This document shows positions 1 to 42,196 of a stretch of DNA of 42,196 nucleotides, piece after piece. Position numbers and translations under genes: made by a program. The stretch spans positions 1 through 42,196 of the forward strand of contig CAIWVW010000051.1 in NCBI GenBank assembly GCA_903916255.1, in the 5' to 3' direction. Position 1 is the stretch's first letter. Each line of letters starts with the position of its first letter. Origin of the DNA: an uncultured Bacteroidota bacterium (GTDB taxonomy: Bacteria; Bacteroidota; Bacteroidia; JABEUT01). The notes below the pieces were generated by a model, which saw only the letters and a list, made by a program, of their open reading frames with translations, was not told the DNA's origin and ran no database searches.

Positions 1-1
1 C

Positions 2-100
2 GATTTCAGGCAGGTGTATGCTACTATGCTCGATAAAGTATTAGGCGTAGATTCTCAAAAAGTGCTTGGTAAAAAGTTTGAAATGATGAATTTTGTGTAA
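2..100 (+). CDS. C-terminal end of a DUF1501-type protein (5' truncated by window)
   Basis: The frame is open from the window edge to a TAA at 98-100. The 32 visible residues include DFRQVYATMLDKVLGV and then VLGKKFEMMNFV. This resembles the usual end of DUF1501 (sulfatase-like) proteins, where a DFRQVYATVL-type strand is followed by a short tail. DUF1501 proteins are exported proteins of unclear function, frequent in Bacteroidota and Planctomycetota and often paired with DUF1800 genes. Only the tail is visible, so the assignment rests on this motif alone. The next gene begins 8 bp downstream, which suggests co-transcription. Confidence 0.6.
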   Translation, partial: DFRQVYATMLDKVLGVDSQKVLGKKFEMMNFV

Positions 101-108
101 CGAAGCGT

Positions 109-924
109 ATGAAAAAAAACAACCATACCTACATTAGTCCCAAACCCCTAAAGGGGCTTTTAAAGCCATTTCAAATTCGAAGCCCCTTTAGGGGTTTGGG
201 GCTGACAAAAATTGCAGTTATAGTTTTACTTGGTTTTTCCTTATCTGCGAATGCGCAGGATTCTATCGTTGCCAAACATAACGCAGCGCCAACCCGTAAA
301 TGGTATGGTATGACGGGCGCACAGCTTATATTCTCGAAGGGTGAAGTAATGGATAACCAATCGTACATCCCCAATATTTTGCGCTTCACTTGTTTTTTTC
401 ATATTCAGCACCAGTTTAACTATGACGTTGGCAGGGCGTTCGGATTGTATACAGGCTTTTCACTTATAAACGTAGGATTTATAAACTCTATTGGCCTGCC
501 TGACGGAAGTTCCGCTACCCTTAAACAACGCTCTTACAGCTTTGGAATTCCATTAGGATTCAAATTCGGCAATATGCCGCATGGCGATTATCTTGCACTC
601 GGCGCAGAAGGAGAATGTATGTTTGCCTACAAGCAAAAAATACTATACAATGGCACTAAAACCATTGAAAACGATGCTTGGTTTTCAAACGACCATGTAA
701 ACTTGTTTAACCCCTCGCTGTTTGCAGAACTCCGTTTTCATAATGGCACTTATATTCGTTTTAAATACTATGTGCTCCCTTTTTTACAGGATAAAACCAA
801 TAATCTAAACATCGGAAATTATCAGGTAGCCTATACACCTGAGAAAAGTGCACTTTATTATGTTTCCGTAGGAGTGCTTTTAAAGAAAAAGCACAAACAC
901 CATTTGACGAAAAGCGATGTATAG
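109..924 (+). CDS. Outer-membrane beta-barrel protein with palindrome-derived N-terminal extension
   Basis: This 271-residue protein has alternating hydrophobic/aromatic strands such as GRAFGLYTGFSLINVGF and YIRFKYYVLPF, typical of small Bacteroidota outer-membrane barrels. The export signal (KIAVIVLLGFSLSANAQ, cleavage after about residue 49) is preceded by about 33 unusual residues. Those residues are encoded by a perfect inverted repeat (139-158 with 181-200), read in frame as PKPLKG...SPFRGLG. The cytoplasmic n-region is therefore much longer than normal. The start at 109 is the only in-frame ATG before the signal core, so either the repeat is translated or a non-ATG start lies downstream of it. 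The C-terminus is basic (KKKHKHH). No specific function is recognisable. The gene follows the DUF1501-type gene by 8 bp. Confidence 0.6.
   Translation: MKKNNHTYISPKPLKGLLKPFQIRSPFRGLGLTKIAVIVLLGFSLSANAQDSIVAKHNAAPTRKWYGMTGAQLIFSKGEVMDNQSYIPNILRFTCFFHIQHQFNYDVGRAFGLYTGFSLINVGFINSIGLPDGSSATLKQRSYSFGIPLGFKFGNMPHGDYLALGAEGECMFAYKQKILYNGTKTIENDAWFSNDHVNLFNPSLFAELRFHNGTYIRFKYYVLPFLQDKTNNLNIGNYQVAYTPEKSALYYVSVGVLLKKKHKHHLTKSDV
139..200. repeat. Perfect 20-bp inverted repeat inside a signal-peptide region
   Basis: Bases 139-158 (CCCAAACCCCTAAAGGGGCT) are the exact reverse complement of 181-200, with a 22-base spacer. Each arm also contains its own small palindrome, CCCCTAAAGGGG or CCCCTTTAGGGG. The structure is REP-like and lies inside the coding region of the barrel protein. 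It stays in frame and introduces no stop codon. Confidence 0.8.
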
Positions 925-960
925 CCGGAGGTCGGAGCCCGACTGGCAATAACCAAATAC
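925..960. terminator. Hairpin element between convergent genes (copy 1 of 3)
   Basis: Directly after the TAG of the barrel gene lies GGTCGGAGCC followed by GCCCGACTGGC (937-947) and AAT. GTCGG pairs with CCGAC around a short loop. The same word order recurs after the genes ending at 17036 and 40788, each time between convergent genes. It probably acts as a bidirectional terminator or is a short dispersed repeat; no strong T-tract follows it. Confidence 0.5.
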
Positions 961-1275
961 TTAATTGCTATACCTGTCATCCGTTCCCATCCGGAACTTC
1001 ACCCAAAAATTCAGGCGGTTGTATATGGCATCTTCCATGCGGCAAAAAACAGCCCCTTTTGGCAGCGTGCATTTAAAATTATTTGCCAAAAGCAACTTAT
1101 TGTTCTGTAAAGGAACAGGTATTTTCTCAATAACCAGTGGTTGTGGAAAAATATTCTGTTGTATATTTCTGTTCTCATTTGAATAGAAAACAGATACAGG
1201 CTTTAATATCTGCGCATAGCCTGCGCTACTAAGCACCAGCAAACCCATTAAAATTAACATCCTCTTCATCGTCAT
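961..1275 (-). CDS. Small secreted protein of unknown function
   Basis: This protein of about 104 residues has a clear signal peptide (MKRMLILMGLLVLSSAGYAQ). The third codon is also Met and gives a better-shaped signal, so the start may be at 1269 rather than 1275. The mature part of about 80 residues holds two cysteines (FKCTL and VFCRM) that could form a disulfide. I recognise no family. An exact TAnnTTTG box lies at 1281-1288 on the minus strand, so close to the start codon that the 5' leader would be very short. The gene converges on the upstream barrel gene. Confidence 0.6.
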   Translation of the reverse strand: MTMKRMLILMGLLVLSSAGYAQILKPVSVFYSNENRNIQQNIFPQPLVIEKIPVPLQNNKLLLANNFKCTLPKGAVFCRMEDAIYNRLNFWVKFRMGTDDRYSN

Positions 1276-1280
1276 ACTTT

Positions 1281-1288
1281 CAAATATA
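1281..1288 (-). promoter_or_regulatory. TATATTTG -7 box for the small secreted protein
   Basis: The minus strand reads TATATTTG, an exact match to the Bacteroidota -7 consensus TAnnTTTG, 5 bp upstream of the annotated start codon. No clear -33 TTTG was assigned. Confidence 0.45.
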
Positions 1289-1324
1289 CGAAAACAGGAT
1301 AGAATGTAGATTGATATTCCCTAA

Positions 1325-1849
1325 TCATTTCCTTGTTAAAATTGGCAGATACTCCACCCAGGGGCCGACTTCTGTTTTATATTGCTTGGCCATTACCCTT
1401 GCTATTTGGGCTATATGGTTCAGGTCGTGTACAACCCATGTAGCGAGCAACTGCTGAAGGGTTACTTTCCCAAAAGCCGGATGTATTCCGGTTTTCTGCA
1501 AATCGAATGAGTCTATTTTTTTCAGGCGAAGCTTTACGATATTCTTCTTGCGTAATGCTTTAAATTCATCAATCAGCATTTGCAACGTCTTTCCTTTACT
1601 GTCTTTAATCTGGGCAAAACGGTCAAACGGTTCAAACTTTTTATCGTCGTTCAGTAGGATTACCTCCATGCGCACCACCCAGTCTGTTTTTTCACCATGA
1701 ACAAGGTGCCCCACAATATCATAAGGGCTCCAGGAATCGCCGCCTTCGTTGTTTACCACCCAATCATCGGATATGCCGGAAAGCATCTGTTCTACAACCG
1801 ACGGTGTTCTTTCCAATACCTCAATGGATTTATTAAGGTCGAATTTCAT
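1325..1849 (-). CDS. DinB/YfiT-family putative metal-dependent protein
   Basis: A four-helix-bundle DinB_2-type protein of 174 residues if started at 1849. Family features seen are the N-terminal helix with GHLVHGE, the central FDRFAQIKDSKGKTL segment and the C-terminal HDLNHIAQIARVMAKQY, which supply the histidines that bind a divalent metal in DinB/YfiT proteins. Members act as thiol-dependent transferases or hydrolases, but the substrate cannot be told from sequence. The frame also allows a start at 1864. I prefer 1849 (MKFDLNKS) because an exact -7 box at 1869-1876 would place transcription initiation near 1864. It is divergent from the gene at 1934. Confidence 0.8.
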   Translation of the reverse strand: MKFDLNKSIEVLERTPSVVEQMLSGISDDWVVNNEGGDSWSPYDIVGHLVHGEKTDWVVRMEVILLNDDKKFEPFDRFAQIKDSKGKTLQMLIDEFKALRKKNIVKLRLKKIDSFDLQKTGIHPAFGKVTLQQLLATWVVHDLNHIAQIARVMAKQYKTEVGPWVEYLPILTRK

Positions 1850-1868
1850 GGTGCATACATTCAATACA

Positions 1869-1876
1869 CAAATGTA
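1869..1876 (-). promoter_or_regulatory. TACATTTG -7 box for the DinB-family gene
   Basis: The minus strand reads TACATTTG, an exact TAnnTTTG match. Its position decides for the downstream start codon at 1849. Confidence 0.5.
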
Positions 1877-1933
1877 TGAGAATTCCCGTTGAATTAAAAT
1901 AAACCATAATTTTATCGCAACTTTAAACCTATT

Positions 1934-2527
1934 ATGGAAAACACATCACCCGAACAACAAGCCCAACCCGAAACAAGAATCAAGATAGACGCGAATGTAC
2001 TTACCTATTCGGAAGTACTTGTATTTACAACCTTCTATAATGCCTATAAAATTCAGAACAACGCCTTCACCAGCAGCGCGCAAATATTAAGCCAGGTATT
2101 GTTTGAAGCCAGCGAGAAACCGATTTACATGACCGGCACTTCCACTTACTCAGGTTATCTTATTGCGGCTTTTGAAAATGGCAAAGTGGCGAAAATTAAT
2201 TTCTCCAGTTACGAAACCGAAACCAAACGCAAAAAACTGAACAGCGTATATAACAACGAATCGAAATTGGTATTTATCGAGCATATTATCGATGATATTG
2301 ATTTGGTTGCGCTAAGCAGTATAAACAAGGTGGTTTTATTTAATACAAGTCAAATAAACCCTGTAGGAAGCAGAACCACCAAGGGTTTCCATGTAGTAAA
2401 AGCCAAAGACGGAAGCTCCGTATTAAAAGTAAAAAAACTGGAACAAGTTAAATTTGCAGACCCGGAATATTACCGCAAAGGCTTGAATACAGTTGGCTAT
2501 TATTTAAAGCCCGGAGACGAGTTTTAA
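1934..2527 (+). CDS. Cytoplasmic protein resembling GyrA C-terminal beta-propeller blades
   Basis: A 197-residue protein without signal peptide or membrane segment. Two stretches resemble the blades of the gyrase A C-terminal domain: YLIAAFENGKVAKINFSSYE (about residues 73-92) and LVALSSINKVVLFNTSQINP leading into GSRTTKGFHVVKAKDG (about 124-160). GyrA blades have the form LLxxTxxGxxxRxPxSE followed by RxxxGxxxxKLxxGD. The N-terminal 20 residues are acidic and polar (PEQQAQPETR). No catalytic gyrase domain is present. A DNA- or protein-wrapping accessory role is conceivable but unproven, and the resemblance is by eye only. Its 3' end overlaps the convergent TMTC-like gene by 4 bp. Confidence 0.5.
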   Translation: MENTSPEQQAQPETRIKIDANVLTYSEVLVFTTFYNAYKIQNNAFTSSAQILSQVLFEASEKPIYMTGTSTYSGYLIAAFENGKVAKINFSSYETETKRKKLNSVYNNESKLVFIEHIIDDIDLVALSSINKVVLFNTSQINPVGSRTTKGFHVVKAKDGSSVLKVKKLEQVKFADPEYYRKGLNTVGYYLKPGDEF

Positions 2528-4401
2528 TTCGCCGTTTGCTTTGGCAGCATTGCCAAATAGTTAGCCAAATTCGGGTAATTGGGATTTATTTGGACAACCT
2601 TGGTCCATGCATTGCGTGCTGAATCATATTGATTCAGGTTGAAAAATGTTCCGCCCAAATTAATCCATAAATCAGGGTTTTCGGGGGCGCATTGAATTCC
2701 TGTTTCAAATTCATGAACGGCCTGTGGAATATTCCCCTGCTTAGCGAATTTATTACCTGTATAGGTAAATATCTGCCCCAATAAAGAATAATAGCCCGGC
2801 AAATTCGGATGCGCGGGATATATGTGCCTTACCCTATCCCAGGCCCATTTTGCCGAATCGGGATTTATTAATTGGCAATAGGCAATGCCTATGTTTAAGT
2901 ATCCGTCAATATCGGAATCATCTATTCTGATTGCCTTAAAAAGGTATTTGAGGCCCACGTGTGCAATCGAATCGGAACGGAGAGTATCCTTTGTGACTTC
3001 ACTCAGATTAATGTATTGCGCGCCCGCATTATCATTTGCTTTTACACTGTTCGGAACAGTATTTACATCTTTCATAAACAAGGTGTAATTGCTTTTCCAA
3101 TCCTTGTTCCTCCTGATAGTTTCCATTCCGCAGAAAATAACCAACACTATTAGCAAACCTGAAACAACCAAATTTCTTCTTTGCAGGGGCATGCCTTTCA
3201 CAAGAAATACGATTCCCCATGATATACTTATTGCGAACCCTAAGGAAGAATGAAAGACCAACCGTTCACCCATAGTAGTCCCAATATTGAGGATAAAATT
3301 GGAAACCATAAACAGGTTCAATAAAAAGAAAAACAGGGGAAATGCAAGAACGTTTTTCTTTTTCAGGAGGTTTAATGCTCCATAGATAATCACTCCATAT
3401 AATAGTATAGACAACCATACTACAGGGCTTGCAAAACTGTAATATGGTATTTGAGCAAAGCCATAATCATACGCCAGCGGAAAGGGAACAAACAACATCC
3501 ACAAATATTTGCCAAGAATAAAAATTTCGGTAGCTAACTTTTGTAAAGGAGTTGCAAGGAGGTATGGGTTATTCAGAATATCCAGTTCGGTATGCTGATG
3601 GGGAAAGCCTATGGAGCCAATCCTAACAATGAAATATAAAACAACTACACCAACATAGGGCAAGCTGCTTAGTATTGCTTTACGAGCACTCCGGTTGGAA
3701 TGCAGCCGGAATAAGAGCGGCATGAGGAACACCAATGTCAATGCATACTCTTTAGCAAGGAGTGCCAGAAAAAGAGAAGCCATGCCGCATATAAAGGTGG
3801 TTATTTTCTTTTTCTCCAGATAATTAATACTGAATATAAAGGTTAGCATTATGAATATGAGCGATAGAATTTCATCGGAGCTTTTAATGTTGGCAACTAC
3901 TTCTGTATGCAAGGGATGAATAGCAAACAATAGGGTTGCAATAAATGCTATGTCTTCGCCATAAGGTATGGTTCGGAGTAAATAATTCCGGAGGAAATAA
4001 AAGATGGAAAGCACGCAAAGAATATAGAGCAGAATATTTACCGCATGTCTTTTGTGAGGAGATTCACCCCACAATTGGTGTTCGACCGCAAACAAAACAA
4101 TAGACAAAGGGCGGTACCTTCCACCCGATAATTTCTGATTAGCGTTATTTTGCTTGTAATAACTGTCATATGCATCAGATGAAAGTATTTTACCAATCCC
4201 CGAAAAACCCTTCTGCACATATTCGTTACGCTGAATTACCGCTTCGTCGTCCAATGCGTATTCATTCCGAAAGGAATTGGCATAAAAGCAAAGCGTAACA
4301 ATAAACAGCAGCGCAAATTTTACTTTATAAGGGAATTTGAAAATAGACTGAACAGGCTTTTTTTGCGATGCAGGCTGAACAGGTATTTTCTTTTTAGCCA
4401 C
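2524..4401 (-). CDS. TMTC-type GT-C glycosyltransferase with TPR tail, paralogue 4 of 4
   Basis: A 625-residue integral membrane protein. A lysine/glutamine/proline-rich cytoplasmic tail (1-25) and a first TM (about 27-45) are followed by YALDD (D51, D52), the acidic loop expected of GT-C enzymes. Then come GGRYRPLS, the TMTC hallmark HPLHTEVVANIKSSDEILS and several TM helices. A DUF1736-like stretch (NNPYLLATPLQKLATE to YDYGFAQIP) follows. TPR motifs fill about 470-615 (PDLWINLGGTFFNLNQYDSA). TMTC proteins transfer mannose from a lipid-linked donor to serine/threonine on exported proteins; that activity is inferred here. It is the last gene of the run, 21 bp after its upstream paralogue. Confidence 0.8.
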   Translation of the reverse strand: MAKKKIPVQPASQKKPVQSIFKFPYKVKFALLFIVTLCFYANSFRNEYALDDEAVIQRNEYVQKGFSGIGKILSSDAYDSYYKQNNANQKLSGGRYRPLSIVLFAVEHQLWGESPHKRHAVNILLYILCVLSIFYFLRNYLLRTIPYGEDIAFIATLLFAIHPLHTEVVANIKSSDEILSLIFIMLTFIFSINYLEKKKITTFICGMASLFLALLAKEYALTLVFLMPLLFRLHSNRSARKAILSSLPYVGVVVLYFIVRIGSIGFPHQHTELDILNNPYLLATPLQKLATEIFILGKYLWMLFVPFPLAYDYGFAQIPYYSFASPVVWLSILLYGVIIYGALNLLKKKNVLAFPLFFFLLNLFMVSNFILNIGTTMGERLVFHSSLGFAISISWGIVFLVKGMPLQRRNLVVSGLLIVLVIFCGMETIRRNKDWKSNYTLFMKDVNTVPNSVKANDNAGAQYINLSEVTKDTLRSDSIAHVGLKYLFKAIRIDDSDIDGYLNIGIAYCQLINPDSAKWAWDRVRHIYPAHPNLPGYYSLLGQIFTYTGNKFAKQGNIPQAVHEFETGIQCAPENPDLWINLGGTFFNLNQYDSARNAWTKVVQINPNYPNLANYLAMLPKQTAN

Positions 4402-4422
4402 AAGTAAGAATAGTTTATAAAT

Positions 4423-6333
4423 TTATTTTCCTCGTGCGCCTTTAGGAATATTACGCAACGAATTTAATGCAGCTGTCGCATTTTTAACCGTATTGCTGTC
4501 GGGCTTCAACTCCAATGTTTTAGTCCATGCATACTGTGCATAATCGAATTGCTGTGTATTGGCATATGCAACTCCTATATTATACCATAAATCTGCATTT
4601 GTAGAATCCTCGCTAAGCCCTTTCCTGATTTCTTGTATAGCAATTAGAGGGTTATTTGCACCGACTACTTCTGCTTTATTTAGAAAAGATTTAGCCAAAA
4701 GCGGCCTATAAAACAACACTTTAGGGTGATTCGGATAAAGACCCGATTGTACAATATCCCAATAATATTTTGCCGAATCGAGATTGGAGAGATAATAATA
4801 AGCTAAGCCAACATTAATAAAAGGGTCTGGAAAACCTTTATCTAAAGCAATAGCACGCTTGCAAAGCATTACTGCCGTATCGAGCATGTTTGTTTTGCGG
4901 CTCTCATTTCCTTTTTCGGTAGATAAATTAATGTACCCGACAGACGCATCGCAATCTGCAAATTCGCTGTTGGGTACAATTTTCACATCATGCATAAATA
5001 AGGTGTAGTCGTTCTTCCAATCGGCATTGCGGCTTATAGTTTCTCCGGCGCAGGCTAAAACCAATACTACGGTTACCCCTGTAATAGCAACTTTGCGGGT
5101 TGCAAAAGGTATTTTTTTTGTCAGCCTGAATGCAAGCCAGGAAATAACAACAATAAAACCGAGGGAGGCATGGTAGTCGAACCGCTCACCATAAGAAGCA
5201 CCTACATTAATAAAGAAATTTGAAATAGGAATAAGCATGAATAAAAAGAAAAATACCGGCAATGCCATCACATCTTTTTTCATCAGCAGTTTGAAGCCCC
5301 AATAAGCTATACCCACTATAGCAAACAACGACAACCAAACAGTAATATCAGAGAAATTATGGTAAGGAATCTGGTTGTACGAATAATCGCAGGCAAGCGG
5401 GTACGGAACAACCAACTGGAATAAATATTTGCCCAGTGCATACCATTCGGTAGCAAATTTCTGAACTGGGGTAGCAAGGTAATACGGGTCCATGCGGAGT
5501 TGGTTATTGATATAATGCACCCCCGCATTGGAATGCGGAATACCCACCGATGCAAACCGTAATATGATATATACAAAGGCCGTAATAAAATAAGGAATAC
5601 TGTATGAAATGGCGCTTTTTTTATTCTCCATAGGATAGAGATAAAACAGCATTGGCAAAAGAAATATGAGCGTAATTGCATACTCTTTAGACAGCAACGA
5701 AAGAAAGAAACTGCCTACTGCGAAATACAAATATTTTTTAATGTTCTCCGTTATATACTTCAAACTGAAAATGAACGTGAGCATAATAAAAAACAGGGAA
5801 AGTATTTCATCGAAACTCTTGATGTTTGCTACTACTTCAGTATGTAACGGGTGTATGGAGAAGAGCACAGCAGAAAGTAAGGCAATATCATCACCACGGG
5901 CTATTTTCTTCAATAAAAAATTGGAGAGGAAATAATAAATGGCAAAAATGGTTCCGATAAAAAAGAGAATGTTTATTAAGTGCCTTATAAATGCGGAATC
6001 ACCAAAAAGGCTTTGCTCGACGGCGAAACAGACAATAGAAAGCGGGCGGTACCTGCCGCCTGTAAAACCCTGGCTGGCATGCATTTGTTCAAGGTAGCTG
6101 GAATAGGCATCATTCGTCATGATTTTATAAATACCGCTCACCCCTTTTTGCACATAGGTGTTGCCAAGTATTACGCCATTATCATCCAGTGCATACTGAT
6201 TAAAAAGTGTGTTGCCATAGAAAATTACTCCTATAACAGCCAGAATAATGTACTTTGTTTGTAGCGGAAAATCAAACAGCGGCTGTAATTGAGCCGGAGC
6301 AGGTGTAGCTGGTTTTATATTTTTCTTTGCCAT
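4423..6333 (-). CDS. TMTC-type GT-C glycosyltransferase with TPR tail, paralogue 3 of 4
   Basis: A 636-residue paralogue with the same order: Lys/Pro-rich N-tail, TM1, YALDD (D50, D51), GGRYRPLS, HPLHTEVVANIKSFDEILS, a DUF1736-like segment (NNQLRMDPYYLATPVQKFATE, CDYSYNQIPYHNF) and C-terminal TPRs (NADLWYNIGVAYANTQQFDYA). It differs from its siblings in the central loop (ENIKKYLYFAVG), in a longer first TPR insertion (KGNESRKTNMLDTAVMLCKR), and in SYGERFDYHASLG where the others read TMGERL(V/I)FHSSLG. A TATATTTG box at 6342-6349, inside the 30-bp gap upstream, could give it an internal promoter. Substrate unknown. Confidence 0.8.
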   Translation of the reverse strand: MAKKNIKPATPAPAQLQPLFDFPLQTKYIILAVIGVIFYGNTLFNQYALDDNGVILGNTYVQKGVSGIYKIMTNDAYSSYLEQMHASQGFTGGRYRPLSIVCFAVEQSLFGDSAFIRHLINILFFIGTIFAIYYFLSNFLLKKIARGDDIALLSAVLFSIHPLHTEVVANIKSFDEILSLFFIMLTFIFSLKYITENIKKYLYFAVGSFFLSLLSKEYAITLIFLLPMLFYLYPMENKKSAISYSIPYFITAFVYIILRFASVGIPHSNAGVHYINNQLRMDPYYLATPVQKFATEWYALGKYLFQLVVPYPLACDYSYNQIPYHNFSDITVWLSLFAIVGIAYWGFKLLMKKDVMALPVFFFLFMLIPISNFFINVGASYGERFDYHASLGFIVVISWLAFRLTKKIPFATRKVAITGVTVVLVLACAGETISRNADWKNDYTLFMHDVKIVPNSEFADCDASVGYINLSTEKGNESRKTNMLDTAVMLCKRAIALDKGFPDPFINVGLAYYYLSNLDSAKYYWDIVQSGLYPNHPKVLFYRPLLAKSFLNKAEVVGANNPLIAIQEIRKGLSEDSTNADLWYNIGVAYANTQQFDYAQYAWTKTLELKPDSNTVKNATAALNSLRNIPKGARGK

Positions 6334-6341
6334 TAAGGTTT

Positions 6342-6349
6342 CAAATATA
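6342..6349 (-). promoter_or_regulatory. Possible internal -7 box (TATATTTG) in the TMTC run
   Basis: An exact TAnnTTTG match on the minus strand in the 30-bp gap between paralogues 2 and 3. It could drive the last two genes separately. Confidence 0.35.
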
Positions 6350-6363
6350 CCATTCTTAAAATA

Positions 6364-8259
6364 TTATTGCTTTACCTGCGACAACGCCTGCAAACCTCTT
6401 TGCGCGTCGGTATTATCGGGTTTATATTGCAGGGCTTTCGTCCATGCATATTTTGCCGAATCATATTTCTGAATGGTAAAATAAGCTCCGCCGATGTTGT
6501 ACCATATATCCGAATTGGCAGAATCATAGACAAGCGCCTTTTTCATTAAATCGATACCGTCGCGGGGTTTTCCATTTTTACCGAGCGCTATTCCATCATT
6601 AAAATAAAACTGGGAAAGCAAGGCATATTTCGATTTTAAGGAAGGGTGGTTAGGATGCAGTTTCGCAACCATCTCCCAGCAGTACCTTGCGCTATCGAGC
6701 TTATCCTGGTGCAGAAATACCCCCCCTAAATTAAGATAGGCAGCTTCATATTTTGGATTCCAATGCAGGGCCCGCAAAGAATATTTATGGGCAGAATCAA
6801 GGAAAGCCTGCGCCTGTGGAATAGTATTCTCCTTTCTTTCAGAAAGGGAAAGATAGCCCCAACTTGCATTGTTGTTTGCAAGACAACTCCGTGGCACTAC
6901 ACCCGCATCATGAATAAATAATGTAGTATCGTCATACCATTGGGCGTTGCGGACGAAAGTCTCGCCTAAACAAGCCACCCCAATTATCGATAAAACACCA
7001 ATTACAACATTACGCTTTACCGCTAACTGCTGTTTGGAAAGCGCCTTAAAGAGGTAATACGCCAAAATAATAACTAAGCCCAGCGAAGAATGAAATACCA
7101 AACGCTCGCCCATAGTAGCGCCGATATCCAGCACAAAATTGGAAATCATAAATATGTTTAACAGAAAGAAAAAAACAGCAAATGAAAGGATGCTTTTCTT
7201 TAAAGCCAAGCGGATTCCCCAAACAAGTAACCCGATATAAACTACCAGTGAAAGCAATACGGTTATGTCGGTAAAATTATGGTAGGTAATCTGGTAGTAA
7301 TTATAATCGCTGGAGAGCGGATACGGAAAAAGAAGCAGCACAATATATTTACCAAGCACAAACCACTCTGTCGCTATCTTTTGAATATGCGTGGCATATA
7401 AGTATGGGTTTGCAAGAATATCGTTGGTGCTTATTACCTTGCTGTGAAACCCTACGGCATTTAAACGCAACAAAATATAAATGAGAAAAACGCCCACATA
7501 GGGAATGCTTGCCATTACTGCCTCCACAGGCTTTTTATCTTCCAGCAGATAAAAAAGAAATGGAATGAAGAATATCAACGTAACGGCATATTCTTTTGCC
7601 AATAACGCAAACAAAAATGAGCCCAACCCGAACAAAAGATGCTTTGTTTGCTTGCCCTCCAAATATTTTAAACCAAAAATGAACGTAAGCATGATGAACA
7701 GTATGGATAAAATTTCATCCAGGCTTTTAATGTTAGCTACCACCTCCGTATGCAGGGGATGAATAGCAAATAAAACAGCGGCAATAAATGCCATATCGCT
7801 GCCCCATTGTATTTTCCGCAGCAGGAATTTCTCAAGAAAATAAAATATTGAAATAACACAAGCCATATAAGCCAATATATTCACCAGGTGACGAAACCCG
7901 GGCAATAAATCGGAATCGCCGAAGATGCTTTGTTCTATTGCAAAAACAATTTCGGATAGAGGCCTGAACCGTCCACCCGATAATTGGTTGGTAGGGTCGC
8001 CTCCCATATCTTTATAATAACTGGCATAGGAATCATTCGCCATTATTTTGGGTATCCCCGACAAACCCATTTGAACATAGGAATTCCGCACAATGGTTAT
8101 GTTGTCATCCAATGCATATTTATTTCCTATGGAGTTGGCATAAAATAAAAAACAAATACAACACAAAATAATGCACTTTGTCCGGTAAGGAAATGAGAAG
8201 AGTACAGGCTTAGCCGCAGTAGCCGTTTTAACTTGTTTTTTAGGAGCAGCGGTTGCCAT
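6364..8259 (-). CDS. TMTC-type GT-C glycosyltransferase with TPR tail, paralogue 2 of 4
   Basis: A 631-residue paralogue. Visible in order are an Ala/Lys-rich N-tail, TM1, YALDD (D51, D52), GGRFRPLSEIVFAIEQ, HPLHTEVVANIKSLDEILS, about eight further hydrophobic segments and a DUF1736-like block (ANPYLYATHIQKIATEWFVL, SDYNYYQITYHNF). The conserved TMGERLVFHSSLG loop follows, then three or so TPRs (EAAYLNLGGVFLHQDKLDSA, SDIWYNIGGAYFTIQKYDSA). The active sites should face the periplasm if topology follows GT-C enzymes. It starts 4 bp after the stop of paralogue 1, implying translational coupling. Protein O-glycosylation is the family-based expectation, not something the sequence proves. Confidence 0.8.
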   Translation of the reverse strand: MATAAPKKQVKTATAAKPVLFSFPYRTKCIILCCICFLFYANSIGNKYALDDNITIVRNSYVQMGLSGIPKIMANDSYASYYKDMGGDPTNQLSGGRFRPLSEIVFAIEQSIFGDSDLLPGFRHLVNILAYMACVISIFYFLEKFLLRKIQWGSDMAFIAAVLFAIHPLHTEVVANIKSLDEILSILFIMLTFIFGLKYLEGKQTKHLLFGLGSFLFALLAKEYAVTLIFFIPFLFYLLEDKKPVEAVMASIPYVGVFLIYILLRLNAVGFHSKVISTNDILANPYLYATHIQKIATEWFVLGKYIVLLLFPYPLSSDYNYYQITYHNFTDITVLLSLVVYIGLLVWGIRLALKKSILSFAVFFFLLNIFMISNFVLDIGATMGERLVFHSSLGLVIILAYYLFKALSKQQLAVKRNVVIGVLSIIGVACLGETFVRNAQWYDDTTLFIHDAGVVPRSCLANNNASWGYLSLSERKENTIPQAQAFLDSAHKYSLRALHWNPKYEAAYLNLGGVFLHQDKLDSARYCWEMVAKLHPNHPSLKSKYALLSQFYFNDGIALGKNGKPRDGIDLMKKALVYDSANSDIWYNIGGAYFTIQKYDSAKYAWTKALQYKPDNTDAQRGLQALSQVKQ

Positions 8260-8263
8260 TGCT

Positions 8264-10189
8264 TTACTTCTTTTTTACAGGTACCAGTGCGGAAAGCCCC
8301 TTTTTTGCTTCCGCATTATTGGGGTCAATTTGCAAGGTTTTATTCCATGCATAATATGCGGAATCATATTTACCCCAGGTAAAATAAGCGCCTCCCAGGT
8401 TGTACCATAGTGAGGCATCGGTAGGGTTTATAGCAATTGCTTTATAAACCTCCCGGGTGGCAGCAGCAAAATCATGCCGTCCGCCATATTGGCCCGCCTT
8501 GGTAAGATATAACCTTCCAAGCAGGAAAAAATACCGCTGCAAATCGGGGTAATCAGGATAAGCGGCCCGCACAATTTTCCAATATATTTCGGCGCTATCC
8601 GGCATTTGAAGTTCGTAATAGGCATCGCCCAAATTGAGGTAACTGCTCACATAGGGGCTTCTTTTATGCAATATAATCGACTTCTGAAGATAGCCGATAG
8701 CTGTATCCAGTTTATGTTTCCGTGTTACACTGTCGGTGCTGTGCTGTGCCATATCTATAAACCGGGCGCCGGCATTTCCATTCAACATAATGCTGTTGGT
8801 GCCGATAGTTACATCATGCGTAAACAGGGTAATATCATTTTTCCATTGCAGGTTCCTTGCCATTGTTTCATAGCCGCAAATAACCACCAATACAGTAGTT
8901 ATTCCAAATATGAAATTCCTTTTGATTGATAAATCCCACTTTTTAACCAGCATGAATAATCCGTAAGAAAGCAATATGGCAAAGCCCAGCGAAGAATGGA
9001 AAATAAGACGTTCGCCCATGGTGGCGCCAATGTCCATAATTAAATTGGAAACCAGCGACAGGCAAAACAGGTAGAATAAAACGGCAAAGGCCAATACATT
9101 TCTTTTATAGATAAGCCACAGGCACCATATTCCGGCACCAATATACAACAGGATAGTAAACACAACGGATATATCGGTAAAGTTGCGGTAAGCAATCATG
9201 TTATATGAATAGTCGGACAGGAGCGGATAAGGAACAATCAGCATCCACAGGTATTTGCCAAGTACAAATATTTCGGTAGCAATTTTCTGCGTATGCGTAG
9301 CCAGCAGATAAGGGTTATCTAATATTTCGTTGGTAGCAACGTGGCCGTTAAAACCAACTGCCTTTCCGCGAAGAATCATATATATAAACAGCACCCCATA
9401 ATACGGTAATGTTGCAAATAATGCCTGCCCTATATTTTTATTACGCAGCAGATAAAACACAATGGGAATCAACACAAACAAGGTAATTGCATATTCCTTG
9501 GCAAGCAATGACAGGAAGAAAGATACCAGCCCGATAGCCAAATCGCGGATGTTTTTGGTGTCGATATATTTTACGCTGAAAATAAACGTAAGGCAAATGA
9601 ATAGTATAGAAAGTATTTCATCTAAACTTTTTACATTAGCTACCACCTCGGTATGCAAGGGGTGTATGGCAAAAAGGATGGTGGCAAAAAAGGCCATGTC
9701 TTCGCCATATTTTATTTTGGCAAGCAAATATTTACTCAGGAAAAAGAAAATAGCAAGTATTGCCAGTACATAGCAAATTACGCTGAAAATATGCCGTTGC
9801 ATAGCAATACTGTTACCGGTAGATTCGCCAAAAATGGCATGTTCAATGGCAAAAATAACTTCCGACAAAGGGCGGTAACGGCCACCGGAAAGCTGCTGCC
9901 CTGCATTCATTTCTTTGTAATAACTGTCGTAAGCATCGGTGCTCATTATTTTGCCAATGCCGCCAAAACCATTCTGCACGTATTGGTTTTTCTCTATTAC
10001 AATGCCATCGTCCAATGCATATTCGTTGCCAAAGGTATCGGCATACAACACGAAACTAAGCACAGCCAGTATAATAAGTTTGATTCTGAACGAAAATGGA
10101 AAAACAGGTGTAACGGGTGCTGCCTGCACTGCCTGCACTACTTTAGCCTTGGGGGTGTTGGCCTTTTGTACCGGTCTTTTGTTCGCCAT
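8264..10189 (-). CDS. TMTC-type GT-C glycosyltransferase with TPR tail, paralogue 1 of 4
   Basis: A 641-residue paralogue and the first of the four in transcription order. It has the longest N-terminal tail (about 33 residues, Lys/Ala/Val/Pro-rich), then TM1 and YALDD (D60, D61). GGRYRPLSEVIFAIEHAIFG, HPLHTEVVANVKSLDEILS, the DUF1736-like block (DNPYLLATHTQKIATE, SDYSYNMIAYRNF), TMGERLIFHSSLG and C-terminal TPRs (ASLWYNLGGAYFTWGKYDSA) follow. Its ATG lies 2 bp after the stop of the caspase-fold gene, so these two are almost certainly expressed together. The four paralogues arose by tandem duplication and have since diverged throughout. Confidence 0.8.
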   Translation of the reverse strand: MANKRPVQKANTPKAKVVQAVQAAPVTPVFPFSFRIKLIILAVLSFVLYADTFGNEYALDDGIVIEKNQYVQNGFGGIGKIMSTDAYDSYYKEMNAGQQLSGGRYRPLSEVIFAIEHAIFGESTGNSIAMQRHIFSVICYVLAILAIFFFLSKYLLAKIKYGEDMAFFATILFAIHPLHTEVVANVKSLDEILSILFICLTFIFSVKYIDTKNIRDLAIGLVSFFLSLLAKEYAITLFVLIPIVFYLLRNKNIGQALFATLPYYGVLFIYMILRGKAVGFNGHVATNEILDNPYLLATHTQKIATEIFVLGKYLWMLIVPYPLLSDYSYNMIAYRNFTDISVVFTILLYIGAGIWCLWLIYKRNVLAFAVLFYLFCLSLVSNLIMDIGATMGERLIFHSSLGFAILLSYGLFMLVKKWDLSIKRNFIFGITTVLVVICGYETMARNLQWKNDITLFTHDVTIGTNSIMLNGNAGARFIDMAQHSTDSVTRKHKLDTAIGYLQKSIILHKRSPYVSSYLNLGDAYYELQMPDSAEIYWKIVRAAYPDYPDLQRYFFLLGRLYLTKAGQYGGRHDFAAATREVYKAIAINPTDASLWYNLGGAYFTWGKYDSAYYAWNKTLQIDPNNAEAKKGLSALVPVKKK

Positions 10190-10191
10190 GC

Positions 10192-10761
10192 TTAGTACAC
10201 CAATTTAAATTGAAGCCGCTTCACCGTGCCCCGGTAATTTTTACGGATATTCTTATCGAGCATGGATATATCTTTATACTGCTGGAACATTTCAATTAAT
10301 ATCATATCGAAGGCGGAACTTTCCACAAAGTTAATTTCTGTTTCGAAACCACAAACACCCAATGCTCCGGTATGTTCAATAAATCTACGGATATTTTTAC
10401 TGTCTGTGTTCAACGTTTTGCAACTGCCGAAGTGGATAATCTTATCATGGCAACTGCCCTGAAGCATATCAGCCAATTCATCCAGCGTAACAAACTCTTT
10501 GCCCACCTGTATGCTTTCGGGTTGTCCGTGAAAAGCAAAATAACAGATGGAATAATCTTTATATTTTTTCTGCTGCCAAAGTGAAAGGTAATATTCCAGA
10601 TTTTCCCGCGTGCCGCATTGCTTGTATATGTAGTTGATTTTACAATTCTGCTGCAAAAAATTCAATGCCGCTCGTACACTCGAATTATCGCGCAAATCTT
10701 TTTGCCAATCCCCTTCTAAACAAAAAACATACTTTCTATAATATTGTGCTAAGGTGCTCAT
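10192..10761 (-). CDS. Caspase/CHAT-fold protein, DUF6642-like
   Basis: A 189-residue soluble protein. CYFAFHGQPES puts a histidine (H78) after a hydrophobic strand, and KIIHFGSCKTL puts a cysteine (C114) after the next one. This His...Cys spacing is the dyad layout of clan CD (caspase/CHAT) proteases. The opening FCLEGDWQKDLRDNSSV, the middle TRENLEYYLS and the later FIEHTGALGVCGF...ESSAFDMILIEM match what I recall of DUF6642. Whether it cleaves protein is unknown. It is the promoter-proximal gene of a five-gene run, 2 bp ahead of the first TMTC paralogue. An exact -7 box is present at 10783-10790. Confidence 0.7.
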   Translation of the reverse strand: MSTLAQYYRKYVFCLEGDWQKDLRDNSSVRAALNFLQQNCKINYIYKQCGTRENLEYYLSLWQQKKYKDYSICYFAFHGQPESIQVGKEFVTLDELADMLQGSCHDKIIHFGSCKTLNTDSKNIRRFIEHTGALGVCGFETEINFVESSAFDMILIEMFQQYKDISMLDKNIRKNYRGTVKRLQFKLVY

Positions 10762-10782
10762 ATTTTAACGGTAGATGAGGGG

Positions 10783-10790
10783 CAAAAATA
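10783..10790 (-). promoter_or_regulatory. TATTTTTG -7 box, probable promoter of the five-gene run
   Basis: An exact TAnnTTTG match on the minus strand, 22 bp upstream of the caspase-fold gene. No other strong box is seen before the internal one at 6342-6349, so this likely drives the caspase-fold/TMTC operon. Confidence 0.5.
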
Positions 10791-11207
10791 GAAAAATAGG
10801 GGGATAAGTGGTCAGTTAACAGTGGTCAGGGGTCAGTTAAATCTTGTTAATGGTAGGTTTATAGTGCACGAATTCGCCTCCTCAGGAAGGGAAGAGAAGG
10901 GCTTCAACTCTCTTTTTCAGGCAAATACAAATATTGAAATTTTATGCAACACTTTCAGGTTGGTTTTTAGCATGCCGCACTATGCATATATATATGAATT
11001 TCAACACATTACAACTTAAACTATCATAAAATACTACTGTTGCGTAAATGTTTCGGGGCAAATGCCTGACACTTTTCCAATTAAAAAAAACTCATTATCA
11101 ATATATTACAAATAAATACATGTGCAACACATTGGTTTTCTTTCGCATAACATAAATCGTTTACCGCCTTCCTTTTTTTATTTTATTTGCAAAATATCCC
11201 AACGCCT
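10791..11207. other. Intergenic region without a convincing gene
   Basis: About 415 bp between divergent genes. It holds a heptamer tract (10807-10840), an A+G-rich stretch (CCTCCTCAGGAAGGG near 10878) that looks like a degenerate REP, and otherwise AT-rich DNA. No convincing gene, tRNA or riboswitch was seen, and no exact -7 box precedes the gene at 11208. Confidence 0.5.
10807..10840. repeat. Heptamer repeat tract, GTCAGTT type
   Basis: Bases 10811-10838 read in sevens as GTCAGTT AACAGTG GTCAGGG GTCAGTT. The same words reappear in the larger tract upstream of hisS. Confidence 0.7.
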
Positions 11208-11876
11208 ATGCAAACCTTATACATATTAATAGGGGGGCTGCTTGCCCTGCTTACCATACTTACGCTGTTATACAACTACAAAAAGTATAAACGCGAAATA
11301 GAGGCTGAGTTTGATACCATTAAAGTATTAATACGCTCGGTGAAAGACTATCATGAGCATAACCATAAAATAGCCATGGACCTTATTCAGCTGAATAAAC
11401 TGGAAATGGAAAAACTGAAACAACAATTTGAAAATCAAAGTTCGGCAACGGAACAACGCATGGAAGAGTTCCGGAAAACGATGACCGACCAGCTAACCGA
11501 AATGGCTGAATTTAAGCAGAAACAACAGAATGACTTTATGGCGTTCCAGCAGGTTATTAACCCGCAGTTTTTACAATCGAACCAAAGCGCTTCCGATTTG
11601 GCGGCAATACTCAAATTCCAGGTGCAGCAAACCATTAACGAATTGACTCCTCATCTAACTATAGCCAAAGCCGAACTTGAAAAAGTAAAAGGGTTTCAAT
11701 TATTGCGGACCAAAGACACCAAAGAACAGCAGGTAAGCGAACAACAAAACAGGGTGAGAGAATTGGAAAACCGACTGGCCCAATTTCAAAAACAACTGGA
11801 AAGCCTTAACAACATTACCGATTTTACCGATAGGAGTTTGAAGGGGGTTAAAGAATATGAATTAGGGGAGGTATGA
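11208..11876 (+). CDS. Membrane-anchored coiled-coil protein
   Basis: A protein of about 222 residues if started at the ATG at 11208; a TTG at 11187 would add seven residues (MQNIPTP) and is less likely. One N-terminal TM helix (TLYILIGGLLALLTILTLLY) is followed by a basic stop-transfer KKYKRE. Then comes a long charged, Gln/Glu/Lys-rich coiled coil, about residues 35-100, and a second coil near the C-terminus (EQQNRVRELENRLAQFQKQL). The soluble part should lie in the cytoplasm. No enzymatic motif or family was recognised. It resembles structural or scaffold proteins such as RmuC or YtxH in general build only. Confidence 0.6.
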   Translation: MQTLYILIGGLLALLTILTLLYNYKKYKREIEAEFDTIKVLIRSVKDYHEHNHKIAMDLIQLNKLEMEKLKQQFENQSSATEQRMEEFRKTMTDQLTEMAEFKQKQQNDFMAFQQVINPQFLQSNQSASDLAAILKFQVQQTINELTPHLTIAKAELEKVKGFQLLRTKDTKEQQVSEQQNRVRELENRLAQFQKQLESLNNITDFTDRSLKGVKEYELGEV

Positions 11877-11991
11877 GTTTATTTCAATACACCCAATTGA
11901 AAGACTGATTTAATGATTTAAGAATAATGTTATTTAATTCATTTGCTCTGGCTTTTAAACGGTAGAACAATTTTCCTGCCCCCTTTTCCGC

Positions 11992-11999
11992 TATCTTTG
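11992..11999 (+). promoter_or_regulatory. TATCTTTG -7 box
   Basis: An exact TAnnTTTG match, 21 bp upstream of the ATG at 12021, which gives a short leader. It is the best placed promoter on the plus strand in this part. Confidence 0.55.
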
Positions 12000-12020
12000 C
12001 CGTAACTAATACCCAACCCT

Positions 12021-12593
12021 ATGACATTAGACGAAACAAAAGAAATTATGCAACTTGGCGAATGGGTAAGCATTGCCCCTGAAATACGCCCCAGCAGTAC
12101 TAAAAACACAGATGGCAGTTTGAAACCTTTTTATTTAACAAGGGCTTTCAAATATTCGGAAGGTGATACGTTTGAACTTACAGTAATTAATTCTGCCGAT
12201 GCATATGGCAAAGTGCCCTTGGTAAAAATTAGTATTAAGGGCAGTATGGTGTGGCAAGGGCCCCACCCTATTGCAACCGACGCTCAGAAAGAAGACTTTA
12301 TTGCCGATAAAGCATACGAGGTTACTCCTTTATTACAGCCTTTTGCCGATGCCATGAATCAACTGGCAAGTAATGGATATGCCAAATGGGAAGTAAACGG
12401 AACTCAAAGCATCTTTAAAAAAGCTTTTGCACCATTCGGCCTTGCCGAAGGACAGGTTTTTATGGAATATGATTTGGTTTACATATTCAACGACCTTCTG
12501 TTTTGGGGCGCCCGTAATATTGATGGCCGCGGCTTCGATAAAGAAGAAAACCGGCCGACTAATTTGCAGATTCCGCTGGTAAGAAAGAGCTAA
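12021..12593 (+). CDS. Conserved-looking hypothetical cytoplasmic protein
   Basis: A 190-residue protein with no signal peptide or TM segment. The N-terminal half looks beta-rich (GEWVSIAPEIRP, FELTVINSADAYGKVPLVKISIKGSMVW), giving a lipocalin-like impression. The C-terminal half contains helices (PLLQPFADAMNQLASNGYAKWEV) and VFMEYDLVYIFNDLLFWGARNIDGRGFD. I cannot assign a family. Its stop codon overlaps the start of the TfoX-like gene (TAATG at 12591-12595), so the two are translationally coupled. Confidence 0.6.
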   Translation: MTLDETKEIMQLGEWVSIAPEIRPSSTKNTDGSLKPFYLTRAFKYSEGDTFELTVINSADAYGKVPLVKISIKGSMVWQGPHPIATDAQKEDFIADKAYEVTPLLQPFADAMNQLASNGYAKWEVNGTQSIFKKAFAPFGLAEGQVFMEYDLVYIFNDLLFWGARNIDGRGFDKEENRPTNLQIPLVRKS

Positions 12594-12949
12594 TGCCAAA
12601 ACCTACCCTTACCCGAGCCGAAAAAGAAGCCCTTTATGAAAAGATGGTGGCTTCTCATGCTAAAGCTGAACTGAAAGGCGCTACTATACCTTACACTTCC
12701 TTAAACGGGCACATGTATAGTATGCTTACCAAAGGCGATGAGGTTGCCATTAAACTTCCGGAGGAGGAAAAGGCTAAGTTCCTGGCTATGTATAAAACCA
12801 AACTGCTGGAGCAATATGGCATCGTGCAAAAAGAGTTTGTGGTGGTTCCTGACGGCCTGTTGCAAAAAACTGCCGAGTTGAAGCCCTATTTCGAAATGAG
12901 CTTTGCTTATGTAAAGGGATTGAAACCAAAGCCAAGTAGGAAAAAGTAA
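12593..12949 (+). CDS. TfoX N-terminal-like small protein
   Basis: A 118-residue protein. The pattern GHMYSMLTKGDEVAIKLPEEEKAKFLAMY, then FVVVPDGLLQKTAELKPYFEMSFAYVKGLKPKP, follows TfoX/Sxy N-terminal domains, in which a glycine-rich turn and a KLP element precede a final helix of the form SFxYVxxLxPKP. The glycine-rich FGG motif of classical TfoX is weak here. In gamma-proteobacteria TfoX activates competence, but stand-alone N-domain proteins elsewhere have unknown roles. It overlaps its upstream partner by one base. A small hairpin (CCCCT...AGGGG, 12966-12981) follows within 32 bp. Confidence 0.5.
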   Translation: MPKPTLTRAEKEALYEKMVASHAKAELKGATIPYTSLNGHMYSMLTKGDEVAIKLPEEEKAKFLAMYKTKLLEQYGIVQKEFVVVPDGLLQKTAELKPYFEMSFAYVKGLKPKPSRKK

Positions 12950-12965
12950 AGGCAACCCACCACTG

Positions 12966-12981
12966 CCCCTATAAGGAGGGG
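12966..12981. terminator. Small GC hairpin after the TfoX-like gene
   Basis: CCCCT (12966-12970) pairs with AGGGG (12977-12981) around ATAAGG. No T-tract follows, so it is a weak terminator candidate or a degenerate REP. Confidence 0.3.
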
Positions 12982-13042
12982 AATTTGCGTTAGCCACAAA
13001 AAACCATTATCTATCAGCCAACGGCTAATTAAAGAATTTAGC

Positions 13043-13050
13043 TAATATTG
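13043..13050 (+). promoter_or_regulatory. Near-consensus -7 box TAATATTG before the zapA operon
   Basis: One mismatch to TAnnTTTG, 24 bp upstream of the ATG at 13075. The same word lies upstream of the M1 peptidase gene (28233-28240). Confidence 0.35.
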
Positions 13051-13074
13051 TAACCGTAATTTAACATTAGGGTA

Positions 13075-13371
13075 ATGAAAGGCTTAGAGAAGCGTTTGGA
13101 AAAAATTCTGCGGAGAACAGAAAAACTTATATCTTTGCAAAATGACTCGGTGCGTCAAATTGAGCTTTTAGAAACTGAAAATCAACGGCTTGTTAAGCAA
13201 ATTAAAGGCCTTGAAGAGCAAATTTCGAAACTCGGTGAAACAAACCAAGCTATAACCTCTGAACAACAAAAAATAAATAACCAAAAACAACGGGAAATAA
13301 CCCATAAAATAAACGACCTCCTGAGCGAAATAGAAAAATGTATAGTCCTGACTGCAAACGTCAGGAAGTAA
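13075..13371 (+). CDS. Small coiled-coil protein preceding zapA (possible division partner)
   Basis: A 98-residue protein that is almost entirely heptad coiled coil (RLEKILRRTEKLISLQND, LLETENQRLVKQIKGLEEQI, ISKLGETNQAI), ending KCIVLTANVRK. There is no TM segment. It lies 19 bp ahead of zapA and looks like a member of the short coiled-coil proteins often found beside zapA in Bacteroidota. By analogy with ZapB it could bind ZapA at the division ring, but that is inference from position and shape, since coiled coils show little family signal. Inside its coding region at 13130-13137 is a TATCTTTG word, followed by an out-of-frame ATG that opens only a very short frame. Confidence 0.65.
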   Translation: MKGLEKRLEKILRRTEKLISLQNDSVRQIELLETENQRLVKQIKGLEEQISKLGETNQAITSEQQKINNQKQREITHKINDLLSEIEKCIVLTANVRK

Positions 13372-13390
13372 ATAACCGGCAAGAATAGAA

Positions 13391-13666
13391 GTGAAGAACA
13401 TTAAAATAACCATATCAGGCAGAGAATACCCTGTAAATGTTACCCCTGAAACGGCAGGAGCCATGAGAAAGGCCGCCGAAATGGTGAACGAACAGGCAAA
13501 ACAATTCCAGGCTGCCTATGCCATTACCGATCCGCGCGATTTGTTGGCCATGTGCGCACTTCAGCTTGCTTACCAGAACCTTGAATATACCGGAACCTTT
13601 TCCGAATCTGTTGAAGAAAAATTAAGTGCAATAGAATCGGCCCTCGATATTGAAGAAAATACATAG
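13391..13666 (+). CDS. zapA: Cell division protein ZapA
   Basis: A 91-residue protein starting at GTG 13391. The N-terminal beta strands (KNIKITISGREYPVNVTPE) and the helix with AAEMVNEQAKQFQAAYAITDPRDLLAMCALQLAYQ match ZapA. ZapA forms antiparallel tetramers that cross-link FtsZ protofilaments at mid-cell. Length and layout are normal. It sits 19 bp after the coiled-coil gene and 40 bp before rny. This coiled coil-zapA-rny order is common in Bacteroidota to my knowledge. Confidence 0.9.
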   Translation: MKNIKITISGREYPVNVTPETAGAMRKAAEMVNEQAKQFQAAYAITDPRDLLAMCALQLAYQNLEYTGTFSESVEEKLSAIESALDIEENT

Positions 13667-13706
13667 TTAAGCTTTCGCACAGGGGTTCATAAACAACCAA
13701 ATAAAG

Positions 13707-15263
13707 ATGAACCTCGATTTAATCACCATACTAATTATTGCAGCAGCAGCCGTTATAGGCATCGGGCTCGGCATATTAGTTACCTACACCATGCTCCGCA
13801 AGGGTATTGAAGCCAAAGCATCCAACATTATTAAAGACGCCGAAAAACAGGCTAACATACTGAAAGAAAAGCGAATGCTTGAAGCGAAAGAACGCTTTTT
13901 ACAATTGAAAACTGAACATGAAAGCACCATCGGTGAAAAGAATAAACAAATAGTAGCTACCGAAAACCGCCTGCGGCAGAAGGAACAATCGCTCAACCAG
14001 AAACTGGAACAAACCCAGCGCAAGGAAAAAGAAATGGACACTGCCCGAAACAACTACAACGAACAGTTGAAGAATGTGGAACGCAAGAGTGAAGAACTCA
14101 GCAAAATGCACGCCCGCCAGGTGGCCCAATTAGAAACCATTTCGGAACTTTCGGCAGAAGATGCGAAAGCGCAACTTATCGAATCATTGAAAGGCGATGC
14201 TCGCACACAGGGCGCTATTGCCGCTAAGGAAATTTTGGAAGAAGCTAAACTGACTGCCAATAAAGACGCCAAAAAAATTGTATTGCAATCCATTCAACGG
14301 GTAGCGGTAGAAACTGCTGTAGAAAATGCCATTACGGTTTTCAATATTGAAAACGATGAAATGAAAGGCCGTATTATTGGCCGCGAAGGAAGAAACATTC
14401 GTGCCTTGGAAGCTGCCACAGGCGTGGAAGTTATTGTGGATGATACCCCGGAAGCTATTGTAATTTCCTGTTTCGACCCGGTGAGAAGGGAATTAGCGCG
14501 TATGGCTCTTCACCAACTGATACAAGACGGACGTATTCACCCCGCCCGTATTGAAGAAGTAGTGGAAAAATGCCGCAAGCAACTGGAAGATGAAATTGCC
14601 GAAGTGGGCAAACGTACCGTTATCGACCTTGGAATTAACAACCTTCATCCGGAACTTATCCGCATAGTAGGTAAAATGAAATACCGTTCTTCGTATGGTC
14701 AAAACTTATTGCAGCACTCGCGCGAGGTTGCTAACTTGGCTGCCACCATGGCATCGGAATTAGGGTTGAACCCTAAATTGGCTAAACGTGCCGGGCTATT
14801 GCATGATATTGGAAAAGTGCCCGATGAAGCCCCTGAATTGCCACACGCGATTCTCGGTATGAACTTAGCCGAAAAATATAAAGAACGCCCAGAGGTGTGC
14901 AATGCGATAGGTGCCCACCACGATGAAATAGAAATGACAGACCTCCTCTCCCCCATCATTCAGGTTTGCGATGCCATATCGGGTGCAAGGCCAGGTGCAA
15001 GGCGCGAAATTGTGGAACAATATGCCAAACGCCTGCGTGACCTTGAACAGCTTGCTCTATCCTATAAAGGTGTAGAAAAAACCTATGCCATTCAGGCAGG
15101 CCGTGAACTGCGTGTTATTGTAGGCAGCGAAAAGATAAATGACAAAGAAGCTGAAGTACTCTCCTTTGAAATAGCCCAAAAAATTCAGAATGAAATGACT
15201 TATCCGGGACAGGTTAGGGTTACTGTAATTCGTGAAACAAGGGCGGTGAATATTGCGAAATAA
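13707..15263 (+). CDS. rny: Ribonuclease Y
   Basis: A 518-residue protein of normal length. It has an N-terminal TM anchor (about residues 5-30) and a long coiled coil (about 35-160). The KH domain follows from about 205, with [20 protein letters not shown] at 221-240. The HD domain has [19 protein letters not shown] (metal-binding H366-D367) and GAHHDEIE. The ending [15 protein letters not shown] is typical. RNase Y is a membrane-bound endonuclease that starts mRNA decay. It is the last gene of the zapA unit. The 3' flank is a heptamer tract followed by a hairpin cluster. Confidence 0.95.
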
Positions 15264-15291
15264 GTAGAAAGGGAAAAGTAGAAAGTAGAAA
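15264..15291. repeat. Heptamer repeat tract, GTAGAAA type
   Basis: Four heptamers begin right after the rny stop codon: GTAGAAA GGGAAAA GTAGAAA GTAGAAA. The core differs from the other heptamer tracts in the window. Confidence 0.65.
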
Positions 15292-15303
15292 GTTTATTTT
15301 ATA

Positions 15304-15454
15304 AGCCTGAAGGGCTAATATGTTAGCCGCCACCGGAGTATCCGGCGGTTTGCAAAAGGCAGTTATAAGCGACCCTGGAAGGGTTGAATATTATAACCTT
15401 CCATATACCACCGATTTCATCGGTGGCTAATCACTTTCAAGTCCTTTGGACTTG
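15304..15454. repeat. Cluster of five short palindromes with 3- to 5-base loops
   Basis: In order: AGCC-TGAAG-GGCT (15304-15316); CCACCGGA-GTA-TCCGGCGG (15330-15348, one mismatch); ACCCT-GGA-AGGGT (15372-15384); CCACCGAT-TTC-ATCGGTGG (15408-15426, perfect); CAAGTCC-TTT-GGACTTG (15438-15454, perfect). They fill the gap between convergent genes. They resemble REP-type hairpins; together they may also terminate transcription of rny. Confidence 0.7.
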
Positions 15455-15527
15455 CTGAATAAAATTATTTTATCTTGTACTCTACAATTACTATGGGTAA
15501 ATCTGAATTACAAAGATAGATTCAGAT

Positions 15528-16133
15528 TTACAAATTGACTGTGAACCCGATACCAATCACAAGATTATTTATTGTTGGGTAGGTAATACCATCGGAACTA
15601 TAATTTTGCACCAAATACTGCACGCCTAAATCTACTAAAGCATGTGTAGCAATTGCTAATTTAACTCCTGCGCGAGCTCCAAAACATGCCCCCGTTTCAG
15701 TAGATGTTCCTATGCTTTTTGAATTATATCCAATATTACCTTCAATAAAGGGATAGACTATTGAATGCGTATTAAAATTATACGAAGGGGCAAAAATAAA
15801 AAGCAAGGATGTTGTATTACCGCCGGAACCATTTGAAATTGATTCAATGGAAAATGGATTTAGACCAAGTTCAAATCCCTTAACAGGGAAATATCCTACA
15901 TAAGGCGCAAAGAGCATCACTGTTGTTGCCGGTGAAGTTCCCCCACCATTGGGATATGTAAAACTTTGGCTGGTAAAAGAGAAACTACCGCCCAATTCAA
16001 CGCAACCCGGAGAAGCAAAACTTTTAGAGGTTGCTGATGGGTTGGGATTGGTATTTGCAGGTGCCGGTGCGGTTTGTGACTTAACTGCAAATCCCGATAA
16101 AAGGAGCAGCAGCATAATTAAATTTGTTTTCAT
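15528..16133 (-). CDS. Outer-membrane beta-barrel protein
   Basis: A 201-residue protein started at 16133 (MKTNLIMLLLLLSGFAVKSQ, a clear signal peptide). The longer frame from 16154 is excluded by the -7 box that overlaps it. A Pro/Asn/Ala/Ser-rich linker of about 20 residues (TAPAPANTNPNPSATSK) follows the signal. Then come eight or so amphipathic strands (GGSFSFTSQSFTY, VMLFAPYVGYFPVKGFELGL) and the final strand NNLVIGIGFTVNL. The layout is that of small OmpA/OmpW-like barrels. Ligand unknown. It converges on rny and is divergent from the barrel gene at 16245. Confidence 0.65.
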   Translation of the reverse strand: MKTNLIMLLLLLSGFAVKSQTAPAPANTNPNPSATSKSFASPGCVELGGSFSFTSQSFTYPNGGGTSPATTVMLFAPYVGYFPVKGFELGLNPFSIESISNGSGGNTTSLLFIFAPSYNFNTHSIVYPFIEGNIGYNSKSIGTSTETGACFGARAGVKLAIATHALVDLGVQYLVQNYSSDGITYPTINNLVIGIGFTVNL

Positions 16134-16151
16134 TGTGTTTGATTTATTCTG

Positions 16152-16159
16152 CAAATATA
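16152..16159 (-). promoter_or_regulatory. TATATTTG -7 box that fixes the start at 16133
   Basis: An exact TAnnTTTG match on the minus strand. It overlaps the more upstream in-frame ATG at 16154, so that codon cannot be in the transcript. Confidence 0.55.
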
Positions 16160-16224
16160 AAAATTTATATAAATGAAAAATGTGAATTAGTTCACCTACT
16201 CTTCATTCGGATGAATTATTTTTA

Positions 16225-16232
16225 TATCTTTA
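16225..16232 (+). promoter_or_regulatory. Near-consensus -7 box TATCTTTA
   Basis: One mismatch to TAnnTTTG, 12 bp upstream of the ATG at 16245. Confidence 0.35.
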
Positions 16233-16244
16233 CTTCACAATATT

Positions 16245-17036
16245 ATGCGTAAACATATAATTTTCAGCTTTTTATTTATTGCACTTGGAACAAGCTATAC
16301 GCCTGTTATAGCCCAAATAGAACCAGGGCAGTTTGTTCTTAATCTTGGAGTCGGTGAAAGCCCGGAATTTAATGGAGATATCGCTACAATATTCTCACCC
16401 GGGAAAATGTTCCCTATTGCTGCTTACGATAATGCACCATACCTTTCCGATGACTATCCGCCCATGTATAACACATCCTCTATTACCCCAAATATCGGAG
16501 TAACCGGAGATTATGGGTTTCTTAAATGGCTAAGTATTGGGATTGCCGGAAGTTACCAAAGCGAAACAGTAAACTGGACACCCGCGGACTTAGCTTTTAG
16601 CGGACAACAACAATCTTCCTCTTTTCCTTACATAGATAAAGTCAGCAGATTGAATATTGCAGGACGGTTTTTATTTCATTTAATAAGAAATGAAAATCTT
16701 GATTTTTATACGGGATTTCGGGCCGGTGTTTCCTATTGGCACGATGCTACATACACTATTGATACAATAAACCCTACAACTTTCATATATCTGAAGACTC
16801 CTGCATATTTTATAGGCAAATCCAGCCTGATGGTTCCCAGTTTTCAGTATTTATGGGGTTTGCGTATTTATCCAAGCAAAAATATTGGTATTCATATTGA
16901 GGCAGGTATCGGCTCTCCTTATCTGGTAGAAGGCGGAGTGACTTTCAGAATTAATACCCGCAAAATAACACCTGAAACCTCTACAGGCAATGCAACAAAA
17001 CAAGCAACCTACCGGGGAGGCATTCAAATAAAATAG
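16245..17036 (+). CDS. Outer-membrane beta-barrel protein
   Basis: A 263-residue protein with signal peptide MRKHIIFSFLFIALGTSYTPVIAQ. The mature part contains barrel-like strands (WLSIGIAGSYQSETVNW, LNIAGRFLFHLI, LDFYTGFRAGVSYW, YLWGLRIYPSKNIGIHIEAG). It ends with a polar tail (TRKITPETSTGNATKQATYRGGIQIK) rather than an aromatic terminal residue. No T9SS sorting domain is present. The function is unknown; general build is that of porin-like barrels. It diverges from the barrel gene at 15528. Its stop is followed directly by the second copy of the 3'-end hairpin element. Confidence 0.65.
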   Translation: MRKHIIFSFLFIALGTSYTPVIAQIEPGQFVLNLGVGESPEFNGDIATIFSPGKMFPIAAYDNAPYLSDDYPPMYNTSSITPNIGVTGDYGFLKWLSIGIAGSYQSETVNWTPADLAFSGQQQSSSFPYIDKVSRLNIAGRFLFHLIRNENLDFYTGFRAGVSYWHDATYTIDTINPTTFIYLKTPAYFIGKSSLMVPSFQYLWGLRIYPSKNIGIHIEAGIGSPYLVEGGVTFRINTRKITPETSTGNATKQATYRGGIQIK

Positions 17037-17073
17037 GTCGGAGCCGGTTGGATGCCCGATTGGCAATTAATTA
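17037..17073. terminator. Hairpin element between convergent genes (copy 2 of 3)
   Basis: GTCGGAGCC directly follows the TAG, then GCCCGATTGGC (17054-17064) and AATTAA. It is almost the same word order as copy 1 at 930-950. It lies between two convergent genes and may terminate both. Confidence 0.5.
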
Positions 17074-18144
17074 TTACTTTTTCTTCTTCGCCCTTTCATA
17101 TTGCACAGGCCATGGTACATCAATCCCTAACTCATGCGCTGCGCTTAATGGGAAATAAGGATTACGCAAAAACTCCCGCGCCATTAGCACTACATCGGCT
17201 TTGCCTTCTTCAATTATGCTGTTGGCTTCTTGCGGAGTATTAATTAGCCCTACAGCTCCGGTCATAATTCCGGTGGCTTTTTTAATATTCTCTGCCAATC
17301 CAGTTTGGTACATGGGTTTCAATTCAATTTTAACGCCGGGAATGTTGCCACCGGTTGAGCAATCCATCAGGTCAATACCTTTTGTTTTTACAATTTGTGC
17401 TAATCGTATGGAGTCCTCTTCCTTCCAGCCATTGTCACTCCATTCTGTGGCTGAAATGCGCAGAAATAATGGATTTTCCTCTGTCCACACTTTCCGAACA
17501 CTTTCAATTACTTCCAATAAAAAACGGATTCGGTTTTCAAACGAGCCGCCATATTCATCGGTACGGAAATTACTTGCAGGAGATAAAAATTCATTAATCA
17601 GGTAGCCATGTGCACCGTGCAGTTCTATTACTTTAAAACCTGCTTTGACTGACCTGGCAGCTGCATCCTGAAAATCCTGAACGGCTTTTTTTATATCATC
17701 TTTCGTCATTTCTTTTGGAACCTTATAACTGCTGCTATAAGCAACTGCACTGGGAGCAACATTTTGCCAGCCGCCTTCTTCATTATTCAGCATATTTCCA
17801 CCTTTCCAGGAAGTAGCCATACTGGCCTTGCGCCCCGCATGCGCCAATTGTATGCCAGGTATGCAACCATGCATCTCGGTGAATTCATTTATACGTTTCA
17901 AAAAGGGGATATGCTCGTCTTTCCATATTCCTAAATCATCGGGCGTAATGCGGCCTTCCGGAGAAACGGCAGCAGCTTCCGAAATTATCATAGCGGCGCC
18001 ACCTACGGCACGGCTGCCTATATGCACCAAATGCCAGTCATTGGCAAAGCCATCTATACTTGAATATTCGCACATCGGTGAAACAATGATGCGGTTCTTC
18101 AGTTCCACATTTTTAATTTTAAGTGGGGAAAATAAATTTGCCAT
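17074..18144 (-). CDS. Old Yellow Enzyme family NADPH dehydrogenase, YqjM/NamA type
   Basis: A 356-residue TIM-barrel flavoprotein of normal length. It starts LFSPLKIKNVELKNRIIVSPMCEYSS. The Cys in PMCEY (C25) with Tyr27 corresponds to the redox-tuning Cys26/Tyr28 of YqjM-type enzymes and separates it from classical OYE. IQLAHAGRKAS, the substrate-binding HGAHGYLINEFLSPASNFRTD and the phosphate-binding region near GAVGLINTPQEA are present. Such enzymes reduce activated C=C bonds, nitro compounds and nitrate esters with NADPH and FMN. An exact -7 box (TAACTTTG) is at 18164-18171. It is a single gene. Confidence 0.9.
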   Translation of the reverse strand: MANLFSPLKIKNVELKNRIIVSPMCEYSSIDGFANDWHLVHIGSRAVGGAAMIISEAAAVSPEGRITPDDLGIWKDEHIPFLKRINEFTEMHGCIPGIQLAHAGRKASMATSWKGGNMLNNEEGGWQNVAPSAVAYSSSYKVPKEMTKDDIKKAVQDFQDAAARSVKAGFKVIELHGAHGYLINEFLSPASNFRTDEYGGSFENRIRFLLEVIESVRKVWTEENPLFLRISATEWSDNGWKEEDSIRLAQIVKTKGIDLMDCSTGGNIPGVKIELKPMYQTGLAENIKKATGIMTGAVGLINTPQEANSIIEEGKADVVLMAREFLRNPYFPLSAAHELGIDVPWPVQYERAKKKK

Positions 18145-18163
18145 GTTTGATTTATTGAATGTG

Positions 18164-18171
18164 CAAAGTTA
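18164..18171 (-). promoter_or_regulatory. TAACTTTG -7 box for the OYE gene
   Basis: An exact TAnnTTTG match on the minus strand, 20 bp upstream of the start codon. Confidence 0.5.
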
Positions 18172-18210
18172 CATATTCGAATATACTGCCCTTATTTTTC
18201 CAATTCCACG

Positions 18211-18218
18211 TATCTTAG
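18211..18218 (+). promoter_or_regulatory. Near-consensus -7 box before the glycan cluster
   Basis: TATCTTAG, one mismatch to TAnnTTTG, 31 bp upstream of the first glycosyltransferase gene. It is the only candidate in the short gap to the divergent OYE gene. Confidence 0.35.
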
Positions 18219-18249
18219 CCGTTGAATAGAACTATTTTCACGTAAACCG

Positions 18250-19374
18250 ATGCCGATTAAAATCCTTTTTTTATCCGATATCAATTCGGCCCATACCCAA
18301 AAATGGGCGTTGGCGCTGGCAGATAAGGGATATCTAATCAGGATATTCAGTTTAAACAAAAACAAGTCTGATTGGTTCAAAGGAATTCCAAATATAGAAT
18401 ATACAATAGGGGAAAGAGGCTTTGATGTTGCCGGAAAAAAGGAACTTGGCAAGCTGGAATATTTAAAAGCCCTACCCGAATTAAAAAGAGTGATAAAGTC
18501 CTTTCAGCCCGATATTCTACACGCGCACTATGCTACCAGTTACGGCCTGTTAGGCGCCCTGTCGGGTTTCCATCCGTTTGTTCTTTCGGTGTGGGGAAGT
18601 GATGTGTATGAATTTCCGCAAACATCATTTCTACATAAATCATTGCTGAAAAGGAATCTGCGTAAAGCTGATTATATTTTATCTACCAGTAATATTATGG
18701 CCATAGAAACCGCGAAATACACAGACAAAAAAATTCACATCACTCCGTTCGGGGTTGATTTGAATGTGTTTAAACCGATGGCTGTAAAGCATCCGTTTAA
18801 TGAAGGTGATATTGTTATTGGCACCATTAAAGCCCTTGAATTGAAATATGGCATAAACTATCTGATAGAATCATTCGAAATACTTTGCAAAAAGCACCCT
18901 GAATTACCGCTGAAACTTTTGATAGTTGGCAAGGGCTCACAGGAAACAACACTGCGAAAACTCTGCAAGGAAAAAGGAATTGAAGACAACGTGAAATTCA
19001 CCGGGTGGATAAAGCCTGAAGAAGTTCCGCTATACCACAATATGCTCGATATATTCGTAGCGCTTTCAGTTACCGACAGCGAGAGTTTTGGGGTTGCGGT
19101 AATAGAAGCATCGGCCTGTAGCAAACCCGTAGTTGTTTCCAATGTAAGCGGGTTTGAAGAAGTAGTTGAAAATGGCATCACCGGAATAATCGTTCCAAGA
19201 AGAGACAGCGTAGCCGCGGCAAATGCAATTGAAAAGATTGTACTCGATAAAAAACTTGGAACTTCCTTTGGAGAAGCCGGTCGGAAAAGAGTTGAAAAAT
19301 TATACAATTGGACATCCAACTTGGACGACATCATGGCTATTTATAATGTAGTTTTACAATCCCAAAAGCTATGA
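18250..19374 (+). CDS. Glycosyltransferase family 4 (GT-B)
   Basis: A 374-residue GT-B enzyme. The N-domain opens MPIKILFLSDINSAHTQKWALAL and includes LHAHYATSYGLLGAL. The C-domain has VKFTGWIKPEEVPLYHNMLDIFV and the retaining-GT4 motif SDSESFGVAVIEASACSKPVV (E-x7-E donor-binding pair), then SNVSGFEEVVENGITGIIVP. It should transfer a sugar from a nucleotide donor to a growing lipid-linked glycan at the cytoplasmic membrane face. The donor is unknown. It is the first gene of the cluster and overlaps the next by 4 bp (ATGA). Confidence 0.85.
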   Translation: MPIKILFLSDINSAHTQKWALALADKGYLIRIFSLNKNKSDWFKGIPNIEYTIGERGFDVAGKKELGKLEYLKALPELKRVIKSFQPDILHAHYATSYGLLGALSGFHPFVLSVWGSDVYEFPQTSFLHKSLLKRNLRKADYILSTSNIMAIETAKYTDKKIHITPFGVDLNVFKPMAVKHPFNEGDIVIGTIKALELKYGINYLIESFEILCKKHPELPLKLLIVGKGSQETTLRKLCKEKGIEDNVKFTGWIKPEEVPLYHNMLDIFVALSVTDSESFGVAVIEASACSKPVVVSNVSGFEEVVENGITGIIVPRRDSVAAANAIEKIVLDKKLGTSFGEAGRKRVEKLYNWTSNLDDIMAIYNVVLQSQKL

Positions 19375-20594
19375 AGATTATAATACTTACGCAATATTTT
19401 CCGCCGGAAGTGGGGGCACCACAAAATCGCCTGTATGAAGTGGCCGTGCGTTTGGCAAAAATGGGCGTAGAATTGCAGGTGCTAACTGCCATGCCCAATT
19501 ACCCAAAAATGCAGATAGAATCGGCTTATAAAGGAAAATGGTATGTACATGAAAACATGTACGGGCTTGATATACACAGGGCATGGATATGGGTGGGCAA
19601 AAGTAAAAGCATCATATCGCGACTGCTCAATTATTTTTCATTTGTATTTACATCCATCTGGATTGGCTGCTTTAAATTAAACAAAGCGGATTATATATTT
19701 TGTGAATCTCCACCGCTTTTTTTGGGTATATCTGCACTTGTTTTAAAAAAAGCCAAACATGCAAAACTTATTTTTAATGTAGCGGACCTATGGCCTGAAA
19801 GCGCTGAAAAATTAGGCATTATTACCAACCGCTTTTTACTTAATGTTTCTACCCGCCTCGAAGAATATTTATACAAATCATCGGCATTAATAACAGGGCA
19901 AGCGCAAGGAATCGTTAAGAATATTAAAGGTCGGTTTCCTGATAAAACTGTTTACTGGCTGCCCAACGGGGTGGATTTATCTTTTTACGATTCAGGTAAA
20001 ATAACCAGTAACTGGAGAACAGAAAATAAATTTACCAACGATGATTTTCTTGTTTTGTATGCCGGAATTATTGGCTATGCTCAGGCATTGGAACTGGTTC
20101 TGAAAGCAGCACAGATAACAGCCGGCACGCCTACTATAAAATGGATTTTACTTGGCAGCGGGCCTGAAAAAGATAAACTGCTGCGCATGAAAGAAGATAT
20201 GAAACTGGGAAACGTTTTCTTTTATGAACCGGTCGCTAAAATGCAGATGCCCGGAATATGGAAAGCGGCGGATGCTGCGCTGGTACCGCTTCGCAGGCTC
20301 GATTTATTTAAGGGAATAATACCTTCCAAAATATTCGAGGCTATGGCTATGCAAAAGCCGCTGCTGCTTGGTGTGGAGGGAGAAGCCGAGGACCTTTTTA
20401 TAAATGAAGGTAAGGCAGGCAGGTCATTTATTCCGGAAGATGCGGCTGATTTGGCAAAGCAAGCAATGTATTTATACCAAAATAAAGCGGAAGCAGCCGC
20501 TTATGGCGTGAATGGCAACAACTATGCCCGCAGCAACTTTAACAGGGATATTATTGCCGAAAAATTTTACAACCTATTGAAAGGTGAAAAGTAA
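19371..20594 (+). CDS. Glycosyltransferase family 4, WbuB-like
   Basis: A 407-residue GT-B enzyme. ILTQYFPPEVGAPQNRLYEV and AMPNYPKMQIESAYKGKWY are characteristic of the WbuB-like (L-fucosamine/QuiNAc transferase) subgroup. FCESPPLFLGISALVL and the C-terminal IPSKIFEAMAMQKPLLLGVEGEAEDL are also seen. In O-antigen and capsule clusters such enzymes often add the second sugar. The exact donor cannot be read. It overlaps the previous gene by 4 bp and the next by 11 bp, so translation is coupled. Confidence 0.85.
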   Translation: MKIIILTQYFPPEVGAPQNRLYEVAVRLAKMGVELQVLTAMPNYPKMQIESAYKGKWYVHENMYGLDIHRAWIWVGKSKSIISRLLNYFSFVFTSIWIGCFKLNKADYIFCESPPLFLGISALVLKKAKHAKLIFNVADLWPESAEKLGIITNRFLLNVSTRLEEYLYKSSALITGQAQGIVKNIKGRFPDKTVYWLPNGVDLSFYDSGKITSNWRTENKFTNDDFLVLYAGIIGYAQALELVLKAAQITAGTPTIKWILLGSGPEKDKLLRMKEDMKLGNVFFYEPVAKMQMPGIWKAADAALVPLRRLDLFKGIIPSKIFEAMAMQKPLLLGVEGEAEDLFINEGKAGRSFIPEDAADLAKQAMYLYQNKAEAAAYGVNGNNYARSNFNRDIIAEKFYNLLKGEK

Positions 20595-21780
20595 AATTAC
20601 CAACATAAAATTCGCACTGCTTTGCCTTATAGGGTTTATGCTTACGTTTTATATTTTCTACACCCCTCTTTGCATAGTTTTATTTGCCATTGCATGGGTA
20701 GCGGAAGGCAATTTAAAAAGGAAAGCCACCACATTTCTCAAAAACAAATATGCGTTACTTTTCATATCGCTTTATTTGATTTACCTTGCCGGAATGCTTT
20801 ATACAAGCCACACACAACAGGGTTGGTTCGATATGCAAATCAAACTGAGCATAGCACTATTTCCCATCCTGCTCTCCGCCGAAGGGGAAATGGATTTCGG
20901 CAAACAAAAATGGTTTGGCTTTGCATTTATTTCCGGTGCCGTATTGCACGGATTAGGATGTTTACTATTTGCAACATGGCAATACTTTTCAAGTGGAATT
21001 GCACAATTCACCTATATGCAGTTTTCAAAATTTGTGCACCCCACCTACTACTCCATGTATATTGATTTGGCATTTATATTCATGTATTATGCAATAACAG
21101 TTAAAGCAAAAGAACTTACTAAAAAAGAAAAACTGTTCATCTATATTTCCGCACCGTTCCTGCTTTTAATACTCGTTTTGCTGAACTCTAAAATGGGACA
21201 GATAATAACAGCCTTATTGGTGCCGACACTATTATTAAAATATTTTTTATCGAAACATTCCACCTTTAAAGCCATTGCTACCATGGTTGCAGTATTGGGC
21301 TTATTGGTAATAGGCATTTCAAAAGTCTCCCGTTTTCATGCTATGGGTGATTTGCTTTCCGGAAAAAACAGGGATGTGCAATCAGTCGAATCGAATCAGG
21401 CTAGGCTTTCGGTTTGGCAAGCATCAGTGGAAGTAATTAAAAATAACCCTGTAATTGGTTCCGGAACAGGCGATGCCAAGTATGCCTTGCTGGAGGAATA
21501 TAAAAAAGAAGGCATGACGGGCGCCTATAATGAAATATTGAATTCGCACAATCAATACTTGCAAACAATAATAGCCGTAGGCATTCCCGGGATACTAATT
21601 CTATTGGCTAATTTATTTGCACCCTTATTTATGGCTATTAAACGAAAACGATTTGTCTATATGCTTTTCATTGTAATTCTTTGTTTGAATTTCCTTACTG
21701 AATCTATGCTCGACCAGCAGGCAGGAACCATGTTTTACGGGCTTTTCAATTCGCTGTTAATGTTTAATTTTGTGATATAA
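20584..21780 (+). CDS. O-antigen ligase/polymerase-like membrane protein (Wzy_C)
   Basis: A 398-residue polytopic protein starting at GTG 20584, inside the end of the preceding gene. Ten or so TM segments are visible. The Wzy_C signature is present: ARLSVWQASVEVIKNNPVIG, GSGTGDAK and, after a large periplasmic loop, NSHNQYLQTIIAVGIPGILI. Such proteins either polymerise repeat units or ligate a glycan to lipid A or protein; the sequence does not separate these. Shared Wzy_C proteins include protein O-oligosaccharyltransferases, a possibility in this phylum. Confidence 0.8.
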   Translation: MKSKITNIKFALLCLIGFMLTFYIFYTPLCIVLFAIAWVAEGNLKRKATTFLKNKYALLFISLYLIYLAGMLYTSHTQQGWFDMQIKLSIALFPILLSAEGEMDFGKQKWFGFAFISGAVLHGLGCLLFATWQYFSSGIAQFTYMQFSKFVHPTYYSMYIDLAFIFMYYAITVKAKELTKKEKLFIYISAPFLLLILVLLNSKMGQIITALLVPTLLLKYFLSKHSTFKAIATMVAVLGLLVIGISKVSRFHAMGDLLSGKNRDVQSVESNQARLSVWQASVEVIKNNPVIGSGTGDAKYALLEEYKKEGMTGAYNEILNSHNQYLQTIIAVGIPGILILLANLFAPLFMAIKRKRFVYMLFIVILCLNFLTESMLDQQAGTMFYGLFNSLLMFNFVI

Positions 21781-21788
21781 TTTCCGAT

Positions 21789-22994
21789 ATGATAAACTTC
21801 GCTCCTCCCCGCATAGATGAAAAAACCATTGAAGCAGTTGCTGAAACACTGCGCTCCGGATGGATTACCACCGGGCCTAAGACCAAATTGCTGGAGAAAA
21901 AACTATCGGAATATTGCGGAGTGCAACAAACCCTTTGCCTTAATTCGGCTACCGCCGGATTGGAACTGGCTTTGCGCTGGTTTGGAGTAGGCCCCGGAGA
22001 TGAAGTAATAGTTCCTGCCTACACGTATGCAGCCACTGCCAATGTGGTAATACATTGCGGGGCTACACCAATATTAGTTGATGTGAATAAAAATGATTTT
22101 TGCATTTCTGCAGATGCAATTGAAAAGGCTATATCTAGCAATACCAAAGTAATTATGCCGGTTGACTTTGGCGGCCTCCCCTGCAACTACGATACAATTA
22201 ATGTATTAGTCGGAAAAGTAAAAAGCAAATTCCTACCTGCAAATGAACATCAGCAAAAACTAGACCGTATAATGGTTTTGTCCGATGCAGCGCACTCATT
22301 AGGGGCTACCTATAAAGGCAAAAACATGGGACAACTTGCCGATATTTCCGTGTTCTCATTTCACGCTGTGAAGAACCTTACAACAGCGGAAGGCGGCGCA
22401 ATGCTATTCAACCTTCCTGCACCATTTGATAATGCTGCCATTTACAGGGAACTAAGCATACTTTCCCTACATGGACAGACCAAAGATGCTATGGCTAAAA
22501 TGCAAAAAGGCAATTGGAAGTATGATATTGTGGAGGCAGGTTTTAAATGCAACATGACTGATTTAGCAGCCACTATCGGGTTGATAGAACTGGAAAGGTA
22601 TAAAGACGATACGCTTCCTAAACGCAAAGAAATTGTGGAGGCTTATACTAACTTCTTTTCAAAATATGATTGGGCTGAATTACCTGTAAGCAAAGATAAA
22701 GACAGGGAATCATCCTATCACCTTTTTCCCTTGCGCATAAAAAATATAACTGAAGAACAACGCGATAAAATCATTCAGAAAATATTCGACCACGATGTAG
22801 CCGTGAATGTGCATTTCATACCTATTGCAATGATGAGTTTCTACAAGAATTTAGGATATAAAATGAGTGATTATCCGGTTACATATGATAACTTCTCGCG
22901 AGAAATATCATTGCCCGTCTATTATGATTTAACGATGGAACAGGTCTCTGTAGTTTGCAATGCTGTTAAGGAATCTGTAGAAGGAACACTGTAA
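21789..22994 (+). CDS. DegT/DnrJ/EryC1-type sugar aminotransferase
   Basis: A 401-residue PLP enzyme. NFAPPRIDEKTIEAVAETLR, GWITTGPKTKLLEKKL and LNSATAGLELALRWFGVGPG begin it; YTYAATANVVIHCGATPILV follows. The catalytic lysine is K195 in FSFHAVKNLTTAEGG. CNMTDLAATIGLIEL and HLFPLRI complete the family pattern. It makes an amino sugar from a 4-keto (or 3-keto) nucleotide sugar for the glycan. No dehydratase or acetyltransferase partner is in the cluster, so the substrate must come from elsewhere. Its stop overlaps the next start (TAATG). Confidence 0.9.
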   Translation: MINFAPPRIDEKTIEAVAETLRSGWITTGPKTKLLEKKLSEYCGVQQTLCLNSATAGLELALRWFGVGPGDEVIVPAYTYAATANVVIHCGATPILVDVNKNDFCISADAIEKAISSNTKVIMPVDFGGLPCNYDTINVLVGKVKSKFLPANEHQQKLDRIMVLSDAAHSLGATYKGKNMGQLADISVFSFHAVKNLTTAEGGAMLFNLPAPFDNAAIYRELSILSLHGQTKDAMAKMQKGNWKYDIVEAGFKCNMTDLAATIGLIELERYKDDTLPKRKEIVEAYTNFFSKYDWAELPVSKDKDRESSYHLFPLRIKNITEEQRDKIIQKIFDHDVAVNVHFIPIAMMSFYKNLGYKMSDYPVTYDNFSREISLPVYYDLTMEQVSVVCNAVKESVEGTL

Positions 22995-23587
22995 TGGGAA
23001 AGCGCATTTTTGATATATTATTTTCTATTTTAGGCATTATAATTCTCTCTCCGTTTCTACTAATTATATCTCTCATAATTCTGTTCACTTCGAAAGGCGG
23101 AGCATTTTATAAGCAAACCCGCATCGGCAAAGACAGCAAGCCATTCAAGCTATTTAAGTTCCGTACAATGCGGGTGGGTTCCGATAAAAACATACGCATT
23201 ACCATTGGCAGCCGGGATAGCCGGATAACAGGAGTTGGATACTTTTTGCGGAAATATAAATTAGATGAATTGCCGCAATTATTTAATGTTTTAATTGGCG
23301 ATATGAGCTTCGTCGGCCCCCGGCCTGAAGTACCAGAATATGTTGCCTTGTATGATACTGAACAGAAAAAAGTATTGAGCGTAAAACCCGGCATCACTGA
23401 TTTTGCGTCTATCGTTTATTCTGAAGAAAATGAATTGTTAGCGAATGCTGAAAACCCTGAAGAACTCTATATACACCGTATTATGCCTGCTAAATTGAAA
23501 TTAAACATGCGCTATATAAACGAAATGGGGTTAGCAACCGATATGAAAATTATCTTTAAAACAATCGGGAAAATTTTCAGGCATTAG
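22994..23587 (+). CDS. Initiating sugar-phosphate transferase (PglC/WcaJ C-domain type)
   Basis: A 197-residue short-form polyisoprenyl-phosphate hexose-1-phosphate transferase. It has one N-terminal reentrant/TM helix (IFDILFSILGIIILSPFLLI), then FYKQTRIGKDSKPFKLFKFRTM, the catalytic region KLDELPQLFNVLIGDMSFVG and PRPEVPEYV. It begins glycan synthesis by loading a sugar phosphate onto undecaprenyl phosphate. PglC-like size means the extra N-terminal membrane domain of WcaJ is absent. It is the last gene of the cluster, and its 3' end overlaps the convergent permease gene by 11 bp. Confidence 0.9.
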   Translation: MGKRIFDILFSILGIIILSPFLLIISLIILFTSKGGAFYKQTRIGKDSKPFKLFKFRTMRVGSDKNIRITIGSRDSRITGVGYFLRKYKLDELPQLFNVLIGDMSFVGPRPEVPEYVALYDTEQKKVLSVKPGITDFASIVYSEENELLANAENPEELYIHRIMPAKLKLNMRYINEMGLATDMKIIFKTIGKIFRH

Positions 23588-24920
23588 TTTCAGCTTTTTG
23601 CAAAAGCTTTTTCAGTAAAAGGTAAATTGGGTATCCCCCGAAAAATACAGCTAAGCCTATTAATGCCTGGTTTGGATGCTCCACACAAATGCTTCCGCAT
23701 GCATACAACAAAACAAGTATGAACACAATGGGTATGAAAGGAAATAACTTCATTTTATATCCTGTATATCCCGAGTTTTTCATTTTTTTCCGCAGGACGA
23801 AGATGGTAACTGCCGCAAAAACCAATGCCAGATTATCGATAAAGATAACGTAGTTCACAATTTTTTGAAAATCATTCCCGACAAAAAGCGAGATGAGGAT
23901 TATAGCAAAGAAAAAAGAAAGTCCGAATGCCTGTGTTTGGGTTTTGGGATTAACTTTTTTGAATATGGGCGGCAATATCCTGTCTTCCGCCATGGCGTAA
24001 TATGTGCGCGGGTTGCTCATAAAAGAAGCATTCAGAAAGCCGAGCACGGAAGTAAAAATAATGATTGATGTAACCTTAAACCCGGCATCGCCAAACATGC
24101 TTCTTGCCAGCTCCGCCGCCAAAAGGGGTTTGTCTTTCATCGCGCTGAAGCCTATTACTTGTACATAAGCTATATTTATAATCATGTATAAAGTCATTAC
24201 AATGGCCATTCCTCCCAAAATACCTAACGGCATATTTTTTTGAGGATTCTTAACGTCCGCGCCTAAGTTGATAGTGTTCTGGTATCCGCCACAGGAGAAA
24301 AAAACAAATACCAGACACAGGCCCATTGCGCCCCAAGGGGAAGATGCCGTTTGCTGAATTACCGCTGTGGTATTGGTATGCGGGTGGCTTCCGAACACGG
24401 CAAGGGAAAGTAAAACTATCATCACTATTTTCAACGCGCTCAATACATTTTGCACCCTCGAGCCCATTTTTATGCCTGCATAGTTCACCAAAAATAAAAC
24501 AGTGATAACAATAAAAGCAATTGCAGTTTTTATAGTATCGGGGGAATAAGCTACCAGCCAGGCATCGGGAATAATTACCGGCTGAATATAGGCTGCGCCT
24601 ATTAAACCCACAGCCACAGCGCTCCCCGCGTTAGTTATTACAAGGGCCCAGTTGAACATAAAAGCAAACGCCGGATGATAGGAATAGGAGAATATGCGGT
24701 AATATCCCCCGGCTGCGGGCAAACGGGCGCCTATTTCGGCAAAGGTGAGCGCCCCGCAAACACTTATAATCCCTCCTAAAATCCAGGAGGCGTAAAAAAT
24801 AAAAGGAGTACCGGCATCACGGGCAATATCGCTGGGGTTGCGGAATATTCCTACCCCGATGATAAAACTTACCACCAGCATGGTCAAATCCCATCTGCCT
24901 AACTTTGATTGAATAGTCAT
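23577..24920 (-). CDS. APC-family amino acid permease
   Basis: A 447-residue protein with about 12 TM helices. The APC hallmark FIIGVGIFRNPSDIARDAGT in TM1 and ALTFAEIGARLPAAGGYYRI in TM2 to loop 2-3 place it in the amino acid/polyamine/organocation family, LAT-like. It is downstream of hutH on the same strand, so a histidine or related amino acid substrate is plausible but not shown. It has its own exact -7 box (TACCTTTG, 24928-24935) and is separated from hutH by a dispersed inverted repeat, so it need not be co-transcribed. Confidence 0.85.
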   Translation of the reverse strand: MTIQSKLGRWDLTMLVVSFIIGVGIFRNPSDIARDAGTPFIFYASWILGGIISVCGALTFAEIGARLPAAGGYYRIFSYSYHPAFAFMFNWALVITNAGSAVAVGLIGAAYIQPVIIPDAWLVAYSPDTIKTAIAFIVITVLFLVNYAGIKMGSRVQNVLSALKIVMIVLLSLAVFGSHPHTNTTAVIQQTASSPWGAMGLCLVFVFFSCGGYQNTINLGADVKNPQKNMPLGILGGMAIVMTLYMIINIAYVQVIGFSAMKDKPLLAAELARSMFGDAGFKVTSIIIFTSVLGFLNASFMSNPRTYYAMAEDRILPPIFKKVNPKTQTQAFGLSFFFAIILISLFVGNDFQKIVNYVIFIDNLALVFAAVTIFVLRKKMKNSGYTGYKMKLFPFIPIVFILVLLYACGSICVEHPNQALIGLAVFFGGYPIYLLLKKLLQKAETNA

Positions 24921-24927
24921 ATTAGGT

Positions 24928-24935
24928 CAAAGGTA
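24928..24935 (-). promoter_or_regulatory. TACCTTTG -7 box for the permease gene
   Basis: An exact TAnnTTTG match on the minus strand, 7 bp upstream of the ATG, which implies a nearly leaderless transcript. Confidence 0.45.
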
Positions 24936-24972
24936 AAAAGATTTTTCAGTTCGCCTCAAAATAGCGACAATT

Positions 24973-25049
24973 CGTCACTGCGAGGAACGAAGCAGTCTTA
25001 CCCAATAACACATACAAGTAAGATTGCTTCGCAGAGCCTCGCAATGACG
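24973..25049. repeat. Dispersed inverted repeat of the GTCATTGCGAGG type
   Basis: The left arm (24973-25000) begins CGTCACTGCGAGGAACGAAG. The right arm (25019-25049), reverse-complemented, begins CGTCATTGCGAGG and ends GAAGCAATCTTA. The arms pair over most of their length with a short indel. This word is known as an interspersed repeat in many unrelated bacterial genomes. The right arm ends directly at the hutH stop codon. Confidence 0.85.
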
Positions 25050-26531
25050 TTATAGCTTGGCTTCAATAAACTCCCTGCTCTTTTTTATATCCTCTCTCAA
25101 TACCCTATCCTGACTATTAAAAGAAACTCGTTTTCCAAATTCCTTTAACAGTTTTTCCAGTTGTGGCGAGGTTTTTGAAGGCCTGCGGAAATACATTGCC
25201 TGTGCAGCGTTTATTAATTCTATGGCGAGAATTGTTTTTAAGTTATCCAGTATTTTATAACACTTGGTCGCGGCATTTGCGCCCATGCTTACGTAGTCTT
25301 CCTGTCCGTTGGAGGAGACAATACTATCCACCGATGCAGGTGATGCCAGTTGTTTATTCTGACTTACGATAGATGCTGCCGTATATTGCAAAATCATCAG
25401 GCCGGAGTTCAAACCAGCATCCTTAGTCAGAAAAGCAGGTAGCCCTCGTTTACCGGAGATTAAACAATATGTTCTCCGCTCGGAAATATTTCCCAAATCG
25501 GCTAATGCAATACTTAAGTAATCCAAACTCATAGCCAATGGATGCCCATGAAAATTTCCTCCGGAAATAATTTTATCTTCGATTGGAAACACCAGTGGGT
25601 TATCGGTTACGGAATTTATTTCAATTCCAAAAACACTTTTCACATGTTCTATCACATCACGTATTGCCCCATGTACTTGCGGTATGCAACGGAATGAGTA
25701 AGGGTCCTGCACATCTTGTTTAGGTTGGGAAATCAGTTCACTGCCCTTTAATAAATTCTGAATAAACAATGCGCAATTCCGTTGCCCGTGATGGGGACGA
25801 ACGTAATGCACCAATTCATCAAATGGAGATAAATTACAATCGTAAGCGTCTATAGAAATGGCTGCGACTGTATCAGCTATTTTGGAAAGGCTTTCTGCTT
25901 GCATTAATATCCAAGTGCCGTAAGCACTCATAAACTGCGTGCCGTTCAGCAATGCAAGGCCCTCTTTCGGTTTTAGGGAAAGCGGTTTCCATTTTAATTC
26001 TTTATAAAGTTGGGCGGTGGTTTGGCGTTTGCCTTTATAATATACTTCCCCTTCTCCAATTAATGGCAAACATAAATGCGCCAATGGCGCTAAATCTCCC
26101 GATGCGCCCAGCGAGCCTTGCTGGTATACCACAGGCGTAATATGATGATTAAAAAAATCAACCAATCTTTCCACTGTTGAAATATCAACTCCGGAATGTC
26201 CATAGCTTAACGATTGAATTTTCAATAATAACATCAAGCGGACAATTTCTTTAGGAACCTCCTCCCCTGCCCCACAGGCATGAGAACGGATGAGGTTAGT
26301 CTGGAGTTTGCTGTAATCTTTCGGAGCAATTTTCACATTATGCAATGCCCCGAAACCCGTATTAATTCCATAAAAGGGAGCATCGGAAGATTTTATTTTC
26401 TTATCTAAATAGTTGCGGCATTTAATAATGCGCTGCTCCGCTTCTTCGGAGAGGGCAATGCGACCATTCTCTGCTAAGATGGTTTTTATAGTTGCAAAAT
26501 CTAACTTATCGTTTATCTGGTAAAGTTTCAT
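25050..26531 (-). CDS. hutH: Histidine ammonia-lyase (HAL/PAL family)
   Basis: A 493-residue MIO enzyme of normal length. The MIO-forming ASG is at 143-145 in GSLGASGDLAPLAH, and the catalytic Tyr is in YGINTGFG (Y54). The selectivity pair S83-H84 in NLIRSHACGAGE and the LAPLAH form fit histidine rather than phenylalanine. Because some Bacteroidota tyrosine ammonia-lyases also carry SH here, a tyrosine substrate is not fully excluded. It converts L-histidine to urocanate and ammonia. No hutU, hutI or hutG is in the window. It overlaps hisS by 4 bp (ATGA), so translation is coupled. Confidence 0.85.
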   Translation of the reverse strand: MKLYQINDKLDFATIKTILAENGRIALSEEAEQRIIKCRNYLDKKIKSSDAPFYGINTGFGALHNVKIAPKDYSKLQTNLIRSHACGAGEEVPKEIVRLMLLLKIQSLSYGHSGVDISTVERLVDFFNHHITPVVYQQGSLGASGDLAPLAHLCLPLIGEGEVYYKGKRQTTAQLYKELKWKPLSLKPKEGLALLNGTQFMSAYGTWILMQAESLSKIADTVAAISIDAYDCNLSPFDELVHYVRPHHGQRNCALFIQNLLKGSELISQPKQDVQDPYSFRCIPQVHGAIRDVIEHVKSVFGIEINSVTDNPLVFPIEDKIISGGNFHGHPLAMSLDYLSIALADLGNISERRTYCLISGKRGLPAFLTKDAGLNSGLMILQYTAASIVSQNKQLASPASVDSIVSSNGQEDYVSMGANAATKCYKILDNLKTILAIELINAAQAMYFRRPSKTSPQLEKLLKEFGKRVSFNSQDRVLREDIKKSREFIEAKL

Positions 26532-28054
26532 TTTATATGACTGATTAAATCATTCAGGGGAATTTCTATTTGTTCTTTTGTTTGCAGGTTTTTCAGCGCG
26601 ACCCGTCCGCTTTCAATTTCCTTTTCACCTATACTTACTACATACGGAATACCACGTTTATCGGCATATTCAAATTGCTTATTAATCTTTTTAGCATCGG
26701 GATATAACTCTGCGCTGATACCCGCGGCGTGCAGGTCTTTAACTACCTTCAGGCAATATTGAGCTTCATTCTCTCCGAAATTAATGAGCAATACTTTGGT
26801 AGTTGCAGCAATTTCTTTTGGAAATAAACCTAACTCCTCTATTACATCATAAATCCTGTCTGCACCAAAGGAAATACCCACGCCCGAAACATCCGGCAGA
26901 CCAAATATTCCGGTAAGGTCATCGTAGCGGCCACCGCCGCAAATACTGCTGGTAAATTGTGATGCACATTTGGAGGCATCTACTTTTACTTCTATAATGG
27001 TGCCTGTATAGTAGTTGAGGCCTCGGGCGAGGGAGATGTCGAATTCAAGTTTGTTAGATAATTCTTTATTAAAAATCTCAATAGATTCACAAATTTTCAG
27101 TAATTCGGCAACGCCATTTGAAACGCCATTTGATACTAAGGATTCTCTTGCTTTATTTAGCGTTAATATTGATATTACATACTTTGACCGAGTATCAATC
27201 TCATCTAAAACAGTGCCAATTTGATTAGGTTTAAGTATAGCAATTACGTTAATTAGTTTGCCTATTTGGTCAACATTAAAACCCTTTTCAATTAGTTCTT
27301 TTTGTACGCCATCCCATTCTATTTTATCTAATTTATCAATCGCAGTAGCTATATCAATCATCCTATCAGGCGCACCAATATATTCCGCTATCCCCTGCAA
27401 TATTTTCCTGTTATTAATTTTAATAATTACAGGCACCCCCAACTTAGTAAACACCTCATCAATTATTTGTATCAACTCCACTTCATTTAAGAGGGAATCA
27501 CTGCCAATAACATCGGCATCGCATTGGTAAAACTCACGGTAGCGGCCTTTTTGGGGTCGGTCTGCTCGCCAAACGGGTTGTATCTGGTAACGCTTAAACG
27601 GGAAAGTAATATCGTTGCGGTGTTGCACAACATAGCGGGCAAAAGGCACGGTTAAATCATATCTTAAAGCCTTTTCAACCGACTGCATTATTCCCTTCCT
27701 TATATTCTTGTAATATTCTGTCTTGGCAACTTCACTACTTGCAATCTTATCTAATTCATCTTCACTAACCTTTGGCATTACATGCATAGCAGCGAGTTTG
27801 GCAATGGATTTCGCTGCTTCTTCTACTGCAAAATTAAGTGTAACATCGCCACTATTCAGTATTTTAAAAATCAACCTATCCCCTTCTTCTCCATATTTAC
27901 CAGTGAGTGTTTCGAGGTTTTCAAAAGCTGGGGTTTCTATGGGCTGGTAACCGTGCATCTGATACACCTTGCGGATGGTATCAAAAATGTAATTGCGTTT
28001 CACCATTTCCTGTGGTGAAAAATCCCGGGTGCCTTTTGGTATAGAGGGTTTCAT
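26528..28054 (-). CDS. hisS: Histidyl-tRNA synthetase
   Basis: A 508-residue class II synthetase, longer than the usual 420-460. KPSIPKGTRDFSPQEMVKR, motif 2 (FKRYQIQPVWRADRPQKGRY), the histidine signature ARGLNYYTGTIIEV, motif 3 (GVGISFGADRI) and a C-terminal anticodon domain (VLLINFGENEAQYCLKVV) are all present. About 58 residues (71-128, helical and charged) lie between LNSGD and ALRYDLTVPFAR, where the shorter forms have a brief loop. It charges tRNA-His. The coupling with hutH by a 4-bp overlap places histidine use and breakdown in one unit. Its upstream region is a heptamer repeat tract. Confidence 0.95.
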   Translation of the reverse strand: MKPSIPKGTRDFSPQEMVKRNYIFDTIRKVYQMHGYQPIETPAFENLETLTGKYGEEGDRLIFKILNSGDVTLNFAVEEAAKSIAKLAAMHVMPKVSEDELDKIASSEVAKTEYYKNIRKGIMQSVEKALRYDLTVPFARYVVQHRNDITFPFKRYQIQPVWRADRPQKGRYREFYQCDADVIGSDSLLNEVELIQIIDEVFTKLGVPVIIKINNRKILQGIAEYIGAPDRMIDIATAIDKLDKIEWDGVQKELIEKGFNVDQIGKLINVIAILKPNQIGTVLDEIDTRSKYVISILTLNKARESLVSNGVSNGVAELLKICESIEIFNKELSNKLEFDISLARGLNYYTGTIIEVKVDASKCASQFTSSICGGGRYDDLTGIFGLPDVSGVGISFGADRIYDVIEELGLFPKEIAATTKVLLINFGENEAQYCLKVVKDLHAAGISAELYPDAKKINKQFEYADKRGIPYVVSIGEKEIESGRVALKNLQTKEQIEIPLNDLISHIK

Positions 28055-28059
28055 GATTC

Positions 28060-28177
28060 AGTGGTCAGTTATCAGTGGTCAGTAGTCAGTAGTCAGTGGT
28101 CAGTTGTCAGTAAGTACTCAGTGATAAGTAACAGGGTATTAAAACTGACCACTGACTACTGACCACTGACTACTTGA
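28060..28177. repeat. Heptamer (AGTNGTC) tract in inverted arrangement upstream of hisS
   Basis: 28060-28122 reads in sevens of AGTGGTC, AGTTATC, AGTGGTC, AGTAGTC, AGTAGTC, AGTGGTC and AGTTGTC. After a spacer, 28143-28177 carries the same words in reverse complement (ACTGACC, ACTGACT). The two arms can pair into a long stem. It occupies the leader/promoter region of hisS. Confidence 0.8.
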
Positions 28178-28232
28178 GCCCGTAAAAATACATTCATTTT
28201 CAGAAATACTCGGTTATTTTCACAATTGTACG

Positions 28233-28240
28233 TAATATTG
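28233..28240 (+). promoter_or_regulatory. Near-consensus -7 box TAATATTG before the M1 peptidase gene
   Basis: One mismatch to TAnnTTTG, 53 bp upstream of the ATG, with the heptamer tract between. Confidence 0.35.
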
Positions 28241-28251
28241 CCTGTCAATCT

Positions 28252-28282
28252 AGCTAAGAGCTAATAACTAAGAGCTAAGAGT
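28252..28282. repeat. Heptamer repeat tract, AGCTAAG type
   Basis: Read in sevens as AGCTAAG AGCTAAT AACTAAG AGCTAAG. It lies in the leader of the M1 peptidase gene. Confidence 0.65.
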
Positions 28283-28293
28283 AAAACTACAAC

Positions 28294-31200
28294 ATGAAAA
28301 AATATCTACTTCTTCCATTCTTCATTCTTACTTCTTCATTCTTCATTTCACTTTTTGCTCAGACCTACGACTTCCCTGCGGATAATTACCGCACCGCGGA
28401 GAACCGCTACTATTGGAAGAACCGTCCGCCGCACCCGGGATACTGGCAACAGGATGTGCATTATAAAATCATTGCAAATCTGAATGACTCGCTTGATATT
28501 ATTGATGGGGTTGAAACGCTGGATTATTACAATAACTCACCCGATACATTGCATGAGGCATTCTTCCACCTTTACTCAAACGCTCAAAACAAGGATTCTT
28601 ATTACAGCGACCTTTATAAAAACAACAAGCAGCCCCTCACCTTCGGTAAATACGAAAAACAGGACAGCGGTTGCTATGTGAAGACTATCCGCATTGGGAA
28701 CACCGACCTTAAAACCGAAGTGGACAATACGGTGATGCGCGTAAAACTTCCGAATCCTTTGCCACCGGGCGGCTCGATTACTTTCCATATTACTTTCCGC
28801 ACGTACTTTGACCCGAAAGGCGCGCGCAACCGCATGAAAATGTTTATTGCCGATGCCAAAAACGGTTTCAAACAATATGATGTGGTGCATTGGTATCCGC
28901 GGATGTGCGTGTACGATGTGAAGTTTGGCTGGGACGATGAGCAGCACCTGGCGCATGAGTTTTATGGGGATTTCGGCACGTATGATGTGGCATTTACCTT
29001 ACCCAATAATTATGTAGTTGGAGCCACGGGCCAACTGTTAAATGAAGATGTAGTATTACCCGATACTTTATTGAAAAAATTAGACATCCGTAACTTTAAA
29101 GACAAGCCCTGGGGTTCGCCGGCATCGGTCATCATACCGAGAACAAGAATACCCAAAACATGGGTGTTCCATGCTACCAATGTGCATGATTTTGCGCTGA
29201 CTGCTGACCCTACCTACCGTATCGGTCTTTCCAACTGGATGGGCGTTCAGTGTATCGCGTTGGCGGAAGAAACCCACGCATCGCGCTGGCAGAATGCGGC
29301 CCAATATACCGCTAAAATTATTGCCACCGATTCCAAATATTTTGGAAACTACGGTTACCCGAAAATGATTGTCGCTGATGCGCGGGACGGTATGGAATAC
29401 CCTATGCTTACGCTGGATGGCGGCGGAGACCCGGACTATCGTACCTTGCTGGCGCATGAAGTTAGCCACAATTGGTTCTTCGGGATGGTGGGCAGCAATG
29501 AAACCTACCGCGCTGCGCTGGATGAGGGCTTCACACAATTTGCCGAAAGCTGGATTTGCCAGAAAATGGATGGCCCTTATGAAGTGCAGTACCAACCCAA
29601 GAATGCATACGTGCGCGATTATTACCGCCCCGATTTATTGCAGATGCAGGAGGTATATTCCGGTTATTTGATGAACAACCTGATAGGCATTGGCGACTTT
29701 ACCGAAAACTATCAGGGTAAGTTGTATGCCGCCCGTGCAGCAGGACGCATAGGTTTTAAGAATGTAACACTCAATACGCAATCGGATGATTTTACGAGCG
29801 CATTGGGGCACGATGGTGGCTATGGGCAAGTCTATTTTAAAACTGCCACTATGCTTTACAATCTGCAATATGTGCTTGGCGATTCCCTTTTCTTTGCGGC
29901 TATGCAGCATTATTTCAACCAATGGAAATTTGCACATCCTTACCTGAATGATTTCCGGAATTCCATCACCGAATTTGTACATACCGACATGACCTGGTTC
30001 TTCGATGAATGGCTGAACACAGCTAAAACAATAGATTACAGCGTAGGCAGAATAAAAAAAGCAAAAGGCAAGGACCAGTATACCATCACCTTTAACAGGG
30101 AAGGCGAAATGCAGATGCCTATAGACTTTACGGTAATCGATAAAAAAGACAGTGCGCACAATTATTATATACCAAATTCATGGTTCGAGAAAAAGACGAA
30201 TGCCATTATCCTGCCGCGCTGGATTGGATGGGGTAAGGTACAACCAACCTATACGGCAACGGTAACTGTTCCTAACGGCATATCAGATGTAATGATTGAC
30301 ACCACCCACCGCCTTGCGGATTTGAATATGATGAACAACAGCAAGCCCTTTCCGGTGAAGTTTTATTTCGATTCTAAAATTGCAAATACCCCCGACTGGA
30401 CCAATTACGAAGCATTCATAGGGCCATCGGTTTGGTATAACCAATATGACGGAGTTCAAATAGGCGCGCACCTGCACAGCGATTATATGCTGTTTAAAAA
30501 CAACTTGAATGTAACCGTTTTGGCAAATACCCACCTAGGCGCTAATCTTCCCGCAGGAACCCCGAACAATTTGGAAAATCAGGCGGCGGCATTTACCCTC
30601 GACTACCAGACTCCAACCGATAAATTCATAAAGAACTCTTCTATTAACCTCTATTTGCAGGATTTGGACGGACTGGAAGAAGGCAAACTGCTTTTCCAGG
30701 TGAAGGACAATTCGTTAAAGAATATTTTTTATGCAATGTTTAAAGCCATGTATCGCCCACATGCTTACGATAGCCTTTATGAACTTGTTCCGCACATGTA
30801 TGATGCCGTTACAGGTGATAATATTGCAACCTGGGAAGCAAAAGAATTCAACAATACCATTACGGTTGGCTTGAAACATGCCTACCGTTATTCCAACTAT
30901 GGAAATGGCACCTACGAGTTTAAATTCAAGAGTTCATTGCTTACCAATGATTACGATTATAATCAGACAACCTTTACATGGCTCAATAATCAAACAATAT
31001 TCAAAAAGCTGGTTTTAAAGACACGGGTATTTGCGCAATATGGTGCAGGCAGCAATACTCCAAATGAATCTGCGCTGTATTTATCGGGCGCTAATCCGGA
31101 GGAAATGCAGGACAACAAATTTAGTCAGGCAGCAGGAATAATTCCTACCAATTGGGCTAATTACAGTTACAATTTAAACTACTACCAGCAGGGCGGCGGA

Positions 31201-31626
31201 CTTAATGTGCGGGGTTATTCTGGCTACACTTTTGCTTCTACCGACTCCAAAGGCGACCCGCTATTTTCCTATTATGGCACTACCGGAGCTTCCGTAAATG
31301 CAGAGCTGGAGTTTAACCACCTGGTCCATTTTAACCCTAAATTCCTGCGCAATACATTTGCCGTAACTACCTATTTGTTTGGCGATGCGGGAGTATTAAA
31401 TCTTACAACCGCTGCCTCCCAAAACCTGCCTATGGAATTTTCCAATATTATTGCCGATGCAGGTGTAGGCGGCACACTCACTATTCAAAAATGGGGACCA
31501 TTGCAATTGGTTAAGCCACTTGTATTACGATTTGACATGCCTTTCTTCCTGAATAAACTGGAATATGGTACCGGGACAAACTATGTGCAATACAGGTTTG
31601 TTGTAGGGATAGGGAGGTGTTTTTAA
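28294..31626 (+). CDS. M1-family metallopeptidase fused to a C-terminal outer-membrane beta-barrel
   Basis: A 1110-residue exported protein. A signal peptide (MKKYLLLPFFILTSSFFISLFAQ) leads into an aminopeptidase N-like domain. The gluzincin motif is complete: H388-E-V-S-H392 with the third ligand E411 in ALDEGF, and GMEYPM (366-371) stands where aminopeptidase N has GAMEN. From about residue 690 the sequence turns into long amphipathic strands (YEAFIGPSVWYNQYDGVQIG, YEFKFKSSLLTNDYDY). It ends LRFDMPFFLNKLEYG...YRFVVGIGRCF, which looks like a barrel-terminal beta-signal with a final Phe. The peptidase is therefore probably anchored in the outer membrane by its own Omp85-like barrel. Substrate peptides unknown. 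Confidence 0.8.
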   Translation: MKKYLLLPFFILTSSFFISLFAQTYDFPADNYRTAENRYYWKNRPPHPGYWQQDVHYKIIANLNDSLDIIDGVETLDYYNNSPDTLHEAFFHLYSNAQNKDSYYSDLYKNNKQPLTFGKYEKQDSGCYVKTIRIGNTDLKTEVDNTVMRVKLPNPLPPGGSITFHITFRTYFDPKGARNRMKMFIADAKNGFKQYDVVHWYPRMCVYDVKFGWDDEQHLAHEFYGDFGTYDVAFTLPNNYVVGATGQLLNEDVVLPDTLLKKLDIRNFKDKPWGSPASVIIPRTRIPKTWVFHATNVHDFALTADPTYRIGLSNWMGVQCIALAEETHASRWQNAAQYTAKIIATDSKYFGNYGYPKMIVADARDGMEYPMLTLDGGGDPDYRTLLAHEVSHNWFFGMVGSNETYRAALDEGFTQFAESWICQKMDGPYEVQYQPKNAYVRDYYRPDLLQMQEVYSGYLMNNLIGIGDFTENYQGKLYAARAAGRIGFKNVTLNTQSDDFTSALGHDGGYGQVYFKTATMLYNLQYVLGDSLFFAAMQHYFNQWKFAHPYLNDFRNSITEFVHTDMTWFFDEWLNTAKTIDYSVGRIKKAKGKDQYTITFNREGEMQMPIDFTVIDKKDSAHNYYIPNSWFEKKTNAIILPRWIGWGKVQPTYTATVTVPNGISDVMIDTTHRLADLNMMNNSKPFPVKFYFDSKIANTPDWTNYEAFIGPSVWYNQYDGVQIGAHLHSDYMLFKNNLNVTVLANTHLGANLPAGTPNNLENQAAAFTLDYQTPTDKFIKNSSINLYLQDLDGLEEGKLLFQVKDNSLKNIFYAMFKAMYRPHAYDSLYELVPHMYDAVTGDNIATWEAKEFNNTITVGLKHAYRYSNYGNGTYEFKFKSSLLTNDYDYNQTTFTWLNNQTIFKKLVLKTRVFAQYGAGSNTPNESALYLSGANPEEMQDNKFSQAAGIIPTNWANYSYNLNYYQQGGGLNVRGYSGYTFASTDSKGDPLFSYYGTTGASVNAELEFNHLVHFNPKFLRNTFAVTTYLFGDAGVLNLTTAASQNLPMEFSNIIADAGVGGTLTIQKWGPLQLVKPLVLRFDMPFFLNKLEYGTGTNYVQYRFVVGIGRCF

Positions 31627-31631
31627 TACCA

Positions 31632-31664
31632 GTGGTTAGTAGATAGTGGGTTGTGGATAGTTTA
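31632..31664. repeat. Heptamer repeat tract, GTGGATA type
   Basis: GTGGTTA GTAGATA GTGGGTT GTGGATA GTTTA, starting 5 bp after the stop of the peptidase gene. Confidence 0.65.
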
Positions 31665-31773
31665 AGGCAACCATTTGGCACTACTATGTTGGACCTTTTA
31701 CTCCTACAGCGCTACTAAAAACTATTCTATTCCCATAAAAACTGTACCTTACCCGAATAAATAAACACCCGAT

Positions 31774-31959
31774 ATGAAAACACCACTTGAAAACGCCAAT
31801 GCTTCCAAAATAAAAGAGATTCAGCAAGAGATAGCTGTATTGAAAGAAGAACTGAAAAAGCCCCACCTTACAAAAGATGCTGAACAGGACTATGATATTA
31901 AAAGCCTCATCATAGATAAACAAGCGGAGATTATCGAATTGCTGATAGGGCAAAAGTAA
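31774..31959 (+). CDS. Small coiled-coil protein
   Basis: A 61-residue, charged, helical protein (ASKIKEIQQEIAVLKEELKK, then KSLIIDKQAEIIELLIG). No signal peptide is present. The periodicity of Ile/Leu is that of a short antiparallel hairpin of coiled coils. It sits alone between the M1 peptidase and a convergent PorP/SprF gene and ends just before a good terminator. These points favour a real gene over a chance frame. The overlapping frame on the other strand has a composition unlike protein. Function unknown. Confidence 0.5.
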   Translation: MKTPLENANASKIKEIQQEIAVLKEELKKPHLTKDAEQDYDIKSLIIDKQAEIIELLIGQK

Positions 31960-31973
31960 GCGAATCCGAAAAC

Positions 31974-32001
31974 AAAAAAGGGGCTTAAAAGCCCCCGTTT
32001 T
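31974..32001. terminator. Bidirectional rho-independent terminator
   Basis: GGGGCTT (31980-31986) pairs with AAGCCCC (31989-31995) with an AA loop. An A-run precedes it and CGTTTTG follows, so it can terminate both the small coiled-coil gene and the convergent PorP/SprF gene. Confidence 0.75.
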
Positions 32002-32022
32002 GAAATCCAAAGATACTATTTA

Positions 32023-33108
32023 TTAGAACATTGAGCGGGTAGTTCCTTCGCCCGGCTTAATGGATGGGTTTTCGTGCGTATATTTCAGGGAAATTTCAAA
32101 ACCTCCTGCACCATGAGAAGCGGTTGTAAGCGCAGAGGTGTTAAAGTCATAACTTGCACCAAGTGCGTAGTTACCCCATTCGAAACCTGCCAATACAATG
32201 GCGGCATCGCCTACACGGTAATAAACACCTAAATCGACTGCGGTACCTTTATGGTTTCCTGTATATTTACTTTCAGGCTTAATAACATAACGGAGTTTTG
32301 CACCAGCATCAAATTCGGTAGCAGGCCCCTGGCTCAGGAACACAGCGCCCGGAAGAACGCGTAGGTTGGTGTTCTGTACGCCAATTTCCATATTACCATA
32401 AAAGGTATATTTCATATATAACTGGCTGCCTTGGTAACTTTGGTTAAAATAAGACATGTTTGGTTCATTGATGTGGTATATAGCAGCGCCTGCGCTGGCT
32501 TTCAATCCATCGTTAGATGACATATTGGTTTCTCCGTTTCCATAGTGCCAGGAAACACCAGCCGCGAAATCGGCATAGGTAAATGAATTACCTATAGTAC
32601 CTTCATCCGGGGCAATGCTTGAATTATATGCACCGTTAACATATTGGTTATCCCATGTTAAGGACGACAACTGAATGCTATTCTGTGCCCATCCGGCCTG
32701 AAGTCCTGCCGAAATACAATTTTTATCATCGAGGTAAACGCCGCTGGCTAAGGTAAAAGCAGCTTCCAGCTGGGTAATATGCGCATCGCCTGATTCATCC
32801 TGAAAAACAGAAAAACCCGGTGAAAGGTATCCGCTGCCCCATGTTTTAAGCATGTTATGAAACTCGAGGGTGGCAGCCATGGTAGAGTATCCGTTTCCAT
32901 TCTGAGCCACGCTGTTCCATTGGTTTTTATAATTCGCTTCAGCCATAACATTGCCTGCAAAAGCTCCGGAAAGGGAAGGATTCAGCGAAAGGGGGTTTTC
33001 AAAAAGCTGGGAAAAATGGATGTCCTGCGAAGAAGCCGTAAATCCAAAAAGAAGGCCTATTGCAGCCATTGTCAGACTTTTAGAAACACTAAGAGTTTTT
33101 GTACGCAT
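32023..33108 (-). CDS. PorP/SprF-family T9SS-associated membrane protein
   Basis: A 361-residue protein if started at 33108; the frame could start at 33162 but lacks a signal there. A signal peptide (SLTMAAIGLLFGFTASSQ) is followed directly by the family opening DIHFSQLFENPLSLNPSLSG. Repeated barrel strands and the ending ALGASYDFNTSALT...GGFEISLKYTHEN are typical. PorP/SprF proteins are outer-membrane barrels that accompany T9SS-secreted surface proteins; SprF is needed for surface delivery of SprB in Flavobacterium johnsoniae. It diverges from the giant adhesin gene, about 490 bp away. Confidence 0.9.
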   Translation of the reverse strand: MRTKTLSVSKSLTMAAIGLLFGFTASSQDIHFSQLFENPLSLNPSLSGAFAGNVMAEANYKNQWNSVAQNGNGYSTMAATLEFHNMLKTWGSGYLSPGFSVFQDESGDAHITQLEAAFTLASGVYLDDKNCISAGLQAGWAQNSIQLSSLTWDNQYVNGAYNSSIAPDEGTIGNSFTYADFAAGVSWHYGNGETNMSSNDGLKASAGAAIYHINEPNMSYFNQSYQGSQLYMKYTFYGNMEIGVQNTNLRVLPGAVFLSQGPATEFDAGAKLRYVIKPESKYTGNHKGTAVDLGVYYRVGDAAIVLAGFEWGNYALGASYDFNTSALTTASHGAGGFEISLKYTHENPSIKPGEGTTRSMF

Positions 33109-33135
33109 GTTCAATAGTGTATAATGTTTAATTTG

Positions 33136-33163
33136 CAAAAATAACAAATATTTGAAACCCAAA
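33136..33163 (-). promoter_or_regulatory. Promoter of the PorP/SprF gene (-7 and -33 boxes)
   Basis: The minus strand has TATTTTTG at 33136-33143, and TTTG at 33160-33163 with a 16-base gap, close to the Bacteroidota -33/-7 arrangement. It lies 28 bp upstream of the start at 33108 and thus rules out the start at 33162. Confidence 0.5.
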
Positions 33164-33599
33164 CCGTTTTTTTATCGTTTTAACGGTTTTTCCATTTTAA
33201 GGAGAGATATTTAATTCATTTTTAATCAATCAGGCCGGGATGAAAACCTGCATCCTGAAACTAAAAACGTCATTATTAACAGGTTATTGCATGAAGCCTT
33301 TACCCTGTTCGTAAAGTCATTCTCTTAATCACACAATATATTGATTATAAGAGTATTAACAATCTTATTAAAAATAATTTATAGTGCACTTTATAAAATA
33401 ATAGAACGGAAAAGCCTTTTAAAAGCACAAAAAAAGAAGCATAGTTTTAAACAACATTTTAGCTTATTGTGAATATTGATGAGCCAAAAAAAGGCTCCAA
33501 TTCAAAAAAATCCTTATTTTCGCAGTCCCAATTTTGACCTGTTGGGAAATTCGCATCTAAGAAAAACATCTTTATAGTTGAATATATTTTAGAAAATTT
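33164..33599. other. Divergent intergenic region upstream of the adhesin
   Basis: About 435 bp, AT-rich, with no gene. It holds a perfect hairpin GAGCC-N7-GGCTC at 33481-33497 and a TATTTTCG word at 33515-33522 (one mismatch to the -7 box), 77 bp before the adhesin start. This suggests a long structured leader or a regulatory region for the adhesin. Confidence 0.5.
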
Positions 33600-36500
33600 A
33601 TGAAAAAACTACTTGTATTTTTATGTGCATCCCTCCTATTGGGAAACACCCAGCATTTGAAAGCCCAGTGCTATGGCACAGTTGCATATGACGCATCGGT
33701 AAACGGAAACGGCGCCAGTACATTTACACTTACTACTGCCAATGCCAATGAAATGATACTTATTTCGCTGGATGGATACAGTTCGACCCAAACGGCTGAC
33801 CCCGGCCCGGTAACCGTTGACGGCAATAATGCAACACTTATCAATTCTGCCATGATTGGTAATTCGGGCTCTGCCGAAGTATGGGCTTACCCTGCTCCGG
33901 CTGCCGGAGCGCATACTATTGTATGCCCTGAAACCAATCTTGAGGCGCCATATTATTTAAACTTTGCCGCTGCATTTTATACAACAGGTTCCTGCACGCC
34001 ATTGTCCATTTCCAATCTTACCTCCGTTGAGAATACTGTTACTGACAGTACCGGAGGTGTTATATTCAATAGTATAACAACTACCGCACCTAATTCGATA
34101 GTGTATTGCGATGCAGAAATGAATACCGGAAAAGCTGCGGCTTATCCGGTATCATGGGCCAACGCTAATCTTCTTGCCGACCTTCATGAAGGTAACGGCC
34201 TTGATTGTTCTGATGCTTACGAATCAGAAGCCACAGCGGGTACTTATACTATTGAAGCAAAAAATTTAGCTCCATATACCGGCGGTGGCGGATTAGACCT
34301 GATATTAGTCGCCATTACACCTCCTGCCTGCGGAGTAACCGTTACAGCAGCTGTCGGAACTAACCCTTCCTGCGGAAGCAATAATGGAAGCGCAACAGCA
34401 ACAGCTACCGGAGGAACTACACCCTACACATACGCATGGACGCCTTCCGGCGGAACGAATGCAACCGCTTCGGGTTTAAGCGCCGGAACTTATACGGTAA
34501 CTGTTACCGATAATTTAGGTTGCACCGGAACAGCTTCGGTAACTCTCACGGCTACTTCTTCCATTACCTCGACCGTTACTTCTACCAATATACTTTGCAG
34601 TGGCGGAAATACCGGTACAGCAACGGTTACAGCCACAGGCGGAACAACACCTTATACCTATTTATGGAACCCCGGCGCGGAAACAACCCAAACAGCTACA
34701 GGATTAAGTATTGGCACATACACCGTAACGGTAACCGATGCCAATGGATGTAACGCTACTAATTCGGTAACCATATCCCAACCACCATTATTAAATGCAA
34801 GCACCTCATCCACTACCGCTACCTGCGGACAGAATAACGGCAGCGCTACCGTTACGGTAACCGGAGGAACTTCACCATATACCTATTTATGGAATCCCGG
34901 TGGAGGTACAACGGCAACCATCAGCAATATAAGTGCAGGAACTTACACAGTGACCGTTTTCGATTCCAACGGTTGTAATGTAAATGCGGCAGTAACAGTA
35001 GCCAATTCTTCCGGCATAAATACGTCTATTACAGCATTCACCGATGTTTTATGTAACGGCTTCAGCACAGGAAGCGCAACAGTTACAGCCACCGGAGGAA
35101 CTACACCTTATACGTATTCCTGGTCGCCTTCCGGCGGAACTAACGCCACAGCTACCGGCTTAAGTGCAGGAACATATACGGTAACTGTTACCGATGCCAA
35201 TGGATGTAACACTCCGGCTATCGCTATTATTACACAACCTAAACCTGTTCGCGACTCCATCAGCTCCATTACTTATCCATTATGCAATGGCGGAACCGGA
35301 AGTGCTACGGTTGGAGTAAAAGGCGGAGTTTCACCATATACCTATTCATGGGCTCCATCCGGAGGAACCAATGCCACAGCTACCGGATTAACTGCCGGAA
35401 CATATACCATTACAGTGCATGACAACAATGGTTGTTTAAGTACTGTTACAGTTATAATTACACAACCAACTCCAATAACCGGAACATATACCACAACCCC
35501 TACTACATGCGGAAACAATAATGGCACAATTACAGCCAACATTTCCGGAGGCACTACACCTTATACCTATTTATGGAACCCGGGCGGACAAACAAATTCA
35601 ACCGCAACAGGTTTAAGCGTTGGCACTTATACCTTAATAATTACCGACAACAATGGGTGCTCAAGAACAGGCACTGCAACTATTACGGCTTTAAGTTCAC
35701 CAACTGTTACTGTTACTTCCAGCACCAATGACAAATGCAATGGAAACAGTAACGGCAGCGCAACTGTATCCGTTAGCGGAGGCACTTCACCTTATACTTA
35801 TTCATGGGCTCCGGGCGGAAGCACCACCGCAACCGAATCCAACCTTTCAGCCGGAACTTATACCATTACGGTGCATGATTCCAGCGGATGCGTAGCAACC
35901 ACCACCGTAACTATTACCCAACCTGCTCCAATAACAGGGACCATAACCACCACCGGCGTACTTTGTAATGGTGGCAGCACAGGAACGGCTACCGTAACTG
36001 TTTCCGGAGGTAACTCACCTTATACTTACTTATGGACTCCGGGCGGACAAACAAACCAAACGGCTACCGGATTAAGTGCCGGTAGTTATTCTGTTACCAT
36101 AACCGATAAAAATGGTTGTACCGGAACAGCATCTACCATAATAACACAACCTGCAGTACTAACAGATTCCATTAGCGCAGTTACCTATCCTACCTGTAAC
36201 GGAGGAACTGGAACAGCTACCGTGGGCGTAACAGGCGGAACTACACCTTATACCTATTTATGGAACCCGGGCGGACAAACCAATACTACCGCTACTGGAT
36301 TAAGCGCCGGTACCTATACTGTCACAGTAACCGATAAAAATGGTTGTACCAAAACATCTACAGTTACAATAACACAACCTGCCCCTATTATTGTAACCAC
36401 TACTACCACCCAGGCTACCTGCGGAAACAATAACGGAGCAGCCACAGCCAATGTAAGCGGAGGCTCTACTCCTTATACTTATGTATGGTCATCACTGCCG

Positions 36501-39500
36501 CCACAAACCAATGCAACCGCTACCGGATTAAGCGTAGGAACATACACGGTTGTTGTTGTTGATAAAAATGGTTGCGATGGTACTTCAACTGCCACCATAA
36601 CCGCTATTAATTCTCCAACCATAATGGTTGTTTCCACTACAAATGATAAATGTAATGGTAACAGCAATGGAAGCGCTACTGTTTCAGTTACCGGAGGAAG
36701 TTCGCCCTACACCTATCTATGGACACCGGGCGGATATACCACAGCAAGTGTTTCAACGCTTTCCGCAGGCACATATACGGTAACCGTTCGTGATTCCAAT
36801 GGATGTATCGCATCTATTAATTTAACTATTACCCAGCCTGCACCCGTTAATGTTACTGCAACAAGTACTGGAGTAGCATGTAATGGAGGCAGCACAGGCA
36901 CGGCAACCGCCGCTGCAAGCGGAGGTACTACGCCATATACATATTTATGGAACCCAAGCGGACAAACCAACATAACCGCCACGGGATTATCAGCCGGAAC
37001 TTATACGGTTATTGTAACTGATAACAATGGATGTACAGGCAGTGCAACAGTACTCGTAACACAGCCAACGGCGATAAAAGATACTATTACTTCCATCACG
37101 TATCCATTATGTAATGCCGGAACAGGCAGCGCAACCATTGGAGTTAGCGGCGGTACACCTGTATATACTTACTTATGGACGCCCGGCGGCGGAACCAATG
37201 CCACCGAAACAGGACTTACAGTTGGCACATATACTATAACCGTTAAAGACAACAATGGCTGCTCTGCTACTAACGTTATTGTAACAATTACACAACCTGC
37301 GGCCATTACCTTAACCACCCATATAAACCCTACCCCTTGCGGCGATAGTACAGGCCTTGCCTGGGTAAGTGTTTCAGGTGGCACAGGGCCATACACCTAC
37401 TTATGGAACCCTACCGGACAAACCCACGATTCTGCACTTAATTTAAGCGCAGGAACCTATACCTTTACAGTTACCGATAAAAACGGCTGTAATCAAACCG
37501 CAACCGCAACCGTTACTACAACCACCAGTATAGTGCTTGCTTCCGGCGGCGTAACAGGTGTTCTGTGCAATGGCGGTTCTACCGGAAGTGCAACTGTTAA
37601 TGCATCGGGAGGCACAAGCCCATATACCTACCAATGGGCGCCGGGCGGCGGAACAAATGCCACCGAATCGGGGTTAAGTGCCGGAATTTATACCGTAACG
37701 GTTACCGATAGCAGAGGCTGTAATAATACCATTACATTTACAATAACCCAACCCAACCCGCTTGTTGCAACTCCTGTTGTAAACAATATTACTTGTAATG
37801 GATTCTTCAACGGAAACGCTTCCGTTACACCTACAGGAGGAACATCTCCTTACACGTATGCATGGAGCCCGGTTGCAAGCACTACTTCTTCTGTTACAGG
37901 ACTTGGAGTGGGAAGCTTTACTTTGGTGGTAACTGATGCCAACGGATGTTCTGTAACTTCCACCTTTAACATTACACAACCAACGGCACTTACCGTTAGT
38001 ACAAGTTCTACAAATGCGTCGTGCACCAGCAATAATGGAACAGCTACTGTTACTGCCGGGGGCGGAACAGCACCTTATACATATAACTGGAATCCTTCTG
38101 CACAAACCAATACTACCGCAACAGGATTGAGCGCCGGCGTCTATACCGTTACTGTTACCGACAATAACGGTTGCACCATAACAGATACCGTTACGGTTCA
38201 TAATACTTCTACACTTAGCATTACGGCAACTAATACCAATGAGCTTTGTAACGGGGCAAGTACTGCTACGGCAAGCGTTACAGCAACCGGAGGAACAACG
38301 CCTTATACCTATGCTTGGACACCGGGCGGCCAAACCAATGCAACCGCTACCGGATTAAGCGCCGGAATTTATACCATTACCGTTACCGACAATGCAGGTT
38401 GCAACCAATTTGCCGTTGTAACCATTACGCAACCTGCTGCGATAGTGCCAACCACTACTACCACAGGTGCGGGATGCAGCAATAATACCGGCTCAGCAAC
38501 GGTAACGGCAACGGGAGGCACGGGAGCCTATACCTATTCATGGGCGCCGGGCGGCGGAACTACAGCCACCATAAGCGGATTAGGCAGCGGAGCTTACACA
38601 GTAACCGTTACCGATGCCAACGGCTGTTCGGAAACAGTTGTCGCGAATGTTGCCAGCGGTGGTGTCAGCGGCTCTATTACTGCGGTAACCAATGTGGCTT
38701 GTTTTGGAAATAACACCGGCTCAGCAACCGTAACTGCAGTTGGAAATGCAACACCTTTCACTTATTTGTGGACACCCGGCGGGCAAACCAATGCTACTGC
38801 CAGCGGTTTGTCGGAAGGAAGTTATACAGTTACCGTTACCGATAATAACGGATGTTCTTTCACCGCTTCGGTAACCATCACGGGACCAGCCTCTGCCCTT
38901 ACAGCCACTATTTCTTCTGCGAACGCTTCGTGCAGCAGTACTAATAACGGCTCTGTTACGCTTACAGTTTCGGGTGGAACACCGCAATACACTTACTCCT
39001 GGTCGAACAGCAGCACCACACAAAACCTTAGCAATCTTCTGCCGGGCACTTACTCCGTAACGGTAACTGATTCTGGGGGATGTTCCTTAACAGAAAGTGT
39101 AACGGTAGGAGCCGATACATCTGTATTTGCCCATGCAGGAAACGATACTGTTATCTGCCACAACTCCACCATTGAGTTGAATGGTACAAGCAGTGTGAAT
39201 GCAACAGGCTATGCATGGTACCAAATGCCGGGTATGGTATTGCTAAAAGATTCTTCGGTAGTATTTGTTACCCCAACCAATGATACAACAACGTATGTTC
39301 TCGTTGTTTCTCATGGTAATTGTACCGATACCGGCAGTGTTACTATAGTAACCCTCCCTGCCCTCTCGGTTAATCCGGGGCCTGACCAGGTTATATACGG
39401 AACGGGAACAGTTACCCTAGGCGGTACGCCAACCAATCCTTCCGGCACATCCGTAGTATGGGAACCAAGCAGCACCTTAAATGACAGCATTTACGCGAAC

Positions 39501-39869
39501 CCTGCATCTACCCCTACAGTTACCACCATATATACCGTTACGGTAAGCAATGCTGCGGGTTGTAAGGCCAGTGATACTGTTACCGTATTTGTATTGCCGG
39601 GCATTAATCCTCCAAGCGGATTTACACCTAACGGAGATGGAACGAATGATTACTGGGTACTTCCTTTCGCTCCCGATTTCCCGAATATTGAAGTGGAAGT
39701 GTATAACCGCTGGGGCGAATTATTGTTCCATTCCGATGGATATAATACCCCATGGGATGGAACCTACAATGGCAAGCCTGTTCCCGTCGGCACCTATTAC
39801 TATATTATTAACCTGAATGATTCCCGGTTCCCGAAAGCGATGACCGGCTCTGTAACCATAATGCGATAA
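33600..39869 (+). CDS. SprB-like giant repeat adhesin with gliding-motility C-terminal (T9SS type B) domain
   Basis: A 2089-residue secreted protein. A signal peptide (MKKLLVFLCASLLLGNTQHLKAQ) is followed by an N-terminal domain of about 220 residues with several cysteines, then 21 SprB-type repeats (about residues 241-1837). Each repeat has GGTTPYTYLWNPGG, then ATGLSAGTYTVTVTD, then NGC, and one Cys lies in each preceding linker, so about two Cys per repeat. Two PKD/Ig-like domains follow (AGNDTVICHNSTIELNG; PGPDQVIYGTGTVTLGG). The end is a gliding-motility-associated C-terminal domain (PSGFTPNGDGTNDYW, YNRWGELLFHS, PVPVGTYYYII). It should be exported by T9SS and displayed on the surface as an adhesin for gliding or attachment. 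A PorP/SprF gene follows after 4 bp. Confidence 0.9.
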   Translation: MKKLLVFLCASLLLGNTQHLKAQCYGTVAYDASVNGNGASTFTLTTANANEMILISLDGYSSTQTADPGPVTVDGNNATLINSAMIGNSGSAEVWAYPAPAAGAHTIVCPETNLEAPYYLNFAAAFYTTGSCTPLSISNLTSVENTVTDSTGGVIFNSITTTAPNSIVYCDAEMNTGKAAAYPVSWANANLLADLHEGNGLDCSDAYESEATAGTYTIEAKNLAPYTGGGGLDLILVAITPPACGVTVTAAVGTNPSCGSNNGSATATATGGTTPYTYAWTPSGGTNATASGLSAGTYTVTVTDNLGCTGTASVTLTATSSITSTVTSTNILCSGGNTGTATVTATGGTTPYTYLWNPGAETTQTATGLSIGTYTVTVTDANGCNATNSVTISQPPLLNASTSSTTATCGQNNGSATVTVTGGTSPYTYLWNPGGGTTATISNISAGTYTVTVFDSNGCNVNAAVTVANSSGINTSITAFTDVLCNGFSTGSATVTATGGTTPYTYSWSPSGGTNATATGLSAGTYTVTVTDANGCNTPAIAIITQPKPVRDSISSITYPLCNGGTGSATVGVKGGVSPYTYSWAPSGGTNATATGLTAGTYTITVHDNNGCLSTVTVIITQPTPITGTYTTTPTTCGNNNGTITANISGGTTPYTYLWNPGGQTNSTATGLSVGTYTLIITDNNGCSRTGTATITALSSPTVTVTSSTNDKCNGNSNGSATVSVSGGTSPYTYSWAPGGSTTATESNLSAGTYTITVHDSSGCVATTTVTITQPAPITGTITTTGVLCNGGSTGTATVTVSGGNSPYTYLWTPGGQTNQTATGLSAGSYSVTITDKNGCTGTASTIITQPAVLTDSISAVTYPTCNGGTGTATVGVTGGTTPYTYLWNPGGQTNTTATGLSAGTYTVTVTDKNGCTKTSTVTITQPAPIIVTTTTTQATCGNNNGAATANVSGGSTPYTYVWSSLPPQTNATATGLSVGTYTVVVVDKNGCDGTSTATITAINSPTIMVVSTTNDKCNGNSNGSATVSVTGGSSPYTYLWTPGGYTTASVSTLSAGTYTVTVRDSNGCIASINLTITQPAPVNVTATSTGVACNGGSTGTATAAASGGTTPYTYLWNPSGQTNITATGLSAGTYTVIVTDNNGCTGSATVLVTQPTAIKDTITSITYPLCNAGTGSATIGVSGGTPVYTYLWTPGGGTNATETGLTVGTYTITVKDNNGCSATNVIVTITQPAAITLTTHINPTPCGDSTGLAWVSVSGGTGPYTYLWNPTGQTHDSALNLSAGTYTFTVTDKNGCNQTATATVTTTTSIVLASGGVTGVLCNGGSTGSATVNASGGTSPYTYQWAPGGGTNATESGLSAGIYTVTVTDSRGCNNTITFTITQPNPLVATPVVNNITCNGFFNGNASVTPTGGTSPYTYAWSPVASTTSSVTGLGVGSFTLVVTDANGCSVTSTFNITQPTALTVSTSSTNASCTSNNGTATVTAGGGTAPYTYNWNPSAQTNTTATGLSAGVYTVTVTDNNGCTITDTVTVHNTSTLSITATNTNELCNGASTATASVTATGGTTPYTYAWTPGGQTNATATGLSAGIYTITVTDNAGCNQFAVVTITQPAAIVPTTTTTGAGCSNNTGSATVTATGGTGAYTYSWAPGGGTTATISGLGSGAYTVTVTDANGCSETVVANVASGGVSGSITAVTNVACFGNNTGSATVTAVGNATPFTYLWTPGGQTNATASGLSEGSYTVTVTDNNGCSFTASVTITGPASALTATISSANASCSSTNNGSVTLTVSGGTPQYTYSWSNSSTTQNLSNLLPGTYSVTVTDSGGCSLTESVTVGADTSVFAHAGNDTVICHNSTIELNGTSSVNATGYAWYQMPGMVLLKDSSVVFVTPTNDTTTYVLVVSHGNCTDTGSVTIVTLPALSVNPGPDQVIYGTGTVTLGGTPTNPSGTSVVWEPSSTLNDSIYANPASTPTVTTIYTVTVSNAAGCKASDTVTVFVLPGINPPSGFTPNGDGTNDYWVLPFAPDFPNIEVEVYNRWGELLFHSDGYNTPWDGTYNGKPVPVGTYYYIINLNDSRFPKAMTGSVTIMR
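34321..39110. repeat. 21 tandem SprB-type repeats (about 225 bp each)
   Basis: Each unit encodes about 73-77 residues. Superimposed is a four-unit period of about 912-915 bp. Linker words recur in the order VLCNGGSTG, YPLCNGGTG, CGNNNG and STNDKCNGNSNGS at repeats 4-7 and again at 8-11; repeats 12-15 keep the order but the third and fourth words have decayed. The linker containing the YPLCNGGTG-type word starts at 35253, 36165 and 37080. Many words are also repeated at DNA level, so recombination may change the copy number. Confidence 0.85.
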
Positions 39870-39873
39870 AACT

Positions 39874-40788
39874 ATGAAGAAGATTAAACTTGCCACCCTG
39901 CTTGTAATAGCCTGCTTTGGCGGACTTAAAGCGCAGCAATTGCCTATCTACAGCCAATATATGCTGAACAACTTTTCGTTGAACCCTGCTATTGCAGGAA
40001 CGGATGGTTATTGGAACGTTAAATCAGATAACCGTTTTCAGTGGATGGGCATTACAGATGCCCCTCGCACCTATATGCTTACTTTTGACGGGCCAATAAC
40101 AACCCAACATATTGGCATAGGCGCATATGTGTTTACCGATATTACCGGGCCAACACGCAGAACCGGATTTACCTCAGCTTATTCTTACCACCTAAAACTG
40201 ACTGACAACCTGAAACTATCACTTGGTATTTCAGCAGGTATATTGCAGTTTTCGGTTGATGGGCAAGCCATTACGCTTATTCAGCAGAATGACCAGGCGT
40301 TGGTAAACCAGTTTGAATCGGCCATAGTGCCTGATTTTGCAGCCGGAGCCTACTTATACAATGACAAATTTTATGTGGGTATTTCAGCCCCGCAAATTGT
40401 TCCTGTAACAGCCAAGTTGAACAACTTTGCAGGCGCTGATGACGAAATGGTAACCCATTTTTATGCCACTGCGGGATATAAGTTTGATTTGGGCCATGAA
40501 TTTGAACTGGACCCATGCTTTGTAGCAAATTATGTGAACCCTGTCCCTCCGCAGTTTGATTTGGGAGCAAGGCTTATATACACTAAAAAATTCTGGATAG
40601 GTGCCGGTTACCGCACTATGGATGCCGCTTATGCATTGGTTGGCTATACCTATCAGGATGCTATTACATTTGGCTTCTCCTACGATTATTCAGTAACCGA
40701 TATTCAGAAATACAGTTCGGGAACAACCGAGATATTTATCGGAATCAAATTCAACAAGCATAAATCGCCGGACCACCCTTTGATGTAG
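39874..40788 (+). CDS. PorP/SprF-family T9SS-associated membrane protein
   Basis: A 304-residue protein with signal peptide MKKIKLATLLVIACFGGLKAQ and then QLPIYSQYMLNNFSLNPAIAG, the hallmark opening of PorP/SprF. WMGITDAPRTYMLTFDGP, IGAYVFTDITGPTRRTGF and a final strand TEIFIGIKFNKHKSP fit as well. Length is typical. It lies 4 bp after the giant adhesin gene, the same order as sprB-sprF, so it most likely helps secrete or attach that adhesin. Its TAG is followed directly by the third copy of the 3'-end hairpin element. Confidence 0.9.
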   Translation: MKKIKLATLLVIACFGGLKAQQLPIYSQYMLNNFSLNPAIAGTDGYWNVKSDNRFQWMGITDAPRTYMLTFDGPITTQHIGIGAYVFTDITGPTRRTGFTSAYSYHLKLTDNLKLSLGISAGILQFSVDGQAITLIQQNDQALVNQFESAIVPDFAAGAYLYNDKFYVGISAPQIVPVTAKLNNFAGADDEMVTHFYATAGYKFDLGHEFELDPCFVANYVNPVPPQFDLGARLIYTKKFWIGAGYRTMDAAYALVGYTYQDAITFGFSYDYSVTDIQKYSSGTTEIFIGIKFNKHKSPDHPLM

Positions 40789-40815
40789 GCCGGTTCGGAA
40801 GCCTGACAGGCAAAT
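40789..40815. terminator. Hairpin element between convergent genes (copy 3 of 3)
   Basis: GGTTCGGAAGCC (40792-40803) directly after the TAG, then GCCT-GAC-AGGC (40801-40811) and AAAT. The word order is related to copies 1 and 2. Confidence 0.5.
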
Positions 40816-40844
40816 ATTTAAAGCATTGTTAGAGGGTTGGGATT

Positions 40845-42196
40845 TTACTTCTGAATAATTAGCTTCCCGCTTCCCAATGAAGTGCCATCTGCATTTATAA
40901 CCCTGTAGAGATAAACTCCGTTAGGGTGATTGCTTATATCAAGTGAATAGTGATTAATGTATCGTGGATAGTTTGAGTAAAACACTTCCTCTCCAAAAAC
41001 ATTGTAAATCTCAATAGTTGCGGGCGCAAGATTTCGTGCCCCTAAAAATGAAAGGGTGAAAATACCGGTGGAGGGGTTGGGGTAAATACTCACTCCATTT
41101 GCATTTATTTTACTTTCTCCAGTTGAAATTAAAGTATCATATACAAGGGTAAGACCTACCTTTGACATGGCACCATTTGTTCCATTAAAATCAAAAATTT
41201 TTGTAAAGGTTGATGAGTTGATGTCGTAGCTGAAAAATGTTCCATCAGAATGGGTGCCACCTTCTTGAGTCATTCCATAGAGCAACCCGTTATCGGGATC
41301 TTGAATTACATCGCCAAAAGAGAAAAAGCCAGTTGTATTATTAAAATTCACAAGGACATTCTCCTCGTCAATAACTGGGTCGTAACTACAAAGAACCCCT
41401 AATTGGCTACTGCCTCCTTCAGTTATCATTGCATATAAAAGTCCATTTGAAGCCAAATAAAAATTATTACCCCAAGGGGATGAGCCATTCAATCTATTGA
41501 AATTCACAAGCGTATCAACTTGGCCATTACTCGAATTGAAAGAATAAATTAATCCTACACCACTATCTCCTCCGCCTGGCGTCATGCCATAGTAGAGGCC
41601 ATTTAATGCGCGTGTAAGACCAGTTATTGGTTCGGAGGCGAAGGTGTTAAAGTTATAAATAACGCTATCTTTATCATTATTTACATTGAAACTAAATATT
41701 GTACCTAAATTATACAGCCCTCCAAATTGGGTTATTCCATAAATAAGGTGATTTGTAGTATCATAAGAAAGATTCCTCACAGGAAATGCGCCATTAGTAA
41801 GTGAATCTAAATTAGCCAAAAGAGTAAAATTATTTGTCTTCATATTAATTGAGTACAAAGTACCTGCCTTATGAGAACCACCGTAAGAAAAAGTTCCGTA
41901 AAGCATCGTGTCATTTAATTGAATAATGTTGTTTCCACCATCATCATCATATCCTGTAATTGCATCTGAATTAACCAATATCTGTTCAATATTCGTTTTG
42001 GGATTAAAGCTATAGATTACGCCTAATCCATGACTTCCACCTGCATGTGTTAATCCATACAAAAGTCCGTCTGATGCCAAAAAAAGAGTTGTTGCGGGTT
42101 CACTTCCATTAGTTCCATTGAAACTGAAGACAACACTATCTTTATTGATTAAAGGGTCATAATAGAATATAACACCATCGTTGTAGATTCCACCTA
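40845..42196 (-). CDS. GloVer-repeat protein with T9SS type A sorting domain (5' truncated by window)
   Basis: The frame is open to the window edge (450 residues visible); no start codon is in view, and the TTG at 42080 is only an internal leucine. About nine repeats of 35-45 residues have the form LLYGMTxxGGxxxxGxIYSF(N/D), followed by TKIFDFNGTNG-like strands. This matches the GloVer tandem repeat (TIGR03803), which folds as beta-propeller-like blades. The end (SIYPNPSTGIFTLSFLG, YNVFGEEVFYS, HPNGVYLYRVI) is a type A T9SS sorting domain. It is a secreted or surface protein of unknown role, convergent with the PorP/SprF gene. Confidence 0.85.
   Translation of the reverse strand, partial: GGIYNDGVIFYYDPLINKDSVVFSFNGTNGSEPATTLFLASDGLLYGLTHAGGSHGLGVIYSFNPKTNIEQILVNSDAITGYDDDGGNNIIQLNDTMLYGTFSYGGSHKAGTLYSINMKTNNFTLLANLDSLTNGAFPVRNLSYDTTNHLIYGITQFGGLYNLGTIFSFNVNNDKDSVIYNFNTFASEPITGLTRALNGLYYGMTPGGGDSGVGLIYSFNSSNGQVDTLVNFNRLNGSSPWGNNFYLASNGLLYAMITEGGSSQLGVLCSYDPVIDEENVLVNFNNTTGFFSFGDVIQDPDNGLLYGMTQEGGTHSDGTFFSYDINSSTFTKIFDFNGTNGAMSKVGLTLVYDTLISTGESKINANGVSIYPNPSTGIFTLSFLGARNLAPATIEIYNVFGEEVFYSNYPRYINHYSLDISNHPNGVYLYRVINADGTSLGSGKLIIQK

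Follow-up and report, generated by a model that had tools for sequence, protein, structure and literature searches.

The protein encoded at positions 10192-10761 on the reverse strand of the window, the whole 42,196-nucleotide stretch of DNA from an uncultured Bacteroidota bacterium that was analysed here, belongs to the domain family DUF6642 and, judging from predicted structures, almost certainly has the caspase fold of clan CD peptidases. Strong support for H78 and C114 as its clan CD dyad comes from the predicted structures, the profile comparisons and the conservation of both residues. The explanation we favour, with somewhat better than even confidence, is that DUF6642 is an active, stand-alone cytosolic cysteine peptidase of this clan with a general role, inherited here beside one TMTC gene that later multiplied; in this explanation, we infer catalysis, localisation, regulation and substrate alike. 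The operon that DUF6642 forms with TMTC genes is a feature at the level of lineages, and its meaning is uncertain.

What is new is a caspase-fold family that is minimal and stand-alone and includes a branch lacking the dyad, and DUF6642 now has a predicted fold together with an active site open to testing. In the literature searched, no mention of DUF6642 was found, nor, among the results listed, any work linking a caspase-like protein with TMTC.

The DUF6642 gene and its distribution

The 189-aa protein is matched full-length by Pfam model PF20347 (residues 10-189; E-value 3.3e-39; 134.9 bits against a gathering threshold of 27), and none of the NCBIfam models matches it. Neither a signal peptide nor a membrane segment is apparent by eye. 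The gene is present as a single copy within its genome, and DUF6642 occurs in approximately 13-14% of the Bacteroidia genomes sampled. Among close congeners, pN is 0.04 versus a pS of 0.61-0.81, at which synonymous sites are near saturation, a difference that reflects strong purifying selection. An overlapping open reading frame on the forward strand (9653-10195) runs antisense within the first downstream TMTC gene and was dismissed as unsupported.

Predicted fold

Two AlphaFold (AF2) models of DUF6642 were obtained, the first from 9 sequences (pLDDT 77) and the second from the same set plus a phage-contig homologue of 49% identity, 10 sequences in all (pLDDT 88, pTM 0.86). Strands and helices alternate in the models, with H78-G79 placed after the strand 72-76 and C114 after the strand 108-111, and the predicted core is of the alpha/beta/alpha type with caspase topology. 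The predicted His/Cys site, whose absence would have spoken against the original prediction, is thus placed after successive core strands. In Foldseek comparisons, all 50 of the 50 PDB matches listed for the second model are caspase-fold proteins (best E-value 2.8e-5, probability 1.00), including caspases 1, 3, 4, 6 and 8, Csx29/TPR-CHAT (8eey, 8d9f) and SAVED-CHAT (8tl0), and so are 49 of the 50 listed for the first model, the exception being an azoreductase at rank 41. The proposal of a caspase-fold protein, initially made from the sequence alone, is therefore strongly supported by the matches listed for the two models. As the TM-scores are moderate, 0.4-0.6, with an rmsd of mostly 5-7 Å, DUF6642 appears to be a distant member of the fold.

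Sequence comparison reaches less far. A PDB sequence search with the single protein as query gave no match, and a search with the DUF6642 profile gave only the large subunit of an ancestral caspase-6, at a non-significant E-value of 0.75, with the His in register. The Pfam C14 and CHAT models match nothing in this genus, where DUF6642 is thus the only protein of the caspase fold to have been detected.

The His-Cys dyad and its loss in one clade

The predicted catalytic residues, H78 in the motif AFHG (codon 10528-10530, reverse strand) and C114 in the motif HFGSC (codon 10420-10422, reverse strand), were compared with known peptidases by aligning a profile of dyad-bearing DUF6642 copies to domains of the same class, 27 of Peptidase_C14 and 26 of CHAT. 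The hhalign score against Peptidase_C14 was 34.9, while the maximum of 100 column shuffles was 19.8 and the reversed profile gave 15.1; against CHAT, the corresponding values were 25.3, 21.4 and 14.0. In both alignments, H78 pairs with the catalytic His and C114 with the catalytic Cys, which lies in DAC in C14 and in LSAC in CHAT. When 46 DUF6642 members were searched with the Pfam models at E<=10, C14 had no match, and among the CHAT and other peptidase models none was significant, including a match of Peptidase_C13 to one member (E 0.12). Because the Pfam C14 and CHAT models do not reach DUF6642 directly, membership in either family is not claimed.

Outside family f54, both residues are present in every one of the 58 copies, a number composed of 45 copies of the first set, a phage-contig copy, a Brevibacterium plasmid copy and 11 copies from a second genome draw; together with the profile alignments, this conservation upholds the clan CD dyad layout that had been read from the two motifs. 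The residue two positions before C114 is G in 39 copies, A in 7 and S in 1. In f54, both dyad residues are lost in 20 of the 20 copies examined (L044, L050, L051, L053, L055, L056, L060 and L157-L169), replaced variously by P/E/Q/K/T/A at the first position and L/A/T/S/K/E at the second, while E16, Y74, G79 and G138 stay invariant. Were H78 and C114 a catalytic pair, one would expect just these two positions to be lost together. As f54, which is probably Flavobacteriaceae, is one clade, the dyad was probably lost in a single event, and since this clade lives without it, DUF6642 has a role there for which catalysis is not needed. PF20347 scores the dyad-less f54 copies at 277-308 bits versus 68-139 bits for the dyad-bearing ones, with one outlier at 39, which suggests that the Pfam model is centred on the dyad-less clade. 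Catalysis by DUF6642 is considered likely overall.

Two of the copies outside f54 are not chromosomal. A 212-kb viral contig (L095:7995-8564; IMGVR_UViG_3300025319_000005) carries a dyad-intact DUF6642 of approximately 49-50% identity, with the gene for a terminase large subunit next to it; a search of this record, which may be a fragment, gave no TMTC. On a plasmid of the actinobacterium Brevibacterium spongiae (L156:3791-4519; NZ_CP093444.1), DUF6642 is separated by approximately 1.3 kb from a gene of the abortive-infection family, and its motifs, YLACHG...LLHLSAC, are worded as in CHAT. Among INPHARED phage genomes, no DUF6642 was found.

Promoter and TMTC-like genes of the operon

A -7 promoter box of the Bacteroidota type TAnnTTTG, TATTTTTG, was read at 10783-10790 on the reverse strand, 21 bp before the DUF6642 start. 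The box is real, and seven other congeners have it at the same position although the flanking DNA has diverged; the pattern overall is not enriched within the window. The first TMTC paralogue follows DUF6642 at 2 bp, as originally reported, and the gaps to the second, third and fourth are 4, 30 and 21 bp. In the gap before the third copy, a pattern match, TATATTTG (6342-6349, reverse strand), marks a possible internal -7 box and hence a possible second promoter. Sigma-70 and terminator scans gave no more than chance. From this arrangement, the DUF6642 and TMTC genes are likely to be on a single transcript.

The four downstream genes, all on the reverse strand, encode TMTC-like GT-C glycosyltransferases: copy 1 (8264-10189) has PMT_2, a weak TMTC_DUF1736 match and TPRs, copy 2 (6364-8259) has TPRs and is 48% identical to copy 1, copy 3 (4423-6333) has PMT_2 and TPRs, and copy 4 (2524-4401) has TPRs. 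These domain assignments come from Pfam. The GT-C 'DD' and HPxHTE-type motifs are common to all four proteins; D60-D61, in the loop that follows the first membrane segment, and, in copy 1, HPxHTE are invariant, the former across six aligned partners, and the TPRs are C-terminal, as in TMTC proteins. Between close congeners, nonsynonymous change in copy 1 is 4-5 times that of DUF6642, with an identity of 67-71% versus 94%. The number of tandem copies ranges from 1 to 5 within this genus (window 2524-10189; L076, L079), and the TMTC tree points to a multiplication of the gene within the genus. TMTC proteins paired with DUF6642 have N-tails of roughly 10-37 residues that are often Lys/Pro/Ala-rich. 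A special N-tail on paired TMTCs was considered and rejected, for unpaired TMTCs carry the same kind.

Two other loci of the window were noticed. Positions 33600-39869 encode a protein of 2089 aa that carries SprB repeats and a type IX secretion signal of the CHU_C kind, beside a PorP/SprF-type protein (32023-33162). A cluster at 18250-22994, comprising a glycosyltransferase, an O-antigen ligase (Wzy_C) and a DegT-type aminotransferase, resembles a locus for surface polysaccharide.

Gene neighbourhood and its history

A same-strand TMTC gene directly after DUF6642 was found in 10 genomes of 4 GTDB families, at a spacing of -1 to +9 bp, so that the pairing, which might have been peculiar to this genome, is recurrent. 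In this genus, the genes are adjacent in 7 of the 9 DUF6642-carrying genomes and apart in two congeners; outside it, a single genome with adjacent genes was found in each of the families f7, f19, where the TMTC gene is cut by the contig end, and f45. The last three families have in common a divergent histidine-kinase-type gene upstream of DUF6642, of 43-49% identity, indicating that the synteny was inherited. In the DUF6642 tree, all TMTC-adjacent copies fall in one 24-row clade (97/91), which also includes f11 and f61, both without TMTC adjacency. The simplest history would be a single ancestral DUF6642-TMTC pairing followed by separations.

The pairing is recurrent, but as a general function the link between a protease and membrane glycosylation is not supported, because 46 of the 56 dyad-bearing chromosomal copies have other neighbours than TMTC, and in a search at 1e-15 covering 47 genomes, 44 of them with DUF6642 (G001, G005 and G092 being without), no TMTC match was found in 13 of the 44, 8 of which have the dyad-bearing form. 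The second genome draw, with its 11 more dyad-intact copies, added no new TMTC adjacency, a weak match in L186 being unconfirmed. In f11, DUF6642 lies directly downstream of ftsQ-ftsA-ftsZ (L047:5783-10268; L188, L192, L093, L043), FtsA and FtsZ being Pfam-confirmed in L047 and the other members recognized by the gene-size pattern; in f61, its neighbours are an acylphosphatase and an enoyl-CoA hydratase (ECH), in f4 an M20 peptidase, and in f14 a tRNA synthetase-like gene. Such non-TMTC neighbours are stable within families. Separately, 29 TMTC-like matches were found in the single genome G275 (f71).

Proposed role and alternative explanations

In the favoured explanation, DUF6642 would be a single-domain cytosolic cysteine endopeptidase in which C114, activated by H78, attacks the peptide bond. 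As it has neither a pro-domain nor a sensor domain of its own, its activity would probably depend on how strongly it is expressed or on a partner protein. A general, basic role is suggested by one copy per genome kept in many Bacteroidia, with varied neighbours and under strong purifying selection. In the ancestor of the lineage, DUF6642 would have come to lie directly upstream of one TMTC-type mannosyltransferase gene, which in this genus gave rise to 1-5 fast-diverging copies; being at the head of the operon, the peptidase would be co-expressed with the TMTC genes, a single -7 promoter serving them all. As substrate, a cytosolic protein, or the cytosol-facing part of an inner-membrane protein, involved in envelope assembly would be most likely, the TMTC transferases themselves being candidates only. 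The role is probably related to the envelope, a view drawn from neighbours in some lineages only. A broader proposal, speculative and rather doubtful at present, is that DUF6642 represents an unrecognised family of minimal caspase-like proteases that regulates the envelope, in division and surface glycosylation, through cuts on the cytosolic side, with one large family turned pseudoprotease. In any case, DUF6642, having no regulatory domains and natural dyad-less relatives, offers a clean system for caspase-like roles outside defence in bacteria.

The adjacency to TMTC invites two opposite readings. One is that it is functionally meaningless, an accident of gene order descending from one ancestor, as the ftsQAZ-DUF6642 order in f11 may also be. 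Confinement to one supported 24-row clade (97/91), the histidine-kinase-type neighbour common to three families, the other lineage-specific neighbours elsewhere and the separation of the genes in two congeners are all consistent with it, yet order and near-zero spacing have survived in four families while most surroundings changed, and within the genus the promoter ahead of DUF6642 has been conserved. We regard this as quite plausible, though short of an even chance, and compatible with the favoured explanation of the protein itself. The other is a dedicated partnership, in which the peptidase would cut the basic cytosolic N-tails of the transferases, or else an inhibitor common to them, and thereby mature or switch them. 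The tight adjacency (-1 to +9 bp, four families) and the Lys/Pro/Ala-rich N-tails of paired TMTCs, cytosolic by TMTC topology (PMC7801869), agree with such a scheme; by the same topology, established in human proteins, the TPR and active-site loops should be across the membrane, so that only the N-tail and cytosolic loops would be reachable by a cytosolic DUF6642, and the N-tails of unpaired TMTCs are alike. Moreover, the wide occurrence of DUF6642 without TMTC (13 of 44 genomes at 1e-15) and beside other genes (46 of 56 dyad-bearing chromosomal copies) argues against a dedicated TMTC maturase. A TMTC-specific function of any kind is accordingly unlikely, and so is this particular partnership.

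A stress- or phage-triggered effector has also been considered, that is, a minimal caspase-like killer or regulator activated in trans by a partner, as for the CHAT of Craspase or SAVED-CHAT. The fold does match Csx29 and SAVED-CHAT, and the dyad-intact phage-contig copy beside a terminase and the plasmid copy near an abortive-infection gene would fit; nevertheless, PADLOC models gave no match to DUF6642 (E<=0.1), thus placing it in none of the anti-phage defence systems covered there, the gene is single-copy and under strong purifying selection, and its identified chromosomal neighbours are mostly housekeeping genes that are stable within families. This makes an effector improbable. The C13-family GPI transamidase acts downstream of GT-C mannosyltransferases in the GPI pathway, and DUF6642, of the same clan and with a parallel GT-C association, could by analogy use a His-Cys thioester for transamidation instead of hydrolysis. 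The single Peptidase_C13 match (E 0.12) points that way but is not significant, and a protein with no signal sequence or anchor by eye would be in the wrong compartment, so that this reading is very improbable. The favoured explanation remains a general cytosolic peptidase.

Comparison with known systems

The genes downstream of DUF6642 resemble human TMTC1-4, O-mannosyltransferases whose TPR and catalytic faces point away from the cytosol (PMC7801869), in having a GT-C membrane part, the DD after the first membrane segment and C-terminal TPRs; they differ in being bacterial and in tandem copies. A TMTC-like architecture has been noted in prokaryotes (PMC7801869).

DUF6642 itself shares with the CHAT peptidases, namely Csx29/TPR-CHAT of Craspase and SAVED-CHAT, the fold, the HG...C layout, a profile similarity above shuffles and a small residue at -2 of the Cys (G/A/S in DUF6642; S, when scored by a rough pattern, in 16 of 19 CHATs of the class), whereas it is a single 189-aa domain without TPR, SAVED or other regulatory part, its H-to-C spacing is 36-43 and PF12770 does not match it. 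With the orthocaspases and Peptidase_C14 it has in common the fold, the dyad and the strongest profile score, 34.9. In contrast, no Pfam C14 match to DUF6642 was obtained, and the Asp at -2 of the Cys, which is present in 24 of the 27 C14 domains of the class, is absent, so that DxC gives way to a small residue and a preference for Arg/Lys at P1 would not be expected. Finally, the dyad-less branch has a counterpart in the pseudo-orthocaspases, in which both dyad positions are replaced, by Tyr/Ser, and the fold is otherwise kept (PMC6426788); f54 likewise has both positions replaced and the fold kept, but it belongs to another family and its replacements are varied rather than Tyr/Ser.
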